NCBI RefSeq assembly: GCF_900182905.1
Contig: NZ_FXUF01000007.1
Location: forward strand, 1-64,000
Length of the DNA: 64,000 nt
Direction of reading: 5' to 3'
Source: Anoxynatronum buryatiense
GTDB taxonomy: Bacteria > Bacillota > Clostridia > Peptostreptococcales > Tindalliaceae
The notes under the pieces are model-generated. The model saw only the letters and a program-made list of their open reading frames with translations. It had not been told where the DNA came from and searched no databases. Positions 1-64,000 of this stretch are shown one piece after another (position 1 is the first letter of the stretch; every line of letters starts with the position of its first letter). Position numbers and translations under genes: made by a program.

Positions 1-3000
1 TGAAGATCACCGCGCCGCTGTTGGTGTCGTAAGCGGAATGGGCCAGGCGGGTGGTGTTGCCTTCTTTGTCCACATGCACTGCGTACAGGCCGCCCGCTGC
101 TTCGCCGTTTGCTGGTGTGTAGGGAATTGATACCGTTGCGATGCCCTTGCTTAACGAAGCAAGACTGACGGTTTTTCCATTTTTCACCGTGCTCAGTGTT
201 ATGTCGTAGGTATTGCGAAGGTTGTTGACTTCGACTGGCTTCAGCGTCATGGTGATATCGCCGTCACCCTGGGTGCGCTGCTGTTTCAGAGAATCCTGGT
301 CAAAGGAGACATTGACCGGCAGCCCCACCATCTGAAATAGCTTCACATTGGTGGTGACCAATCGGTTCAGTGCCGCACGCTCTGTGATGATGGTCCAGCT
401 GGTGGCATCAGGAGCAACAAGCACTACCTCCACACCAATGCCATTGGCTGTTCTGTTCTGCGCTTTTGCAGCTTTCTCAGCTTTTTCAATGGCTGTTTTC
501 ACCATGCTGTCGGTAATGATGATCACTGCATGGCTGCCGGAAATCTTGCCATTGGCATTGACACTGCCCATCACCGGCTGGTCAGGCTTCTTTTCAGTGG
601 TGACCACAGCTGAAGACCTGGCACGGGAGGAGCCGCCAGAGGAACTGCCACCGCCGTTGTCATTACCGCCACCATTATGATCGCCGTCTCCGCCGTCGTT
701 ATTACCACCGCCATTATTATCATTGCCGCCATTATTATTGTCGCCTCCGCCGTTGTCGTTGCCGCCGCCATTATCGTCTCCACCGGGGTTAGTCGCTTTG
801 ACGAAGTGGAGTGTTCCGGCTTTGGCACCTGACAAGGTCACCGGCGAGCTGTTTTCTTGTGTCACGGAAAGACTGTTTCCCGTAGCCACCAGGCTCCAGT
901 AGGTTGCCTGGGTGCCTGTCACAAAAGCAATCTCGGTTCCTGAAGGAAGCCCTGGCAGTGAAAGAACGTCCTGCTGCTCTTTGGCGTGGGCTGTGCGGTC
1001 AACAATGCAGAAAGGTGCCACTGCGGCGTTGGTTATCAGCCTGCTGTCGTCATCCACTGTCAGCTTGCCATCCTCAATGTATACCCCGTAGTCGCAGTTG
1101 GTGGTTAGTGTGGCCCCGCCGGTGACATTCACGCCGCCTTCCAGCGCCTGCACGCCAATGGAATCGCCGTTTGCAATGAGGGTGGCACCGTTGGACACAT
1201 TCACGGTGTCGCACATCACGGCGTAGCCGTGGGCAGAGGAAACCGTCAGGTTGGTGCCCTGGCCAGTGACGTTCAGTGTGCCATCTTGCCCACCTGAACC
1301 ACCCAAAAACAGGGCGCCTCCCATGGTCACTTGCGCGCCTTCCTGAAGGGTGACAGTATCACCGTTAAAGGCGCCGCCGATGCCCCCAGCGCTGAACAAT
1401 GCGCCTGCCCCGCTGAAGGTCAGATTCAGCGGCCTGCTGTAATCGCTCTCCATCCTGCCCTGAATCACTGTGGACCCTGTGGTATGAACCATTGTTTCGG
1501 CGGGCAGTGTCACATTCCCGTCAATATAGGCATTGCCCAGGGTGAGCGTGTTGCTGGCGTTATCCCAGGCATAACCGTCATTTACCACCGTTTTGCCGCT
1601 GTGGTCGCCCGTGGTCAGGTCAAGGCCATCCGGGCCACCAACTTCTTTCAGTTCTGAACCATCGTTTTTGTAAGTCTTATAGCCTATGAAGGAGCCATCG
1701 ACTTCATCCACCACATCCACCCGTAGAATGCCACTGCCGGAAATGGACAGAGCTGCCATTTGCGCCGGGGTGGTATCCTGGGGAAGGTGCATGATACCAT
1801 TGTTGACAATGGTTCCCTGGTTGATAATGGCAGTTGCCCGATCAATCATGAACCGGCTTCTTTCTTGAAGGGTGATGGTACTGCCGCTGCCAACGGTGAG
1901 GTTGCCAGAGATGATGGCATCGCCTTCAATAGCCAGGGTGCTGCCACCACTGATGGTGAGGTGCTTGGGATCACCCCCTCCGCCCATGAAACCTCCCATG
2001 ACAAGGGCCCCCCCGAAGGCTCCCCCCTGAAGGGTTACCCGGGCGCCGTTTTCTATCAGGACATCTCCCTGAGCAATGATTCCGTAAACAGCACCTCGCA
2101 TCTCAACGTTACCGCCGGAAATGGTCAGGTTTTCTACCCCGGCAATGCATTGCCATGCTGACACCAGCAGTGAGTCGCCGGTGCCACCCTGAAGGCTGAT
2201 TGACCGAGACGGGCCACCGCCCGTCGCCACCAACATTCCGACACCGCCTGGTGTGTTGGTGTTTGTCAAATGATTGGTGCCCCGCAGCCGGATCACCATT
2301 TCTTCACCTACTTGCAGGGGAATATCGCTGCCCATGATGCCGGCATTGTTCAACACCAGCGTGGCAGGCGAACTTCCCTGGACCGGCTCAAACAGGGCAT
2401 AGCCATCTCCTGCTTTGTAATAGGTGGAAACGGTGGGGGCTGTGACCAGGTTCAGACCTGCAGATGCGTCAGGACCAGCTGCTGCCACCTGCAGCACTTT
2501 GTCTGCCATGGTCATTGTTCCGGCAGCGCTCACTGCACCGATGACCAGTCCTGCATCACCGATGCTCACATTGCCGGTGGATGAAATGGCACCTGCTGCG
2601 TCGCTGGCAGCCGCGATGATCACCTGGTCCGCCTTGAGGGTCAGATGACTGCCCAGAAACACATGCCGTCCGCCCCCGCCGCCTGAAAGAGTGATTTCTG
2701 CGGCATTGCCCCCTGCCGGATTGGTGATGGAGGCAGCCCCTGCCATCAGGGCATATCCGCTTCCCGGAGCAGCAATATGAATCTTCTGCCCTCTGATATC
2801 CGCTGAACTGCAGCCTGAAATGCCGCTGTTCCCTTGCAGGTCCACCACCCCTTTGGCACTGATGTTGAGGGTATAGTCGCTTCCGGAAATAATGAATTCA
2901 TGTGGTTCAGTTGTTTTCAGTCGAATGTCACCCCTGGGTGCCGCCAGCTCCACTTTGATTTTTGCATTTTCAATGAGTGTATTGCTGCTGTCAATGGTGA

Positions 3001-4609
3001 TATCTCCGGTTTCTGAAACAAGGGAAATGTCACTGCCGCCGCTTCCACCCATCCCTCCCCGGATGCTTTGCGCCAAAACAATTTCATTTTTTGCGGAAAT
3101 GGAAATGGTGTGGTTGCCTAACTGGCTAATGGCATAGCCTTGGCCGCTTAGGGAAACCCCACCCTCCGGCGCCGAAAGGGTGATCTTCTCCTGGGCATTG
3201 ATGCCTATATTCCCTGTACCCTGAAGGGTGATGTTCCCGTTGTTCGCCCTTAGAAACACCTCTCCGCTCCCGGTTTGAAGCGAGTGTCCGTTCATGGTCA
3301 TGCTGTTGGCTTTCACCGAGATATTACCGCTGGTTTGAATCATCTGCCAGGTGGATTCCAGGGTAAGATCGCCGTCAATGTCAATGGAAACGTCTCCTGT
3401 TCCATTGATGCGTATCCCATAGTTGCCTCTGATGTCCAGATGGCCGGCACCGGTGATGCTGATAGATTTTCCCCCGGTGCCGTTGTAGATGGCATAGCCG
3501 CTGGTACTGCCGCTGGCGGTTCCAATCTGGTTGCTTGTGCCCTGTAGCACGATGTTTAAATCGTAATCGTTGACTTCAATGGCATGACTGGAAAAAACAG
3601 GATTAGAAAGAGTGGCCCCTTTTAATGTTACCGTTGCAGTGGTGCCGCTTTTGGTCACATGAATCTGCCAGTTGCCTGGACCGGCTCCTTCGGTACTTAC
3701 CACACCGCTGGCGTCTGTGACAGCATACCAGTCGTCGCTGTCAACGGCTATGCCGCTGATGGCAACGGGTGCCGGGTCAGATAACACGTGCATCATGGCA
3801 CTGCCAATCAGCACGCTGATTTCCGGCAGGTTCACACCTTCTGCAAGGGTGTAGCCTGCCGGCAAAACAGGCACATAGGTATAGCCGGCACCGTTTTCAC
3901 TGGCATCAAACCATGGGGAGCTGCTTTTTTCAGCATCAATCACCCACTGCACCTCTTCCAGTGTGATCGAACGACTGGAAGATTCGGTGGTGAACCCTGA
4001 TAAAGGCACCTTGTCACTGTCCACGATCACCGTTCCCTGGATTTCCCCAGTGGTGTTCCCTGCCGGGTTGTTTTCATCACCTTGAGAGGTTTCACCTTCT
4101 TGAGCGGTTTCATCTTCTTGATCTGAAGCAGGTCCCGCCTCGCCGTGGGATTCATCGGCTGTTGGTGTTGTCGGGGCGCTCCCGTCAGGTGGTGTTTCTT
4201 CGGGGAGGGTTTCGCCAGGTTGTCCGCCGTTTTCCATGCTTTCCCCGTTATCTGGTGTGTCTGGTGTTTCGGATGTGTCAGGTAGTTCGGATGCGTCTGG
4301 TGTTTCAGGTAGTTCGGGTAATTCGGGAACATTCGGCAGTGCCATTGGTTGCCCGCTGATTGTCACGCCCAGCGTGTTTGGCAGATGAATATCCGATTCC
4401 CGGGCCCCCACTGCCAGCTGTTGGCTGGTAATTTCACCGGTGAGCTGTGCAAAAGCGGTGATTGTTTCCACTTGCTGTTCATGGGCAGAAAAGCCGTAGC
4501 CCGTGGCCGGGGTGGCCATGAGAACAGCCAATGTTAATGCCATCATTTGCTTTGCTTTTTGTTGGAAAGAGGTGCTTTTCAGGCACCTGCTCATACTTTT
4601 GATTGTCAT
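1..4609 (-). CDS. Partial giant secreted surface protein, beta-helix-like repeats (C-terminus outside window)
   Basis: An uninterrupted minus-strand frame runs from an ATG at 4609 to the window edge, giving at least 1536 residues. The start has a GGAGG site five bases upstream and is followed by a hydrophobic signal-like stretch (residues about 22-37). Residues about 85-160 are Pro/Glu/Thr/Asp-rich linker. Most of the rest is repetitive, with many short units of the kind 'ISGGGTLEV' and 'VTGGATLTT' that suggest a right-handed beta-helix or carbohydrate-binding adhesin. Near 640-790 there is a Gly/Asp/Asn-rich low-complexity linker. The final visible part (about 1-330) resembles the domain that often precedes S-layer-homology repeats in clostridial surface proteins. 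SLH anchoring beyond position 1 is therefore my inference, not seen. No catalytic motif was recognised. Confidence 0.8.
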   Translation of the reverse strand, partial: MTIKSMSRCLKSTSFQQKAKQMMALTLAVLMATPATGYGFSAHEQQVETITAFAQLTGEITSQQLAVGARESDIHLPNTLGVTISGQPMALPNVPELPELPETPDASELPDTSETPDTPDNGESMENGGQPGETLPEETPPDGSAPTTPTADESHGEAGPASDQEDETAQEGETSQGDENNPAGNTTGEIQGTVIVDSDKVPLSGFTTESSSRSITLEEVQWVIDAEKSSSPWFDASENGAGYTYVPVLPAGYTLAEGVNLPEISVLIGSAMMHVLSDPAPVAISGIAVDSDDWYAVTDASGVVSTEGAGPGNWQIHVTKSGTTATVTLKGATLSNPVFSSHAIEVNDYDLNIVLQGTSNQIGTASGSTSGYAIYNGTGGKSISITGAGHLDIRGNYGIRINGTGDVSIDIDGDLTLESTWQMIQTSGNISVKANSMTMNGHSLQTGSGEVFLRANNGNITLQGTGNIGINAQEKITLSAPEGGVSLSGQGYAISQLGNHTISISAKNEIVLAQSIRGGMGGSGGSDISLVSETGDITIDSSNTLIENAKIKVELAAPRGDIRLKTTEPHEFIISGSDYTLNISAKGVVDLQGNSGISGCSSADIRGQKIHIAAPGSGYALMAGAASITNPAGGNAAEITLSGGGGGRHVFLGSHLTLKADQVIIAAASDAAGAISSTGNVSIGDAGLVIGAVSAAGTMTMADKVLQVAAAGPDASAGLNLVTAPTVSTYYKAGDGYALFEPVQGSSPATLVLNNAGIMGSDIPLQVGEEMVIRLRGTNHLTNTNTPGGVGMLVATGGGPSRSISLQGGTGDSLLVSAWQCIAGVENLTISGGNVEMRGAVYGIIAQGDVLIENGARVTLQGGAFGGALVMGGFMGGGGDPKHLTISGGSTLAIEGDAIISGNLTVGSGSTITLQERSRFMIDRATAIINQGTIVNNGIMHLPQDTTPAQMAALSISGSGILRVDVVDEVDGSFIGYKTYKNDGSELKEVGGPDGLDLTTGDHSGKTVVNDGYAWDNASNTLTLGNAYIDGNVTLPAETMVHTTGSTVIQGRMESDYSRPLNLTFSGAGALFSAGGIGGAFNGDTVTLQEGAQVTMGGALFLGGSGGQDGTLNVTGQGTNLTVSSAHGYAVMCDTVNVSNGATLIANGDSIGVQALEGGVNVTGGATLTTNCDYGVYIEDGKLTVDDDSRLITNAAVAPFCIVDRTAHAKEQQDVLSLPGLPSGTEIAFVTGTQATYWSLVATGNSLSVTQENSSPVTLSGAKAGTLHFVKATNPGGDDNGGGNDNGGGDNNNGGNDNNGGGNNDGGDGDHNGGGNDNGGGSSSGGSSRARSSAVVTTEKKPDQPVMGSVNANGKISGSHAVIIITDSMVKTAIEKAEKAAKAQNRTANGIGVEVVLVAPDATSWTIITERAALNRLVTTNVKLFQMVGLPVNVSFDQDSLKQQRTQGDGDITMTLKPVEVNNLRNTYDITLSTVKNGKTVSLASLSKGIATVSIPYTPANGEAAGGLYAVHVDKEGNTTRLAHSAYDTNSGAVIF

Positions 4610-4626
4610 CGTTTCCTCCAATGCTC

Positions 4627-4650
4627 AATGCCCTTTTGTTAATGGGCATT
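4627..4650 (-). promoter_or_regulatory. Hairpin in 5' leader of the surface protein gene
   Basis: AATGCCC (4627-4633) pairs with GGGCATT (4644-4650), placing a 7 bp stem just upstream of the ribosome binding site of the surface protein gene at 4609. It could affect translation or mRNA stability. No known riboswitch class is recognised. Confidence 0.35.
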
Positions 4651-4722
4651 GTCCTGTTATTTTGTTTGAAGCACAAGGTGTTGTTCACGACAGCATTCCA
4701 GTGCTCTGATCAGTATCTCCCT

Positions 4723-4821
4723 GATTCCCTGCAGCACACTGGTCAACGTTTTTTTGATTCCCTGCAGCAGCCTGGTCAGCGTTTCTTTGATTCCCTGCAG
4801 TCCTCGGGTTTTTGCCGGGTT
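4723..4821. repeat. 33-bp tandem repeat, about three copies
   Basis: The 12-mer GATTCCCTGCAG recurs at 4723, 4756 and 4789, exactly 33 bp apart, with similar sequence between copies (GGTCA(A/G)CGTTT). The period is a multiple of three. On the minus strand it reads as an 11-residue repeat in a short GTG-started frame (4873-4685) with a weak ribosome binding site; I do not call that frame a gene. Confidence 0.7.
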
Positions 4822-5296
4822 TCGCTTTTCTCCTCCTTCCTATGCTGAAAATGTCAGACAGGCCATCTGCCACTGCTCCCTGCCACTGAACCGCTCCTAT
4901 CGGCCTGGGAAAACTGTTTCAATCGAACTCCTCGCCAAGAAGACCCTCAGTATTCACAGCTTCTTTTTACTTCTTTAGCCTTTCTTTATCCTATGTCATA
5001 AAAAAAACAACCAAGCTTCTTTTATAGAAGTTTGGCGGCTGGTGGCTGATTGTCGATGACGAGAGGTCAGTGGCGACTGGCTGTCGTTGTTTTCACTAAA
5101 GTAGCATGCTGTCAAATGTTTTTCAACAGGCCGTGATCAAGCGGTCGAAAATCTGCACAAGCGGTTATTTTTTGAAGGTTGATGGGACACGCCAGGCGCT
5201 TTATCATGCTCTCCTGGCAGAGTCTATTAGTGGTTCATTCCACAGCAACATGATACAATGAAAGAAAACCGATTTAAATCAAAAGGAGCTGAAATA
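4822..5296. other. Non-coding stretch with one orphan terminator-like hairpin
   Basis: No credible gene is seen between the repeat and the gene at 5297. At 5011-5035, CCAAGCTTC and GAAGTTTGG form a nearly perfect stem. On the minus strand it is followed by a run of eight T, like a Rho-independent terminator. No minus-strand gene lies upstream of it, so it may end an unseen RNA or be a relic. The promoter for 5297 is presumably here, but no clear -35/-10 pair is visible. Confidence 0.45.
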
Positions 5297-7324
5297 ATGA
5301 ACCATCGAATCATCGCCATCATTCTCATTGTCATACTCTTTGCAGGCGTTGCAGCTGCCCCTGTATCAGCTGCACCCCCCATTCGTGTAACGGTAGATGA
5401 CGTTCTGCTTCAAATGGACGTGCCGCCTGCCCTCATCGAAGGGAGAACCCTGGTTCCTCTCAGGGCTATTTTCGAATCACTGGGAGCCGAAGTGGAATGG
5501 AATGACCAAACGCGCACCGTCACCGGACGTAAAGGAACCACCACCGTTGTTCTTCCCATAGGAAGCCGCTACCCGACAGTTAATGGAGCCCCTGTGGAAA
5601 TCGATGTTCCCGGAACACTGGTCAATGGCCGCACCATGGTACCTGCCCGGTTTGTCAGTGAAAGTTTCGGTGGTCAAGTGGTTTGGGATGGTGCCAACCA
5701 TCAGATTCATATATCCACTTCACCAAGCACCTCTCAAAGCGAAGCATCCAGCACTTCACCTCACCTCACTTCAGAAGAAGCGCCTTCACCCTCTGCCACT
5801 GAAATGATGCCTGAAAAAGCAGTGAATGCCCAACGCAGCGTGGTCGATGTTGCTTCAACCACCGGATATGGTTCTTATGTCTTGATGAGTGACGGAACCG
5901 TTTGGGGTTGGGGTGGATCATTTGTTGGTGATGGAATCACCGAAGTTAAGAAACAACGAAGTGAAATGATGTACTATGCTTTTTCGCCAAGTCGATTCAT
6001 TCCTGTTAAAATCGAAGGGCTGACCAATGTTCAGCGCCTTAATGCAAGCAGATCTGTGGTGGCTTTTCAACAAAATGGCAGCGTTTATGGATGGGGCGTT
6101 TACAGCGACGTTGATCCTGCCAATGCATCTTTGAATGAAATTTCCGACTTAACCAACTGGCATCCCGCCGCCAATTATCTGGTGACACCCCAAAAGATAA
6201 ATGGCCTTCAGGACTATGTTGACGTTTCGGCTGGACTTGGACACACCCTGGGCCTCAAACGTGATGGTACCGTCTGGGCGTGGGGCAACAACAAACATGG
6301 TCAATTGGGGAACGGTACTTTTGAGGACAGCAGTACAGCGCTTCCTGTAAGTGGCTTGGATAATGTCATTGCCATCTCAGCCGGCAGCCATCACAGTGTT
6401 GCTCTCAAGAGCGACGGCACAGTGTGGTCGTGGGGTATGAACGGATCAGGAACCATGGGAAATGGCACGACAACAGGGCCGTCAACATATGGACACCCCC
6501 TGCCTGTTCAAGCAACCAATCTTAATAACGTGGTCAAAATCCAGGCAGGAAGTTCCATCACCATGGCCATCAAGTCCGACGGCACCTTATGGAGCTGGGG
6601 TTTTAATGATAATGGCATGCTTGGAGACGGCACCGATACTTCGAGACAGACACCCGTTCAAATAAGCACCCTTTCCAATGTGGTTGACGTCAGTACGGGA
6701 TTCCGCACAGCTGTTGCATTGAAAAACGATGGAACTGTCTGGGCATGGGGCAACAATTTTCGCGGAAGGCTTGGCAACGGTACCACTGAATCCAGTTTTT
6801 CGCCCGTACAGGTGAAGAACCTGCACAACATTGTCAAGATATCCACTTCAACAAAGCATTCTATTGCACTTGGTGCAGATGGCCGGGTATGGACATGGGG
6901 AAGCAACACTTTTGGAAGTCTTGGCGTCGGAATAAACCAGTCAGCCGCCTCAGTGCCTGTCGAAGTGACATTTCCTCCATTGAGGGATGCAACTGAAAGC
7001 ATTGCATGGCAAAATGGATACCACTATGCAGAGCCGTTACCTCAAGATCTGGAAGTCTATTTCGACCTTGACAGCCGATTGGAACTGGCCATGTACATTC
7101 CGTTATCCTTAGAACAGCATGGACTGGATTTCGGAAGAGCTGTTTTAGCATCTAAGCTGGGTGAGCTAAATATTGTGGCAGAGTCTTTTGATTATGCGAG
7201 TACGCTCTTTGAGACCCGGGAACAAATCAGCTACAACGCTTACTGGGATGACGCATACATGATTCATGTATTGCATATGAAGCCCTCCAGCCGGATCTTC
7301 ATCGCAATTGAACACCGAAGATAG
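5297..7324 (+). CDS. Secreted copper-amine-oxidase-N-domain protein with RCC1 beta-propeller
   Basis: The ATG at 5297 is preferred over the in-frame ATG at 5258 because AGGAGC lies nine bases before it and the protein then begins directly with a signal peptide (NHRIIAIILIVILFAG). Residues about 30-140 match the copper amine oxidase N-terminal-like domain, with 'GRTLVPLRAIFESLGAEVEW' and 'GRTMVPARFVSESFGG'. A Ser/Thr/Pro linker follows. Residues about 180-560 carry at least six RCC1-like blades, each with 'SDGTVWxWG' and 'G.LGNGT', predicting a beta-propeller. About 100 C-terminal residues are not recognised. It is probably extracellular and wall-associated. No enzyme motif is seen, and binding of protein or glycan is inference. 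Confidence 0.85.
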   Translation: MNHRIIAIILIVILFAGVAAAPVSAAPPIRVTVDDVLLQMDVPPALIEGRTLVPLRAIFESLGAEVEWNDQTRTVTGRKGTTTVVLPIGSRYPTVNGAPVEIDVPGTLVNGRTMVPARFVSESFGGQVVWDGANHQIHISTSPSTSQSEASSTSPHLTSEEAPSPSATEMMPEKAVNAQRSVVDVASTTGYGSYVLMSDGTVWGWGGSFVGDGITEVKKQRSEMMYYAFSPSRFIPVKIEGLTNVQRLNASRSVVAFQQNGSVYGWGVYSDVDPANASLNEISDLTNWHPAANYLVTPQKINGLQDYVDVSAGLGHTLGLKRDGTVWAWGNNKHGQLGNGTFEDSSTALPVSGLDNVIAISAGSHHSVALKSDGTVWSWGMNGSGTMGNGTTTGPSTYGHPLPVQATNLNNVVKIQAGSSITMAIKSDGTLWSWGFNDNGMLGDGTDTSRQTPVQISTLSNVVDVSTGFRTAVALKNDGTVWAWGNNFRGRLGNGTTESSFSPVQVKNLHNIVKISTSTKHSIALGADGRVWTWGSNTFGSLGVGINQSAASVPVEVTFPPLRDATESIAWQNGYHYAEPLPQDLEVYFDLDSRLELAMYIPLSLEQHGLDFGRAVLASKLGELNIVAESFDYASTLFETREQISYNAYWDDAYMIHVLHMKPSSRIFIAIEHRR

Positions 7325-7479
7325 CAGCCATCTGAATGAAGATAGCAGCATCTGAATAATGAAGCTTTCTTTGCTTCTCCGCTTGTTGAAAAGAATTCTT
7401 CATCGCCATAAATCCTGCGCCAGCAGCATGGGCACCCTGCAAGGCTTCTGCTGCAGCGACTGCTTCTTCTGCTTCTTAT

Positions 7480-7509
7480 GAAGACTCTTCTTCGGGAGAG
7501 TCTTCTTTT
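7480..7509 (+). terminator. Rho-independent terminator after the RCC1 gene
   Basis: GAAGACTCT (7480-7488) pairs with AGAGTCTTC (7497-7505), followed by TTTT. It lies about 155 bp after the stop codon at 7324. The stretch in between holds an imperfect direct repeat (GATAGCAGC...ATCTGAAT, twice from 7321). Confidence 0.65.
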
Positions 7510-7601
7510 GACGTGCCGTCATCTTTCTGTTGTAAAGGCATGAAATTGGGTAAAATCAATCCAACTACTACTCAACACCCTTACCTGCTGGAGGTATTCC
7601 C

Positions 7602-8807
7602 ATGAAAATTGCCCTGCTGACAGAAACCTGGCACCCTTACACCAACGGAGTCACCACCCATATCGCCGTTCTGGCCGAAGGATTGAGATCCCTGGGCCAT
7701 GAAGTGCTCATCGTCACCGCCGATCCAGATTTGAGACGTCATCAGGTGGATGCCCAGGGCGTGCTGCGGTGCCCCGGTATTGCCATCAAACGGATATACG
7801 GCTACGGCCTGGCGGCGCCCTTCAGCTGGAAACGTTATCGGATTCTTCGAAATTTTGGCCCTGATGTGATACACATTCATCAGGAGTTTGGTGTGGGTAC
7901 CTTTGGAATGCTGGCTTCCCGCCTGTTAAAAGTGCCCCTGGTGTATACCCTGCACACTGCCTATGATGAATACCTGCATTACCTGGCCCCGCCCGCCCTG
8001 ATTCCGGTGGTGCGGTTTATTTCCCGTGCCCATGTGAAGCTGCTGGCGACCGCCGCTGCCATGACCACCGGTCCTTCTGAAAAAGCATCTGCCTACCTGA
8101 ATGCCCGGGGAGTGGTGACGCCCTTTGTGCTGGTGCCCAACAGTGTGAACTTGTCTCTTTTTCATCCCGGCAATAGGACCAACTGTTTTCGGGGTTCCCT
8201 TCGCCGTCAAATGGGCATTGAAGATAATCATACCCTGGCTATTTTTGTCGGGCGGCTGGGAAAAGAAAAAAGTATTGCTGAACTGCTGGAATATTGGCAA
8301 CAGATGGCAAATGGCGGCAACCACTTCCACCTGCTCATTGTTGGAGATGGCCCTGATCGCGAGACACTGGAAGCCATTGCATCAAAAAAGCACCTTCCCG
8401 TTACCTTTGTCGGAAAGGTGCCCCACGAAACCATGCCTCGTTATTATGGCATTGCCGATCTTTTTGTCAGTGCCTCCACCACAGAAATGATGTCCATCGC
8501 CCTGTTGGAAGCTCAGGCCAGCGGCCTTCCGGTGTTGCAGCGTTTTGATCCATGGAACCGGCAACAGGTGACTGACGGCGTGAATGGATTTGCATATGAA
8601 GATGCTGCGTCATTGGGCAGGCACCTTGATTATTTTCACCACCTGACTGAGCGCCAATGGCATGAATGGCGGCTGCGTTGCCGGGCTCACGTGGCCCAAC
8701 AGGATCACACCCATCTGGCAGAACGCCTGCTGGAAGTTTACCAGCAAGCCATTGCCTGTTCCACAGTCTGCCCGCCGGGTGCATTGGCACCCACTGATAC
8801 TGATTAA
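7602..8807 (+). CDS. Family 4 glycosyltransferase (GT-B fold)
   Basis: A 401-residue protein starting at an ATG behind CTGGAGG. The N-terminal half opens with 'ALLTETWHPYTNGVTTHIAV', the acceptor-side Rossmann half typical of GT4 enzymes acting on diacylglycerol or phosphatidylinositol. 'HIHQEFGVGTFG' and 'VPNSVNLSLFHPG' are family landmarks. The C-terminal half has 'FVGRLGKEK' and the E-x7-E donor-binding motif (E-MMSIALL-E). It likely transfers a hexose from a nucleotide sugar to a membrane lipid or glycan on the cytoplasmic face. The gene stands alone, so the acceptor is not deducible. Confidence 0.85.
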   Translation: MKIALLTETWHPYTNGVTTHIAVLAEGLRSLGHEVLIVTADPDLRRHQVDAQGVLRCPGIAIKRIYGYGLAAPFSWKRYRILRNFGPDVIHIHQEFGVGTFGMLASRLLKVPLVYTLHTAYDEYLHYLAPPALIPVVRFISRAHVKLLATAAAMTTGPSEKASAYLNARGVVTPFVLVPNSVNLSLFHPGNRTNCFRGSLRRQMGIEDNHTLAIFVGRLGKEKSIAELLEYWQQMANGGNHFHLLIVGDGPDRETLEAIASKKHLPVTFVGKVPHETMPRYYGIADLFVSASTTEMMSIALLEAQASGLPVLQRFDPWNRQQVTDGVNGFAYEDAASLGRHLDYFHHLTERQWHEWRLRCRAHVAQQDHTHLAERLLEVYQQAIACSTVCPPGALAPTDTD

Positions 8808-8899
8808 CACCCTGCCCATTTTTTGATCATTCTCTGATCATCGGGTGCAGCACCATTGAGTCGCCAATGAGTTGCCCATTTACCTATCTTAAAAATAGA

Positions 8900-8941
8900 A
8901 ACGCCCTTGATTCTACAGAATGATGTAAAATCAAGGGCGTT
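8900..8941 (-). terminator. Terminator of tRNA-Arg
   Basis: AACGCCCTTGATT (8900-8912) and AATCAAGGGCGTT (8929-8941) form a perfect 13 bp stem. On the minus strand it directly follows the tRNA and is followed by TTTCTATTTTT. Confidence 0.85.
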
Positions 8942-8943
8942 CA

Positions 8944-9019
8944 TGGTGCACCTGAGAGGAATCGAACCTCCGACCTGCGGTTTAGGAAACCGTTGCTCTA
9001 TCCCCTGAGCTACAGGTGC
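8944..9019 (-). tRNA. tRNA-Arg (anticodon CCT)
   Basis: A 76-nt cloverleaf is readable on the minus strand. The acceptor stem is GCACCTG/CAGGTGC. The anticodon loop is TTCCTAA, giving anticodon CCT. The T loop is GGTTCGATTCC, and the 3' CCA is encoded. It is a single tRNA, not part of an array, with its own terminator. No integrase or attachment-site duplicate is seen beside it. Confidence 0.97.
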
Positions 9020-9245
9020 ATGATAAACGAAAAGTATATATGAAACAGAATGGTGCAAATGGCAAGGATGTGAGCTGCAGCCTTCAGATAGTATGAGACC
9101 CACAAACCTGCTCTTGTAGCATAAACAAAAAGAAATGGCTTGTCAATGGGTGTCTTTATCTTTTGAGTGTCTGTCATTTTTCTATTGCAAGGACATAGAT
9201 TTGAGTAGAGTCGACGCACCAAGGCAATATTTAAAGGATAGTACC

Positions 9246-12200
9246 CTATGAATCTTTTTTTCGATGTGCCATTTCCTTTCGCAGCAGTGCCTCAATTTGT
9301 GGTGCGGGCATGGGCTTGTAAAAATGGAAACCCTGCACATCATCACACTGTTGCTCTTTTAAAAACTGCAGTTGCTGTAGTGTTTCAACACCTTCTGCAA
9401 TCACGCTGAGCCCCAGGCTTTTGGCCAAATGAATGATGCTTCTGGCTATGGCTTGGTCTTTGCCACCTTTATCGATGCCGTGGACAAACTCCATGGCTAT
9501 TTTAAGGCGATCCACCGGCAGTTCTTTGATGCGGCTCAGAGAAGAATACTCGGTGCCAAAGTCATCGATGGAGATGGTCACCCCCAGGTGCTTCAGCTGC
9601 TGAAGCAGTGCAATGGGATAGGTGGTTTCTTTAATAGCAATGCTTTCAGTGATTTCCAGCTCAAGGCAGGCGGATGACAGCCCTGTTTCCTGCAGCACCT
9701 GATACACCATTTCCACCAGCCGGGGGTTGCGAAACTGTTCCACTGACAAGTTCACTGCCATGGTCACCAGGGGCAGGCCCAGGTTCTGCCAGGCTTTGTT
9801 CTGCCGACTGGCAGTTTCCAGCACCCATCGGCCAATGGCATTAATGAGCCCCGTTTGCTCTGCCAGGGGAATGAAAACGCCTGGAGGAATCAGTCCTTTT
9901 TCTGGATGCTGCCATCGAACAAGGGCTTCAACACCGACCATTTGCCCGGTGTTAATATTGATCTGGGGCTGATAGTAAAGCACCAGCTCCTGCCGCTCGA
10001 TGGCCCGGTAAAGCTGGCTGGTCAGCTGCGTTTTATCTTCAATGCCTTGTTTCATCGTAGGCGTACAGCCAGCCACCTGGTTTTTTCCCTGGTCTTTGGC
10101 ATGGTACATGGCCAGATCGGCATTTTTGATCAGGCTTTCTGCATCAGTTCCGTCTTCAGGATAGACGGCAATACCTCCACTGGCAGTGACAAAAAACTCC
10201 TGTTCTTTCACCTGTATCGGATCGCCAAAAACTTCCATGATGTTTTCCGCCATTGTCTGGATCTGTTGACGAGTTTCCATTTCTGGAAAGAGAATGAGAA
10301 ACTCATCGCCTCCAAACCGGCAGAGGGTGTCCTGTTCCCGTATCTTTCGGCTCATGTTGCCTGCTGCCTGTACCAGCAGCTGGTCACCGCCTTCATGCCC
10401 CATGGTATCGTTAACGCTTTTGAAGGAATCCAGATCAAGAAATAACAGACCGATGCGTTTTCCTGTTTGAGCAGCCTTAGCGATGGCCTCTTGCAGGCGA
10501 TTGTTAAACAGTGAACGGTTGGCCAGGCCGGTGAGGCTGTCATAATAGGCCAGTTGGTTGATTTCGGCTTCATTGCTGATCTTCACCAGTGCATCTGAAA
10601 CCAGATTTGCCAGAATGCTCAACACCTCTCGATGGCTTTCCTGCCAGTTTTTTGTCTCACGGGTAGAATCAAATCCGATGAATCCGAAGAACCGTTGCTG
10701 ATTCATAATGGGTAGTGCCAGGGTTGACAGAATCTGCTGACTTTCCAGTAGTTTTTTCTCATTTGAAGCTTCCGGCGGCAACTGGGCCACCGCCGGAATA
10801 TGCACCATGCGGTTCCGGGTCAACTGATCCATCCACCAGGAGACATCTGCCGTTGAAAGAGCTTCTGCTGCTGCTTTGCCTGACTTGGTGTGCTCATGAC
10901 ACCACTCGTATTCATATGTAAGGAGCGTCATATCTTCCGAAGCCTTAAAGAGGTAGCTGCGGTCCACCTGAAAATGGCTGCCTGCCTGCGCCAGCAGGTA
11001 GTTGATTTTTTCGTCCAGATTCGCCTCGTTTGCCTGCACAAAAGCTGCCGACACATTGGCCACCACCCGCTGCAGGTTGGTCTGATCCATGTTTTCCTTC
11101 AGGCGGTAGACATAGGTGCGGTTCACGTAGTAGGCCAGAAAAGCTCCCAACAAGTAGATGCCCAGCCATGTGACGTGATCTGCAGCATTGATGCGAACCA
11201 TTTGTTCCGGCACCTGCCGCCAGATCCACAGATGAGTCATCACGGCCGACAAGGTCACCATTACCAGCATGCTTCGGTGGCTGTACACTGCCGATATAAT
11301 CATCAATATCAAGGGAACCGGCCACGCGATGTGGCTGGCTGCGGAGCCCATCAAGTACAGCATAATCAAAGGATAGCTTCCCGCCAATATTGCCATTAAC
11401 AGATTATCCTGCCTTTTGGTTGAAAGGGGCAGGCGGGGAAGGAGCAGCAACAGAACGCCACATAGAAATAGAAGTGCGCTAAAGGTAAATGTTCGACGCA
11501 AGGCTTCTCCGTTGAGAAAATACCCTCCCATGTTCAGCACACTGCCCACTGCAAATGAAAAGGCGACATAGCGAAACATCTGGAGTCGACTGGTTTCATT
11601 CAGTATTTGCCCCTGAGCTGCCGTTTCTTTATTAGTCATCAGTCCGTGCTTCATCACCGCCCGGTAAAAGGCCAGCATGGGAAACAGAGCAAACACTATT
11701 CCCATCTGTGGAAGCTCTGCTGTCAGCGAATACCGCAGCAGCACGTCTGTGACTGTGGCAAGGATAAAAGCGAGTATGAAGCCGCCAATAATCAAATGAG
11801 TAGTTTTTCCAATTTCTGCATGATCCTGTTGTTTTTTCCAGCGCATTAAAATTCTCAGCCCAATCATGGAATAGAGTATGTAGTAAATCCGGTATAAGGT
11901 TTCTCCCATACCGGCCGGTTCGGTGTCGATCCAGCCGGCCGGCATTTTAATGAGATGATAGCTCTCAACAGGCAGGCTTCCGATGGGTCCAAAAAAAACA
12001 AAAATCACCAGGGCCGGCAGATATAGCAGCACCTGAATGATTCGCTTTTTCAATAAATCATGGTGCCCTGCCAAAATGAGCAGAAAATGAACCATAAAAC
12101 TATAAAACACGCCCCACCCAATGGATGCAACTCTGTGCCAGAAAAGTGCCGATTCAGCATTTGGGGCGGCATTTCCCATGGAGTAGGCGAGTCCCCATAG

Positions 12201-12341
12201 GGTTAAAGCACCTGAAATCAAAAAGAAGAGACGATTCAACCTGTCGCCCGTGTTCAATAAGAGAATATAGACACCCATGGAGGCATAGATGGCTGATGTC
12301 ACCAGAAAAACAAATGAAAAAAACACATCTGATGTGATCAT
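9246..12341 (-). CDS. Membrane GAF-GGDEF-EAL protein (c-di-GMP synthesis/turnover)
   Basis: A 1031-residue protein. The first ~410 residues are two groups of hydrophobic helices; the first seven resemble the 7TM input region found on histidine kinases. A GAF-like domain (about 430-590) follows. The GGDEF domain carries an intact 'RFGGDEFLILFPE', so cyclase activity is likely. The EAL domain carries 'EALVRW', 'NLS', 'ELEITES', 'DDFGTEYSSL' and 'IAEGVET', so phosphodiesterase activity is also plausible; the usual DDFGTGYSS is DDFGTEYSS here. It is the first gene of a signalling block but is transcribed alone. Start codon choice is less certain because the nearest GGGAG lies rather far upstream. 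Confidence 0.9.
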   Translation of the reverse strand: MITSDVFFSFVFLVTSAIYASMGVYILLLNTGDRLNRLFFLISGALTLWGLAYSMGNAAPNAESALFWHRVASIGWGVFYSFMVHFLLILAGHHDLLKKRIIQVLLYLPALVIFVFFGPIGSLPVESYHLIKMPAGWIDTEPAGMGETLYRIYYILYSMIGLRILMRWKKQQDHAEIGKTTHLIIGGFILAFILATVTDVLLRYSLTAELPQMGIVFALFPMLAFYRAVMKHGLMTNKETAAQGQILNETSRLQMFRYVAFSFAVGSVLNMGGYFLNGEALRRTFTFSALLFLCGVLLLLLPRLPLSTKRQDNLLMAILAGSYPLIMLYLMGSAASHIAWPVPLILMIISAVYSHRSMLVMVTLSAVMTHLWIWRQVPEQMVRINAADHVTWLGIYLLGAFLAYYVNRTYVYRLKENMDQTNLQRVVANVSAAFVQANEANLDEKINYLLAQAGSHFQVDRSYLFKASEDMTLLTYEYEWCHEHTKSGKAAAEALSTADVSWWMDQLTRNRMVHIPAVAQLPPEASNEKKLLESQQILSTLALPIMNQQRFFGFIGFDSTRETKNWQESHREVLSILANLVSDALVKISNEAEINQLAYYDSLTGLANRSLFNNRLQEAIAKAAQTGKRIGLLFLDLDSFKSVNDTMGHEGGDQLLVQAAGNMSRKIREQDTLCRFGGDEFLILFPEMETRQQIQTMAENIMEVFGDPIQVKEQEFFVTASGGIAVYPEDGTDAESLIKNADLAMYHAKDQGKNQVAGCTPTMKQGIEDKTQLTSQLYRAIERQELVLYYQPQININTGQMVGVEALVRWQHPEKGLIPPGVFIPLAEQTGLINAIGRWVLETASRQNKAWQNLGLPLVTMAVNLSVEQFRNPRLVEMVYQVLQETGLSSACLELEITESIAIKETTYPIALLQQLKHLGVTISIDDFGTEYSSLSRIKELPVDRLKIAMEFVHGIDKGGKDQAIARSIIHLAKSLGLSVIAEGVETLQQLQFLKEQQCDDVQGFHFYKPMPAPQIEALLRKEMAHRKKDS

Positions 12342-12567
12342 ATGTGCAAAGGTGCTCCCTTCAGTCAGCCACCCTCAATGTGGTAACGAATATTTCGTTT
12401 CATTCTTCAACAGGAAATCAATGGATGAATCCTGTTGTAGAGGCAACAAAGGTGTATTTGTTTCATTTTAAACAATGTGGCTGCATCTGTCAATATTAGT
12501 CATGTGCTTTCATATGCTGATGATCAGGTCATTTGGGGCAGGTTTTCCATGCGTCGCAGTGGATGCT

Positions 12568-13287
12568 TTAGTCTTTGGTTGATGGCATGATTCGATTAAG
12601 ACTGATGATCACTGCCCCCAGAAGTATCACAGCCACCCCTGCACCTGCTGACTTTTGAAGAACAGATATTATTCCCTGCTCTTGCCAGTTCAGGAAGGGG
12701 TAGGGATACTCACCTGTTTCACTGCCAATGATCATGGTCACCAGCCAATATCCCACTGGATAGAGGGTCCAGCTCCACAGATATTTCCACCGGTAGCAGC
12801 CCCTTGGCTCTGTGAGCAGCCAGTCTGTCAGATAGGCCAGGGGTACCAGGTAATGTGTCAGAAGGCTCACTGCAAATAAGGGAGGTGTGAGGCTATAGCC
12901 CTGGCGCAGATAGACGTGGAACACCGCCATGGCGAGGGTGATGTACACCAACAATCCGCCGCGCAGGCCTCTGGGCAGGTAAAGGCCCTCCCGACGCTCC
13001 GGTGTTTTCAGGCAGGAGTACAGGCTCCAGGCAACCACCAACAAATTGGTCTGATTGGTGAAAAGCCTCATCAGTCGGTAGCTTCCCTGTAGCGGGCCGA
13101 AATCGTGATGAACACCATTGAGCATAAAAAGGTAGTTGAGTAACAGTGCCACCAGGCCAACAAATCCGTAGGCCATTCGAAAGTATGTCCAGCCTGAGAA
13201 ACGTTCCTTTTCATTCAATGTTTTCCCGCTCCCCGTTTCATTCATTTCTTCCTTGTTCGATCTCCCCCATCGCTGATGATGATTCAT
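12568..13287 (-). CDS. Pr6Pr-family membrane protein
   Basis: Up to 239 residues with about six membrane segments. It fits the Pr6Pr/FAR-17a-like family: 'LFTNQTNLLVVAWSLY', 'LTHYLVPLAYLTDWLL' and 'YPVGYWLVTMIIG...YPYPFLN' sit in the family's usual order. Function in bacteria is not established. A second in-frame ATG at 13245 has AAGGAAG just before it and may be the true start, which would remove 14 polar residues. It lies 91 bp after the cyclase gene on the same strand, so they may be co-transcribed. Confidence 0.7.
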   Translation of the reverse strand: MNHHQRWGRSNKEEMNETGSGKTLNEKERFSGWTYFRMAYGFVGLVALLLNYLFMLNGVHHDFGPLQGSYRLMRLFTNQTNLLVVAWSLYSCLKTPERREGLYLPRGLRGGLLVYITLAMAVFHVYLRQGYSLTPPLFAVSLLTHYLVPLAYLTDWLLTEPRGCYRWKYLWSWTLYPVGYWLVTMIIGSETGEYPYPFLNWQEQGIISVLQKSAGAGVAVILLGAVIISLNRIMPSTKD

Positions 13288-13356
13288 GACTTATTCTTCT
13301 TCCAGTTCAGTATCCAACTGTTTTTCCGGGGTTATTTTGAACCCTTCGCCCATGTC

Positions 13357-13440
13357 TCAAGTCTTTCTGGAAATCATTCTAAAGACCTTTCTGGAAATCT
13401 TGCTGGAAATCTTTCTGGAGATCTTGTTGGAAATCTTGCT
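13357..13440. repeat. 12-bp tandem repeat encoding the tail of the diguanylate cyclase
   Basis: Units of the type GGAAATCTTGCT repeat in phase from 13369 to 13440, with a weaker unit before. They lie mainly inside the last codons of the minus-strand cyclase gene, where they encode a (Q/K)DFQ/QDLQ four-residue repeat, and they run past its stop codon at 13379. Length change by slippage would shorten or extend the tail in four-residue steps. Confidence 0.75.
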
Positions 13441-15430
13441 GGTGGTTATTTTCCGATTCATTCTGAAGGTCTTTTAAAGTGAATGTATTTTGTTCGTCAG
13501 CCAGCACCACGCAGTTGCGCCCCTGCTGTTTGGCTGCATAGAGAGCTTGATCTGCCCTGCGAACCAGGGCTTCCGGGGTCGTTTTTCGTGACGGTATAAT
13601 GGCTGCCACGCCAAAGCTGATGGTGATGACACGATGAATGCTGGAATAGGGGTGACTGATTTGCAGCGCCTCCACATTCTTGCGAATTTTTTCGGCCACC
13701 CGGCAGGCACCATCTTTGTCGGTGTTGGGCAGCATGATAATGAACTCTTCGCCTCCGTATCGGGCCAGCACATCGGTTTCACGGCGAAGGGTTTTGCCGA
13801 TGGCGGCTGCCACCTGCCGCAGGCACACATCTCCCTCGGGATGACCGAACTGATCATTATACTCCTTGAAAAAGTCAATGTCACTCATAATGAGTGCCAG
13901 AGGCCGGTTTTCACGCTGCAGCCGGTGCCATTCCTTCTGGAGCTTCTCTTCAAATGAGCGGCGGTTGTCGGCACCGGTGAGGGCATCGGTGCGGGACATG
14001 AGCATCAGCTTGCGGTTGGTATTGGTCAGCTCCAGGGTGCGCTGCCGGATTTTTTCTTCCAGGTCCCGGTTCATCTGCTGAATTTCTTCATACATGGCCG
14101 CATTTTCTGTTGCCAGGGTGTTGGCACGAAGAAAGGCGTGATTGAAGCGCCAGGCGAGAAATCCCGCCTGAATCATGATGAAGACCATCAATCCCTCTGA
14201 CACAAGCTCAGGGGCGTTCCAAAGGGAAAATTCCCGTAGCATGTCACTGGCGGCGGCCAGCAGTACTACCACCGAGCCAACTGCCATGGCATAAGCGCCT
14301 CGGTTCTTTTTGCGAAACCCGTACACCACCATGACATAAATCAGGTAGATGGACCCCAGAAGTATGAATCCCTGCCCGTATTGAAAGACAGCATCATAGC
14401 CCTTTACCGGTGTTAGCGCCACAAAGGCCGTCAGCCCCCAGATCCCCCACCCGCTCAGCCGGGCTGCCCGGTCCATTTCAGGGGAATCTAATACATCCCG
14501 CACGTATATCACCAGAAGGGGCAGCAAAATAAACACGGGAAGGTACCCCAGTTTCATCATCAACTCTCCCGGCATTTGGGGCCACAGGCGTACCACTATA
14601 CGCTCGCCGATGATGCCCCCTCGTATAGCTGTAATGAAGGCGGCTGTCGCCAGAGAAAGAAGGGCCGGCTCCCGCCGCTGAATCAGGTACAGTACCCCAT
14701 AGTACAGGGCAATCACCAGTAAGCTGCCGAAAATCAGGCTTTCACTGATGATCTGCCGCTGGGTGAGGCGGGTGACTGCCTGGCTGTCACCCAGCAGAAC
14801 GGGCCGCAGCCGCATTCGCCGGTGGTGAAAATTAGAGACCTGCACCACCACTTCCACTTCACCATCTATATGATGAAACAACAGTTCCGACGGCAGGTAC
14901 CGGGGCTTACATTCTGCCGGGTTGGTGACAGGAGTACCGGCACTGACAAGTTCTTTTCCATTGATCCACACCCGGTAGGCTGAGGCGAAATAGGCGAATT
15001 TCAGGCCATAAATCCGTTCATCCTCCGGGAGAAGCACCCGTACCCGCAAAGTGGCATACCCGTTGGCGTCCAGTCCTGAAAGTGGTTTTCCCGGCATGAT
15101 TTCGGCCGGGATGGGAATCGTTTGCGGCTCATTTGGTAGTTGAATCGCCGATAGTTCTGCCGGTGTCAGCAACTGATCTGTAAATATCTCCCAGTCACCG
15201 TTCATGGACAGCAGTGGCTTGATCTCCGGGTTCCACTGCCGCAGGTCAAAAACACCCCTTTCAACCCGAAAAGAGTCTGTCTCTGTTGCGGCTAGCTGAG
15301 TTGTTAACGTTTTATCCGCCGGTATCCAAAAACCCACCAGTGTCATGAATATCACCAGTATCACACTGATGAGGATCAGCATCGATTTTACTAGATTCTG
15401 TCGTTGCCATCTCTTTTGTTTGGTTGTCAC
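13379..15430 (-). CDS. 7TMR-DISM diguanylate cyclase
   Basis: A 683-residue protein with a GTG start. Residues 16-37 form a membrane anchor. About 45-205 form an extracytoplasmic jelly-roll-like domain of the 7TMR-DISM extracellular type ('YATLRVRVLLP', 'YRVWINGKELVSAGTP'). About 215-425 hold seven membrane helices. A coiled coil leads into a GGDEF domain with an intact 'ARYGGEEFIIMLPN' active site. Known 7TMR-DISM proteins sense extracellular ligands, often sugars. The C-terminus is a Gln/Asp/Phe repeat tail (see the 12-bp repeat). Confidence 0.9.
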   Translation of the reverse strand: MTTKQKRWQRQNLVKSMLILISVILVIFMTLVGFWIPADKTLTTQLAATETDSFRVERGVFDLRQWNPEIKPLLSMNGDWEIFTDQLLTPAELSAIQLPNEPQTIPIPAEIMPGKPLSGLDANGYATLRVRVLLPEDERIYGLKFAYFASAYRVWINGKELVSAGTPVTNPAECKPRYLPSELLFHHIDGEVEVVVQVSNFHHRRMRLRPVLLGDSQAVTRLTQRQIISESLIFGSLLVIALYYGVLYLIQRREPALLSLATAAFITAIRGGIIGERIVVRLWPQMPGELMMKLGYLPVFILLPLLVIYVRDVLDSPEMDRAARLSGWGIWGLTAFVALTPVKGYDAVFQYGQGFILLGSIYLIYVMVVYGFRKKNRGAYAMAVGSVVVLLAAASDMLREFSLWNAPELVSEGLMVFIMIQAGFLAWRFNHAFLRANTLATENAAMYEEIQQMNRDLEEKIRQRTLELTNTNRKLMLMSRTDALTGADNRRSFEEKLQKEWHRLQRENRPLALIMSDIDFFKEYNDQFGHPEGDVCLRQVAAAIGKTLRRETDVLARYGGEEFIIMLPNTDKDGACRVAEKIRKNVEALQISHPYSSIHRVITISFGVAAIIPSRKTTPEALVRRADQALYAAKQQGRNCVVLADEQNTFTLKDLQNESENNHQQDFQQDLQKDFQQDFQKGL

Positions 15431-15544
15431 CTGTATGGCCCTCTCTTGTCGCCTGCGTACATCTACATTGAAGTGATTGAGCTTCTGAGCCCATGGTACT
15501 GATTTTCAGTATATCACTGTTATCTTCTGTCTTCAATCCGTTAA

Positions 15545-15575
15545 AAATCCCCCAACCAGTTATGCTGGGGGATTC
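15545..15575 (-). terminator. Terminator of the kinase/regulator operon
   Basis: AATCCCCCA and CTGGGGGATT pair around a short loop (about 15546-15574). On the minus strand the stem is followed by TTTTT. It lies downstream of the stop codon at 15685. Confidence 0.75.
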
Positions 15576-15655
15576 AGACTGCAGGCAACCTATGATGAAG
15601 ACAGGGGATTTGGTAAAGAGCAGCTTTGGAAATCTTGTCAGTGTTCTTTATTTGT
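15547..15655. repeat. Half-copy of the inverted-repeat element at 54029-54290
   Basis: After the hairpin comes a ~80 bp segment (TTCAGACTGCAGGCAA, ATGATGAAGACAGGGGATTT, TTGGAAATCTTGTCAGTGTT). It matches 54054-54131 base for base over most of its length. The right arm of the element is absent. It sits in the intergenic gap 15431-15684. Confidence 0.7.
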
Positions 15656-15684
15656 CAGTTGCGGCTTTGATACCAGTTTCGGTA

Positions 15685-17157
15685 TTATGCCAGATGACCT
15701 GCTTCGCAACCGCGACAGGGGGGCAGGTGAATTTCAATTTTGACTCCTGGTTGATCTTCTCTGTTTCGGATCAACAGCCGCCCCCCAATGTTCCACAACA
15801 TTATTTTAACATCTGTCAACCCAAGACCCATTCCTGATTTTTGCCCGGTAAAGAACTTTTCCCCCTGAAAATAGGGAGCCATTTTTTGGAGCATCCGCAG
15901 GCTTTTGGACGGCAGATGAATGCCGTTATCGGTCACTGTCAGCCGACAGGGTTGATTATCGCCGGCACAGATAACGGCGATGTGAAGGTGTGGCTGGTTT
16001 TCCGGGTGATGTTTTATGGCATTTCGAATGATTTCTGACAGAATCACTTCCAGATTTTGAGCAGAAATGGTCAGCGCACATTGGGTTTGAGGGTTGATGG
16101 TCAGGTTTAGGGCATTTTCTGGCAGCTGATGTTCTCGACAGACAGTTTTAATCATTTCAGGCAGCTCATTCACCGGCATTATCCGATCAGCGCTGATATT
16201 GCGGGCCCCCAGGGTGCGCAGCACCCGTTGAATCTGTTCATGAAGGGTCATGGCGCCACCTTTGGCCGTTTCCACCATTTCACGGGTACCGGCCAGGTCA
16301 CCCTCTTCCAGGCTCATGGCCGCCAGGTCGAGAAAAGGGATCACCTGGTTCAGCGGCGTGTTCAGTTTGTGAGATACCAGGCTATGGAATTTTTTCACTT
16401 CCATGGTCAGTTCCACATCTTTCGAAATGTCACGAATCTGAAGCATCCACTGATTTTCGTGTGCCAGAGGATAGGTGTGCACTTCCAGCCACTGAGGAAC
16501 GCTTTCCCTGGTTTCCGGTTTCACCAGATAGTGAACTTCTTTTTCGTCGGATCGCTGTGGCCAGTGTTCCCAGGCTTCCAGGGGCTTTTTCAGAAATTCG
16601 CCTTCCAGCAGTGGTTCCAGCTGGTGCATGTGCCCCTCTTTCTCTTCGGGTATGTTCAGCATCATTCTTCCCACCGGATTGGCATACAAGATCACATCTT
16701 CATCATTGATCACCAGATAGCCGGTGTCGGCATGCTGCACCATCCATTGAAAGCGCTGCCTTTCTCCTTCCAGTTTCCGATACCGGTTCAGTCTTAAGAT
16801 GCCTTTGATGCGGGTGATAATTTCCAGTCTGTTAAAAGGTTTTGTAACAAAGTCATCTCCACCAGCTTCAATGCCTTGAATCAGCGAATCCCGGTCATCA
16901 AGAGCGGTTATGAAAATAATGGGAATTTCCCGGTAGCCATCGATGGAACGAATCTGCCGGCACACGTCATATCCGGTCATTTCAGGCATCATCACATCCA
17001 GTAAAATCAGGTCTGGATTCGTTTCCTTCAAACGTTTCAGGGCATCTTTTCCATTGCCGGCAAAAAAAAGGCGGTAACCCTGGTCGTCAAGGGTGGTGTC
17101 CAGTGTCTCGCGGGCGCTGGCTTCATCGTCAATGATCAGCAGGCGGTATCGATTCAT
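15685..17157 (-). CDS. Response regulator fused to PAS and histidine kinase module
   Basis: A 490-residue soluble protein. The receiver domain (1-120) has the acidic pair D10/D11, phosphoacceptor D54 and the conserved Lys in 'VTKPFN'. A PAS domain (about 130-250) follows. The dimerisation/phosphoacceptor helix has 'VSHKLNTPLNQVIPF', a variant of the usual SHELRTPL. The ATPase domain has 'NAIKHH', 'DNGIHLP' and 'GMGLGLTDVKIM'. Its ATG overlaps the end of the upstream hybrid kinase by 29 bases behind AAGGAGCC, so translation is probably coupled. Confidence 0.88.
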   Translation of the reverse strand: MNRYRLLIIDDEASARETLDTTLDDQGYRLFFAGNGKDALKRLKETNPDLILLDVMMPEMTGYDVCRQIRSIDGYREIPIIFITALDDRDSLIQGIEAGGDDFVTKPFNRLEIITRIKGILRLNRYRKLEGERQRFQWMVQHADTGYLVINDEDVILYANPVGRMMLNIPEEKEGHMHQLEPLLEGEFLKKPLEAWEHWPQRSDEKEVHYLVKPETRESVPQWLEVHTYPLAHENQWMLQIRDISKDVELTMEVKKFHSLVSHKLNTPLNQVIPFLDLAAMSLEEGDLAGTREMVETAKGGAMTLHEQIQRVLRTLGARNISADRIMPVNELPEMIKTVCREHQLPENALNLTINPQTQCALTISAQNLEVILSEIIRNAIKHHPENQPHLHIAVICAGDNQPCRLTVTDNGIHLPSKSLRMLQKMAPYFQGEKFFTGQKSGMGLGLTDVKIMLWNIGGRLLIRNREDQPGVKIEIHLPPCRGCEAGHLA

Positions 17158-20100
17158 CTCTGTCGGCTCCTTTCCCGGCGAAATCCTGGTCCTTTTTTTC
17201 CAGTGTCCATTGAATGATTTGTTTCAATTCTTTCAGCCGCACCGGTTTGGAGAGGTAGGTATCGGCACCGGCTGCCAGGCACCGTTCCCGGTCACTACTC
17301 ATGGCCAGTGCCGTGAGGGCTATGATGGGAATTTGGCCGAGCCTGGGATGGTTTCGAATGTGACGAATCGCTTCAAACCCATCCATCTCAGGCATGTGCA
17401 TATCCATGAGAATGAGATCGGGGAGATGCTTTATTGCTTTTTCAACCGCTTCCTTTCCGTTCCGGGCCACCATCAACTGCCAGTGCTGCTGTTCCAGATA
17501 CTGGCAAAAGGTTTCAATGTTGGCTTCCTGATCCTCTGCCAGTAAAATGACTGGCGGCGGGAAGTCCTCCGGCCTCCTGAAGGGTTCCTGAGCAGAGGCT
17601 GTTGGTTCGTTCTCCTGAAATCCTGGACCAGTCTCTTTCCAAGTATCTTTCAAAGATGTTCTCGCGACGCTTTTCTCCAGAGGGAGATGCATGATGAACC
17701 GGCTACCTTTTCCGGCGATGCTTTCGACTTCGAGGGAGCCACCGTGCTGTTCAATAATTCCCTTTGCCAGAGACAATCCCAGCCCGGCACCTTCGAAGCG
17801 TCGGTTCAGGCTGTTTTCCACCTGGGTGAATGGGTTGAAAATCAGGGTGAGATCTTCTGCCGCAATCCCAATGCCCTGATCCCACACGATGATCTTCAGT
17901 TGGTTGTTAACATTGTCTTTTTCAACAGTGAGTCCCATGTGATCGCCGGTTTCAGAAAATTTCAGTGCATTTGCCAACAGGTTCTGCAGCGCCTGTTTCA
18001 AACGGCGGCCGTCGGCATGAATGATGTTCACGGTTTCATCGTATTCGAAAGCAACAATCACTTTTTTTGATGCCGCTTTTGCTTCAATATTTCTGATGAT
18101 ACTTTCGCAGAGGGTTTTCAGGGCCACCGGCTCCTGTTGAATGGTGAGTTTTCCCAGACTTATTTTTGCTGTATCCAAAATTTCATTGATCATTTCCAGT
18201 AGATGTCTTCCACTGGTTTCAATAGTTTTCAGAGAACGGACCTGCTTTTCTGTCAGGGGGCCGCACACCTCGTCAAGCAGCGCTTCTGTCATCCCCAGAA
18301 TGGCGTTGAGTGGGGTTCTCAGTTCGTGACTCATGCCGGCGATGAAAGCTGCCTTGCCGTTGAAATCACTGATTTTTTCCTGTTGCTGTTCTGCCGCATC
18401 TGGGGGAGATGGCGGAACCGTGCCTGCGAATCTGTACCGGTTTTTACCTTCCCCTTCTCCTGCCCCTTCCTCTGTTCCTTTTTGGAGAGGTGCTGCCCGG
18501 AGCAGGCTCAGACTGACAGAAAACCGGCTGCCTTTCCCAGGTTGACTTTCCACCGACAAATGACCATTCATCATTTGCACCAGCTGCCGGGTGATGGCCA
18601 GTCCCAGCCCGGTTCCACCATACTGGCGGGTGGTGGAGAGGTCTGCCTGAATGAAGGCCTCAAAAAGCATTTCCAGCTGGTCGGCCTCAATGCCGATGCC
18701 GGTATCTTCGACATCTATACAGAGCCCCACTTCATCAACGGTTTGATAAGTGGAGACGAGGGAGAGGATCACCTCTCCCTTGTGGGTAAATTTCAGAGCA
18801 TTGCTGATCAGATTGTTCAGCACCTGCTTATAACGAACCACATCGCCAATCACCCATTCCGGCAAATAGGGTTCTGCCTGAAATATCAGTTGATTGTTCC
18901 GATTTTTTGCAAAGGAAGCAAAGCCTTCCATCACCTGCTGTGTTTCTGCCACCAATTGAAACGGTCTTTCCTCCAACTGCATATGCCCGGCTTCAATTTT
19001 GGAAATATCCAGAATGTCGTTGACGGTGTGCAGCAGAATTTCGATGAAAGCATTGACAGAATGAATATGTCTTTGCTGCGTTTCGTTCAGGACGGTTTCG
19101 GCCAGCAAATCAAGATTTCCCACAATTCCGTTGAGTGGTGTGCGGATTTCGTGGCTCATGTTGGCTAAAAATCTGCTTTTAGCCTGATTGGCCGCTTCTG
19201 CAGAGCGCAATGCCATCTGGGTGGCCTCCTGCATTTCCCGGGCACTGGTGACGTCCCGTTCCACCGACAGCACCCGCTGATCGTCCAGCGCCACGATTCG
19301 GGTTTCGTAGTGCCGGGTTTTGTCCGGAAAATCGATGCTGTATTCCAGGGGCATCATGGTTTTTTCTCTGACGGCCTGCCGGTATTTCTCCAGAATGGTT
19401 TGGGTGAAGGCATCGCTGAAAAATTGACTTAAATGGGCGGGTGTTTCATAATGGGCCAGATCGGGTTCCCGCTTCAAGTATTGCTGCAGGCAGTTTCCTT
19501 CAAGGTCGTTGACAAAAAGACTGTCTGGAATGGCCTGAAGAAGAACTTCCTTTTCGCGTTCGCTTTGTTGGTAAGCCTCCTGAATTTCTTTCATCTCAGT
19601 CATATCCATTTTGACCACCAGGTTAACCTGCCGCCCGTCGATCCATTCGATTTCTGACTGACGCACTTCATACCATCGCCCCTGATCATCTCTAAAAGCA
19701 GTGGTTTCGCGTGTCTTCTCCTTGCCTGGTCCAATCGGCAGGGAGGGGTTCTGCTGCATCCTTTGCCAAATGGCTGAAGTGCTTTTTTCTCCCTCCAACG
19801 GCCCGAATAGCTGCCTTGCCTTTTGATTGAGAAAGAGAATTTCGTCACTGTCCCGGTCCACCACCAACACGACAGCCTCCATGTTATTCATGATTTTTCG
19901 CAGTCGTGTTTCTGTCTTTTTGAGCTGGTCCATGGAAAACAACTGGTCGGTGATGTCTCGTCCCGATGCATAAATCTTGCCGTCATGGGTGGTCATCTGC
20001 CATTCAATATAATGAATGTTGCCACTGGTATCACAGTACCGGTTCACATGCCCTGCAAACACTTTTTCACCCTCATGTTGCAGGGCCTTCAGTCTGGTTC

Positions 20101-21112
20101 TCCAGCCTTCATCATCCGATGGCATGAATGCGGTGCAGTGACGGCCCACCAGTTCTTTCGCTTCATATCCCAGAATTTTTTTCCAGGCCTTGTTCACCTT
20201 TATGAAATAACGATTTTCATCCATCACGCAGGCCAGCTCCCGGCTTACCTGAAAAAAGGTGTCCAGCTCCACTGTTTTCACCGCCAGTGATTGCTCTGCT
20301 TCGATCAGGGGAGTGATGTCATTCACATACCCCAGAATTTCGAAGGCATCTTCCTCTGAATGGTAATGTCTGGCAGCAGTTTCCATGACCCACACCGGTC
20401 GTTGGGATTTGGAGAGAATTCGGTAATAAAAAACGGTACTCTGGTCACTCTCCCGGTTGAAACGGTTCAGAGCCTGCCGTTCCAGCTTTGGCAGATCCTC
20501 GGGATGAATGAGTGCCGTGTAGCTTTTAATACTCTTCAGCAGCTCTTCCCGCGTGTATCCAAAGGTCTGTATCACATTGGGCGACACTTCAACCATTGGC
20601 CAGGCCGGGTCATTCTTCCACCTGAAAATAATGGTAGGCCCATTGGTGAAAAGATTCCGCTCTGCCCGAAGGGCTTCTTCTGCCCGTTTTTGACGGGTGA
20701 TGTCAGTCACATACCCGAAAACCAGCCGGGGATTTCCGGTTGCGTCGGTCTCAACGACCTTTCCCTTGTCAAGAATCCAAGCATAACTGCCGTTTTTCCG
20801 TTGTACCCGGTATTCATCTTCAAAGTAAATCCGTTTTTCTTCCCGATTGAGACGAAGATTCTCCAGAAAACGGGGCTGGTCTTCCGGATGAATGCGCTGT
20901 CGCCAGGTGTGTGGTAATTCTCCCAGGTCGTCCGGTTCCAGCTGAAACATTTTCAGCAGCTGGGGTGACCGATGAATACGATTTTCAGCCACATGCCATT
21001 CCCAGAAGCCAACACCGGCTTCTTCCAGCGAAAATTGCCAGCGTTTTTCGCTTTCCTGATGTTGACTGGCGGTGGATTTTTTCCGGTGCTTCCATGAATG
21101 ATCACTGGTCAT
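17129..21112 (-). CDS. Giant soluble hybrid kinase: five PAS, two kinase cores, receiver
   Basis: 1327 residues with no membrane segment. Five PAS domains occupy about 20-630; the first two are PAS_3-like. The first kinase core has '[13 protein letters not shown]' and an ATPase domain with 'DTGIGI' and '[10 protein letters not shown]'. After a low-complexity linker a second core follows with '[14 protein letters not shown]' and its own ATPase domain ('DQGIGI', '[12 protein letters not shown]'). A receiver domain ends the protein ('[13 protein letters not shown]', 'LSKPVR'). Two complete kinase cores in one chain are uncommon. It most likely starts a cytoplasmic phosphorelay with the downstream regulator and the divergent Hpt gene. 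AAGGGGG precedes the ATG. Confidence 0.9.
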
Positions 21113-21408
21113 CAGATGTTCCCCCTTGCCTGTCTCAACATTGATTTTTTATTGTTGCTATACCTCTACCCTTCCTCTTTTTTAGAGTAACACCTTTTAA
21201 AAACTGGCTCTTTCCGTCATGTTGTGGCCCGCTTTTTACTGAATCCCCTTGCTTTTTTGTCACCTGACATTGTTTTTTCCCGCATATTGCCAGGAATATC
21301 ACTTTCAGTGTTTTGATTATCTGCTTTTGAGGTAAACAAATAGCAACTGTCTTCACCTCGGGTATGCGTTGAATGTGCTTCGGGCTTGCTTTCTGAAAGG
21401 AGTTTTCT

Positions 21409-23037
21409 ATGGATACCATTAGCCAGCTATATTTTGAAGAAACCATGGAACAGCTTGAAAATGCCGAAGGATGTCTTAATGAAATGCAGCAGTTTTTCCA
21501 ACCGGCACATGTGGACCGGCTCTTCCGGTACATCCATTCTGTCAAAGGCTCCTCTGATATGATGGGTTTTTCCGAGGTCAAAGACCTGTCTCATGTACTT
21601 GAAGATCTTCTGAGTCAGGCGCGGGAAGGTAAAAAAACGCTGACCGGCGAACTGATGGATGTGTGCTATCAGTCGGTGGATACATTGATTCACATGGTGG
21701 AGAATCGAAAACAGGATGTTCACGGTTCCGCCAGTGTCCGGCTTATTTCTGAATCCCGAAATCTCATTCAACAATTACAGCAGATTTCAGAAGAATCATC
21801 CTTTGAAATGAGTGTTCTGCGGGAACCCGTCACTTTTCCCGAAGAACCGCACGCTTCTGCTGCCCCAGTTTCCATCTCACTGCCCGACCCGGCGGCCATC
21901 AAACCGCCGGCACCCCCAGCGGAAGTGCTTCTGCCCGATATTTCTTCAGAAACATCGTCACCCGCTTCCAATCCGCTTCCTATTCCAGTTCCGGTTCCTG
22001 TTCACCGCTACTACGTTCGGATGCTTCTCTCACCGGATAACCCCATGACGGCAGTGACTCGTTTTCTGATTCTGAAGCGCCTGGATGAAAACGGGGTAGT
22101 GATCTATACCCATCCTTCCAGAGAACTCATTGAGGCCATGACCGAATTGCCTGTTTCCCAGAATCTGCAGGATGCCAATGGTGCGTTGACTTTTCTGAAT
22201 CCCCATGAAATGGTGTTTCTCTACCGTTCAAATCTGAGCCGGGATCATTTGTCGCGGGAACTGGATGTGGGCTATGTGGAAGACCATTTTGTCATTGATC
22301 TGGGGAAGACCTACCAGGAGTACCGGATGACGAAGGATGACCGGGCTTTTTTCAAGTACTATTTCAATGAATACGCCCGTATTTTGTCCTCTCTGGAACA
22401 GCTGACCCGGCAAAGCCGGCACGGTCAACAGGCCACCCCCGGACCTCACTGGCAAAAGATCCATTATTCCCTGATAAAAATCTCTTCCCGAATCATTCAG
22501 CTTCCATCCAATGAACGCTATCACCAGTGGATCAACGCTCATCAGCTGGCGAAGGATTTCTTTGAACTGGAGACAACGGCCAACCAGCCAAAAACACCGG
22601 CCCTCATCACTTACCTGAAAACACTGTTGATGCATGCCGCCACTGATGCCTGGCGGCTGGTGAAAAATGAGGTAGTGATCAAACACCTGCATTTGGAGGA
22701 AAAACAGCATGTGTTACTCTCCCTTCAAAATCTGTCACTGGAACTGAACCCGGATTTGCATCAAGTATTGCTGGTGGATGTCAGCGCCAAAAACCGCCTG
22801 CTTGAAAGCGAAGTCAAGAGTATTCTCTCTATTTTTCAAACTCTGAAAGAAAAACAGATCAGACCGCTGCTGATTCATGACGGCAAAAACCGGTTGCGCA
22901 TTGACCAGGGAACAGAGCCTCTGCCGCTGAAATCCCTCTTTGTTCAATATCAATATGAACATCAATTACTTGAAAAAGCGTTGTTGCAGCTTTGCCACCA
23001 TCCCTTTTTCCCAGAAACCGAAGGAGGAGTCTCATGA
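21409..23037 (+). CDS. Hpt-domain phosphotransfer protein (CheA-P1-like N-terminus)
   Basis: 542 residues, ATG behind AAAGGAG. Residues 1-110 are an Hpt domain with 'YIHSVKGSSDMMGF'; His43 is the likely phosphoacceptor. A Pro-rich linker (about 150-200) is followed by a domain with 'RYYVRMLLSPDNPMTAV' that may bind a regulator, and by a C-terminal region of about 150 residues I do not recognise. No ATPase domain is present, so it is a relay protein rather than a kinase. It overlaps the next gene by ATGA and faces away from the hybrid kinase across a 296 bp shared upstream region. Confidence 0.8.
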   Translation: MDTISQLYFEETMEQLENAEGCLNEMQQFFQPAHVDRLFRYIHSVKGSSDMMGFSEVKDLSHVLEDLLSQAREGKKTLTGELMDVCYQSVDTLIHMVENRKQDVHGSASVRLISESRNLIQQLQQISEESSFEMSVLREPVTFPEEPHASAAPVSISLPDPAAIKPPAPPAEVLLPDISSETSSPASNPLPIPVPVPVHRYYVRMLLSPDNPMTAVTRFLILKRLDENGVVIYTHPSRELIEAMTELPVSQNLQDANGALTFLNPHEMVFLYRSNLSRDHLSRELDVGYVEDHFVIDLGKTYQEYRMTKDDRAFFKYYFNEYARILSSLEQLTRQSRHGQQATPGPHWQKIHYSLIKISSRIIQLPSNERYHQWINAHQLAKDFFELETTANQPKTPALITYLKTLLMHAATDAWRLVKNEVVIKHLHLEEKQHVLLSLQNLSLELNPDLHQVLLVDVSAKNRLLESEVKSILSIFQTLKEKQIRPLLIHDGKNRLRIDQGTEPLPLKSLFVQYQYEHQLLEKALLQLCHHPFFPETEGGVS

Positions 23038-23429
23038 GAATTTTAATTTGTGACGACCACGATGCTTCAAGAATCGTTCTCTCCAAATACCTGGCCCGCT
23101 ACGGCACCTGTACGCTGGTGGATAACGGCGCCGAAGCCATCTCCCTTTATGCAGAATCACAGCAATCGGATGAACCTTTTCAGCTTGTATGCATTGATAT
23201 TTTGATGCCCCAAATGGACGGCTTCAACACCCTCCGTTCCATTCGGGAACTGGAAAAGGTCTTTTCACCAAAAGACACGGATAAGCTGAAAGTTATCATG
23301 GTAACCGCGCTTGATGACACCGACAATATTCACCAGGCCTATTCCCTTGGCTGTGATGCTTATCTGATGAAGCCCTACACCCTGCAGCAGGTGGATGATA
23401 CCCTGAAGTCGCTGGGATTGATTACTTGA
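23034..23429 (+). CDS. CheY-like single-domain response regulator
   Basis: 131 residues starting at the ATG that overlaps the previous stop codon, behind AAGGAGGAG. It is a complete receiver with the acidic pair D7/D8, phosphoacceptor D55 ('CIDILMPQMDGF'), the switch Thr in 'MVTALDD' and Lys in 'YLMKPYT'. There is no output domain. It is the probable partner of the adjacent Hpt protein. Confidence 0.92.
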   Translation: MRILICDDHDASRIVLSKYLARYGTCTLVDNGAEAISLYAESQQSDEPFQLVCIDILMPQMDGFNTLRSIRELEKVFSPKDTDKLKVIMVTALDDTDNIHQAYSLGCDAYLMKPYTLQQVDDTLKSLGLIT

Positions 23430-23451
23430 AAACGCTGGGGTTGATCCCCTA

Positions 23452-23501
23452 AAACAAAGGCGCTGAACAGCGATTTTCCATCCTGTTCAACGCCTTTGTT
23501 T
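23452..23501. terminator. Bidirectional terminator between convergent genes
   Basis: A 19-bp stem with one mismatch pairs 23452-23470 with 23483-23501 around a 12-nt loop. A/T-rich ends on both sides (AAAACAAA and TTTGTTTG) let it serve both the regulator on the plus strand and the reductase on the minus strand. Confidence 0.8.
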
Positions 23502-23625
23502 GATGTCTAAGAAAATGTGATGTCTAAAAAAATAGGATACACAATGAAGCCGTGGTAACTGTGAAAAACGTGTTTTAAAGACTTTCAGTCGTTGACATCC
23601 GGTCAGTGTTTGACCGCCGCCGCCC

Positions 23626-24555
23626 TTACCGTTTCATTGCCACCTGCTCCTTTGCCCGAATGGCCTGATAAAGCACCTGGTTCACCGGGGTGGGCACTCC
23701 CAATGCCTTCCCCAGACGGCAGACGGTTCCTGCCAGCATCTCCACCTCTGTCTGGCGGCCGCTTTCCAGATCGTTGAGCATGGACGGCCGGCTTTCCGGC
23801 GGCATGTTCACCAGCACTGCATCCCATTTTTCCAGATCGGCAGGGGTGAGCTTGACGCCGTTTTTCTGCGTTATCTGAAGCACTTCTTTCATGGCATCCT
23901 GCATCAGCTGATGGGCCTCCGAAATTTTCTGGAAGGCACCAAAGCCTTCTCCCACCAATGCTGATGCCTGGTTAATGCCCACGTTCACCATGAATTTGTA
24001 CCACAGCTCATACAGCATGTTTTGGGGCACCTGGTAGACAATATCCATCTGGTCAAAGAGGGAAGCCACCCGCTCCACCTCCGGTGACCACTGGGTGTTG
24101 TCGGCCTTGCCGAAGCTCATGGTGCCATATCTCTGAAAGCGAATCACATTGCCGTCGCGAAAGCCGTCCAGCCCCATGCAAATGCCGTAAAGCACTTTAT
24201 CGGCCCCAAAAGCTTCTCCCAGCCGCTCTTCACTGGTGATGCCGTTCATCAGGGAAAGGATAAGGGTGTCTCCGCCCACGAAGGGAGCCATTTCTGTGAT
24301 GGCTTCTTGCAGGCCGTAGTCTTTCACCGCCACAATGATCAGCTGAGCCGGTGTTGGCTGGGGTTCTGCCGGATCGGCGTACCGGAACTGGTAAGGGGTG
24401 TCATTGATATGAAAGCCTTGTGCCTCATATCTTTTTTTCCGTTCCCCGCCTGCCAGCACCCGCAGGGTAATACCCAGTTTGTTGAAAAATTTCAGGGCAT
24501 AGGCGCCGCCAATGGCACCCAGGCCCACCACCATGACTTCCTGAATGGGTTGCAT
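23626..24555 (-). CDS. Ketopantoate reductase-family oxidoreductase
   Basis: 309 residues. An N-terminal NADPH-binding Rossmann motif 'VVGLGAIGGAYAL' is followed by 'VAVKDYGL'. The C-terminal helical domain has the family Lys in 'LWYKFMVNVGINQASAL' and 'SMLNDLESGRQTEVEMLAG', ending 'LGVPTPVNQVLY'. Family members reduce 2-dehydropantoate to pantoate, but many paralogues act on other 2-keto acids. It starts 43 bp after the last precursor gene (GAGGTGA site), so it may be the tail gene of the RiPP operon. No panB/panC neighbours are seen, so the role is open. Confidence 0.85.
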   Translation of the reverse strand: MQPIQEVMVVGLGAIGGAYALKFFNKLGITLRVLAGGERKKRYEAQGFHINDTPYQFRYADPAEPQPTPAQLIIVAVKDYGLQEAITEMAPFVGGDTLILSLMNGITSEERLGEAFGADKVLYGICMGLDGFRDGNVIRFQRYGTMSFGKADNTQWSPEVERVASLFDQMDIVYQVPQNMLYELWYKFMVNVGINQASALVGEGFGAFQKISEAHQLMQDAMKEVLQITQKNGVKLTPADLEKWDAVLVNMPPESRPSMLNDLESGRQTEVEMLAGTVCRLGKALGVPTPVNQVLYQAIRAKEQVAMKR

Positions 24556-24598
24556 GTTGTCACCTCTGATAAGATCTGTTTTTATGTTTTTCCTCTTT

Positions 24599-24949
24599 TT
24601 ACCATCTGCTTTTCAGTGCTGCCTTTGCCATGCTGATAAACTGCGGGCTGTTCAACGCGCTGTCGAACTTTCGTGTGCTGGGGTCAAAAAGTGTGCTGAT
24701 GCCTGACAACACATACCCGCCACCCACTTCGTTCAACGCTTCATCAGAAAGCTCGCCCTCTGTAAAGTGTACCGACTGGAGCAGGGCCTCCCGTAACAGC
24801 TCTATTTCTTTCAGGGTGAAGGTCATGCCTTCCCCTTCCAGCAGCAGCTGCACGCCTTCCGGCCTTTCCTGCTCCATCAGGGTAAGGAGCAATGCTTCGC
24901 TGTTTTCCAGTTTTTCTTTCAGTTCCAGCCATTTTTTCATTTCTGACAT
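24599..24949 (-). CDS. Nif11-type RiPP precursor a
   Basis: 116 residues from the ATG at 24949 (AGGAG six bases upstream; ATG 24952 is also possible). The leader is Nif11-like with 'EGVQLLLEGEGMTFTLKEIE' and ends 'ELSDEALNEVGGG'. The core is about 38 residues, starting YVLSGISTLFDPS and ending AKAALKSRW. It has seven Ser/Thr, no Cys and a C-terminal Trp. It is the last precursor gene of the island. Confidence 0.85.
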   Translation of the reverse strand: MSEMKKWLELKEKLENSEALLLTLMEQERPEGVQLLLEGEGMTFTLKEIELLREALLQSVHFTEGELSDEALNEVGGGYVLSGISTLFDPSTRKFDSALNSPQFISMAKAALKSRW

Positions 24950-25122
24950 CATTCTCTCCTTCCCTCTTTGCAATCATCCATGTAGTCATTTTCGTTTTCA
25001 CTGTATGAGGGACTCTTCGTTTTCCACGAACAGGTTGATCCCGAAAACGGCTCGGGGAGCTGTTTTCGGGATCACATGAGTGCTCACTTGTAAATAACAT
25101 CAGTTCTCTGTGTTCCGATGGT

Positions 25123-25461
25123 CTACCAGCGTTGCAACGTGCTGTGCAATGCTTTGCCCACATCAATAGATGTCACAAGGATTTTTGATATATTCTGAGC
25201 CGCTTTGTTTAAATCCACTTTCATTTCTGCTGTTCCGCCGGCAACCACTTCCAGATCTTCCTCTGAAAGCTCGCCCTGCATGTCTTTCATTTGTTGTGCC
25301 ATAAGCGCTCCCAATTGATCCACTTCTTCTTCGGTAAAGTCCAGTCCGGCTTCTTTCAGCACTGCCTGCACTTCTTTGGGATCTTCTTGCTGGGTCAGTT
25401 TTTTCACCAGTTCAGGGTTTGCCTCCATTTTCGCCTGCATTTGGTTCATTTTTTCCAACAT
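25123..25461 (-). CDS. Nif11-type RiPP precursor b
   Basis: 112 residues from the ATG at 25461 (AAAGGTGG seven bases upstream; longer in-frame starts lack a site). The leader has 'DPKEVQAVLKEAGLDFTEEE' and ends 'ELSEEDLEVVAGG'. The 36-residue core begins TAEMKVDLNKAAQ and ends HSTLQRW; no Cys, C-terminal Trp. Between it and lanM (25462-25594) lie two TATAAT-like hexamers on the minus strand without good -35 partners, so a separate promoter is possible but unproven. Confidence 0.85.
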   Translation of the reverse strand: MLEKMNQMQAKMEANPELVKKLTQQEDPKEVQAVLKEAGLDFTEEEVDQLGALMAQQMKDMQGELSEEDLEVVAGGTAEMKVDLNKAAQNISKILVTSIDVGKALHSTLQRW

Positions 25462-25594
25462 GTTGTTTCCACCTTTCCTGTTGTCATTTATGGTTGCACG
25501 GCAATTGCCCTTGGCCATCTGTGTAACTGCTGAATAACCCCTTATTCCACTATTTTCATTATATCTAAAAAGTCACCTGATTGCGCATTATATT

Positions 25595-28500
25595 TCAAAA
25601 AAACAGACTATGGATGCTTTTTTCCTCAGAAGCCCGTAGCAGGGTGTAGCCAATGCCAGCCATTCCCTTAAATAAAGAAGGATTCCAGAGATGGGTGTGG
25701 CGGCGGCGCAGCAGCTGGCGGCATGTTTTCCCTGAACCCTCGGCTGTCAGCCACCATTCTGCCACGCCGCTGTTGCCGCAGCACAGATCATCTGTCTGAA
25801 GCGGCTGGTATTGCTCAAGTATTGCTGCAATGCGGTTCATGTTGTTACGGCCGGTGTGTTTCATTTCTTCCCGGCCACATTTTTCCAGGCTTGCCCACAT
25901 CAGCCCCATGCCCGCAATACCGCTGCACAGGCTGAGGGGAATGGCTTCTTTTTTGGTGGATAGTTCTTCCAGCAAGGCGGCTTCTGCCCTGATGCCTTGC
26001 CCAATGATTTCTTCCACCTCTGGGCGGTTTCTTTTTTCGTTATAGCGAATCAACACCTGAAGGATGCCGCTTCGCGCCCCCATCCCCATACGCAGCACCG
26101 GAATTTCTCTGGCGGCTGTCTGCCCCACCTTTTTCACTGTTGACGGATCCCACCACTGGTTTTTTGCCCCCAGAATTCTTTCAACACAGTTGTCCATCAG
26201 TTCATCAGCGGTTCCGTCAGGCAAAAATGCCGCTGCCACCAGCAACCCATGTGCCAGCCCGGTCAGTCCTTCAAACCAGTTCCAGGTGGTGCATTTCCTG
26301 ATGGCTTCATGGGGAATGCCGCGAACCATCCTTTCAGCCGTCTCAAAGAATATTGGCTCTTCCAGGTATTCGCCCACTCTCACCAGTGTCAGTAACATCC
26401 CTCCCAGCCCATGGGCTGTTCCCATGGGCAACCGGTCTGTGGGGACAGCTCCGAGGGACTGCTTCAGTTCTTCGCAGAAGGGATTCATCAGCTTCAGTGC
26501 CTCTGTGTGTATCTCCGTCTCTCCTGTGGCTCTGAAACAGGCGGCCATTAAGAGGGCAACCCCCAACCGCCCATCGTACAGGGTGTCTCTCATGGGTGCT
26601 ATTTCGATGATTTGATTGCGCAAATTGTACTGATAAGTAAGGGAATGTGAAGAATCTCTCTTCTTTCTTTCCATTTGACGTCTCAGCTCCCGGCAGATGT
26701 TCATGGAGGCTTCTTTGAAAACCGCTTGATCTGCCTGATCTGCTTGATCTGCTGGAGTTGCTTGAACTGCTTGAGCTGCTATATTTGATTTAGCCATTGT
26801 ATGAACTGTATCTGGTGCATCCGTGGATGCACCCCCCTGTTTCACCGGTTTTTCATCTGCCCGCAGCACTGCCGTGCCTGCGGTGTGAGTGGTTTCATTC
26901 CTGATGTGCAAAGACGCCTGGATATAGGCCGTCTGTCGCTCTAAATCTTCCCTGTTCAGCCCTTTCATATGCTGCTCTGCCCGCTGAAGGGCTGTGTGGG
27001 TGAAATAATCGGCCACAAGGCAATCATGGGGATCATAGAGCCCTTTCTCGTCTGCATAGCCGCCGAAAATCGGCACATCACCCGCCTCCAGATGACGACA
27101 CTCTGCCTGAAACGCCGGCCAGTTTTTTGTCATCTCTGCAACAGTGGAATGCAGCAGGTAGGGGGCTGCCAGGCGTTCGGCTTCGGCGGAATAAAGAAAG
27201 CCGTCTTCCAGACACCGGGGGGAGGCCAGGCATGCCTGCAGTTGCGCGTATGTCCAGGTTTTGCGCATCACAAACCGCACCGGCACCTTTTTGCCCCGCA
27301 CTGTTTCTTCTGCCCATTGACAGATGGCAGCGCTGCCTTCCTTCATCAGAAATTCATATGCTTTTGTGAACCCCTCTAAGAATGCCTGCCGGTGGTCAAA
27401 AACCAACTCCCGTCTGCCATTGAAAACCGGCACACTTTCCCTGATGCTGCTGTTCAGGGAACTGCGGTCAACCCATGATTCCGCCGACTCCTGCAGCCAG
27501 ATTGGCAGGAATCCCAGGTTCAGCACAGAGGCTCCCTGCATGCCCTGGTCGCTCTGCGGTTCAATGGTGACGCCGTGGGAGATCACTGTTTCCAGGTCAA
27601 TGAGTACCGGGTGGGCACCGCAGGCAATGACATTTTCATCATGAAAATCGCAGCCCCCCATGGCGTAGACAAGGGCCAGCCACCCTCCCATCCGCTGGTA
27701 ATATGCCTTCGCTTCTCCACGGGATACAAGGCTGGTGTGCTTCACAAACTGTGCCCAGCCATGATCTCCGGCATTCACCGTTTTCGGTACTTTCAGCGTG
27801 TAGGGGAAGCCGCGTTTACCAAGTTGATCAAGCAACGACGTATAACAGCTGTCAATCAGCAAATTGCGTGGCTTGTAGACCAGCTGACGGCCAGATTCAC
27901 AAGTGAGCACCACCACGCTTTTTCCCCGGTCGTGGGTATCTCCCAGATTGCCGCTGATGCGTTGAATGGCTCCAAGGGGTTGTCCCTCATTCAGCGTCTT
28001 CTCCAGTTGTGGGAGGTTCTGGCGGTAGTGAGCCGCCAGTGCCGTCATGTTGGTGATCCAGTGATGGGCACTGATGGCCAAAAGTCTTGCCAGCACGGGA
28101 AATTCCACGAAAACTTCTTTCCAGCCCCCTGCCAGCAGGTGATCGGCAAAGAGGTGCAGGCAGTGTATCTGCTGTGTGTCATTCATCTGCCGCAGGTACT
28201 TCATGGATTCCCTGCGAAGCACAAAAATCTTGAAACATTGCGTCAGGGTGGCACTGCAGGTTTTCCGAAACGCATCCAGCAGCAGCCTGCTGCAGTCAGC
28301 GACTGCTTTTTCTGAAAAAAATGCCTCTTCATCAGGTCCCCAGGACTTCTTCAGCTGGTTTTCCAGGGTTCGAACCAACGGATAAAGCACGGTGATGCCT
28401 GTTTGCGCCTGAACCGCTGCCACTGACGGGTGTTCCCGGCCAATGTCTTGATCATCCCTGTCACTGTTTTCAGCCATATCTTCGTTACCGTCAGGAACTT

Positions 28501-28906
28501 TGTCTTTTCGACTTTTCTGGTGCGACTGCCAGAACGTTTCACTTTCCCGCTTCCATTCTTCTGGATTCAACACAGAAAGCCCTGACAACATCCTGTTAAC
28601 TGTCTCCATGTATGGGGGCAGCTCTCCTGGCCATTCGCCCTCGCCGTCTTTTTCTTCTTCGTTTCCTGTTTCTACCTCTCCCGCCAAACGAAGGGCCTCT
28701 TCCCAGGTGAGACCGTCCATTTTCAAGCGATTGTGAAAGCTTGTTTCACTGCCTCTGGCTGCCGCCTTCTTTTGCCAGAGGGCCAGTCGTTCCCGGCTGT
28801 TTTTCAAATTCTCCCTTTGTTTCCCTGTCTCATTTTCATTCATTCGTTCCCTGATAAACCGGGCCTTCAACGCCATTTTTCGCATTTCTGCCTCTGTCAG
28901 TCTCAT
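25595..28906 (-). CDS. lanM: LanM-type class II lanthionine synthetase, CCG clade
   Basis: 1103 residues. The N-terminal dehydratase half (DUF4135) shows 'RQLVYKPRNL', 'MGGWLALVYAMGGCDFHDEN' and 'PVLIDLETVI'. These are the lipid-kinase-like residues that phosphorylate Ser/Thr and eliminate phosphate to give Dha/Dhb. The C-terminal LanC-like cyclase has 'AHGLGGMLL', 'GLAHGL', 'SLCSGIAGMG' and 'DDLCCGNSG'. The zinc ligands are thus Cys, Cys, Cys instead of the usual Cys-Cys-His, as in the promiscuous ProcM. A Gln/Ala repeat linker (near 26730-26790) separates the halves. AGGAGG precedes the ATG, which overlaps the upstream gene by four bases. It probably serves all fifteen precursors. Confidence 0.93.
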   Translation of the reverse strand: MRLTEAEMRKMALKARFIRERMNENETGKQRENLKNSRERLALWQKKAAARGSETSFHNRLKMDGLTWEEALRLAGEVETGNEEEKDGEGEWPGELPPYMETVNRMLSGLSVLNPEEWKRESETFWQSHQKSRKDKVPDGNEDMAENSDRDDQDIGREHPSVAAVQAQTGITVLYPLVRTLENQLKKSWGPDEEAFFSEKAVADCSRLLLDAFRKTCSATLTQCFKIFVLRRESMKYLRQMNDTQQIHCLHLFADHLLAGGWKEVFVEFPVLARLLAISAHHWITNMTALAAHYRQNLPQLEKTLNEGQPLGAIQRISGNLGDTHDRGKSVVVLTCESGRQLVYKPRNLLIDSCYTSLLDQLGKRGFPYTLKVPKTVNAGDHGWAQFVKHTSLVSRGEAKAYYQRMGGWLALVYAMGGCDFHDENVIACGAHPVLIDLETVISHGVTIEPQSDQGMQGASVLNLGFLPIWLQESAESWVDRSSLNSSIRESVPVFNGRRELVFDHRQAFLEGFTKAYEFLMKEGSAAICQWAEETVRGKKVPVRFVMRKTWTYAQLQACLASPRCLEDGFLYSAEAERLAAPYLLHSTVAEMTKNWPAFQAECRHLEAGDVPIFGGYADEKGLYDPHDCLVADYFTHTALQRAEQHMKGLNREDLERQTAYIQASLHIRNETTHTAGTAVLRADEKPVKQGGASTDAPDTVHTMAKSNIAAQAVQATPADQADQADQAVFKEASMNICRELRRQMERKKRDSSHSLTYQYNLRNQIIEIAPMRDTLYDGRLGVALLMAACFRATGETEIHTEALKLMNPFCEELKQSLGAVPTDRLPMGTAHGLGGMLLTLVRVGEYLEEPIFFETAERMVRGIPHEAIRKCTTWNWFEGLTGLAHGLLVAAAFLPDGTADELMDNCVERILGAKNQWWDPSTVKKVGQTAAREIPVLRMGMGARSGILQVLIRYNEKRNRPEVEEIIGQGIRAEAALLEELSTKKEAIPLSLCSGIAGMGLMWASLEKCGREEMKHTGRNNMNRIAAILEQYQPLQTDDLCCGNSGVAEWWLTAEGSGKTCRQLLRRRHTHLWNPSLFKGMAGIGYTLLRASEEKSIHSLFF

Positions 28907-29658
28907 CGAGAACCTCCTGGAACATGGGTGTTTGCGGCAATGGCATCCATGAGGGACTGATAGCTTTCGTGGCTGAAGTAGCCATGTTCTTCCCAGAACC
29001 GGTATTCTGCCGGCTTCATCACCCTGCCCCTTATGATGCTTTCTTTCATGCCGTGAAACAGATTCTCCAGTCGGTCGTTTGAGACAAGGCGTTTTTCACC
29101 GGACAGATACTGGCTGATGACGGTGCCTCCCAGCTCTGCCTTCCTTTCAACGTCCTTCGGATTCTGAAATACTCCCGGAAACTGGGTGAATACGCTGTAC
29201 CCGCCCACGACCCGAACCCCCATGTACGCCATCACCCGAATCAAATAACCAAGCACTTCTGCTTCACCGGAGGAGGAGGTTGTGGTGAGGGCGATGCCAG
29301 GTTTTCCGGCCAGGCGAAACAGGTGAAGCCAGTAACTCAGCCGGTCAATCAGGGTTTTTGTCTGGCCGGAGACTTGAAGGGCGTACACAGGACTCCCCAG
29401 TATCACAAAATCAGCCTCCAGCAGTTTTTCTTTCATCAACCCGCCATCATCTTCCCTGTCCAGAAGACAGCTTCCCGTCCTGAAACAGTCACAACATCCA
29501 CGACATGCCTGTAATTGCAGCTGATCTGACGTCATTATCTCCCAGGTAACTTGCGTGTCACACACGGCCCCGGCTTTTTCACACATCTTTTCTGCCAGCT
29601 GCGCAGTGCCTGACTTCTGTCCCCGGTGACTGCCTATGTACGAAACTATTTTTTTCAC
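28903..29658 (-). CDS. Flavodoxin-fold NAD(P)H-dependent FMN reductase-type enzyme
   Basis: 251 residues, GTG start behind AAGGGGTG. The N-terminus has an FMN phosphate-loop-like 'IGSHRGQKSGTAQLAE'. The Cys-rich 'CRGCCDCFRTGSC' and 'DFVILGSPVYALQVSGQTK' are typical of iron-sulfur flavodoxin/NADPH-dependent FMN reductase relatives. The ~70-residue C-terminal part is less familiar. Its stop overlaps the lanM start (ATGA), so the two are co-translated. Position suggests peptide tailoring, for example reduction of dehydro-residues to D-amino acids; known lanthipeptide reductases (LanJ types) belong to other families, so this is inference. Confidence 0.8.
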   Translation of the reverse strand: MKKIVSYIGSHRGQKSGTAQLAEKMCEKAGAVCDTQVTWEIMTSDQLQLQACRGCCDCFRTGSCLLDREDDGGLMKEKLLEADFVILGSPVYALQVSGQTKTLIDRLSYWLHLFRLAGKPGIALTTTSSSGEAEVLGYLIRVMAYMGVRVVGGYSVFTQFPGVFQNPKDVERKAELGGTVISQYLSGEKRLVSNDRLENLFHGMKESIIRGRVMKPAEYRFWEEHGYFSHESYQSLMDAIAANTHVPGGSR

Positions 29659-29706
29659 AGCTTCACCCCTTCATGGGCCGACAGGTTAAGGACTGGCCTT
29701 GCTCTT

Positions 29707-29741
29707 GAAAAGAGCCAGAAGCATGGCTTTTGGCTCTTTTT
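29707..29741 (-). terminator. Intra-operon terminator or attenuator between precursor c and the modification genes
   Basis: AAAGAGCCA pairs with TGGCTCTTT, with an inner AAGC/GCTT stem, giving a 29-nt hairpin (29710-29738). The T run extends on both strands. It lies between the stop of precursor c and the start of the reductase-lanM pair. Partial readthrough would give more precursor than enzyme, a common arrangement in RiPP operons. Confidence 0.7.
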
Positions 29742-29768
29742 CAGTATGACTGATTGGCATATTTGTTG

Positions 29769-30098
29769 CTACCAACCGCCTTTGCCGGGTTTAACAGTCG
29801 GTTGTCCGCCGATCGTTACCGTCACCTGAGTGATAGGTATTAACCCCTGGTTAGTAAACCCAAAGCCACCTGCCACTTCTTCCAATTCACTCTCTGACAG
29901 TTCTTTTCCAGCGGCCTGTGCTTCCAGTGCTTTCAAGGTTGCTTCATATACCTGTTTGAGTTCTTCCAGTGTAAACTCCAGCCCCTTTTCTTTCAACAGG
30001 ACCTGTGCCTCTTCAGCGGTTTCTTTCATATACAGTTCCTTTGCAAAAACCTCATCTGCTTCCATTAACGATCTCAGCTTTTTCATTTTCTCTTCCAT
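29769..30098 (-). CDS. Nif11-type RiPP precursor c
   Basis: 109 residues from the ATG at 30098 (AGGAG eight bases upstream). Leader 'MEEKMKKLRSLMEADEVFAK' through 'AAGKELSESELEEVAGG'. The core is 31 residues from FGFTNQGLIPITQVTVT to KPGKGGW; five Thr, no Ser, no Cys, C-terminal Trp. It contains a second internal GG. Its leader is nearly identical to that of precursor d, so the two are recent duplicates with diverged cores. Confidence 0.88.
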   Translation of the reverse strand: MEEKMKKLRSLMEADEVFAKELYMKETAEEAQVLLKEKGLEFTLEELKQVYEATLKALEAQAAGKELSESELEEVAGGFGFTNQGLIPITQVTVTIGGQPTVKPGKGGW

Positions 30099-30404
30099 TA
30101 GTCCATCTCCTCTCGTTATGCTTTCCTTTTTCCGGCAGCCTGTCTGTCGCCGGTCATCGCCCGTTGGAGCCGTCACCACCTCCGATCATGAGCAAGGTTC
30201 CTCTGAAGTGCATTCTCCTCTGGAGGATCCCTTCACCTGAGAAGCAGCATCACTTTTTTCAATGCTTCCAAAATTGCTTGTCTCATTATCTTCTGATTAT
30301 CTATATTGTGATCTTCCGAAGAACCCCGACCAATTCGATCCACCTGTTAATTTGCCAGACAGGGGTGGGAGCCTTTTCTTTGCTCCCGGGTGATGATCAG
30401 TGTT
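30099..30404. other. 306 bp between precursors d and c
   Basis: No gene is seen. A six-bp stem GGGAGC/GCTCCC (30367-30387) follows precursor d on the minus strand but lacks a T run. A TATAGAT box near 30300 on the minus strand could be a -10 element for precursor c; no matching -35 is visible. Confidence 0.4.
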
Positions 30405-30740
30405 CTACCACCTGCCTCTAACGTCACCTGCTGCTGTCAGTTCATTTATGAGCGGCTTTCTATTTATCATGGAGTAGCTGTCGGGCTTCTGATACGGAGG
30501 GATATATCCGCCTGCCACTTCTTCCATGTCATTCTCCGACAGTTCATGACCGACAGCCTCTGCTTCCAGTGCTTTCAAGGTTGCTTCATATACCTGTTTG
30601 AGTTCTTCCAGCGTAAACTCCAGCCCTTTTTCTTTCAACAGTACCTGTACCTCTTCAGCCGTTTCCTGCATATACAGTTCTTTTGCAAAAACCTCATCTG
30701 CTTCCATCATTTCTCCCAGCTTTTTCATTTTCTCTTCCAT
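30405..30740 (-). CDS. Nif11-type RiPP precursor d
   Basis: 111 residues, 20 bp downstream of the radical SAM gene and behind an AAGGAGATG site. Leader 'MEEKMKKLGEMMEADEVFAK', ending 'ELSENDMEEVAGG'. The 33-residue core starts YIPPYQKPDSYSMINRKP and ends AAGDVRGRW. It has four Ser/Thr, three Tyr, three Arg, no Cys and a C-terminal Trp. Tight linkage to the radical SAM gene makes it the first candidate substrate of that enzyme. Confidence 0.88.
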   Translation of the reverse strand: MEEKMKKLGEMMEADEVFAKELYMQETAEEVQVLLKEKGLEFTLEELKQVYEATLKALEAEAVGHELSENDMEEVAGGYIPPYQKPDSYSMINRKPLINELTAAGDVRGRW

Positions 30741-30760
30741 GACTTCATCTCCTTAGTTTT

Positions 30761-31966
30761 TTATACTAATGAGCATTGATAGCCATGCCCTGCGGCACGG
30801 CATGGCAGGCAGTTTGCCTTCAGTTCACAGGCTTCACAACTGGCGTCCCGGTTTTCTTCGTGTTCCCGTAACCCTTTTAGAATGGGTGAATGTAGCCAGT
30901 ATGCTTGTAGACTGGGGTACGGCTCTGGTGTCATCACATGGCGGCAGGGAGTCCAGTTGCCGTCCACATCGAGTGCCGCTCCGTTTCTTCCGGCACCACA
31001 TCCTCTGTGAATCCCCTGGTTATGGTTGAAGAAAAATGATTTTCCAAGTTCTGCTCTCAAAGGGGAAAAACAGGGCTCCACCAGCACTGGCATGCTGTCT
31101 TTCTGGCGACGGCACTCTTTCAAATAGGCTGCCAGCTGCAGGAGACTCTCTTTTTTGATGGGTGCCTGGATGCTCATGGTCGCATCCGGTTTTGTTTCCA
31201 GAATCACCACGCCATCCATGTCATGAGCTTCTGCCAGTTTCACCAGGTCAGGAAAATCGGCGATGTTGTCTTCCCGTGCCACCCAATTGATGTAGGCTTT
31301 GGTTTCACCATCTTCTTGAAGCAACCGAAGGGCATTCATCGCTTCATGATAACCTTCCCGTGATAACCGGTTCACTGCCTCAGTGGATCCGTTCAGCGAC
31401 ACATACACATCATCAACACCTGCGGCTTTCAGCTGGCGCAAGCGTTCCCGGTCAAATCCCCAGCCACTGATGGCAATGGATGAAATCATTCCCAGGGCCC
31501 GGATCTTTCGCAGCAGCCGGTCCAGATGGGGGTAGGCCAGGGTTTCGCCGCCACTCAGGTTGATGTTGGGCACCTTCATCGCCGCTGCTTCCTCCAGGGC
31601 TTTTTCCGCTGTTTCCGGATTCAGGTCTCTTCCATTCTCCAGGGTGCAATAGCACTGGGGGCAGCGAAGGGGGCACCGGGTGGTCAGTTCCAGGTTGATG
31701 ACTTCCGGTGCTGTCATAGAGCGTTGGGGTGGTGAAACAGTTCTCGTGGCCTCAATGAGTGTTATATAGTGGAGACGTTCCTCCTGGGAGGGGTTTTCCG
31801 GCAGTCCAAAATCATCTATCAGTCGCTGCACCAGGGGATTGGACTCACCTGTTTCCAGCCACTGCCCCAGTTGATTCAGCTGAAGGGCCTGTACATAAAT
31901 GCAGTGACCTCCCGGCATCCGGTATGCCGCCAACATGTTCTTTTCCGAACGCCATATGGTATTCAT
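30761..31966 (-). CDS. Radical SAM/SPASM peptide maturase
   Basis: 401 residues behind AAAGGAG. An N-terminal ~85-residue region may bind the leader. The radical SAM core has the CX3CX2C cluster motif in 'TTRCPLRCPQCYC' and 'NLSGGETLAYPHL'. The SPASM domain has seven Cys ('RGCGAGRNGA', 'TPCRHV', 'CEACELKANCLPC', 'YQC'), for auxiliary clusters. Such enzymes attached to Nif11 precursors form C-C, thioether or other crosslinks. The known peptide epimerases usually lack this SPASM pattern, so epimerisation is less likely. A degenerate copy lies at 33455-33691. Confidence 0.9.
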   Translation of the reverse strand: MNTIWRSEKNMLAAYRMPGGHCIYVQALQLNQLGQWLETGESNPLVQRLIDDFGLPENPSQEERLHYITLIEATRTVSPPQRSMTAPEVINLELTTRCPLRCPQCYCTLENGRDLNPETAEKALEEAAAMKVPNINLSGGETLAYPHLDRLLRKIRALGMISSIAISGWGFDRERLRQLKAAGVDDVYVSLNGSTEAVNRLSREGYHEAMNALRLLQEDGETKAYINWVAREDNIADFPDLVKLAEAHDMDGVVILETKPDATMSIQAPIKKESLLQLAAYLKECRRQKDSMPVLVEPCFSPLRAELGKSFFFNHNQGIHRGCGAGRNGAALDVDGNWTPCRHVMTPEPYPSLQAYWLHSPILKGLREHEENRDASCEACELKANCLPCRAAGHGYQCSLV

Positions 31967-32036
31967 CTCTCAGGTCTCCTTTTCTTAATGAGATCATTTC
32001 GCGCTCTTTTGTCGTGGTGTGTTGAAGGTTGCCCTT

Positions 32037-32321
32037 CTACCATGTTAGATGCATCCTCATTCTTATTCTCCTTGGTCCCTCCCCCATTGATCCGCCAGCC
32101 ACTCTATCCAGGTTCTCTTCAGATAGTTCGCCTGTTTCTGAGGGTGTGATGGATGTGATCAATGCTTCCCTTGCTGCATTTATTTCTTCAATGGTCATCT
32201 CCACATCGTTTTCTTTTAGAAAAACCTGTACCTCTTCCGGCGTTTCCAGCTGGAACAACTTTTCAGCCAACTGCTCATCCGCTTCCAGTTTCTGTTGTAA
32301 CAATCTCAATTTATCTTCCAT
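32037..32321 (-). CDS. Nif11-type RiPP precursor e
   Basis: 94 residues from the ATG at 32321, spaced six bases from AAAGGTGG; the earlier ATG 32327 abuts the site. The leader ends 'ELSEENLDRVAGG'. The core is SMGEGPRRIRMRMHLTW: four Arg, no Cys, C-terminal Trp. It lies 70 bp upstream of the radical SAM gene. Core and flanks are paralogous to precursor h through a block duplication. Confidence 0.88.
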   Translation of the reverse strand: MEDKLRLLQQKLEADEQLAEKLFQLETPEEVQVFLKENDVEMTIEEINAAREALITSITPSETGELSEENLDRVAGGSMGEGPRRIRMRMHLTW

Positions 32322-32358
32322 ATTCATCCACCTTTCACTTCTTATGATGGCTGCCTTT

Positions 32359-32640
32359 TTACCATATGATATAATATCCAGGTGTCTTCGGTGACTTATG
32401 TCCCCGATATCCCCCAGCCACGTTATCCAGGTCCTCCTCAGATAATTCGCCTGCTTCTGAAGGCGCGACAGTTCTGTTCAAAATATCCCTTGCTGCAATA
32501 ATTTCTTCAATGGTCATCTCCAGGCTGTTTTCCTTTAATAAAACCTGTACCTCTTCCGGGGTTTCCTGCTGGAACAGCTTTTCAGCCAACTGCTCTTCGG
32601 CTTCCAGCTTTCGAAATAACCATTTCAATTTTTCTTCCAT
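32359..32640 (-). CDS. Nif11-type RiPP precursor f
   Basis: 93 residues behind the shared GTGAAAGGTGGATGAA leader sequence. The leader peptide ends 'ELSEEDLDNVAGG'. The core is YRGHKSPKTPGYYIIW: one Ser and one Thr, three Tyr, no Cys, C-terminal Trp. Confidence 0.88.
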   Translation of the reverse strand: MEEKLKWLFRKLEAEEQLAEKLFQQETPEEVQVLLKENSLEMTIEEIIAARDILNRTVAPSEAGELSEEDLDNVAGGYRGHKSPKTPGYYIIW

Positions 32641-32713
32641 TCTTCATCCACCTTTCACTTTTTATATGGTCTCATGTCTGTTCTTGGTGCCAGACTACAC
32701 CCGCATTTGTTGC

Positions 32714-32986
32714 TTACCACCTTCCAACGGGGTGTTCTCTACCAGATCCAAAACCCGTACCACCTGCCACATTATCCAGGTCTTCCTTTGATAGTTCCGC
32801 TTCATCGGTCACCATGAATTTTGCCACAGTCGCCTCAAGTTGTTTTATTTCTTCCATATCAAATATCATGCCTTCTGCCGCCAACACAGTTTGAGCTTCT
32901 TCAGCGGTTTCCTGAGAAAAAAGTTTTTCCGCCAATACCGGATCTTCTTTCAGTTTTTTCATCAGCATGGTTGATTTGTCTTCCAT
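32714..32986 (-). CDS. Nif11-type RiPP precursor g
   Basis: 90 residues, ATG behind AAAGGGGGC. The leader 'MEDKSTMLMKKLKEDPVLAE' is shared with precursor l and ends 'ELSKEDLDNVAGG'. The core is TGFGSGREHPVGRW: two Arg, no Cys, C-terminal Trp. It is the shortest core in the set. Confidence 0.88.
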   Translation of the reverse strand: MEDKSTMLMKKLKEDPVLAEKLFSQETAEEAQTVLAAEGMIFDMEEIKQLEATVAKFMVTDEAELSKEDLDNVAGGTGFGSGREHPVGRW

Positions 32987-33073
32987 TTTTCAGCCCCCTT
33001 TCTACTTGTGTTTTGGTTAACAACTAAGATGTTACACTACCTTGGTCCCGGTACCCAGCCTGATTCTCTGTCA

Positions 33074-33454
33074 CTAAACGGCCTTGCCTTCTGGTATCAT
33101 TTCAAGAGACAGGTGGGGATGGTCTTTTTGAAGGATCCGGGCAATTTGATTTTTTGTGTCAATGATCTCTTTTTTCAGGTAACTGGGTTGATAGGTTGTA
33201 ATGTATACCAGAATGATATACTGGCTGCCATTTTTACTGATAAACACGTCTTCCACTAAGATGTGTGTTGGCATATTTTGATGCACCACTTCTTCGAAAT
33301 AGCTACGTTTATCATGATCTTGCAAAGTTCCGCCGGCCATTTCGATTAATGAATTCTTAATAATGGCCACAGGTTCTTTGATGAGCAGGGTAGTCAGAAA
33401 TAGTACAAATATGGAGTCTGCTAAATAGGGAATAAAATCACCACCCAGTTCAGC
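33074..33454 (-). pseudogene. Remnant of a cation-diffusion-facilitator transporter C-terminus
   Basis: The frame reads 'ADSIFVLFLTTLLIKEPVAI', then 'QNMPTHILVEDVFISKNGSQ' and 'ILQKDHPHLSLEMIPEGKAV'. This resembles the last transmembrane helix and cytoplasmic domain of a CDF metal transporter. There is no N-terminal membrane region and no own start, and upstream it is joined to a radical SAM remnant. It is likely a decayed insertion between precursor genes. Confidence 0.55.
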
Positions 33455-33691
33455 TCCTCCTGGCATGCTGTCTTTTTGGCGACGGCGCTCTTTCAAGTAG
33501 GCTGCCAGCTTATCAGTCGCTGCACCAGGGGATTGGACTCCCCTATTTCCAGCCACTGCCCCAGTTGATTCAGCTGAAGGAGACGCAAATAGCTGAATTG
33601 ACCTCCCGGCATCCGGTATGCCGCCAACATGTTCTTTTCCGAACGCCCTATGGTTTTCCTCTCTCAGGTCTCCTTTATTTAATGAGATCAT
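33455..33691 (-). pseudogene. Degenerate copy of the radical SAM gene 5' region
   Basis: Nucleotides match two parts of the radical SAM gene: 33460-33511 matches 31085-31136 (encoding 'AAYLKECRRQKDSMP'), and 33512-33680 matches about 31817-31990 (start region and ribosome binding site). The central radical SAM core is deleted and the frame is shifted. The match continues past the start into the precursor next to it (e versus h), so the unit duplicated was radical SAM plus precursor. Confidence 0.85.
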
Positions 33692-33730
33692 TTCATACTC
33701 TTTTGTTGTGGTGTGTTGAAGGTTGCCCTT

Positions 33731-34009
33731 CTACCATGGTATATGAATCATTCTTCTCCTTGGTACATCCCCTGTGGATCCGCCAGCCACTCTATCCAGG
33801 TTCTCTTCAGACAATTCGCCTGTTTCTGAGGGTGTGATGGATGTAATTAATGCTTCCCTTGCTGCATTTATTTCTTCAATCGTCATGTCAAATCCGTTTT
33901 CTTTCAACAAAGCCTGTACCTCTTCCGCTGTTTCCAGCTGAAACAGCTTTTCAGCCAGCTTTTCATCCGCTTCCAGTTTCTGTTTTAACAACATCATTTT
34001 ATCTTCCAT
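33731..34009 (-). CDS. Nif11-type RiPP precursor h
   Basis: 92 residues. The leader 'MEDKMMLLKQKLEADEKLAE' ends 'ELSEENLDRVAGG', identical to that of precursor e over its last 20 or so residues. The core is STGDVPRRRMIHIPW: three adjacent Arg, one Ser, one Thr, no Cys, C-terminal Trp. Confidence 0.88.
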   Translation of the reverse strand: MEDKMMLLKQKLEADEKLAEKLFQLETAEEVQALLKENGFDMTIEEINAAREALITSITPSETGELSEENLDRVAGGSTGDVPRRRMIHIPW

Positions 34010-34100
34010 TTTTCATCCACCTTTCACCTTTTGTATCAACACATGTCTGGTACTCCTTCATCGCCATTTAAGGGCTGATGATTTAATCGGCAGTTACTTT

Positions 34101-34418
34101 TTACCAGCGCTTTCCCTTTGCTTCTGTAACGTATGCAGTGGATCCGACCGCCATTAATGCAAGGGCAAGCCCCAGCATCCAGAAAAACCCGCCTGTTACT
34201 TCTTCCAGATCTTCTTCGGATAATTCGCTTTCTTCAGAGCGTTCCATGGCTTTGATCAAGGCTTCCCTCACTGTATTGATTTCTTCAAGAGTCATCTCCA
34301 CATCGTTATCTTTTAGAAGAACCTGTACCTCTTCCGCTGTTTCCAGCTGAAACAGCTTTTCAGCCAGCTTTTCATCCGCTTCCAGTTTCTGTTTTAACAA
34401 CATCATTTTATCTTCCAT
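34101..34418 (-). CDS. Nif11-type RiPP precursor i (hydrophobic core)
   Basis: 105 residues. The leader ends 'ELSEEDLEEVTGG'. The 28-residue core begins FFWMLGLALALMAVGST and ends TEAKGKRW. It is a likely membrane helix with a basic-Trp end; no Cys. The 90 bp on its 3' side and the 90 bp before its start are near-identical copies (34020-34110 and 34430-34520), showing recent tandem duplication with precursor j. Confidence 0.88.
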   Translation of the reverse strand: MEDKMMLLKQKLEADEKLAEKLFQLETAEEVQVLLKDNDVEMTLEEINTVREALIKAMERSEESELSEEDLEEVTGGFFWMLGLALALMAVGSTAYVTEAKGKRW

Positions 34419-34509
34419 TTTTCATCCACCTTTCACCTTTTGTATCAACACATGTCTGGTACTCCTTCATCGCCATTTAAGGGCTGATGATTTAATCGGC
34501 AGTTACTTT

Positions 34510-34827
34510 TTACCAGCGCTTTCCATTCGCACTCATCGTCAGTTGAGTCAAACCAGCAGCACACGCTATAGCAAGGATCATGCTTATGAGGAAAACACCA
34601 CCGGTCACTTCTTCCAGATCTTCTTCGGATAATTCCCCTTCTTCAGAGCGTTCCATGGCTTTGAGCAAGGCTTCCCTCACTGTATTAATTTCTTCAATGG
34701 TCAAATCCACGCCGTTTTCTTTTAAAAGAGCCTGTACCTCTTCCGGTGTTTCCTGCTGCATCAGCTTTTCAACCAACTGCTCATCCGCTTCCAGTTTCTG
34801 TTTTAACAACATCATTCTTTCTTCCAT
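34510..34827 (-). CDS. Nif11-type RiPP precursor j (hydrophobic core, one Cys)
   Basis: 105 residues. The leader ends 'ELSEEDLEEVTGG'. The 28-residue core begins VFLISMILAIACAAGLTQ and ends MSANGKRW. One Cys lies between Ser/Thr residues, so a single lanthionine ring is possible. C-terminal Trp. It lies 14 bp downstream of the UPF0489 gene. Confidence 0.88.
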   Translation of the reverse strand: MEERMMLLKQKLEADEQLVEKLMQQETPEEVQALLKENGVDLTIEEINTVREALLKAMERSEEGELSEEDLEEVTGGVFLISMILAIACAAGLTQLTMSANGKRW

Positions 34828-34841
34828 TTTTCATCCACCTT

Positions 34842-35819
34842 TCACTTTTCGCCAGGCTGCTGCCTGGTCTGCAAACAGCCTTCTTCGCTGACAAGAAACA
34901 AATGAAGTGGTATTACCTTCATAGAATAAATCTCTCTCAGCGCTTTCAGCAACTTGGTTTCAATCTGCCGCCACTGATCCTCTGGTGTATAACCGGACAT
35001 GCGGGAACGGCAAAGGGTTATTAATAGGGGTTTTAATTGATTGCGGCTTAAAAAATCCTTTAGTTTTCCAATGCGTCGTTCAATCACAGACTCAGATACT
35101 TTTAACAGCTCCGGTATTTCCTGAAATTCTTCGTAGGAGAGGTAATACCGGCTGTGGTCTCCCTCTCCCTCCCGATGGGCTGAAAGAGCCGCCGCAGGCA
35201 ACAGGCGCATGGGGTGATAAGGGTTTTCCTGGTACTCCCGGTAAGCTTCTGCGGTTATTTCAATACGGGTTTCTGCTGACGAGAGTCCATTGTCGCAGGA
35301 GAAAATATCCAAATCGATGTCCAGGATCAGCGGCCGGTGGGTTTGATAGTCGCTGGTGGTTTGAAGCTGAATGTACCGGTAAAAGCTGTGGTTTCCCCAC
35401 TTGCTTTCCGGGTTTTCCAGCACCCGCCGCAGCATGGGTGTTACCTCACCGGATGTGAAGTGGCATCCTTGGGATTTCCAGGAAACAACACTGCGCCAGG
35501 TGTCCGATGCGTTGCCAATGCCAAACCCTTTCAACCAGGCCATTTCTCCCAGCAGGCCCTGGTAGAGCTGGGGTGTAATGAAATTGGCAATACCCAGGTT
35601 CTGGTATGTATAGTCCACGATGCCCTGGGAATCTTCCGGCAGGTCATGGATGGAGGTGGGGATTCCGCCTTGTACCAGATCGTCATGGGTGTCTGTGTGC
35701 AGCAGTGCGTTGCCGGCAGGAGGAATGATGCCTCTCCCGGAAGCTTCCTGCCAAACAGTAAATGCCTGATGATGTTCCTCAATGATGATGAGGGGAATCG
35801 GGTTCTGCCTATGGTGCAT
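34842..35819 (-). CDS. UPF0489-family protein, candidate peptide arginase
   Basis: 325 residues from the ATG at 35819, spaced about seven bases from AGGGGTG; GTG 35828 is a poorer start. Motifs of the arginase/deacetylase fold are visible: 'LHTDTHDDL' near residue 45 and 'LILDIDLDIFSCD' in the middle, both plausible Mn-binding Asp/His clusters. UPF0489 includes OspR, the peptide arginase of the landornamide pathway, which turns core Arg into ornithine and works beside a LanM and a radical SAM enzyme. Several cores here are Arg-rich (e, h, d, g), which fits. Activity is inferred from family and context. A shrunken copy lies at 36590-36795. Confidence 0.8.
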   Translation of the reverse strand: MHHRQNPIPLIIIEEHHQAFTVWQEASGRGIIPPAGNALLHTDTHDDLVQGGIPTSIHDLPEDSQGIVDYTYQNLGIANFITPQLYQGLLGEMAWLKGFGIGNASDTWRSVVSWKSQGCHFTSGEVTPMLRRVLENPESKWGNHSFYRYIQLQTTSDYQTHRPLILDIDLDIFSCDNGLSSAETRIEITAEAYREYQENPYHPMRLLPAAALSAHREGEGDHSRYYLSYEEFQEIPELLKVSESVIERRIGKLKDFLSRNQLKPLLITLCRSRMSGYTPEDQWRQIETKLLKALREIYSMKVIPLHLFLVSEEGCLQTRQQPGEK

Positions 35820-35891
35820 TGTCATCACCCCTGTGTGGATTTGTTGTTCAGCCAGGTTTTATTCGTCACCAGCGCCGTCCCTTATTGCTTT

Positions 35892-36209
35892 TTACCAGCG
35901 CATTCTATTCGCACTCATCGTCAGTTGAGTCATACCAGCAGTACACACTAAAGCAAGGATCATGCTTATGAGGAAAACACCACCGGTTACTTCTTCCAGG
36001 TCTTCTTCGGATAATTCCCCTTCTTCAGAGCGTTCCATGGCTTTGAGCAAGGCTTCTCTCACTGTATTGATTTCTTCAAGAGTCATCTCCACGTTGTTTT
36101 CTTTTAAAAGAGCCTGTACCTCTTCCGATGTTTCCTGCTGCATCAGCTTTTCAACCAACTGCTCATCCGCTTCCAGTTTCTGTTTTAACAACATCATTCT
36201 TTCTTCCAT
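35892..36209 (-). CDS. Nif11-type RiPP precursor k (hydrophobic core, one Cys)
   Basis: 105 residues, nearly identical to precursor j in leader and core. The core begins VFLISMILALVCTAGMTQ and ends MSANRMRW. One Cys, C-terminal Trp. It lies on the other side of the UPF0489 gene, so j and k flank it like products of one duplication. Confidence 0.88.
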   Translation of the reverse strand: MEERMMLLKQKLEADEQLVEKLMQQETSEEVQALLKENNVEMTLEEINTVREALLKAMERSEEGELSEEDLEEVTGGVFLISMILALVCTAGMTQLTMSANRMRW

Positions 36210-36298
36210 TTTTCATCCACCTTTCACTTTTTATATGGTCTCATGTCTGTTGTTGTGTCATGGCGATCTTGGTGCCAGACTACACCATCATCTGTTGC

Positions 36299-36574
36299 TT
36301 ACCAACTTCCCCTGGTAAAAACGACACTACCGTATTCAAAACCCGTACCACCTGCCACGTTATCCAGGTCTTCCTCTGATATTTCCTCTTCATCGGTCAC
36401 CATTGATTTTGCCACAATCGCAGCAAGCTGTTTTATTTCTTCCATGTTAAACATCATGCCTTCTGCCGCCAGCACAGTTTGGGCTTCTTCAGCGGTTTCC
36501 TGAGAAAAAAGTTTTTCCGCCAATACCGGATCTTCTTTTAGTTTTTTCATCAGCATGGTTGATTTGTCTTCCAT
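36299..36574 (-). CDS. Nif11-type RiPP precursor l
   Basis: 91 residues. The leader 'MEDKSTMLMKKLKEDPVLAE' matches precursor g and ends 'EISEEDLDNVAGG'. The core is TGFEYGSVVFTRGSW: two Ser and two Thr, no Cys, C-terminal Trp. The gene pairs g-f and l-k share intergenic sequence. Confidence 0.88.
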   Translation of the reverse strand: MEDKSTMLMKKLKEDPVLAEKLFSQETAEEAQTVLAAEGMMFNMEEIKQLAAIVAKSMVTDEEEISEEDLDNVAGGTGFEYGSVVFTRGSW

Positions 36575-36589
36575 TTTTCATCCACCTTT

Positions 36590-36795
36590 CACTTTTCACA
36601 AGGCTGCTGCCTGGTCTGCAAACAGCCTTCTCCGCTGGCAAGAAACAATTGTAGGTGAGGTAATACCGGCTGTGGTCTCCCTCTCCCTCCCGATGGGCTG
36701 AAAGAGCCGTCGCAGGAAAAAACATCCAAATCGATGTCCAGGATCAGCGGCCGGTGGATTTGATAGTCGCTGTTGGAACGCTCTTTTCTTGGCAC
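36590..36795 (-). pseudogene. Deletion copy of the UPF0489 gene
   Basis: The 3' end, a mid part (near 36655-36710, matching 35140-35200) and the 'LILDIDLD' segment (near 36720-36770, matching 35290-35350) of the gene at 34842 are joined, with the rest lost. It sits directly upstream of precursor l exactly as the intact gene sits upstream of precursor j. It cannot encode an active enzyme. Confidence 0.85.
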
Positions 36796-36884
36796 TTCTC
36801 CATTTGCTTCGTTTAACTCTATTGAGGTTTATGGGCTGTTACTCCATCGTGGTGATTTGGGATAACGTCACTGTTATGACTCTT

Positions 36885-37214
36885 TTACCAACGTCCTTTT
36901 GTAAACATATTGGTGACAGTTGTGCCAGTGGCTAGAGCAACAAAAATCCCACACAGTGCCAATACACCGTAAGCGAAAAAGATGCCACCTGTTACTTCTT
37001 CCAAGTCCTCTTCTGACAATTCGCCTTCTGTCATGCGGTCCAGCATTTTCAGTATGGCTTCTCTTATTTCATTAATTTCTTCAATGGTCAAATTCACATC
37101 GTTTTCTTTTAAAAGAGCCTGTACCTCTTCCGGTGTTTCCTGCTGCATCAGCTTTTCAACCAACTGCTCATCCGCTTCCAGTTTCTGTTGTAATAATTTC
37201 AATTTTTCTTCCAT
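36885..37214 (-). CDS. Nif11-type RiPP precursor m (hydrophobic core, one Cys)
   Basis: 109 residues from the ATG at 37214, six bases from AAAGGTGG. The leader ends 'ELSEEDLEEVTGG'. The 32-residue core begins IFFAYGVLALCGIFVALA and ends NMFTKGRW. It has five Thr, one Cys and a C-terminal Trp. It belongs to the membrane-helix-like class with i, j and k. Confidence 0.88.
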   Translation of the reverse strand: MEEKLKLLQQKLEADEQLVEKLMQQETPEEVQALLKENDVNLTIEEINEIREAILKMLDRMTEGELSEEDLEEVTGGIFFAYGVLALCGIFVALATGTTVTNMFTKGRW

Positions 37215-37316
37215 ATTCATCCACCTTTCACTTTTTATATGGTCTCATGTCTGTTGTTCTGTCATGGCGATTTTGGTGCTCTTTGGATATTTAAACCCCA
37301 GGACTGGTCTTTGTCA

Positions 37317-38651
37317 TCATTGTTGGGAGTTGCTGTTCAGCCAGGTTTTTTTCAGATAAGGCGGCAGGTTGATCTCCCAGGGTTTCTGGCTTGTCTCGCT
37401 GGTCTTTACCGTGTCCGTTTCAATAAAACAGGGCCGCCAGTGAGTGGGTACTTCTCCTTCAAAGGTTTCACTGAAAACAGTTTCACCTTCATTCAGACAC
37501 CTGTTGCGAAAGTCCTGGTCAAGCATGGCTTTTGTCATTAGCTGCTTCATGTTTTCCTGGGTCTGGCGTTGCCAGTGGCGGTAGGCTGCCGTGCCTTTCG
37601 CCATCTCCTGATTTCTTTCCGCTGCCTCCCGGGCGAGGCGTTTCTTTTGAAGCTGCTTTTTAATGGAAACTGCCAGGGTCTGCAGGTAGACCTTTGCTGT
37701 GAGGGGTTGGCCCTCCTGCTGTGTCAGTTTAAAGTGGGATATTCTGTTGATCAGGGCGCAATAACCTGCTTCCTTGCCCATGAACTGCCCCCGGGTTCCT
37801 TTCCATGACAGCAGGATCTCCTTCTTTTCTTGTGTGCACAGGCCTGCTTTGATGAGCTCTTCCAGAAAGGCATGGAGATTTTCGGGGGAAGTCACACCAA
37901 AATTAATGCCCAGTTTTGGGTGTACGCCTTCTTCTGCCACATCCACATCCAGGATGAATCTGCCGTCGCTATGGTGCTTGGTGAGGTTGTTGAGGGAGGC
38001 CACATCCGGCGGAGTTCCTTTCCATTGCAGGCCTTCTGTCCAGGTCATTGCCTGTTCCCAGCTCATTTCTGCGGTGAACAGCCGCAGGCGGTCCTGGTGA
38101 CGGGCCAACATGGTGCCCATCTGAAAAACCGTCACTTCTTCCGGCAGGGAAGAAAGGGTGTGCAGTAATGTGTTTTCCATTTTTCCAACAGCCGGGTTAT
38201 CCAGCAGCATTGACAGGCTGGGGCGCAGCAGTGGCTGGTGCATGCCTCTTCGGGGGTGAACACCGCTGCCGTCGTAAAAGAAGCAGGGCGGGGGAAGAGG
38301 CTGTTCGTAGGCGGTCTGGTCCATTTCAATCCACACTTCCGCCACCTCTGCCGGCCACCCACGGCAAAAGCTTATGAGTCGCTGCCAGCTGTCAGCTTCT
38401 GCCATTTTGTCGAAGGCGGGGCTTGAAAATGCCTGAATCATTGCAGGTGCCTCTTCTGCCAACACGCGAAAAGAAATGTCTGCTCTGCCGGCCTGGTCAT
38501 TTAAATTGGTTTCTGCGATGACTTCGCTGGTCTGAAAACCGGCAAAGGATTCGCTTAATCGTTGTATGTGTCTGGCCGTATCTGTGGAGAACAGATTCTC
38601 CGGTGCCTGTGATACAGTTATTTTCAGTAAATCCCCCACGTCTACGGGCAT
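37317..38651 (-). CDS. Unassigned island protein with NHLP-leader-like C-terminus
   Basis: 444 residues from the ATG at 38651 (AAAGGAG seven bases upstream). I do not recognise the first ~340 residues. They contain 'AEVWIEMDQTAYEQPLPPPC', 'GRFILDVDVAEEGVHPKLGI' and 'KVYLQTLAVSIKKQLQKK'. Residues about 370-420 ('NMKQLMTKAMLDQDFRNRCL', then 'VPTHWRPCFIE') resemble the NHLP leader, the piece related to nitrile hydratase alpha subunit. It has no GG end there, so it is not a simple precursor. It may recognise leaders or be a new modifying enzyme. It lies between precursors n and m. Confidence 0.6.
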   Translation of the reverse strand: MPVDVGDLLKITVSQAPENLFSTDTARHIQRLSESFAGFQTSEVIAETNLNDQAGRADISFRVLAEEAPAMIQAFSSPAFDKMAEADSWQRLISFCRGWPAEVAEVWIEMDQTAYEQPLPPPCFFYDGSGVHPRRGMHQPLLRPSLSMLLDNPAVGKMENTLLHTLSSLPEEVTVFQMGTMLARHQDRLRLFTAEMSWEQAMTWTEGLQWKGTPPDVASLNNLTKHHSDGRFILDVDVAEEGVHPKLGINFGVTSPENLHAFLEELIKAGLCTQEKKEILLSWKGTRGQFMGKEAGYCALINRISHFKLTQQEGQPLTAKVYLQTLAVSIKKQLQKKRLAREAAERNQEMAKGTAAYRHWQRQTQENMKQLMTKAMLDQDFRNRCLNEGETVFSETFEGEVPTHWRPCFIETDTVKTSETSQKPWEINLPPYLKKTWLNSNSQQ

Positions 38652-38755
38652 TGAAATGCTCCTTTCCTGACAACTCTCCATCGCTCGATTCAACTCGTAT
38701 GCGACACTATTAGTGACACTACCTACGTTCCCTGGAAGTTACCCGCTATAAAGAG

Positions 38756-39031
38756 TTAACATAAGCGGCTAACATCTGTAAAATTCCCCACAAACTGCTT
38801 GCTGGAAGGAACCTGCATTCTCGAACCTCCGGCTACTTGCTCTAAATCAGCTTCATCCAGCTCGCCGATAGCTTCTCCTTTAAAGGTTTCTTCCAATATC
38901 TGCGTTTCCTCTGGGGTCAGGGTGATACCCAAAGAATCTATCATGGCGATGAGCGCTTCTTTAGACTTGCATTGTTCCAGCTGCTGTATTTGTTCTTTTG
39001 TAGCGGTTTGTAAAAAGATTTTCACTGACAT
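38756..39031 (-). CDS. Nif11-like RiPP precursor n (divergent)
   Basis: 91 residues from the ATG at 39031 behind AAGGAGG. The leader 'MSVKIFLQTATKEQIQQLEQ' ends 'ELDEADLEQVAGG'. The 22-residue core begins SRMQVPSSKQFVGN and ends FTDVSRLC. It has a C-terminal Cys in place of Trp, with four Ser and one Thr upstream, so it is the clearest candidate for a true lanthionine ring. Confidence 0.85.
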   Translation of the reverse strand: MSVKIFLQTATKEQIQQLEQCKSKEALIAMIDSLGITLTPEETQILEETFKGEAIGELDEADLEQVAGGSRMQVPSSKQFVGNFTDVSRLC

Positions 39032-39124
39032 GACTTCTTCCTCCTTTTTTCTGCTTCGAAGCCTTCTTGCCCTCCGTCCCCACGTTACCATCCAGCTCAC
39101 CTATCCAAACACGGTTTTTTTGCT

Positions 39125-39487
39125 CTACGCTTGCTTTTTGTCCGCGCCTCCAGGTTTATCTGAAAACAAACCCAGTGATGCACTGGGAACTAGAGTCATA
39201 ATTGCACCTACAAGAAGACTTACTAAAATAGCAATTAAAGATCCTCCTGCCACGTCTTCCATTTCTTCTTCTGATAGTTCCCTCTCTGGATCTAAGCCTT
39301 TTTCGGCGTACTTTAATGCCTTCGCCACTGTGTTCTTAAGTTCAGCGGCTTCCTGTAGCGTTAAATCTACACCATTATCTTGCATTAAACTTTGTACTGC
39401 TTCGGGTGTTTCTTGTTCCACTAACTGTTTAAATAAACTCTCGTCAGCCGATAGTTTTTGTTTTAATAACTCAATTTTTTCGTTCAT
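39125..39487 (-). CDS. Nif11-type RiPP precursor o (no C-terminal Trp)
   Basis: 120 residues, ATG behind AAAGGTGGAG. The leader 'MNEKIELLKQKLSADESLFK' ends 'ELSEEEMEDVAGG'. The 38-residue core begins SLIAILVSLLVGAIMTL and ends GGADKKQA: hydrophobic first half, polar tail, no Cys and no Trp. It is the first precursor after the transporter genes. Confidence 0.85.
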   Translation of the reverse strand: MNEKIELLKQKLSADESLFKQLVEQETPEAVQSLMQDNGVDLTLQEAAELKNTVAKALKYAEKGLDPERELSEEEMEDVAGGSLIAILVSLLVGAIMTLVPSASLGLFSDKPGGADKKQA

Positions 39488-39638
39488 GATGACTCCACCT
39501 TTCGATTTTATCCGAGGAGAATCTCCCGATGATAACTTACCTATCTAAACTTGCCTATCCAAACCCTGCACCTCTTAAGGTAATCAACATCGAAAGGGTG
39601 TGACATCCCCCCTCTATAATCATCCCCTGCTTCTTTTC

Positions 39639-42560
39639 TTAAGCCAACTGACGTTTGGCCAATTGAGCAAAAATACCGTTCATGTTCATCAGTTCTTCAT
39701 AGGTGCCCTGCTCTGCAATTTCTCCCTGGTCCATGACGATGATTCGTTGACAATTGATGATAGTACTGAGTCGGTGGGCAATGACAACGCGGGTGGCACT
39801 CAGTTGATCCAGACTTTCGCTGACAATTTTCTGGGTTCGGTTGTCAAGGGCGCTGGTGGCTTCGTCAAAGTAAATGATCCGCGGCCGGCTGACGATGGCC
39901 CGGGCGATGAGCAGCCGTTGACGCTGGCCGCCGGAAAGGGTGCTGGACCCTTCACTGATGACTGTGTGCATGCCCATGGGCATGGCTTTAATGTCTTCTT
40001 CCATGCCGGCCCGCCGGGCGGCGTCCCAGGCATCTTCCATGGTCAGGTTGGCCTTGGATCCCACAATATTGGAAAAAATGTCTCCTGACATGAGTTGTCC
40101 GTTCTGCAGTACCACACCCAGCTGCCTGCGCACAGATCTGATGTCCACTTTTGTCAGATCTTTCCCATTGTAGTAGATCTGCCCGGTCTCCGGTTTTTCG
40201 AAGCCCAGAAGCACCCGAAACAAGGTGGATTTGCCGCTGCCGGAGGAGCCTACCAGGGCCACGTACTCCCCTTCTTGAATCTTGAAAGAAATATCTTTCA
40301 GTACCAGCGGTGCCCCTTCTTTATACCGGAAAGACACCCGGCTCACTTCGATTTCACCTGTGAGCATCCCCACGTCGCCCTTGGCTTCATCATATTCCGG
40401 CATGGCCTCCAAAATGGGGGTGGTCATTTTATACATGGGAATAATGGCATTGATGGTGATAAAGGTTTCTGACATTCTGGTCATGTAGCCGATCAGGCTG
40501 CCCAGGGCTGAGTTGAAGGCGATGAATTTCCCCGGATCCAGGTATGATTTGGTGGATTTAATCACCAAGTAAAAAATAAACATGGAGATCATCACAGGGA
40601 AGATGGCGTTGAAGGTTTTCATCACGTTGGCTACTGTTTCGTTTTTCAGGGCTACTTTCCGCTGTTGGCTGAAGGCTTTTGCCCACTGGTGGAACGCCCG
40701 GTTTTCTGCACCTGCCACCCGAAATTTGGCCACACCGTTGAAAAGCTGCAGCACCAACCCCTGAATCTCTTTGGAGAAGTCGATGAGTTTTTTCTCGTAG
40801 CGCACCTGAAACCAGCCCAGGGCCAGTGTCACCAGTATACTGATGACCACGGGAATAGTGGCAAAAAGGGCCAGTCGTTTATTGTAATAGAAGAGAAGCC
40901 CAAAAGTGAAAATGGAAAACAGGCTGGTGAGGATGGTGTTCACTGCTGCTCCAGAAACTATTTTTCGAATTTGGGTGATTCCCATGGCCCTCATGGCCAG
41001 TTCACCCGAGGTGTACTCCTTGAAGAAAGGCACCGGAAGCGCCAGCAGCCGATCCCACACTGCTGCCTGGATCGAACCGTCCATCTTGCCTTCCAGCCGG
41101 GTCATGGCGAAGGAACGGGTCAGTTCAAACAAGGTGTTGGCCAATGCCACGGCTCCCAGGAGGAATCCAATTTGAAGCAATTGGGTGCGTTCTCCTTCAG
41201 GAATCACACTGTCAAAAACAACCCCAGTTGCCACAGGAGTAAGCATGCCCAAGATACCGCCTGCAATTCCCATGAGTAAGACGAGCACCAGATCCCGGCG
41301 CCAGCTGCTGGTAAGGCCGAACTGAATCAGGTCTTTGGCCTTCAGTGCCTTGTTGGGGAAGGGACGGTAGAAATAATGGGCAAAGCCTTCCAGTTCTTCT
41401 GCCAGCCCACTGCTCACCACGCTGCTTTCCTGGGTTGCCGGGTCATACATCCAGTAACGGGAAGGGTTTTCAGGGATCAGGGCCACCGGCTTCTTGTCTT
41501 TTCCCCAGTAAGCCAAGAGGGGCCCATGGTCTTCGCGGTGCCAGCCTTCCCTCAAAATCACCTGACGGACATTGAATCGGGCCGCTTTGGCAATTTCTCC
41601 CAGAGGGTCTTTGGAATCAGGGGTTAATAATTTGTCAATAGAGGCTGGAATGGGGATGTGCTGTTTTTTCCCCACCATCTGGCAGGCGGCCAAAAATGGG
41701 TCTATCACTGCTTCTTCGATGAGTATGTCATCCACTTTTTCTGTTACCTGGACCAACTGCAGCAGGGAATTTTTCACAAACCACCGGTTGAATTTCTGTT
41801 TTTCCGCCTGTTGCCGGTGTTGGTTCACTACGCTTTTTTTCTCCTGGTACCCTAGGTATGCCTTGAAAGCCAGATGCATCCAGCTTAGGGCTTCATCCAG
41901 CCACCCTTCTTCCACCATGGCGGGAGTGACGGCCAGGGTGATGCTGGTATTTTCAGTGGCGGTGAGCCATCCCATGGGTGACAGAGGTGCCCACTGCCCT
42001 TGCGTCAGGATCACACCTTCTTCCCAGTCATAAAGGCTCAGTCTGCCGGTATCCACCCGCACCCATAAAAAGCGGTTGGGTGTTCTGATGCGCTCCTGCT
42101 GCTGTACGGTCACCGGGCTGTTATCCAGAGATACCAAATGAAACTGGCTGTGAACTGTTTCCGGCAGCATATGGCGCTGCAGTCGTTCCAACCATTTGAC
42201 CAGCAGTTTTTCCAGTTCTTTTCCCAATTGTCCCTGATTTTTGAGTGCTTCCACAAACCGGCTTCGCTCCATGACCAATACCGAAGTGCCATGCCGGCCG
42301 TTCATAAGTATGCCCCGTTGGTTCTCCTGGTAGGGCAAAAGGGGAAACAACAACTCCCCCTCCGTTATTTCAAGCAGAAACTGGCGTCGTCCTGCCGGTC
42401 GAAACCCCTCGATTTTAACGGAAAACAAATCGACTTTTCCGCTGATCACCAGGTATACCTTGTCTCGCTCCTGAAACAGCAGGGGTTTGTTCCCCACCAG
42501 TTCCAGAGGGGTGCCCAGGGATTTGATTCGTTCGTACATCTTTTCTGTGTTTAGATCCAT
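39639..42560 (-). CDS. NHLM system ABC transporter, ATP-binding/permease (no peptidase domain)
   Basis: 973 residues. The first ~400 are a long cytoplasmic region typical of the second NHLM ABC protein. Then comes a six-helix permease domain (about 430-690) and an ATPase domain with Walker A 'VGSSGSGKST', signature 'LSGGQRQR' and Walker B 'IIYFDEATSALD'. It pairs with the peptidase-ABC protein 15 bp upstream to export modified peptides. AAAGGGG precedes the ATG. Confidence 0.93.
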   Translation of the reverse strand: MDLNTEKMYERIKSLGTPLELVGNKPLLFQERDKVYLVISGKVDLFSVKIEGFRPAGRRQFLLEITEGELLFPLLPYQENQRGILMNGRHGTSVLVMERSRFVEALKNQGQLGKELEKLLVKWLERLQRHMLPETVHSQFHLVSLDNSPVTVQQQERIRTPNRFLWVRVDTGRLSLYDWEEGVILTQGQWAPLSPMGWLTATENTSITLAVTPAMVEEGWLDEALSWMHLAFKAYLGYQEKKSVVNQHRQQAEKQKFNRWFVKNSLLQLVQVTEKVDDILIEEAVIDPFLAACQMVGKKQHIPIPASIDKLLTPDSKDPLGEIAKAARFNVRQVILREGWHREDHGPLLAYWGKDKKPVALIPENPSRYWMYDPATQESSVVSSGLAEELEGFAHYFYRPFPNKALKAKDLIQFGLTSSWRRDLVLVLLMGIAGGILGMLTPVATGVVFDSVIPEGERTQLLQIGFLLGAVALANTLFELTRSFAMTRLEGKMDGSIQAAVWDRLLALPVPFFKEYTSGELAMRAMGITQIRKIVSGAAVNTILTSLFSIFTFGLLFYYNKRLALFATIPVVISILVTLALGWFQVRYEKKLIDFSKEIQGLVLQLFNGVAKFRVAGAENRAFHQWAKAFSQQRKVALKNETVANVMKTFNAIFPVMISMFIFYLVIKSTKSYLDPGKFIAFNSALGSLIGYMTRMSETFITINAIIPMYKMTTPILEAMPEYDEAKGDVGMLTGEIEVSRVSFRYKEGAPLVLKDISFKIQEGEYVALVGSSGSGKSTLFRVLLGFEKPETGQIYYNGKDLTKVDIRSVRRQLGVVLQNGQLMSGDIFSNIVGSKANLTMEDAWDAARRAGMEEDIKAMPMGMHTVISEGSSTLSGGQRQRLLIARAIVSRPRIIYFDEATSALDNRTQKIVSESLDQLSATRVVIAHRLSTIINCQRIIVMDQGEIAEQGTYEELMNMNGIFAQLAKRQLA

Positions 42561-42575
42561 GTAGTCACCCCTTTC

Positions 42576-44798
42576 TTAACCCATGTTAATGAGTTTGGCA
42601 TAATGGCCATCTGTTTTGCACAAGTCTTCATGGGAGCCACGTTCCACAATTTTACCCTGTTCCATGACGATGATTTCGTCACAGTCCCGAATGGTGCTGA
42701 GGCGGTGGGCCACGATGATGCAGGCACAGCCCCGACGGCGGAGGTGTTCATCCAGTTGTTTTTCTGTCAGAGGGTCCAGTGCACTGGTGGCTTCATCCAG
42801 CACCAGCACACTGGGGTTGTTCACCAGTGCCCGGGAGATTTCCAGCCGTTGTCGCTGGCCGCCGCTGAAGTTGGTGCCCCCTTCATCCAGCCCGGCCATG
42901 TAGCCATTGGGACGTTCTGACACATCCCGGTGTATGCAGGCATCTTTGGCTGCCTGTACCACGTCAAGTTCTGAGGTGGTGGGATCCCAGAGCGTAATGT
43001 TGTCGTGAATGGTGCCCTTGAACATACTAATGTCCTGGTCCACCACGGCGATGGAACTGGTCAGCACCTGCCGGGGAAGTTCGGTTCGTTCACGGCCATC
43101 AAAAAGGATTCTTCCTGACCAGGGCTGGTACAGCCCTGACACCAGCTTGGCCACGGTGGACTTTCCGCTGCCGGAACTGCCCACCAGTGCCACCCGCTCG
43201 CCGGGTCTCAGGTGTAAGCTGAAGTTTTCGATGAGGGGTGGTTCCAGGGGGCTGTATCCAAAGGAAACATCTTCCAGGGTCACCCAGCCCTCCAGTTTAT
43301 GATCCAAAAGGACTGGTTCCCCCTGTTCGGTGGCGGGCGCTTCGCCGCTGCCACCCATGGCTGAGGGCATTTCGTCAGAAGTCTCCGGTAACTGTGTTAA
43401 GCCATCCACCGGGTATTTCAGCACGTCGTCCAGCCGGGTCATATCCCCCTTTAAGGTCTGTAACACGCCCCCCATCTGTACCAGGCTGTTCACCGGGTCC
43501 ATAAAGTTGGCCATCAGGCTCTGAAACGCCACCAGCATCCCCACGGTCATGTGGCCGTCCAGAATTCGGAAGCCGCCCACAATCAAGACCAGGGTGTTGG
43601 TCAGGGCAGTGAGGAGCCCGGGAACCCCTGAGAGAAGCTGGTTGGAAACTCCCATTTTTTGCTCTGCATTCAGGGTTTTGGCCTGGTACCCTGCCCATTT
43701 TGCGAAGAAATCGCCTTCTGATCCGGTGGCTTTCAGGGTTTCAATCATTTGCAGGCCTGACATGGCGGTGCCCTGCATTTTGCCGTAATCCTGCAGCAGC
43801 TTGGCGTTCATGTCTTCCCGTTTGGTGGACACCATCCGCAGGTACAGCACACTGATGACGGCCACCACCACCCCAAGAAGGGTTAAGACGATGTCGTACT
43901 GAATCATGATGAAGACGTAAAAGATGATCACCATGAAATCCAGAAATGTCTTGGCCATCTGGCCGGACAGCATTTTAGCCACCTGGTCGTTGCTTTGCAT
44001 GCGCATGCTCAGATCACCCACAGAACGCTGCTGGAAAAACTCCACCGGCAGCCGCAATACATGCCATATAAACTGCCCGGAACTGCTGAGGGCCACTTTG
44101 GTCTCCAGCCGCAGCAGATAGTATTCCTGCACCCAGGTGAGAAGGGCCCGCAGCACCGCTGTGATCCCCATGCCCCATAACAGGGCTTTCAGCCAGTTCT
44201 CCCGGCCTCCCAAGAGCACTTCGTCCACAAAGGTTTTGGTGAACACCGGGATGACAATGCCGGGAATCACCAGCAGCAACCCAATGATGATGCTGTAGGT
44301 CAAGGCAGTTTCTGAACCTTTGACCCGCTTTAACAGGGCTTTGATGATGCTGGGCTGACTGCCGCCTTTTTTAAAGTCGGGACCGGGCTCAAAGGTGATC
44401 ACCACTCCGGTGAAGGCCTGGTCCAGCTCTTCTTCAGTCACTGTTCGGGGCCCCATTCCCGGATCGTTCAGGTATACTTTTCCATTTTTAAAGCCTTCCA
44501 GAACCAGAAAATGGTTGAAATTCCAGTGAATAATGGCAGGGCCGGTGAGCTTCTTCAATGAAGCAGGCTCCCAGCGGTATCCTTTGGATACCAGGCCGTA
44601 ACGCCGGGCGGCCCGCAGCATATTGCTGGCCTTGCTGCCGTCCCGGGAGACGCCGCACTGTATCCGCAGTTCTTCCAGGGGAACAAATAGTTTGTAATAG
44701 GCCAAAATCATGGCCAGGGAGGCGGCACCGCATTCCACAGCTTCCATCTGGAGCACTGTGGGTACTTTATGCCGGGATCCGGTTGGTTGTGCTGACAT
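42576..44798 (-). CDS. NHLM peptidase-containing ABC transporter (PCAT)
   Basis: 740 residues behind AAGGAGG. The N-terminal C39 peptidase has catalytic Cys in 'QMEAVECGAASLAMIL', His in 'NHFLVLEGF' and Asp in 'YLNDPG'. This domain family cuts after Gly-Gly, matching the GG at the end of every precursor leader here. A permease domain (about 160-450) and an ATPase with 'VGSSGSGKST', 'FSGGQRQR' and 'VLVLDEATSALD' follow. Confidence 0.95.
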   Translation of the reverse strand: MSAQPTGSRHKVPTVLQMEAVECGAASLAMILAYYKLFVPLEELRIQCGVSRDGSKASNMLRAARRYGLVSKGYRWEPASLKKLTGPAIIHWNFNHFLVLEGFKNGKVYLNDPGMGPRTVTEEELDQAFTGVVITFEPGPDFKKGGSQPSIIKALLKRVKGSETALTYSIIIGLLLVIPGIVIPVFTKTFVDEVLLGGRENWLKALLWGMGITAVLRALLTWVQEYYLLRLETKVALSSSGQFIWHVLRLPVEFFQQRSVGDLSMRMQSNDQVAKMLSGQMAKTFLDFMVIIFYVFIMIQYDIVLTLLGVVVAVISVLYLRMVSTKREDMNAKLLQDYGKMQGTAMSGLQMIETLKATGSEGDFFAKWAGYQAKTLNAEQKMGVSNQLLSGVPGLLTALTNTLVLIVGGFRILDGHMTVGMLVAFQSLMANFMDPVNSLVQMGGVLQTLKGDMTRLDDVLKYPVDGLTQLPETSDEMPSAMGGSGEAPATEQGEPVLLDHKLEGWVTLEDVSFGYSPLEPPLIENFSLHLRPGERVALVGSSGSGKSTVAKLVSGLYQPWSGRILFDGRERTELPRQVLTSSIAVVDQDISMFKGTIHDNITLWDPTTSELDVVQAAKDACIHRDVSERPNGYMAGLDEGGTNFSGGQRQRLEISRALVNNPSVLVLDEATSALDPLTEKQLDEHLRRRGCACIIVAHRLSTIRDCDEIIVMEQGKIVERGSHEDLCKTDGHYAKLINMG

Positions 44799-44810
44799 GG
44801 TTTCGCCTCC

Positions 44811-46238
44811 TTAGTCGAAAGGCAGGTATTTTTTAACCTTGGGAATGATCATTCGAATGGGCTGCTGGGCACTCACTGTGATGGAACCGCTGCCCACTGT
44901 GCCGCTGTCAATGGTCATGGGAGGGCCCATGGGGGTGGACCACTGGTAGCCGCTGGGGGTGTTTGGGTTGGTCACCAACTCGATACGCACTTCGATGGGG
45001 GCTCCCTGGCTTCCCATCTGGCTCACCAGTTCCTGGTTTCCCAGGGTTAACAACATGCCCTGGGCTGTTGCCGGGTATTCAGAAACCGACACCACCCGAC
45101 CCAGCATGTACCCATACTCTTCTTTCTTGGCCACTCCCGGAGAAAACTGGGCTTCCATGCCGGGAATGATTTGCTTGCCCCGGTCTGCCGGCACATACAG
45201 CACCCCCTGCAGATCCTGAACATTGCTGCCTTCCTGAACAATACTGAAGATGGATACGCCCGGCTGTACCAGGCCATCCTGGCTCACCCGCACTTCCAGC
45301 ACCCGGCCACTGACGCCGGCCACGATGTTGGATGAAAACTGCAGTTCCTGCTGCAGGGCTTCAATGCGGCGCTGGGTGTCCACCATTTCTCTGGCGTTGG
45401 AGGAAGCCAGGCGGCTTTTCCGGTCTTCCATATCTTCTTCCAGCAACCGTACCTGAAGCCGGGTCTGGATCAGCTGTGCCTCCTGGGCCCGCAATGATTC
45501 TGCCGATGCCAGTTCCTGGGCAGGGAAGGCTTCCACCACCTGCCGGGCACGTTCCACATTCATTTCAGTCAGCTTAAGCTGGTTCTCAGCTGCTTCATAC
45601 TCTGTCTGGGAAACGGCCCCGGCTTCATAAAGCGCTTTCTTTCTGTCCACTTCTTCCTGCTGCCGTTCTGCCTGCATCTCAGCTTCTTCCAGGGCTATGA
45701 GGGCCCTTTCCAGTTCAAAGCGGTTCAGGCTGGCGTTAGCGGTCTCCCGCTTGTAGGTGGCTTCCATGATCACCACCTGAGCGGCGGCATCTTCCAGCCG
45801 TCGGGTCATTTCATACAGCTCATACAGTTCTTCCTGAAAAGCCGCTTCCTGAAACTGGGGTAGATTTGCTTCCACCCGTTGCAGTTCGGCGATTTTCAGT
45901 TTCAAGTGATTGATTTCTTCCACCAGCTCCTGCTGTTCGATGCGGGCCAGCACATCCCCCTGGCGTACCACATCTCCCTGTCTCACCCGAATGTCTGTCA
46001 CCCGGCCAGAACGGGAATGGGTGACATTGTGAACGCCTCCACTGGTGAGCAGAATCCCCTGGCCATGGGTTTTGGCTGGAATACTGCCAAAAATGCCCCA
46101 CACCAGCGCGGTGGCCACCATGGCTCCAATGGCCAGCAAGGCCAGCCAGGCTCGGGGGGTGGTGACTGTCATAATCTGGTCCAGCTGCTCTGGAGAAGAC
46201 AGCCGATCCAGTGATGTTTTTCGAAATACGTTACTCAT
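44811..46238 (-). CDS. HlyD-type NHLM secretion adaptor
   Basis: 475 residues with one membrane segment (about 31-52), a lipoyl-like half ('SGRVTDIRVRQGDVVRQGDV'), a long coiled coil (about 85-300) and the second lipoyl half. It would link the ABC transporter to the cell exterior. AGGAGGGG precedes the ATG, and only 12 bp separate it from both neighbours. Confidence 0.92.
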   Translation of the reverse strand: MSNVFRKTSLDRLSSPEQLDQIMTVTTPRAWLALLAIGAMVATALVWGIFGSIPAKTHGQGILLTSGGVHNVTHSRSGRVTDIRVRQGDVVRQGDVLARIEQQELVEEINHLKLKIAELQRVEANLPQFQEAAFQEELYELYEMTRRLEDAAAQVVIMEATYKRETANASLNRFELERALIALEEAEMQAERQQEEVDRKKALYEAGAVSQTEYEAAENQLKLTEMNVERARQVVEAFPAQELASAESLRAQEAQLIQTRLQVRLLEEDMEDRKSRLASSNAREMVDTQRRIEALQQELQFSSNIVAGVSGRVLEVRVSQDGLVQPGVSIFSIVQEGSNVQDLQGVLYVPADRGKQIIPGMEAQFSPGVAKKEEYGYMLGRVVSVSEYPATAQGMLLTLGNQELVSQMGSQGAPIEVRIELVTNPNTPSGYQWSTPMGPPMTIDSGTVGSGSITVSAQQPIRMIIPKVKKYLPFD

Positions 46239-46250
46239 GCTTTTCCCCTC

Positions 46251-47414
46251 CTATTCGCTGTCCAGCAGTTCATAGACAAAGCGGCCATTGACCACTCGCT
46301 TTTGGTAAATGTGTTTACCGGCCACCCGCCCCGTGGAATCAAAGTGGATGTTACCCGTCAGCCCTTCCCAGGTGATCACCCTGAGGGCCTCTGCCACATC
46401 GGCGGGAGCAGGGCTTTGCGCCCGGTTCACGGCTTCTGCCAAGATATGAATGGTTTCGTACCCCTGCACCGCCCATTCGTCGGGTTCTTCGCCATGGGTC
46501 TGCTGAAAGGCTTCCAGAAACTGGTTCATCCGTTCACCGCCCATTTCCATGTTCACCAAAGATGCCAGTACCGCCCCTTCCCCATATGCTCCAAAGGTTT
46601 GGATAAAGTCCACGTCCATGCCTGCATCTGCCAGAATGGCCGGGAACTCCCCCGCCTCCTGCAGCCTGAAGAGAAACTCTTTCCCTGTCAGCATGGAGTC
46701 TGCCACAAAGACCGCTTCATACTCCATGGCCTGCCACTTTTGCAGGGCCCGGCGAAAATGGGTGTCTTCGTGGAACCGGGTGGCTCTGTCCACCACCTGA
46801 ATGTTCAAATCGTCTGCCGCCGTTTCAAAGGCATTGGCCAACCCCCGGCCGTATTCATTGTCGGCGTAGTAAATCACAATTCGTTCCAGGCCATTTTCAT
46901 GGGCAGACAGCGCCATTTCCCTGCCGATGTCATCATCTCCGGGAATGTTCTGGAATATGTTGGCATACCCCCGCTGGGTCAGCCGGCTGTTGGACACAAT
47001 GGGGGAGATCATCACCATTCCCGCTTCTTCATAAATGGTGGAAACGGGAATGGTGACGTGGGTGCTGGTATGGCCGATGACAGCGCTCAGGTTCACGTTT
47101 TTTGCCAACTCCTGGGCAATAATGGTGCCCTTCATCACAGATCCTTCATCATCATGGGGTTCCAGTTCCAGTGTTCTGCCGGCCACTCCGCCTGCCGCGT
47201 TGATTTCTTCCACTGCCAGCTCCGCTCCCTTCATAAAGTCGGTGCTGGTGGTCAAAAACGGGATGCGCCCTGCCACCGCAAAGGTTACCGGCTGCTGGGG
47301 ATTACGCTCCCAGTTTTTCCGCTGTCCTTCAAGGGTGTGGGTACTCTGGCAGCCGCTGGCCAGCACCGCCAGAAGACCAATCCCTGTGCATAGCCTGATC
47401 AATCTCTTATTCAT
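46251..47414 (-). CDS. Substrate-binding lipoprotein, LivJ-type (periplasmic-binding fold I)
   Basis: 387 residues. The signal peptide ends in a lipobox 'LASGC', so it is lipid-anchored outside the membrane. The fold is that of the branched-chain amino acid binding family ('GAELAVEEINAAGGVAGRTL', 'VIGHTSTHVTIPV'). No permease or ATPase of a Liv transporter is nearby. It is ATGA-coupled to the GNAT gene and 12 bp from the HlyD gene. It may sense or bind a peptide or amino acid for the island. Confidence 0.88.
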   Translation of the reverse strand: MNKRLIRLCTGIGLLAVLASGCQSTHTLEGQRKNWERNPQQPVTFAVAGRIPFLTTSTDFMKGAELAVEEINAAGGVAGRTLELEPHDDEGSVMKGTIIAQELAKNVNLSAVIGHTSTHVTIPVSTIYEEAGMVMISPIVSNSRLTQRGYANIFQNIPGDDDIGREMALSAHENGLERIVIYYADNEYGRGLANAFETAADDLNIQVVDRATRFHEDTHFRRALQKWQAMEYEAVFVADSMLTGKEFLFRLQEAGEFPAILADAGMDVDFIQTFGAYGEGAVLASLVNMEMGGERMNQFLEAFQQTHGEEPDEWAVQGYETIHILAEAVNRAQSPAPADVAEALRVITWEGLTGNIHFDSTGRVAGKHIYQKRVVNGRFVYELLDSE

Positions 47415-48253
47415 CGCATTACAGCCCCCTCATGACTCAATAGTGGTCTTCCATAACGAACCAGCAGCCTTTTTTCAGCATTCATGCTGGCTTCGTGGCC
47501 TTCCAGCCCCTGGGCCAGCAGCCTTTGGTGACTTTCGATGTCACCGGCTTCGATCCACGGGCCTTGCTGCCATTTGTGGCTTTGCCGGTAAAAATCTCTT
47601 TTCATTACCAGCCGTGCCGGTTGAGCCTGCCGGTTTTTCAGGCCGGCGATATGCATGCCCAAGGTGAACATGTTCACCAGGCTTCTGCCGTTCAGGGGCG
47701 ACACCGCTGTCAGCAGAATTCCTTCTTTTTCATTAGGCTGTATGCAATTAAGGGCCCTTTCGGTTAACAAACACTGAAGCCCATTGCCCCGGTACCTGGG
47801 ATGAACATTGGTACCCTCCAGCTGAATCACCTGCCCCAGCTGGCTTTGGGGAATCCCCAGGTGATGCCCCAGGTTGTCTTTTCCCTCTCCCGGCCAGGTG
47901 ATCACCCGAAAGGCTCCCATGCCCTGCTCGTCATAAAGCCCCAGAATTAAGCCGCTTGCCTGATTCAGGTACCCCGACATTTCTTCCCGGGTGTATGGGA
48001 TGTACAGGTCTGGGTTTTCCAGTTCATGAATAACCAGATGATGCAGGGCCATCACTTCTTCCATCTGTTGTGTTTCAAGGATGGCCAGTCGGCACAGGCT
48101 GTTTTTTTTCGTTTCCCGGTTGTAGCAGGAAAGAAGGGGACTCTTTTCAATGGCCCTTCGATGTATCGTTGGTTGAGCTGGTTGTATTGGTTGTGCTGGT
48201 TGTGCTGGTTTCATGGGTTTCACGGCCACGCCTCCCCTCGCTGATGCAGTCAT
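47411..48253 (-). CDS. GNAT-family N-acyltransferase
   Basis: Up to 280 residues. The acetyl-CoA site is visible as 'VHPRYRGNGLQ'. The first 30 residues are Pro/Gln/Ala repeats encoded by a short DNA repeat (about 48170-48215). GTG 48223 lies seven bases after GGGGAGG and is an equally good start that would remove ten residues. Acylation of a peptide amine or a self-protection role are both possible. It lies in the exporter operon. Confidence 0.75.
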   Translation of the reverse strand: MTASARGGVAVKPMKPAQPAQPIQPAQPTIHRRAIEKSPLLSCYNRETKKNSLCRLAILETQQMEEVMALHHLVIHELENPDLYIPYTREEMSGYLNQASGLILGLYDEQGMGAFRVITWPGEGKDNLGHHLGIPQSQLGQVIQLEGTNVHPRYRGNGLQCLLTERALNCIQPNEKEGILLTAVSPLNGRSLVNMFTLGMHIAGLKNRQAQPARLVMKRDFYRQSHKWQQGPWIEAGDIESHQRLLAQGLEGHEASMNAEKRLLVRYGRPLLSHEGAVMR

Positions 48254-48331
48254 TTTTTTCCACCAGGTTATTCAGTGGTTTTCCGGTATTTTCCGGTGTT
48301 TTTGGGTGTTTTCCGGTATTTTTAAAGGTTC

Positions 48332-49462
48332 TCAGAACCCCGTGCCTGCTGCCATCTGCCGCAGGGTTAGCCGGGTCAGGTGAGCCAGAGCGCTGCGCTG
48401 ACCTTTTGTGGTGTAGAGGTCTGGGTTTCGGCTGCCCCAGGCTTCCAGCTGGTGTGCCGCCTGGGCCACCACTGCCACCACTTCTTGAAAAGCGTCATCA
48501 GATAAGTGCTGGTCTTTCAGGTAATTTTGCATTCGCCCCCCGGGGCGATAGGTCAGGTCTTCCCCGATGCCGAAGAAATGGAGCAGCCAGGAGGCCTTGA
48601 ATTCACCCAGGGCAGCCACGATCCCCCGGTAGTCGGCCACCATTTCGTCCAGTAGATGGTTGTTGGCACTGCCGTACATCCGCAGGGTGACGTAGTGCGT
48701 GGCTTCGTGGGCCAGTCGAATGGTTCGGGAATAGGCCAGCCATTCACTGTTCTCCAGGCCCATGACCCTGGCGGTCACCCCACTGTAGGGTGCCTGGGTG
48801 ATGAGAAGGAACACGTCCCGATAAAGTGCCGGCGTTTCTTTCATGTGCTGAAAACTGAAAGCGGCGCCTTGCTGCTTCTGGTATTGTTCCACCCTGTCCC
48901 AGTTATTGTAGCCCTTCACCATGCAGGCCCCCGTGGAAGGGGGGATTTCCACAGGTTCATTCCGGCGAGCCAGTGCCCGCATCAGGTTTTCAAAATCGCA
49001 TCTTGAGGGAATGTCCAGCACCGGCAGATGCCCTGCTTCTGTTGGATGAAAAAACAGTTGAATTCCTTCCGGGTTTTCCAGTGGCAAGCCGGTGGCTTTG
49101 ATCATTAACAGGGGGCTAAGCCCCTTTTTGGTGGCAGCCTGGTATTCGCTGTGTTGGCTCATGCCTGCTTCAATGGGAAAACACAACTGCCGCAGGGGGT
49201 TTTTCAGCACCTTCATCAGGCTTTGCTTTTGGGCCATGGCCTGGTAGCGCCGCCAGTCCCGAATAAAGAGCTGGTCTTCAAGGGGGGTGGTCAGATCAGG
49301 TGCTTCCCGGGGCTGCACCCAGTGGTTTTCATCCAGCAAACTGGCTGCCGCTCCGGCTAATGGTGTGTGATGAGTGCCTGTTTGCCTGGTGGCTGAGTGT
49401 TTGGTGACTGAGTGTTTGGTGACTGAGTGTTTGGTGCCTGTCTTACTCATATTGGTGTTCAT
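48332..49462 (-). CDS. Putative zinc metallopeptidase of the RiPP island (HEATH motif)
   Basis: 376 residues from the ATG at 49462 (AGGAGG six bases upstream). The C-terminal part has 'LAHEATHYVTLRMYG', an HExxH zinc site, followed 16 residues later by 'DEMVADYRG' whose Glu or Asp could be the third ligand. No signal peptide is seen. Residues about 10-20 are a TKHSV repeat from a 15-bp DNA repeat. I cannot place it in a named family. It could remove leader remnants or degrade peptides inside the cell. Confidence 0.6.
   Translation of the reverse strand: MNTNMSKTGTKHSVTKHSVTKHSATRQTGTHHTPLAGAAASLLDENHWVQPREAPDLTTPLEDQLFIRDWRRYQAMAQKQSLMKVLKNPLRQLCFPIEAGMSQHSEYQAATKKGLSPLLMIKATGLPLENPEGIQLFFHPTEAGHLPVLDIPSRCDFENLMRALARRNEPVEIPPSTGACMVKGYNNWDRVEQYQKQQGAAFSFQHMKETPALYRDVFLLITQAPYSGVTARVMGLENSEWLAYSRTIRLAHEATHYVTLRMYGSANNHLLDEMVADYRGIVAALGEFKASWLLHFFGIGEDLTYRPGGRMQNYLKDQHLSDDAFQEVVAVVAQAAHQLEAWGSRNPDLYTTKGQRSALAHLTRLTLRQMAAGTGF
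49375..49440. repeat. 15-bp tandem repeat near the 5' end of the metallopeptidase gene
   Basis: GTGACTGAGTGTTTG recurs three times with few changes and encodes TKHSV/TKHSA units. It is in phase, so copy-number change keeps the frame. Confidence 0.6.
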
Positions 49463-49553
49463 GGGCTGCCTCCTGTCAATGAAGCACATCGTCCTTTTTA
49501 ACCGTTAAAAACTGATGCCTGAACAAAAACGTCGAAAAAGTTCCCGGTTACCC

Positions 49554-52079
49554 CTAAAGAGGAATTTCTGATTCTTCTGGTTCTGCCTTGCTTCGGCGCA
49601 GGGTGGTCATAAAAGCCAGGGTGAGTACCAGCACCCCTGCCCCGATGAAGCCAATGCCCCGCTGGTTGCCCAGGGTGATCATGCCCCCGAAAACCATGGG
49701 GCCCAACATCTGCCCGATTTTTTTCACGTTACTGTAGTAACCCAGCGCCAGCCCTTGACCCAGTATTTTGGCTGATTCCAACCCCAGCAGGTAATTTGTC
49801 TGGGCCACCAGGGCAAAGCTGTCGGCGATTCCCAAAAGAAAAGCGGCGACAAAGGCGGCCATCAACGTGCCCACTGAAGCAAATACTGCCATGGCCCCTA
49901 TGGTGCTGAGGGCTCCCATGACCACCAGGGTTTCCACCCGCAGCCGTTTGCCCAGCACCCGGTTGATCAATGGCCCCAGGTACACGATACAGACGCCGTT
50001 CACCAGGAAAGCCCGCCCCACATTGGCCACAGGAACATTCATTTCCTGGGTCAGGAGGGGAAAGAAGTAGTCAAGAAACATCATGCAAATACCGGCAGGT
50101 AACAGAATTCCCAAAAGGAACAAGAAGACTTTTTTGTCTGAAAAAAAGTGTTTTAGTGGTTCTATCTGTTTTTTATCTGCGCTTTTCACCAGCTTCTCTT
50201 CCACTGTAGGGGTCTTTATCTCAGCATCTGACGGCTTTTGTGTAAATTTAAGAACATACAGGCCTGCAAGGGCAATCAACACCACCGTCACCATGAACAC
50301 CCCCCGGTATGCGATCCGGTCTGCCAGCATGGCGCCGATGACCACACCACAGTTCATGCCGGAGTAAATGCCGGCATTGAGGGAGGCATATCCCTCAAAC
50401 TTGTCAGAAGCCAGGGTCAGCACACACCCCCGCATGGCCATGAGGGTGAAGCCGTACCCGGCTCCGGTAATACCCCTCACCAAAACAAACACCAGGGGGT
50501 TAGTGGTGAGACCTGACAGCAGGGTGCCTGCTCCCAGCACCAAACTGCCTACAAAGAAGGTTTTTCGCCAGCCGATTTTGTCAATGTATCTTCCTGCCAG
50601 AATAATGCCCAATGCTCCCAGCAGAAAGTTGAAAGAAATGGGAAGCCCATAAATCACATTCTCAGAAAGGCCCATCACAGGCCGGGAGATGGATTTCATG
50701 AGAAGGGGAATGAAGGAGGAGGACATGAAAATGGCGGTAAAAACGATGAAGGCCAGCACCCGCACCACCAGCGCGTCCAGCGTCTGGTCTTCCGCCATCA
50801 GGTGTTCTTTCCCCTGCAATGCTTCTTCTGCCTGCCAGATTTCTTCGCCGACTGGTATCTCTTCCATTTGCCGGGTTTTTTCGCCAACCGATGTCGGTTT
50901 CTTTTTTCGGCTCAGCCACACCATGAGAAAAAAGGTGAGTTCCACCATGAAAAAGGTGGAGGTGACCAAAACTGTCAGGGTGTCCAGCAGCAGTTCCCGC
51001 AGCTGGTTTCTCAGGTATTCCTGAGAGATTGTCACTTGCAGTGACATACCGCTCACTTCCCCTGCCCCTTCCGGTAGGGCAAGGCCGGTGGCTTCTTCCC
51101 CTGGCTTCCAGGCACTGCCGGCTTCTTCAGGGGTCATGCCGTGAACAATGCGGTCGTTCTGAATCATTCGAATGCCTTCCACCTCAGGCAGGGAGTTGGC
51201 AATGTTGGCCAGATACTGGTCCATCTGGTAAAACTGGTGGTAGCCCACCCCTTTATCCAGTACCGTCTTCACGTCTTTCTCGATGATGGAGGCCACCGCC
51301 GCCGTATTGTCCCGGGTCTGGGTCAGGTAAGCTTCCTGGAACATGCGATAATTTAAGAAGCCGTAAATGATCTGGGCGGAGCCAATCACACCCACCATCA
51401 GCCACAGCAGAATTTTCCGGTCAATGTGTCCCGCTGCTGTCACCGGCGATTTTTTCCCGCTGAGAAAAATCAGTGCCAGAGTAGCCAGGCACACCAACAG
51501 CAACAGGTTGCGTCCCTGCTGGTACAGGTAAGGTCTGACCCGTTGATCCACCAGGTTTTCAGAAAAAGCCAGCCCCAAACTGCCGATGGGCTGACCATCC
51601 TGATTGAATATGGGGAAAAACTGGTGGTACACGCCTTCTTCCAGACCATAGACATAGGCCTGAGAGGGTTTCTCAGGAAAAACAGCCCGAGGCTTCATGT
51701 TTTCAGGCAGGGTGATGTTCTCCAGAGCGTACAGGGCCTCTCCTGCACTGGAATATATTTCCACCTGCTGAATGCCAGGAAGCTGGCCGCGAATTTCTTC
51801 CAACAGTGGGGTCATGCCATGGAAATTTTCCAGGGGTTTCCCGTATTTGACTGCAAATTCGATTTTTCGAACGGTTTCACCCACCACCACTGACTGGCTG
51901 TTCATCAGGGAGGTGACATATTGATGCCGAAAAGAGCTGATGTTCATCATGCCGGTGAAAGCCAACACACCGATGATTAGCATCAGAGAAGCAACGATAA
52001 AGGTTTGTTTCATTTGTTGTTGATTGGTGCCTGCCATTTGTTCATTTGTCTGTCTCCCCCACATCTTCAACCGCATCAT
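49554..52079 (-). CDS. Sensor-domain/MFS transporter fusion
   Basis: 841 residues. Residues about 20-45 and 190-210 flank one extracytoplasmic domain; a second such domain (about 245-370) is flanked by further membrane segments. This double Cache-like sensor is followed by a full 12-helix MFS permease from about 430 ('AGRYIDKIGWRKT' is the loop 2-3 motif). No cytoplasmic signalling domain is seen, so the sensor may gate transport. Its start has a weak site (AAAAGAG). It is probably an island export or immunity component, which is inference. Confidence 0.8.
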   Translation of the reverse strand: MMRLKMWGRQTNEQMAGTNQQQMKQTFIVASLMLIIGVLAFTGMMNISSFRHQYVTSLMNSQSVVVGETVRKIEFAVKYGKPLENFHGMTPLLEEIRGQLPGIQQVEIYSSAGEALYALENITLPENMKPRAVFPEKPSQAYVYGLEEGVYHQFFPIFNQDGQPIGSLGLAFSENLVDQRVRPYLYQQGRNLLLLVCLATLALIFLSGKKSPVTAAGHIDRKILLWLMVGVIGSAQIIYGFLNYRMFQEAYLTQTRDNTAAVASIIEKDVKTVLDKGVGYHQFYQMDQYLANIANSLPEVEGIRMIQNDRIVHGMTPEEAGSAWKPGEEATGLALPEGAGEVSGMSLQVTISQEYLRNQLRELLLDTLTVLVTSTFFMVELTFFLMVWLSRKKKPTSVGEKTRQMEEIPVGEEIWQAEEALQGKEHLMAEDQTLDALVVRVLAFIVFTAIFMSSSFIPLLMKSISRPVMGLSENVIYGLPISFNFLLGALGIILAGRYIDKIGWRKTFFVGSLVLGAGTLLSGLTTNPLVFVLVRGITGAGYGFTLMAMRGCVLTLASDKFEGYASLNAGIYSGMNCGVVIGAMLADRIAYRGVFMVTVVLIALAGLYVLKFTQKPSDAEIKTPTVEEKLVKSADKKQIEPLKHFFSDKKVFLFLLGILLPAGICMMFLDYFFPLLTQEMNVPVANVGRAFLVNGVCIVYLGPLINRVLGKRLRVETLVVMGALSTIGAMAVFASVGTLMAAFVAAFLLGIADSFALVAQTNYLLGLESAKILGQGLALGYYSNVKKIGQMLGPMVFGGMITLGNQRGIGFIGAGVLVLTLAFMTTLRRSKAEPEESEIPL

Positions 52080-52381
52080 CTCTTTTCTGTGTTTTCAATG
52101 CTGCCTCATGGTGTCACATGCTGGCAGTCGGTGCCTTTAATGGCTATTGTCAGAGTACATTATTGGTTATTGCTGATTTGCATTATTTCGTGTTGCTTCG
52201 TGCAGGCTGTTGCCGGTTAGTACTGCTTCCTGTTGGTCGTGCAGACTTCTGCCGGTTTGCGATGGTATCACTGTATCACTGGTTGTGGACTGACTACTGC
52301 CGGCTGTTTCAGGCTGTTGCTGACAGCTTGTGTTCGTGGCTGTTGGCGTTTTTTTTTCGCAGCCAGTGAGAGATCTTTTGC
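52080..52381. other. 302 bp without a gene, imperfect CTGTTGCCGGTT-type repeats
   Basis: No gene or clear terminator. The plus strand contains loosely repeated CTG(T)TGCCGGT motifs (near 52205, 52245, 52300) and a nine-T run near 52355. It separates the sensor-MFS gene from the binding-protein gene. Confidence 0.4.
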
Positions 52382-53548
52382 TTATTCGGTGCTTTGATAG
52401 ATTTCATCGGCAATGAGCAAAATCTCAAAGGGCGGCTGGTACCCGGTACGTTCAGCCACTGCCATGTTCAAAACAATGCTGGGCGTATCACCGTAGATCT
52501 GTGGCAGGTCTCCCGGTTTTTCTCCTCTGAGCACATGGCCAATCTGATCGGCTCCAAAGCGGCCAACACCTGTAAAGTCAGCCCGGTACAGGCTGAGAAG
52601 TGCTCCGTGTCGCACTTCTGTCGCCCCCAGCTGGGAAAACACCGGGATCCCCGCCTGGTAGAGGGGTGTCAGCAGCCGTTCCAGCTCCCGGTTATCCCGG
52701 GTGCCTGCCGTCATGTACAGGGCATCCACTTCATCTGCCAGTTCTGTGTAGGCTTGCAGCAATTCTTCGTGGTATCGGTCACGGTCTTCTTCTCCGGAGG
52801 CTTCTTTCACGATGCGTGTCACCAGTTCAAATCCCCGCTCTTCTTTCAGCAACTCCAGATCTTCCAGAGCGGCATAAATGCGCCCTTCCATGGAATCTTC
52901 ATAGACAAGCCCCAGCTTTTCAAACTCAAAAATATCATGGAACACCGCCACCTGCCGCTTGTAGCGGTCTGCATCCATGTGGGCCCATAAATGGTCTTTT
53001 CCCGAATGGTGGGGTGATTCGATGATCCCTGCCTGAACGGCATTGCTGGTGGAAAACACCAAGGTGGGAGTTTCGTGATCGGCCGCTGCCATCACTCTGC
53101 CGAAGTAAGTGCCCATAACAATCATCAAATCCAGGTCTTGTTCTTGTTCCACCCGATTCACCAGTGCTTCAGCCGCGTCGTCATCCAGCAGGGAATAATG
53201 GGCATCCTGAACAAAGGTGACATAGGGGCTCCCATTGTTCGCTTCCACCCATTGCCACATGACCAGGCTGTCCTCCTGGCCTTCTGTAAACGGAATTTCT
53301 TCCGGATTAATATCAATCCACCCCAGCTCCTGTAAGCCTATCAGAAGGCCATGAAAGGTACCGGCGAAGTTGGCGAAGGGGTCTGTTTCCGCATAGCCGA
53401 TACGCAGGGGTGGCCCCTTAAAATCAGCAGGAGGCCCTGTTTCTGTCAACATCTCAGCAGGGCCAACTCCCGCTGCCCCTGCCTGCAGCACCAGCAGGCT
53501 TGTCAAAAGAATGATCATCAGGGAGATGATCCCTTTACTTTTTTTCAT
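52382..53548 (-). CDS. ABC transporter substrate-binding protein family (PF04392-like)
   Basis: 388 residues from the ATG at 53548 (GGAG nine bases upstream), with a signal peptide 'KGIISLMIILLTSLLVLQAG'. The mature part has 'LRIGYAETDPFANFAGTFHG' and alternating alpha/beta of a type I binding protein. Partner permease genes are absent. Like the lipoprotein at 46251 it may act as a sensor for the nearby MFS fusion. A LacI-type palindrome lies 140 bp upstream. Confidence 0.75.
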   Translation of the reverse strand: MKKSKGIISLMIILLTSLLVLQAGAAGVGPAEMLTETGPPADFKGPPLRIGYAETDPFANFAGTFHGLLIGLQELGWIDINPEEIPFTEGQEDSLVMWQWVEANNGSPYVTFVQDAHYSLLDDDAAEALVNRVEQEQDLDLMIVMGTYFGRVMAAADHETPTLVFSTSNAVQAGIIESPHHSGKDHLWAHMDADRYKRQVAVFHDIFEFEKLGLVYEDSMEGRIYAALEDLELLKEERGFELVTRIVKEASGEEDRDRYHEELLQAYTELADEVDALYMTAGTRDNRELERLLTPLYQAGIPVFSQLGATEVRHGALLSLYRADFTGVGRFGADQIGHVLRGEKPGDLPQIYGDTPSIVLNMAVAERTGYQPPFEILLIADEIYQSTE

Positions 53549-53685
53549 GGTTATCACTCCATTCATTGATGCTCATCAGGCTGACCGCTTCTGATTTCAA
53601 CCTGCTCTCCGCTTCTTCAAGACATTGGCAAGCCCTGTTCATCAAAACGCTTTATGACACTTCGAAATATGTTTATCAAAAACGC

Positions 53686-53701
53686 TTTGAAACGTTTCAA
53701 A
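53686..53701. promoter_or_regulatory. Perfect 16-bp palindrome, LacI/CcpA-type operator candidate
   Basis: TTTGAAACGTTTCAAA is fully self-complementary with a central ACGT. It has the form of LacI-family operators. It lies about 140 bp upstream of the binding-protein gene on the minus strand. Confidence 0.55.
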
Positions 53702-53888
53702 ATCTGTTCAAGTTCTGGTAAACATCTGTTTGAATCCCTTTGTCATCCGCTTTATAGCTTCATTCACTCAATTTTCAGTATAGCAGTTTTTTAAGATTTC
53801 GACTATTTATAAATATGATTATTTATTCGATTTTCAACCTTGAAGTTGAGTGCTCTCATTTGTACCATAACAGATTTCAAAGCCCTCA

Positions 53889-53924
53889 CCCATTTTTGGG
53901 GTAGGTACCCTCTTTTTAGGGGTA
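53889..53924. promoter_or_regulatory. Direct repeats of the form CCC-T5-GGGGTA
   Basis: CCCATTTTTGGGGTA (53889-53903) and CCCTCTTTTTAGGGGTA (53908-53924) are spaced about two helix turns apart. They could bind a regulator. No identity is assigned. Confidence 0.35.
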
Positions 53925-54028
53925 ATTGCCTGTTTTTATTCGATTCTTTTTCATTTTTTTCAATGCTTCGTCTCGTTGTTGTTATCTGCAGGCAGCACTT
54001 CTTCATCAGCCTTTTTCGGGCAGCAAAA

Positions 54029-54290
54029 AGCTCCCAGTTGTTAAGGCTGGGAGCTCAGACTGTAGACAAAACATGATGAAGACAAGGGATTTTGTAAAGG
54101 GCAGCCTTGGAAATCTTGTCAGTGTTTTTTCGAAAGGAGGAGAAAACCGCCAGCGCCTGCTGTTTGAGCGCAGCGAGTTCAGGCGCTGTTTTCGAGTTTT
54201 TCGACTAAAAACACACAAGATTGGAGTCAGCTGCCCTGGCCAAATCCCTTTGTCTTCAACCTCAGCTCCCAGTTGTTATGGCTGGGAGCT
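54029..54290. repeat. ~260-bp MITE-like inverted-repeat element
   Basis: Both ends carry the same hairpin: AGCTCCCAG and CTGGGAGCT with nine bases between (54029-54055 and 54264-54290). Inside, the arms are imperfect inverted repeats (GAAGACAAGGGATTT on the left; its complement AAATCCCTTTGTCTTC on the right). The centre holds CAGCGCCTG/CAGGCGCTG (54151-54159/54180-54188). No transposase is encoded. A half-copy lies at 15547-15655. It may be a non-autonomous element or a relic of IS ends, and the outer hairpins also look like terminators. Confidence 0.75.
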
Positions 54291-54293
54291 TTT

Positions 54294-54385
54294 GCAATAG
54301 CAGTATCGAAGCTTGTGCAATAGCAGTATCGAAGCTTGTGCAATAGCAGTATCGAAGCTTGTGCAATAACAGTATCGAAGCTTGT
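54294..54385. repeat. 23-bp tandem repeat, four copies
   Basis: GCAATAGCAGTATCGAAGCT plus TGT repeats at 54294, 54317, 54340 and 54363 with one base change in the last copy. It lies between the inverted-repeat element and the stop codon of uxaC. It has no spacer structure, so it is not a CRISPR. Confidence 0.9.
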
Positions 54386-54396
54386 GTCAAAAATGC

Positions 54397-55791
54397 TTAC
54401 TGGAGCCCAAAGAACTCCCGGGCATTATAGTAGCAGATATTCTCCACCACCTGTTTCAGTGCGGCTTCGCCGGAGAAATATTCGCCCCGCTCCACCAGGG
54501 AACCCAGGTAGCTGCAAAGCATACGGCGGTACAGTTCATGACGGGGGTAGCTGAGGAAGCTGCGGCTGTCGGTGAGCATGCCCACTGACAGGCTGATGGG
54601 GTACAGGTTGGCAACGGCTTCAAACTGGCGCTGAATGCCATAGGCCTGATCGTTGAACCACCAGGGGGCGCCCAGCTGCACCTTGGCCCGGGTGCCGCCC
54701 TCGCAGAAGCCGGCGGCCAATATGGCGAAGGTTTCCATGAGCACCGGGTTCAGGGGATACAGGATGGTCTTGGGCAGGGCTTCCCGTTCTTTCAGGTAAT
54801 TCAGGAGGGTCCCCACGCTTCGCACAGAGGTGGTGTCATCGGTACAGTCAAAACCGGTGGAAACGCCCACCTGCTTTTCCATCACCTTGTTGGCACCCTG
54901 ATAAGTGCCGATGTGAAGCTGCATGACAAAGCCCTGGCGATGGTACATCTGCCCCATGGCTGCCAGGCAGGCGGATTTGTACCGGTTGATTTCCTCTGTG
55001 GTGAGGGCTTCACCTTTGGCGGCTTTTGCATAAATGGCCTCCACCTGTTCTTCGGTGAAGTCGGCCCAGGTGAAATCGGCAATGCCGTTGTCACTGATCA
55101 TGGTGCCGATGTCTTTGAAGTCCAGCAGCCGCTTTTCCAGCGCGGTCATCATGCCGGCAAAGGAGTGGATGGTCATGCCGGTGACGGCTTCCAACTGGGG
55201 CAGGTAGCCTGGAAAATCTGCCTTTTCACAGTAAAACACCTTGTCAGGGCGGAAGGCGGAAAGAACGCGCACCTTCAGATCTGGATCTGCCAGCATTTTT
55301 TCGTGGTATTCCAGGGAATCCACCGGATCTTCGGTGGTGCTGGCCACTTCCACCCGGGAAACCTCCATGCACCACCGGGGAGTCATTTGCTTTTCCACAA
55401 TCATGGCTTTGGTTTTTTGGTAAATGGTTTCTGCATTTTCAGGGCCCAGGGGCTCGTCGATGTCAAAGTAGCGCTTCAACTCCAGGGCACACCAGATGTA
55501 CAGGGGGTTGCCGATGAGCTGGGGCATGATTTCAGCAAAGGCCAGGTATTTTTCGTAGTAGCTGGCGTCGCCGGTGATGAGGCGTTCATTGATGCCAAAG
55601 GTGCGCATGGCCCGCCATTTGTAGTGGTCACCTGCCAGCCACATTTCCCCCAGATCTTCAAACACTTTGTTTTCGCAGATTTCTTTGGGAAGCAGGTGGC
55701 AGTGGTAATCGATGATGGGAAGGTCTTTGGCATAGGCATTGTACAAGTGCCTGCCGGTTTCATTGGTTAAAAACAGGTTTTCTGAAAACAT
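54397..55791 (-). CDS. uxaC: Glucuronate/galacturonate isomerase
   Basis: 464 residues from the ATG at 55791 behind AAGGAGG; the longer frame has no site. The metal-binding 'IIDYHCHLLP' (His30/His32) and 'TPRWCMEVSRVEV' are hallmarks of uronate isomerases. It converts D-glucuronate to D-fructuronate and D-galacturonate to D-tagaturonate in the cytoplasm. It is the last gene of the sugar-acid cluster. Confidence 0.95.
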   Translation of the reverse strand: MFSENLFLTNETGRHLYNAYAKDLPIIDYHCHLLPKEICENKVFEDLGEMWLAGDHYKWRAMRTFGINERLITGDASYYEKYLAFAEIMPQLIGNPLYIWCALELKRYFDIDEPLGPENAETIYQKTKAMIVEKQMTPRWCMEVSRVEVASTTEDPVDSLEYHEKMLADPDLKVRVLSAFRPDKVFYCEKADFPGYLPQLEAVTGMTIHSFAGMMTALEKRLLDFKDIGTMISDNGIADFTWADFTEEQVEAIYAKAAKGEALTTEEINRYKSACLAAMGQMYHRQGFVMQLHIGTYQGANKVMEKQVGVSTGFDCTDDTTSVRSVGTLLNYLKEREALPKTILYPLNPVLMETFAILAAGFCEGGTRAKVQLGAPWWFNDQAYGIQRQFEAVANLYPISLSVGMLTDSRSFLSYPRHELYRRMLCSYLGSLVERGEYFSGEAALKQVVENICYYNAREFFGLQ

Positions 55792-55855
55792 GGTTCCTCC
55801 TTCTCTTCGGGCCGGGGCCTGAAGGGGTGAATGATTTTGGGCGAACAGGCGGCGG

Positions 55856-56638
55856 CTAAAAGCCGATGAGAGCGCCCCCGTCCACCGGCAGGCAGATGCC
55901 GGTGATAAATTTGGCGGCATCGCTGCACAGGTACACGGCGGCCCAGCCGATGTCTGCCGGTTCACCCACTTTGTTCATGGGGGTGCGGCCCAGAATTTTG
56001 GCCTTGCGTGCCGGATCGTTGTCGGTGGCTTTTCGGAACATGGGGGTGTCGATCCAGCCGGGGGCAATGGCATTCACCCGAATGCCGTCGCCGCTGACTT
56101 CGCTGGCCAGGGTGCGCACCAGTCCCAGATAGGCTGATTTGGCGGCGGCATAGCCCATGACATAGGGTTGGCCGATGAAGCTGGTCATGCTGGCGGTGAA
56201 GAGAATGCTGCCACTTCCCCTTTGGCGCATATGGGGCACAAAGGCTTTGGAAAGGGCAAAGGCGCCGGTGACATGCACCTTCATCACCCCTTCAAAGTCT
56301 TCCACTGTCATTTCTTCCACCGGTTTTTTGCAGTGATTTCCCGCATTATTGATGAGAATGTCCACCTGGCCGTGAGCTTCAATGAGCTCCGCTGCCAGCA
56401 GTGGGGCTTCCTGAGTATTGACCACGTCATACTGGCGGTAAAACACGCTGCCGGGATACTGGTCGCAAATGGCCTGGGCGGTTTCCGGCAGACTGCGGCC
56501 CAGCATGATCACTTTGGCACCGGCGCTGACCATGCATTCTGTCATGGCCAGTCCCAGCCCGGTGGCACCGCCGCTGATGACAGCGGTTTTTCCCGCCAGG
56601 GAAAAGATGTGGGGATAGGATGACTCCATCTTCTTCAC
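55856..56638 (-). CDS. SDR oxidoreductase, probable hexuronate-pathway reductase
   Basis: 260 residues, GTG start nine bases after GAGGAG. NAD-binding 'SGGATGLG', 'NNAG', catalytic Ser ('TASMTS') and 'YAAAK' are intact. Next to uxaC it could reduce fructuronate to mannonate, like the SDR-type reductases of Firmicutes, or act as a gluconate/2-deoxygluconate dehydrogenase. Substrate is inferred from context only. Confidence 0.85.
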   Translation of the reverse strand: MKKMESSYPHIFSLAGKTAVISGGATGLGLAMTECMVSAGAKVIMLGRSLPETAQAICDQYPGSVFYRQYDVVNTQEAPLLAAELIEAHGQVDILINNAGNHCKKPVEEMTVEDFEGVMKVHVTGAFALSKAFVPHMRQRGSGSILFTASMTSFIGQPYVMGYAAAKSAYLGLVRTLASEVSGDGIRVNAIAPGWIDTPMFRKATDNDPARKAKILGRTPMNKVGEPADIGWAAVYLCSDAAKFITGICLPVDGGALIGF

Positions 56639-57021
56639 TGATCTTCACTCCTCACCGCCGGTTTTTTGCTTTCTTTGACCGGCGTTCTGATATCAACAGG
56701 TCCTGTTGATTGGGTTTAATCCCGTGATTTTTCGAGACCGCCTGTTTCCAGGAAATAATTACCCGCGGCATGTCTTTTAACGGCATGTCTTTTTTAGGAT
56801 CAATCGGTTTCATTTTATGCCAGTGTTACCGGGTGTGGCAACCCCCGTAATGGCAAACGTGATGGCAAAGCTTCCTTTAAAAGACTGATAGAAGACTGAT
56901 AAAAGACTGATAAAAAAACTGATGACCGGAGAAGTCGGCTGCCTGTAAAATTTGTGGTTTGAAGTTCGGTTATTTCTCAAGCCTGGTATTGAACGTTATG
57001 AGTTTCCATGACTTAAGGCTT
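56639..57021. other. 383 bp without a gene, 11-bp tandem repeat
   Basis: At about 56879-56920 the unit AAAAGACTGAT recurs three to four times. No convincing terminator follows the UxaA gene, and no gene is seen. Confidence 0.5.
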
Positions 57022-58275
57022 TTATGCATCGCATTTTCGGGGTTTTACCACGTCTTTTTCCTGGTATTTATAAGGAATGTAATATTCTTTATGCCCCTGT
57101 TCTTCAGCCTTGGTCAACTGACCACCGGCCACGGCGGCCACCAGCTGCACCAGGCGGGCGGTGGCGTCTTCCTGGGTGCATGCGCCCCGGAGCATCACGC
57201 CGGCATCCACATCCATGTCATCCGACATATGCCGGTAGGTGTCACTGTTACCGGTGATTTTGATTACCGGGGCCACCGCAGAACCCACCACACTCCCCCG
57301 GCCTGTCACCAGAAAAGTGAGGTGACTGCCGCTGGCAATGAGAGCCATCAGCCCTTCATTGTCGTTGGGGTTGGTGATGCCGAAGTTCATCCAGTGGGGG
57401 TCGGGGGTGGTGTCCAACAGCCACAGGCCGGGGTGGGGCGGGGTGGCACCCACTTTCAGCACGCCCTGAATGGGCCGGGAGCCGCTTTTGATAAAGGCAC
57501 CCATGCTTTTTTCCTCGATGGTGGAGAGTCCGCCGGCGAAGTTGCCGGGGCTCACAGAATACTGGCGTACGGCTTTGCAGTAGTCAAGGGCTTTGTCGTA
57601 GGTGTTGGCCAGGGCTTCCCGGGCGGCTTCGTCAGCTCCCCGGGCCAGCAGATGATCCCGAAGCCCGATGGCTTCCACGATTTCCTCAAAAATGGCAGTG
57701 CCCCCCTGATCCACCAGCCAGTCGTAAAACCGGCCCACCAGCACGTTGCCTGCCAGTCCGCTGGTATAGTCACTGCCGCCGCACTCGGCGCCAATCACCA
57801 GATCAGCAACCCCCATGGGTACCCGGGGGGTGTTCTCCAACTGCTTCTCCAGGCTTTTCACCGCTGCAAGGCCTTTTTCAATGCTCTTTTGAGTACCGCC
57901 GGCATCCTGTATAAAGAACCATTCCGCCGGTTTTCCCTCGGCGGCGGCTTTTTCTGCCAACCATTGAGGCTGAATGTATTCGCAGCCCAGGCCCACTGCC
58001 AGCACCGCCCCCACATTGGGGTGGCGCATCAGGGCAATGAGCATGCGCACCGCGTATTCATTATCGGTGCAGCCCTGAAAACCCACCACCTCCACCTCTT
58101 GATGGTCGGTGCGTTTGACGATTTCCTTGGCCACAAAACTGGCGCATTCCACCGTGTAGATGACCAGCACTTTGTTGCGAATGCCCTTTTTCCCCTGGGC
58201 ACGTGCATAGCCCAGCCACTGCCCTGGTGCCGGTGATGATTTAGAATGGGGTTGCTGCTGCGTTTCCGGGTTCAT
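57022..58275 (-). CDS. UxaA-family dehydratase, large (catalytic) subunit
   Basis: 417 residues from the ATG at 58275 behind GGGAGG. '[18 protein letters not shown]', '[11 protein letters not shown]' and '[16 protein letters not shown]' match the C-terminal catalytic part of altronate/galactarate dehydratases. It would dehydrate a sugar acid to a 2-keto-3-deoxy acid. The SAF-domain part is encoded separately just upstream. Confidence 0.88.
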
Positions 58276-58287
58276 GCCCTTTCCTCC

Positions 58288-58333
58288 CTTGCTCACTGAC
58301 GCCTCTATTTCCTTGCTCACTGACGCCTCTATA
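58288..58333. repeat. 22-bp direct repeat, two copies
   Basis: CCTTGCTCACTGACGCCTCT followed by AT occurs at 58287 and again 24 bp on, between the two UxaA subunit genes. Longer starts of the large subunit would read into it. Confidence 0.6.
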
Positions 58334-58351
58334 CCTTACTCCTTTATTCCC

Positions 58352-58741
58352 TTACTCATAGCGGGTGTCTTTCGGCGCGCCGGTGTGGGCGTCCAAATGG
58401 GATGACCGCTCATCGTACAGGCTGCGCATGCAGTGAAGGTGCACCCAGGCACCCTGCTCAACGGGAATGGTGGTGCAGCCGATGACCACGCCGTATTTCA
58501 CAATGGGGGTTTCAGCCGCCAGCGGCTTCAGCGCGATTTTGTGCCCCGGGGGAATCACTTCCACCGCTTCAAGGGTGGCCTGCGTCCCAGGGGGAAGTCC
58601 GGTGAGAGGCACCGGCCCGGGCGAAATCTCACCCAATGCCGTGGCCACATTGTCTGCCGGGTCGATGACAAAGGCTTCCGGGTTGGAAAGATTCTCAGCT
58701 TCTTTCACAACTTCCCTGGCATCCTCCGTTGATTGTTTCAT
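58352..58741 (-). CDS. UxaA-family dehydratase, small (SAF domain) subunit
   Basis: 129 residues. 'DNVATALGEISPG', 'IPPGHKIALKPLAA' and 'VKYGVVIGCTT' match the N-terminal SAF domain of altronate dehydratase. Together with the gene downstream it makes a split two-subunit dehydratase. Confidence 0.88.
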   Translation of the reverse strand: MKQSTEDAREVVKEAENLSNPEAFVIDPADNVATALGEISPGPVPLTGLPPGTQATLEAVEVIPPGHKIALKPLAAETPIVKYGVVIGCTTIPVEQGAWVHLHCMRSLYDERSSHLDAHTGAPKDTRYE

Positions 58742-58891
58742 GTCATACCCTTCTTTCTGTTGGTTCCAAGTTCCGGTTCCCGATTCTCACTTCAATCAGT
58801 CTGCTGAACGTTCCTGTGCCATGTGACTGATTCTTTGTGGGCTTTATGCGGCACGTGGTTTCGCGTTCTGTGGCTTGAACTATCATTATGT

Positions 58892-59557
58892 TTACAGAAT
58901 ACCGAAGGTGCGGAAGGCTTCAGTGGCAGACATGCCGTTTTCAATGGCTTTGCGTACCACTTTTTCTCCGGCGGCTTTTTCAAGTGATTTTTCAATGACC
59001 TCAGTGGCAATGCCGGCGGGAATGATGAGCACCCCGTCGATGTCACCGAACACAATGTCGCCGTCATGGATGGTCACCTGACCGATTTCAATGGGGCAGC
59101 GGAAATCCACCACCTGGGTGCGCACAGAGGAATCCTGAGCATAGCAGCCGTTGCTGAACACAGGCCAGTTTTGCTCCAGTACCTGAGGCGTATCCCGGTG
59201 CCAGCCGTTCACCACAGCCCCAACCGCTCCCCGCATTCGGGCAGTGGCAGTGAGCAGCTCGCCCCAGTAAGCACACCGTTTGGTGCCGCCGGTGGCAAGG
59301 TATATTTCATTGGTTTCCAGCTGATCGAGGGCTTCTGTGAGAAGGCCGAAGGGTTTTTTCTGTTCGCTGAACACGTCAATCATCAGCACTGTCATGGCTT
59401 TACCCGCCAGCTTCATGTCCTCCCGCATGGGGCGGACATCCTGGGGAAGAAACTGATGGTAGTAGCCCATGACATCCAGAATATCTCCCACCACAGGTGT
59501 GTACAGTTTTTCTTCCATCAGTTGGAACATTTCTGTTTCATTTTGCCATAAAGACAT
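58892..59557 (-). CDS. RraA-family aldolase/decarboxylase-like protein
   Basis: 221 residues behind AAAGGAGG. It matches the RraA/HMG-CHA aldolase fold with '[20 protein letters not shown]', the metal-binding Arg-Asp in '[11 protein letters not shown]', and '[15 protein letters not shown]'. The usual DG before the Arg-Asp is NG here. In this cluster it probably cleaves or decarboxylates a keto acid. True RraA RNase-inhibitor function is unlikely. Confidence 0.85.
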
Positions 59558-59873
59558 GAAATTGCCTCCTTTTTCTCGGTTCCTATTTTCGGCTTCGGCT
59601 TTGGCTTTAATTTGGGTTTTGGTTTTGATGTGATAGGTGCCTGTTGCCTTTTTCTTCTGAATGATCGAATGATTGAATGATTAATAATTAATGATTGAAT
59701 GATTAATGATTTATTGAAGCACAATCCCTGGAAAGGGGGAGGTTGAAGACGAAGGGCCTGAACCCCTCTCCGTAAGCAGGCTTTTCTCGAACATACACAA
59801 ACCTGAATCGCGCCCTTGAAAATGGGTTCTTTCTGACACTCGCAACAGCGCCCAACCCCGAAAGCAGCTTTAC
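59558..59873. other. 316 bp without a gene, low-complexity repeats
   Basis: Hexamer-like GGCTTC/GGCTTT/GGTTTT repeats at about 59588-59630, and AATGATTGAATGATTAAT repeats at about 59660-59715. No gene or clear regulatory site is seen. Confidence 0.5.
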
Positions 59874-60617
59874 CTAATAGCCGTATGCCAGGGCCCCGCC
59901 GTCAACAGCAAAATCCTGACCGGTGATATAGGCTGCGCCGTCGCTGATTAGAAACTGGGCCATGGCCCCCAGGTCACGGGTGTCGCCATAGCGGTGAAGG
60001 GGCATGCGGCTGAGAATTTTCGCCTGCCGCTCTTCGGTCATCACCTGCTTGTTCATTTCACTGGGGTACCATCCCGGTGCAATGGAGTTGACGTTGACAT
60101 TGTCGGCCGCCCATTCCACTGCCAGTCCCCGGGTCATGGCCAGTACGGCTCCCTTGCTGGAGCAGTAGGGCACCACTTCAGAGAAGCCCAGGTGGGCTGC
60201 CATGCTGGTGATGTTCACAATGCGCCCCACGTGGGGAGAGGCCTTCAGGTAAGGGTAGCAAAGGCAGCTGAGCTTGAACACGCTGTTCACATTCACCTGA
60301 TGAATTTTTTCGAAATCTTCGTCGGCAAAGCTCTCTGCCCGGCCTTTGACGGTAATGCCTGCGTTATTCACCAGAAAATCGATGCCATCGGTTTCACCAA
60401 TGGTCTTCACCAGTTCAGCCATACGGGGATAATCGCAGACATCCCCCGCCAGGTGAACCACCCCGGGAAGCGCTTCGGCCCCTTCAATTTTAACACTGCC
60501 GCTGCGGCTGATGGCATATACGTTGGCACCGGCTTCTGCCAGCACTTTGGCAATGGCATAGCCAATGCCGCTGGATGCACCTGTGACAATGCCTGTTCTT
60601 CCTGTCAGTTCAAACAT
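59874..60617 (-). CDS. SDR oxidoreductase (sugar-acid dehydrogenase type)
   Basis: 247 residues behind AGGAGG. 'TGASSGIG', 'NNAGI', 'NITSMAAH' and 'YCSSKGA' form a complete classical SDR site. It resembles gluconate 5-dehydrogenase/KduD-type enzymes. It differs clearly from the SDR at 55856, so two separate redox steps are likely. Confidence 0.87.
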   Translation of the reverse strand: MFELTGRTGIVTGASSGIGYAIAKVLAEAGANVYAISRSGSVKIEGAEALPGVVHLAGDVCDYPRMAELVKTIGETDGIDFLVNNAGITVKGRAESFADEDFEKIHQVNVNSVFKLSCLCYPYLKASPHVGRIVNITSMAAHLGFSEVVPYCSSKGAVLAMTRGLAVEWAADNVNVNSIAPGWYPSEMNKQVMTEERQAKILSRMPLHRYGDTRDLGAMAQFLISDGAAYITGQDFAVDGGALAYGY

Positions 60618-60670
60618 GTGGTCGCCTCCTGATCCTACAATTCTATTCTAATGAACTGCTATTCAAGCTG

Positions 60671-60739
60671 TTTCATGAAACTCTTTTGTGTGATTTCATG
60701 AAGCCCTTTTGTGTGATTTCATGAAGCCCTCTTGTGTGA
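60671..60739. repeat. 23-bp tandem repeat, three copies
   Basis: Units begin at 60671, 60694 and 60717 with TTTCATGAA(A/G)C and end TTGTGTGA. They lie upstream of the SDR gene on the minus strand. The TTTCATGAAA part is palindromic, so an operator role is possible. Confidence 0.75.
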
Positions 60740-60843
60740 TTTCTTAAGGGGTGTTGAGGGAATCTTTTCATGTTGCTTTGATTGTTTCATTCTTATACTG
60801 GTTGGTTAATGCCCCTTCTGTCCTGTTCTTATCCTGTTACCGT

Positions 60844-61989
60844 TTATAGGGGCTGCAGGTGTTCTTCCATAAAGCGGAAGCCCCAGCCGGCACCTTCCCG
60901 CTGATGAGCGTAGCCATTTTCAATGACCATGGGCTTGTCGATGATGCCGTCGATCCAGTCGAAGCTTTCGGCGCCGTAGGGTTGCCCGATGGTGGCCAGC
61001 AGCGGCACATCGTAATCTTTGTAGTAATGGGGCAGGCAGGGAATGTGATGGGCTTCTGCCAGGGCGGCGCTGAGACGCCAGGCCTCCACGCCGCCAATAC
61101 GAATAATATCAGGCTGCCACAAGTCAAGGGCATTGCGGCGAATAAGCTCCCGCAGGGCAACGACGTCATATTCCCGTTCTCCCATGGCCAGGCTGATGCC
61201 GGTTTTGCTGCGTATCATTTCATACCCTGCGAAATCGGTGTTCACCACCGGCTCTTCAAACCACTGAATGCCCATTTCCCGGGCGGCATTGGAGAGGGTG
61301 ATGGCGTTGGGCACCGACATGCCCTGGTTGGCATCCATCATAATTTTCACCGTGGGTCCCAGGGCTTCCCGCACCTTGGCAATGCGGTGAAGATCCCGTT
61401 CCAGTTCAGGGCTGCCCACTTTGATTTTCACCGCGGTGAAGCCGCGGGCTTTGTAGCCCAACACTTCTTCCAGCAGCTCTTCGTCGCTGTAGCTGAGCCA
61501 TCCGCCGCTGCCATAGACGGGGATTTTTTTGCCATTGGATCCCAGCAGTTTGTGTATGGGCTGCCCCAGGGTTTTTCCCCAGGCGTCCCACATGGCCACA
61601 TTCACCGTGGCCTGGGCCCACCGCTGGAGTCCCACGTTGCCGAAATACTCTGCTTCCCGTTCAAAATCCGCCTTCAGTTTGAGGGTTTCATTGATGGCAT
61701 AGCCATTTTCAAGCACCAGGCCTTTCATGTCATGAAGGGCACCTTCAATGGCCCGGGGGGAATAATGGAAGGAGAGCAGGTATCCCTGACCGGTGATGCC
61801 GCTGTCGGTCACAACCTCCACCACATAAAAGGCAATTTCGCTGATGGTGTGGGTGGCATCGGCAATGGGGCGGCTGATCTGGGAGACTGCCCGGTATAAG
61901 TGAAGGTCTTTGATGGTATGGGGGTTTGAAGATTGGGGTTGTTTTTTGGATGGCTGCTGAGATTGCTGCCGGTCTATTTGCTGGTTCAT
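60844..61989 (-). CDS. Enolase-superfamily acid-sugar dehydratase (mandelate racemase type) 1
   Basis: 381 residues behind AGAGG. The catalytic KxK is in 'AVKIKVGSPE'. Metal ligands are in 'MMDANQG', 'WFEEPV' and 'AMGERE'. The general base His/Asp pair is likely in 'CLPHYY' and 'QPDIIRIGG'. Such enzymes dehydrate aldonic or aldaric acids to 2-keto-3-deoxy acids. The substrate is unknown. The N-terminal ~25 residues are Gln/Ser/Lys-rich and probably disordered. Confidence 0.85.
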   Translation of the reverse strand: MNQQIDRQQSQQPSKKQPQSSNPHTIKDLHLYRAVSQISRPIADATHTISEIAFYVVEVVTDSGITGQGYLLSFHYSPRAIEGALHDMKGLVLENGYAINETLKLKADFEREAEYFGNVGLQRWAQATVNVAMWDAWGKTLGQPIHKLLGSNGKKIPVYGSGGWLSYSDEELLEEVLGYKARGFTAVKIKVGSPELERDLHRIAKVREALGPTVKIMMDANQGMSVPNAITLSNAAREMGIQWFEEPVVNTDFAGYEMIRSKTGISLAMGEREYDVVALRELIRRNALDLWQPDIIRIGGVEAWRLSAALAEAHHIPCLPHYYKDYDVPLLATIGQPYGAESFDWIDGIIDKPMVIENGYAHQREGAGWGFRFMEEHLQPL

Positions 61990-62037
61990 GAGTCTGCCTC
62001 TTTTCAGTGAAGTTTTTTAGCTTAGAAGCATTTCAAC

Positions 62038-63156
62038 TTACAGACGCACCACCCGGTAAGAATGGCACTGCCTCTCAATGAGCTCCCAGTCCAGTTCTGC
62101 CCCCACGCCGGGGCCTTCGGGAACAGTGATCATTCCCTGTTCATCGATGGGAAGGCTGCCCTTCATGGGAAACTGGAAAGATTCTTCAGGCACAAAGTAT
62201 TCATAGTATTCGCAGTTGCGAATGGCACAGCTCACATGCAGGTTCACCAGATCCATGTAGTTCATGGTGGTGGTGTGAATTTCGCAGTTCAGTCCAAAGC
62301 CCTCTGCCATATGGGCAATTTTCAGGGTGCCGGTGATCCCGTTTTTCCAGCTTACATCGGCCCGTACAATATCTGCCGCCCGCTGGGCGATGGTCTGGGC
62401 CACTCCCCAGTGACAGCCCCGGGTGGTTTCTGTGGCGGCAATGGGAATATCCAGTGTGCGGCACAGCTCCTGATACTTGTAGAGCTCAAAATCACGGAAG
62501 GGTTCTTCCAGCCACCGGTAATTCAGCTTTTCCAGCTGCCGGCCCACGGCAATGGCCTGATCAAGGGTGTATTCTGCCACAGGGTCACTCATGAGCACCA
62601 TGTCGTCTCCCACGGCCTTGCGAATGGCTTGGTGAATCTCCATGTCAAGGGTCCAGGGGCCGGGGGGGTGAGCCTTGTAGGCGTGAATGCCTTTGCTCCT
62701 ATAATAGAGGGCTTCTTCCACGTAGTCTTCCAGGGTTTCATGGAACAGCCCGCTGGCGTAAACAGGCAGCTGGGTGCGGTAGGCTCCCAGGTATTTGTAG
62801 AGGGGCAGGCCCGCTTTTTTGGCGCACATGTCCCAAAGGGCCACATCCACCGGCCCTGGCAGGTACACAGGAAAAAAGGTGAGGTGGCGGTCGATGTTCC
62901 AGAGCTCATGCCAGATTTTCTCCCGGTCATGGGGGTCGCGACCCATCACCACCGGGGCAATGTTGTCGTGAAGGTAGTTTTCTGTCACGCCGCCGCTGCG
63001 GGCGGCCAGGCAGGTGGCCAGGCCTTCGGTGCCATCGTCGGCAGTGAGCTTCAGCACCACCACATCCCAATCCATGGCGGCACCGCCCCGCCGTTTTTCA
63101 TCAAAAAGACATTTTTCCCGCTTCACCCACCAGGTTTCAAAAGATACGATTTTCAT
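62038..63156 (-). CDS. Enolase-superfamily acid-sugar dehydratase type 2
   Basis: 372 residues behind AAAGGAG. 'AYKAHPPGP' carries the catalytic Lys with a His instead of the second Lys. Metal ligands are in 'LMSDPVAEYT', 'WLEEPF' and 'ATETTRG', and a His base is in 'NCEIHTTTM'. It is only distantly similar to the neighbouring paralogue, so it likely acts on another stereoisomer. Confidence 0.83.
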   Translation of the reverse strand: MKIVSFETWWVKREKCLFDEKRRGGAAMDWDVVVLKLTADDGTEGLATCLAARSGGVTENYLHDNIAPVVMGRDPHDREKIWHELWNIDRHLTFFPVYLPGPVDVALWDMCAKKAGLPLYKYLGAYRTQLPVYASGLFHETLEDYVEEALYYRSKGIHAYKAHPPGPWTLDMEIHQAIRKAVGDDMVLMSDPVAEYTLDQAIAVGRQLEKLNYRWLEEPFRDFELYKYQELCRTLDIPIAATETTRGCHWGVAQTIAQRAADIVRADVSWKNGITGTLKIAHMAEGFGLNCEIHTTTMNYMDLVNLHVSCAIRNCEYYEYFVPEESFQFPMKGSLPIDEQGMITVPEGPGVGAELDWELIERQCHSYRVVRL

Positions 63157-63481
63157 TGTCAGGCTCCTTTATCAGTGCTTATTAGAAATGCTACCCTCCG
63201 TGTTTATACGTGTTCAAACAAGAGTTTATAAGTGAACGCTTATATCCGTATTAAAATGAACGCTTATATCCGTGTTTAAACGAAATCCCATCACTTTGTT
63301 AAATGAAAGCTGATATGAAACTTAAATGAACGCTTTTCCAACGGTGTTTGCATTGCTTTCATGGGCACATGCGTCACCATTTGATAAGAAATCGATCAAG
63401 AATCGATACGGATTTCCTTCGGCAGGAAAGCACCTGGTGCAGCCATCTTTTCTTGATGATCATTGTGAATCACTCTAAATT
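63157..63481. other. 325 bp upstream region with 26-bp direct repeats
   Basis: GAACGCTTATATCCGT occurs at 63233 and again 26 bp on (63259), with a third partial GAACGCTT near 63329. This AT-rich region lies upstream of the second dehydratase gene, so it is a likely operator/promoter region. No regulator gene is in the window. Confidence 0.5.
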
Positions 63482-64000
63482 TTAAAGAGTTTCTGCCAGC
63501 CACTCCACCGCCAGGGCAAACCAGGTGGCCACGTGGGGGTCGGCCCACCGTTGATTCTCCGGCTGCTCCACCGCTGGAGTTGCCAGAGAAAGCCCGTGCT
63601 CGCCCCGGGGATACAGGTGCAGCTCTGCCGTCACCTGTGCCTTCATGAGAGCCTCCAGAAACAACAGGCTGTTTTTGGCTGGTACCAGTTCATCTGCCAG
63701 GGTGTGCCACAAAAATGTGGGGGGTGTCTGGTCTGTCACCTGCTCTTCCAGGGAAAACAGCTGACACAGTTCAGGGTCTGGGCCTGCCAGCTGTTGAAAG
63801 CTGGCGGCATGGGCGCACTCCCGGGCAGAAATCACCGGATAGCAGAGCACCAGAGCATCCGGCCGGTGAAGTTTAAAACTGGTGGTGGCAGGAAACAGAT
63901 CGTTTCGGTGCCACAGGGTTCCCAGGCTGCCCGCCAGATGACCGCCGGCAGAAAAGCCGCAGACTGCCACCTTTACGCCGGAAACCGCCGTGTTCTCTGC
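63482..64000 (-). CDS. Alpha/beta hydrolase, carbohydrate-esterase type (N-terminus outside window)
   Basis: Partial; the frame stays open to the window edge, so at least 172 residues are visible. The nucleophile elbow 'CGFSAGGHLAG', the acid in 'HTLADELVP' and the His in 'GEHGLSLA' make a full catalytic triad. It resembles BD-FAE/xylan-esterase-like hydrolases. It may deacetylate or de-esterify plant glycans whose uronates feed the cluster. Confidence 0.85.
   Translation of the reverse strand, partial: AENTAVSGVKVAVCGFSAGGHLAGSLGTLWHRNDLFPATTSFKLHRPDALVLCYPVISARECAHAASFQQLAGPDPELCQLFSLEEQVTDQTPPTFLWHTLADELVPAKNSLLFLEALMKAQVTAELHLYPRGEHGLSLATPAVEQPENQRWADPHVATWFALAVEWLAETL

Follow-up and report, generated by a model that had tools for sequence, protein, structure and literature searches.

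A strictly C-terminal tryptophan accompanies a radical SAM enzyme in Nif11-leader precursors of Anoxynatronum buryatiense

The gene cluster

The window, i.e. the whole stretch of 64,000 nucleotides that was analysed, contains 15 verified open reading frames for Nif11-leader precursors (a to o), all on the (-) strand and at the positions originally given (span 24599-39487), together with genes for candidate maturation and export proteins (Table 1). A leader-end motif before GG was found in all precursors of the window. Many of them scored above the cut-off of TIGR03798 (Nif11 leader), and a, i, k, n and o were below it. For a, b, c and n the starts used lie too far upstream, and internal ATGs preceded by a ribosome-binding-like sequence fit better (MMSEMKK.., MLEKMNQ.., MEEKMKK.. 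and MSVKIF.., respectively). Cys was present in the cores of j, k and m (and n) only, most Trp-ending cores being devoid of it.

Table 1. Position and characteristics of the precursor, maturation and export genes of the window.
Feature	Position	Strand	Characteristics
Precursor a	24599..24973	(-)	Nif11-type leader; core ends ..ALKSRW; TIGR03798 E 4.6e-4, below cut-off
Precursor b	25123..25518	(-)	Core ends ..STLQRW; TIGR03798 44.8 bits
LanM	25595..28906	(-)	Class II lanthipeptide synthetase; TIGR03897 497.5 bits, cut-off 304
FMN reductase	28903..29658	(-)	Flavodoxin-like; CxxCxxCx5C motif; PF03358 8e-18
Precursor c	29769..30179	(-)	Core ends ..GKGGW
Precursor d	30405..30740	(-)	Core ends ..DVRGRW
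rSAM1	30761..31966	(-)	Predicted N-terminal RRE-like domain; radical SAM core CPLRCPQC; SPASM-type cysteines
Precursor e	32037..32327	(-)	Core SMGEGPRRIRMRMHLTW
Precursor f	32359..32640	(-)	Core YRGHKSPKTPGYYIIW
Precursor g	32714..32986	(-)	Core TGFGSGREHPVGRW
Precursor h	33731..34009	(-)	Core STGDVPRRRMIHIPW
Precursor i	34101..34418	(-)	Hydrophobic core ..AKGKRW
Precursor j	34510..34827	(-)	Hydrophobic core ..ANGKRW
Peptide arginase-like protein	34842..35828	(-)	UPF0489; OspR/FlmR-type; PF12640 48.5 bits, cut-off 27
Precursor k	35892..36209	(-)	Hydrophobic core ..ANRMRW
Precursor l	36299..36574	(-)	Core TGFEYGSVVFTRGSW
Precursor m	36885..37220	(-)	Hydrophobic core ..FTKGRW
unk458	37317..38693	(-)	N-terminal five-repeat alpha-beta-beta-alpha domain (putative ABBA prenyltransferase-like); C-terminal NHLP-like domain
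Precursor n	38756..39100	(-)	Other leader group; core ends ..VSRLC, without Trp
Precursor o	39125..39487	(-)	Trp-clade leader; core ends ..DKKQA (exception)
NHLM-type ABC transporter subunit 2	39639..42560	(-)	TIGR03797 969 bits
C39 peptidase ABC transporter	42576..44798	(-)	Predicted GG cleavage and export; TIGR03796 1120.8 bits; PF03412
HlyD-like exporter subunit	44811..46238	(-)	Kept in relatives
Substrate-binding protein	46251..47414	(-)	Branched-chain amino acid-type; PF13458 4.7e-42; kept in relatives
GNAT-like protein	47411..48253	(-)	Candidate N-acyltransferase; motif by eye; homologues found
DUF7005 protein	48332..49489	(-)	HEATH motif; PF22541 4.6e-108; kept in most relatives
MFS protein	49554..52079	(-)	Extra N-terminal domain; PF07690 1.8e-30; kept in relatives
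ABC_sub_bind substrate-binding protein	52382..53566	(-)	PF04392 1.1e-11; weakly TrpX-like, NF041285 6.9e-9, below cut-off

Terminal tryptophan in the window

Re-reading of the open reading frames confirmed that 13 of the 15 precursors end in Trp. TGG is the final codon of a to m, followed by TAA or TAG; the last residue is Cys in n and Ala in o. Trp represents 1.5% of the residues of the 28 other proteins of the window and is the last residue of none of them; the chance of at least 13 Trp ends in 15 is about 2e-22, and about 3e-15 with only 8 independent families. Related leaders and some common 3' flanks were found for e/h, g/l, and i/j/k and m; the 13 precursors are not independent and represent about 8-10 distinct core families. 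Apart from the terminal Trp, the products of these genes are almost unrelated.

The leader group of n also includes non-Trp precursors elsewhere in the same genome (C15 and C22), and o is the sole true exception in the window. Loss of its Trp by frameshift was rejected, as inspection of the downstream frames by eye revealed no Trp at the end. Two orphan precursors with c/d-like leaders, located elsewhere in the genome, also end in Trp (C3, ..PFPW; C2, ..IRSGSW).

Shared descent could by itself produce such a pattern, if the Trp codon and the stop were copied with a conserved 3' end during cassette duplication, in the absence of selection. The 3' flanking DNA common to g/l, e/h and i/j is in accordance with this, but Trp persists next to at least 8 unrelated 3' flanks in the window, and also in twelve further genomes, while the cores have been remade, and this explanation is considered extremely improbable. 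Between g and l the leaders are 89% identical in amino acids and the cores 37%, Trp being kept though the core diverges far faster.

Terminal tryptophan and rSAM1 across genomes

The search for systems with the same enzyme and cores lacking the terminal Trp yielded none: Trp is exactly the last residue of each of the 43 Nif11 precursors that were attributed to rSAM1 in 13 genomes carrying it (that of A. buryatiense and twelve others; n and o of the window were left out of this count). The Trp follows rSAM1, and the original interpretation, which offered a modification site, an enzyme or exporter mark, a membrane anchor and a radical SAM crosslink, is partly supported. These cores are 10-43 amino acids long, no position but the last is conserved among them, and Trp occurs just 3 times in the remaining 1198 core residues. 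In an even sample of the phylum, excluding A. buryatiense, Trp ends were found in 11/11 cases in rSAM1 genomes versus 1/~22 without rSAM1 (Fisher 6e-8), although Fisher values overstate the strength of the association because the leaders share ancestry and the 43 precursors are not 43 independent events. The lone Trp-ending case without rSAM1 in that sample comes from a genome 78% complete (G515) and has a Trp-clade leader. Within the 63-genome class of G337 the proportions were 18/19 with rSAM1 and 2/9 without it. On the leader tree, 4 changes explain the Trp label versus 18.2 in shuffles. Two Trp-ending Nif11 genes, with different leaders, were found in G377 and G345, where rSAM1 is absent.

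No genome with linked Trp-ending precursors lacks rSAM1, and in relatives the ABC_sub_bind gene lies directly after the rSAM1 gene. The minimal cluster, that of G548, consists of six Trp-ending precursors, a fusion of unk458 and rSAM1 and the exporter genes, and is devoid of arginase, GNAT, DUF7005 and LanM. The terminal Trp could be dissociated from arginase, from LanM, from GNAT and from the exporter, but not from rSAM1. Two rSAM1-like genes (L061 and L062, ~33% identity) have no Nif11 precursor nearby and belong to a different system.

Terminal Trp is suited to interfacial membrane anchoring, and many of the cores are hydrophobic and basic. The residue might thus serve the activity of the mature peptide alone, as a membrane interface anchor or receptor contact, read by no enzyme. 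Short polar cores of 10-17 residues nevertheless keep Trp, which tracks rSAM1 and not core type, and we regard this explanation as quite improbable. A general membrane anchor, one of the functions first proposed, is a poor fit for cores as unlike as GDCYGVRLSW, from a G382 precursor, and 30-residue hydrophobic helices.

No complete cluster lacks exporter genes, not even the minimal cluster of G548, as expected if Trp were recognised by the C39/NHLM exporter or by a protease instead of being a maturation site. Against this, related exporters (L148 and L146, in G704 and G431, without rSAM1) accompany non-Trp Nif11 precursors, and NHLP precursors within the Trp clusters end in ..WNWPLK, ..WKWPKK and similar. 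The exporter was rejected as the cause of Trp, the exporter mark of the original prediction is disfavoured, and a signal of this kind seems very improbable.

The radical SAM enzyme and unk458

rSAM1 (PF04055 E 1.9e-20) has the CxxxCxxC motif, SPASM cysteines and an RRE predicted from the structure model only, as in SPASM radical SAM maturases; the SPASM match is weak and was obtained with the homologue L140. Its AlphaFold model (mean pLDDT 72) matched SuiB, SkfB and PqqE in Foldseek, SuiB being the best match, nearly full length and RRE included. The rSAM1 of the G342/G343/G552 group is devoid of the N-terminal domain.

With SuiB as best match, and Lys or Arg common near the C-terminus, a crosslink of Trp to an upstream core residue (Lys to Trp in SuiB) was considered. 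No residue is conserved at a fixed distance, cores such as GDCYGVRLSW and YRGHKSPKTPGYYIIW have no common spacing, and the penultimate residue varies, including Gly, Pro, Ile and Ser. A fixed side-chain partner for the crosslink first proposed is thus not supported, and a crosslink in general is improbable.

rSAM1 also scored against the PqqE, NirJ and mycofactocin models. Given its SPASM-type architecture, and a Trp that is last in 43/43 precursors with never a residue after it, rSAM1 might oxidatively decarboxylate or desaturate the C-terminal Trp, as MftC does on the C-terminal Tyr of MftA. The score against the mycofactocin model TIGR03962 was, however, 68.8 bits (cut-off 265), the cores end in xW with no Val-Tyr, and the best structural match is a Lys-Trp crosslinker; this special case of the main explanation is possible, though unlikely.

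The model of unk458 had a mean pLDDT of 48, and its secondary structure reads as five alpha-beta-beta-alpha repeats. Among the 50 Foldseek matches listed, 10 were ABBA prenyltransferases (DMATS1, AmbP3, 6-DMATS, FamD1, CloQ and EpzP), several of them indole enzymes, with E 0.7-7; indole prenyltransferases were the best fit to this weak model, but not significantly so. The C-terminal part gave a weak NHLP match (E 0.0014); nothing else was found in Pfam, NCBIfam, PHROGs or PDB sequences, and no prenyltransferase match in Pfam, NCBIfam or PDB. The fusion to rSAM1 in G548 (L140:10434-12443) links this uncharacterised protein to rSAM1. An ABBA-fold unk458 might read the free C-terminal Trp and prenylate its indole in the manner of PalQ, an enzyme of another fold, and rSAM1 would then modify something else. 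The repeats, the listed ABBA matches, the fusion and the PalQ precedent argue for this second special case of the main explanation; the Foldseek values on a model of such pLDDT, the lack of a sequence match to any prenyltransferase in these databases, and the Trp of G342, G343 and G552 argue against it, and it is tentatively retained as a minority reading. In the whole genomes of the latter three, unk458 was not found and the precursors still end in FRGW, which rules it out as sole cause of Trp.

Arginase, GNAT and LanM

The arginase-like protein matched NF052474 (E 1.6e-70, 237.9 bits, below the cut-off of 350). It is absent from G337, G382 and G548, all with Trp kept, and was rejected as the cause of Trp. 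Penultimate Arg was present in 23/33 precursors with arginase in the cluster versus 0/9 without it, which suggests a C-terminal Orn-Trp in arginase clusters. As judged from these sequences, the arginase accounts for the penultimate Arg and not for the terminal Trp. The GNAT-like gene is kept wherever the flank of a linked locus is long enough, G548 excepted; its homologue L071 gave a weak Pfam match (PF13527, 0.0079).

LanM has C-x-G and CCG motifs (994 and 1042), which point to a putative all-Cys zinc site. No LanM match was found in the rSAM1 clusters of other genomes, and the second LanM of A. buryatiense (L042) is paired with a precursor ending in FTK, so LanM was also rejected as the cause of Trp. 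LanM itself fits a class II lanthipeptide cluster, but the cores do not show the Cys plus Ser/Thr required for lanthionine rings, most of the Trp-ending ones having no Cys.

Proposed function

In the twelve other genomes, too, the Trp rule holds where rSAM1 is encoded, and the last residue is thus probably where or how rSAM1 acts. We consider it probable that rSAM1, alone or together with unk458, reads the terminal Trp and most likely modifies it. The cluster would produce a family of Nif11-leader RiPPs with a constant leader and C-terminus on either side of a freely variable core, the C-terminal Trp being the address read by the rSAM1 unit (rSAM1 and unk458 in most genomes, fused in one). The strictly last position of Trp, its linkage to rSAM1, the fusion of rSAM1 with its partner and the restriction of penultimate Arg to arginase clusters are observed, whereas the chemical steps, their order and the prenyltransferase reading of unk458 are those that we infer. 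The N-terminal recognition domain of rSAM1 would bind the Nif11 leader and the free C-terminal Trp would enter the active site, where it would be modified by radical chemistry confined to Trp, e.g. an oxidative change of the C-terminus similar to that by MftC. In genomes with unk458, indole prenylation would occur in addition or instead. In arginase clusters a nearby Arg, often penultimate, would then be converted to Orn, which GNAT may acylate, and finally the C39 exporter would cleave after GG and secrete the peptide. Precursor o, in the cluster and with a Trp-clade leader, the Trp ends of G377 and G345, and the G342/G343/G552 group, with neither unk458 nor the N-terminal domain of rSAM1, count against this proposal, as does the possibility that rSAM1 reads Trp but acts at another site.

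In a bolder version, which we hold to be doubtful, rSAM1, as a SPASM radical SAM enzyme, and unk458, as an ABBA-fold prenyltransferase, would together be a maturase unit of a new type (fused in G548). Both would read the free C-terminal Trp whatever the core, and with arginase and GNAT they would give nearly every Nif11 core the same lipidated Trp end containing ornithine. If rSAM1 recognises nothing but the leader and the final residue, this would be a natural core-independent system for C-terminal editing, useful, if true, for attaching tags or lipids to peptides at one Trp whose place is set genetically. A radical SAM family so far unassigned would gain a defined substrate residue, so that its chemistry is directly testable.

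Comparison with known systems

Within the literature searched, no paper on this gene set was found; queries on C-terminal Trp gave PalQ and SrpI. PalQ, of the PalX/PalQ system of Paenibacillus alvei, is a C-terminal Trp prenyltransferase that needs Trp exactly at the C-terminus, a C-terminal extension abolishing activity (PMC10853753). The RiPP precursor with a conserved C-terminal Trp is common to both systems, but PalQ is isoprenoid-synthase-like and acts on an NHLP precursor in a three-gene cluster without radical SAM enzyme (PMC10853753), whereas in the window the leaders are of the Nif11 type and the enzymes are rSAM1 and an ABBA-like candidate; no isoprenoid-synthase-fold (PalQ/ComQ) domain was found among the cluster proteins scanned. 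In the SrpI/SrpE brominase system the C-terminal Trp is modified in a leader-dependent manner by a flavin halogenase (PMC12615548). The C-terminal Trp is present in both, but no flavin-dependent halogenase was found among the cluster proteins scanned.

MftC is a SPASM-type radical SAM enzyme acting on the invariant C-terminal aromatic residue of MftA, a Tyr (PMC5682303). rSAM1 differs in its score far below the family cut-off, in the residue before the aromatic one, which is not fixed, and in its many divergent precursors. rSAM1 resembles SuiB (streptide) and PqqE in its predicted fold (RRE, radical SAM core and SPASM) and differs in that its cores have no fixed Lys/Trp or Glu/Tyr spacing.

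Phaeornamide and landornamide are selidamide/ornithine RiPPs, and phaeornamide combines an OspR-like arginase, LanM, GNAT and a peptidase-type exporter (PMC9505594). The window likewise has an OspR-like peptide arginase, LanM, a GNAT-like candidate and a peptidase-type exporter together, LanM being, among the rSAM1 clusters, in that of the window only. Phaeornamide and landornamide use NHLP leaders, while the window adds the terminal Trp, rSAM1 and unk458.

Precursors of the window and the own genome

Open reading frames were present for all 15 precursors (a–o) on the minus strand, each coding for a Nif11-type leader, a GG cleavage motif and then a core, and genes a–m ended in TGG-TAA or TGG-TAG. 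The C-terminal Trp originally noted on 13 of the 15 precursors was borne out, and the pattern is stronger than first put. Trp was the very last residue in 43/43 Nif11 precursors assigned to the radical SAM enzyme of the cluster (rSAM1) in 13 genomes. In 28 further window proteins, Trp made up 1.5% of residues and was never the last one (0/28); the probability of at least 13 of 15 Trp ends by chance was ~2e-22, or ~3e-15 when only eight independent core families were counted.

Leader comparison grouped precursor n with the non-Trp precursors C15 and C22 of the own genome, and it was thus assigned to a different leader group; precursor o is the sole true exception to the rule in the window. Precursor n carries five Ser/Thr and a C-terminal Cys and, judged by sequence, is the best-looking candidate substrate for the window LanM. 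Trp was also the last residue of two orphan precursors that lie outside the cluster and have leaders resembling those of c and d. One (C3, end PFPW) sits within a type IV pilin-like operon. The other (C2, end IRSGSW) has a core that includes VRPEGFEPPTTP, in appearance a tRNA fragment that is translated; no tRNA was called at that site.

In duplicates of recent origin, leader and Trp were retained and the core was remade (shared fractions of leader and core: 89% and 37% for g and l, 75% and 12% for h and i). Some duplicates have 3' flanks in common, so that retention of Trp is partly plain copying; at least eight unrelated 3' flanks are still left. Duplicate copies of the rSAM1 N-terminus and of the arginase survive as remnants and show that precursor-enzyme modules underwent duplication followed by decay.

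Coordinates of features in the window and at related loci
Feature	Window	Other loci
Precursor n	38756-39100	
Remnants of duplicated rSAM1 N-terminus and arginase	33493-33691, 36639-36795	
DUF7005 protein	48332-49489	
TrpX-like substrate-binding protein	52382-53566	L028:11212-12405
Orphan precursor G000:C3		L038:8583-8915
Orphan precursor G000:C2		L039:8808-9164
Free-standing NHLP-like part of unk458		L141:11951-12199
NHLP-type precursor with second radical SAM enzyme (examples)		L028:3178-3606, L074:9573-9914, L075:8675-9067, L083:12890-13288
Small ELADDDLDMVAGG-ended protein		L115:32-277, L033:3693-3944
Third radical SAM enzyme		L071:2293-3630

Distribution across genomes

Scanning of genome contigs revealed rSAM1 relatives in Syntrophomonas, other Syntrophomonadaceae, Clostridia and Desulfotomaculum MAGs, and whole-genome searches added further ones. 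The 43 assigned precursors take in a–m and leave out n and o; with o, from the same cluster, 43/44 end in Trp. Their penultimate residues were R (24), G (5), K (5), S (3), I (2), T, P, N and Q (1 each). No other core position was conserved, non-terminal Trp accounted for 3 of the other 1198 core residues, and cores spanned from GDCYGVRLSW (10 aa) to hydrophobic-basic peptides of 43 residues.

Across 399 genomes sampled evenly from the phylum (own genome left out of the rSAM1 count), Trp ended 11/11 Nif11 precursors in genomes with rSAM1 versus 1/~22 in those without, and in the class of G337 (63 genomes) 18/19 versus 2/9, counts that are non-independent because the leaders have common ancestry. 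The lone Trp-ending case without rSAM1 in the phylum sample, G515, is a genome 78% complete with a leader of the Trp clade. The leader tree, of few columns and rough support, needed 4 changes for the Trp label versus 18.2 in shuffles. Equal match coordinates identified duplicate genome handles (G660 = G382, G478 = G341, G704 = G373).

Gene associated with the terminal Trp

rSAM1 was the only cluster gene found in 13/13 genomes, supporting the proposal that Trp is a modification site or enzyme mark. Arginase was missing in G337, G382 and G548, all with Trp kept; unk458 in G342, G343 and G552; and both GNAT and DUF7005 in the G548 cluster, where an rSAM1-unk458 domain fusion is joined only by six precursors with terminal Trp, a substrate-binding protein and exporter genes. 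LanM was found in the window alone, and the other LanM of the own genome is paired with an FTK-ending precursor. The suggested exporter mark was not supported, since related C39 and NHLM subunits (L148, L146) accompany non-Trp Nif11 genes without rSAM1; NHLP precursors within rSAM1 clusters also lack terminal Trp.

rSAM1 contains CPLRCPQC and SPASM-type cysteines. Its model (mean pLDDT 72) shows a three-strand, three-helix N-terminal domain, RiPP recognition element-like and missing from some relatives (L032, L033, L141), and best matched SuiB, SkfB and PqqE. No family match was found for unk458; its model was poor (48), five alpha-beta-beta-alpha repeats can be read from the secondary structure, and ABBA prenyltransferases filled 10 of the 50 Foldseek rows listed, none significant, a lead rather than an assignment. 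The C-terminal part of unk458 is similar to an NHLP leader. In the rSAM1 cluster of G429 (L030/L142), the unk458 and DUF7005 genes are frameshifted and a Nif11 precursor was not found; this cluster is apparently decaying or badly assembled.

Other genes of the related clusters

In most related clusters an NHLP-type precursor, its core often ending around a G-W-x-W-P motif, adjoins a second radical SAM enzyme (~507 aa with a TPR tail; its nearest model, TIGR04103, scores below cut-off); neither is present in the window. A third, adjoining rSAM1 in G382, comes near the Clo7bot maturase model, with 442.7 bits against a cut-off of 600. A substrate-binding protein weakly similar to tryptophan-binding TrpX, whose gene immediately follows rSAM1 in most relatives and lies 21 kb off in the window, might bind a Trp-ended peptide or Trp. 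The DUF7005 protein, kept in most clusters, carries HEATHYV..LLDEMVADYRG, in which an HExxH motif precedes a possible third ligand, and may be a peptidase or an HExxH-type enzyme that modifies peptides. A small protein whose ELADDDLDMVAGG end resembles that of a precursor, and whose gene neighbours that of an ECF-type sigma factor, is perhaps an exported regulator.

Proposed role of the terminal Trp

Penultimate Arg occurred in 23/33 precursors of arginase clusters versus 0/9 of clusters without arginase (Fisher 2e-4, shared descent ignored; G339, a short contig, omitted), and Arg formed 9.3% versus 2.5% of core residues. Given this enrichment, the window arginase probably makes Orn beside or near Trp.

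A fixed Trp crosslink by the radical SAM enzyme, offered originally as one option, is disfavoured, as is a general side-chain crosslink, because there is no constant partner residue and Gly and Pro are tolerated at the penultimate position. The same features, read from the cores, favour chemistry limited to Trp or its carboxylate, or recognition of the C-terminus. Precedents for modification or reading of a C-terminal aromatic residue are SrpI and MftC, together with PalQ, whose activity is abolished by C-terminal extension.
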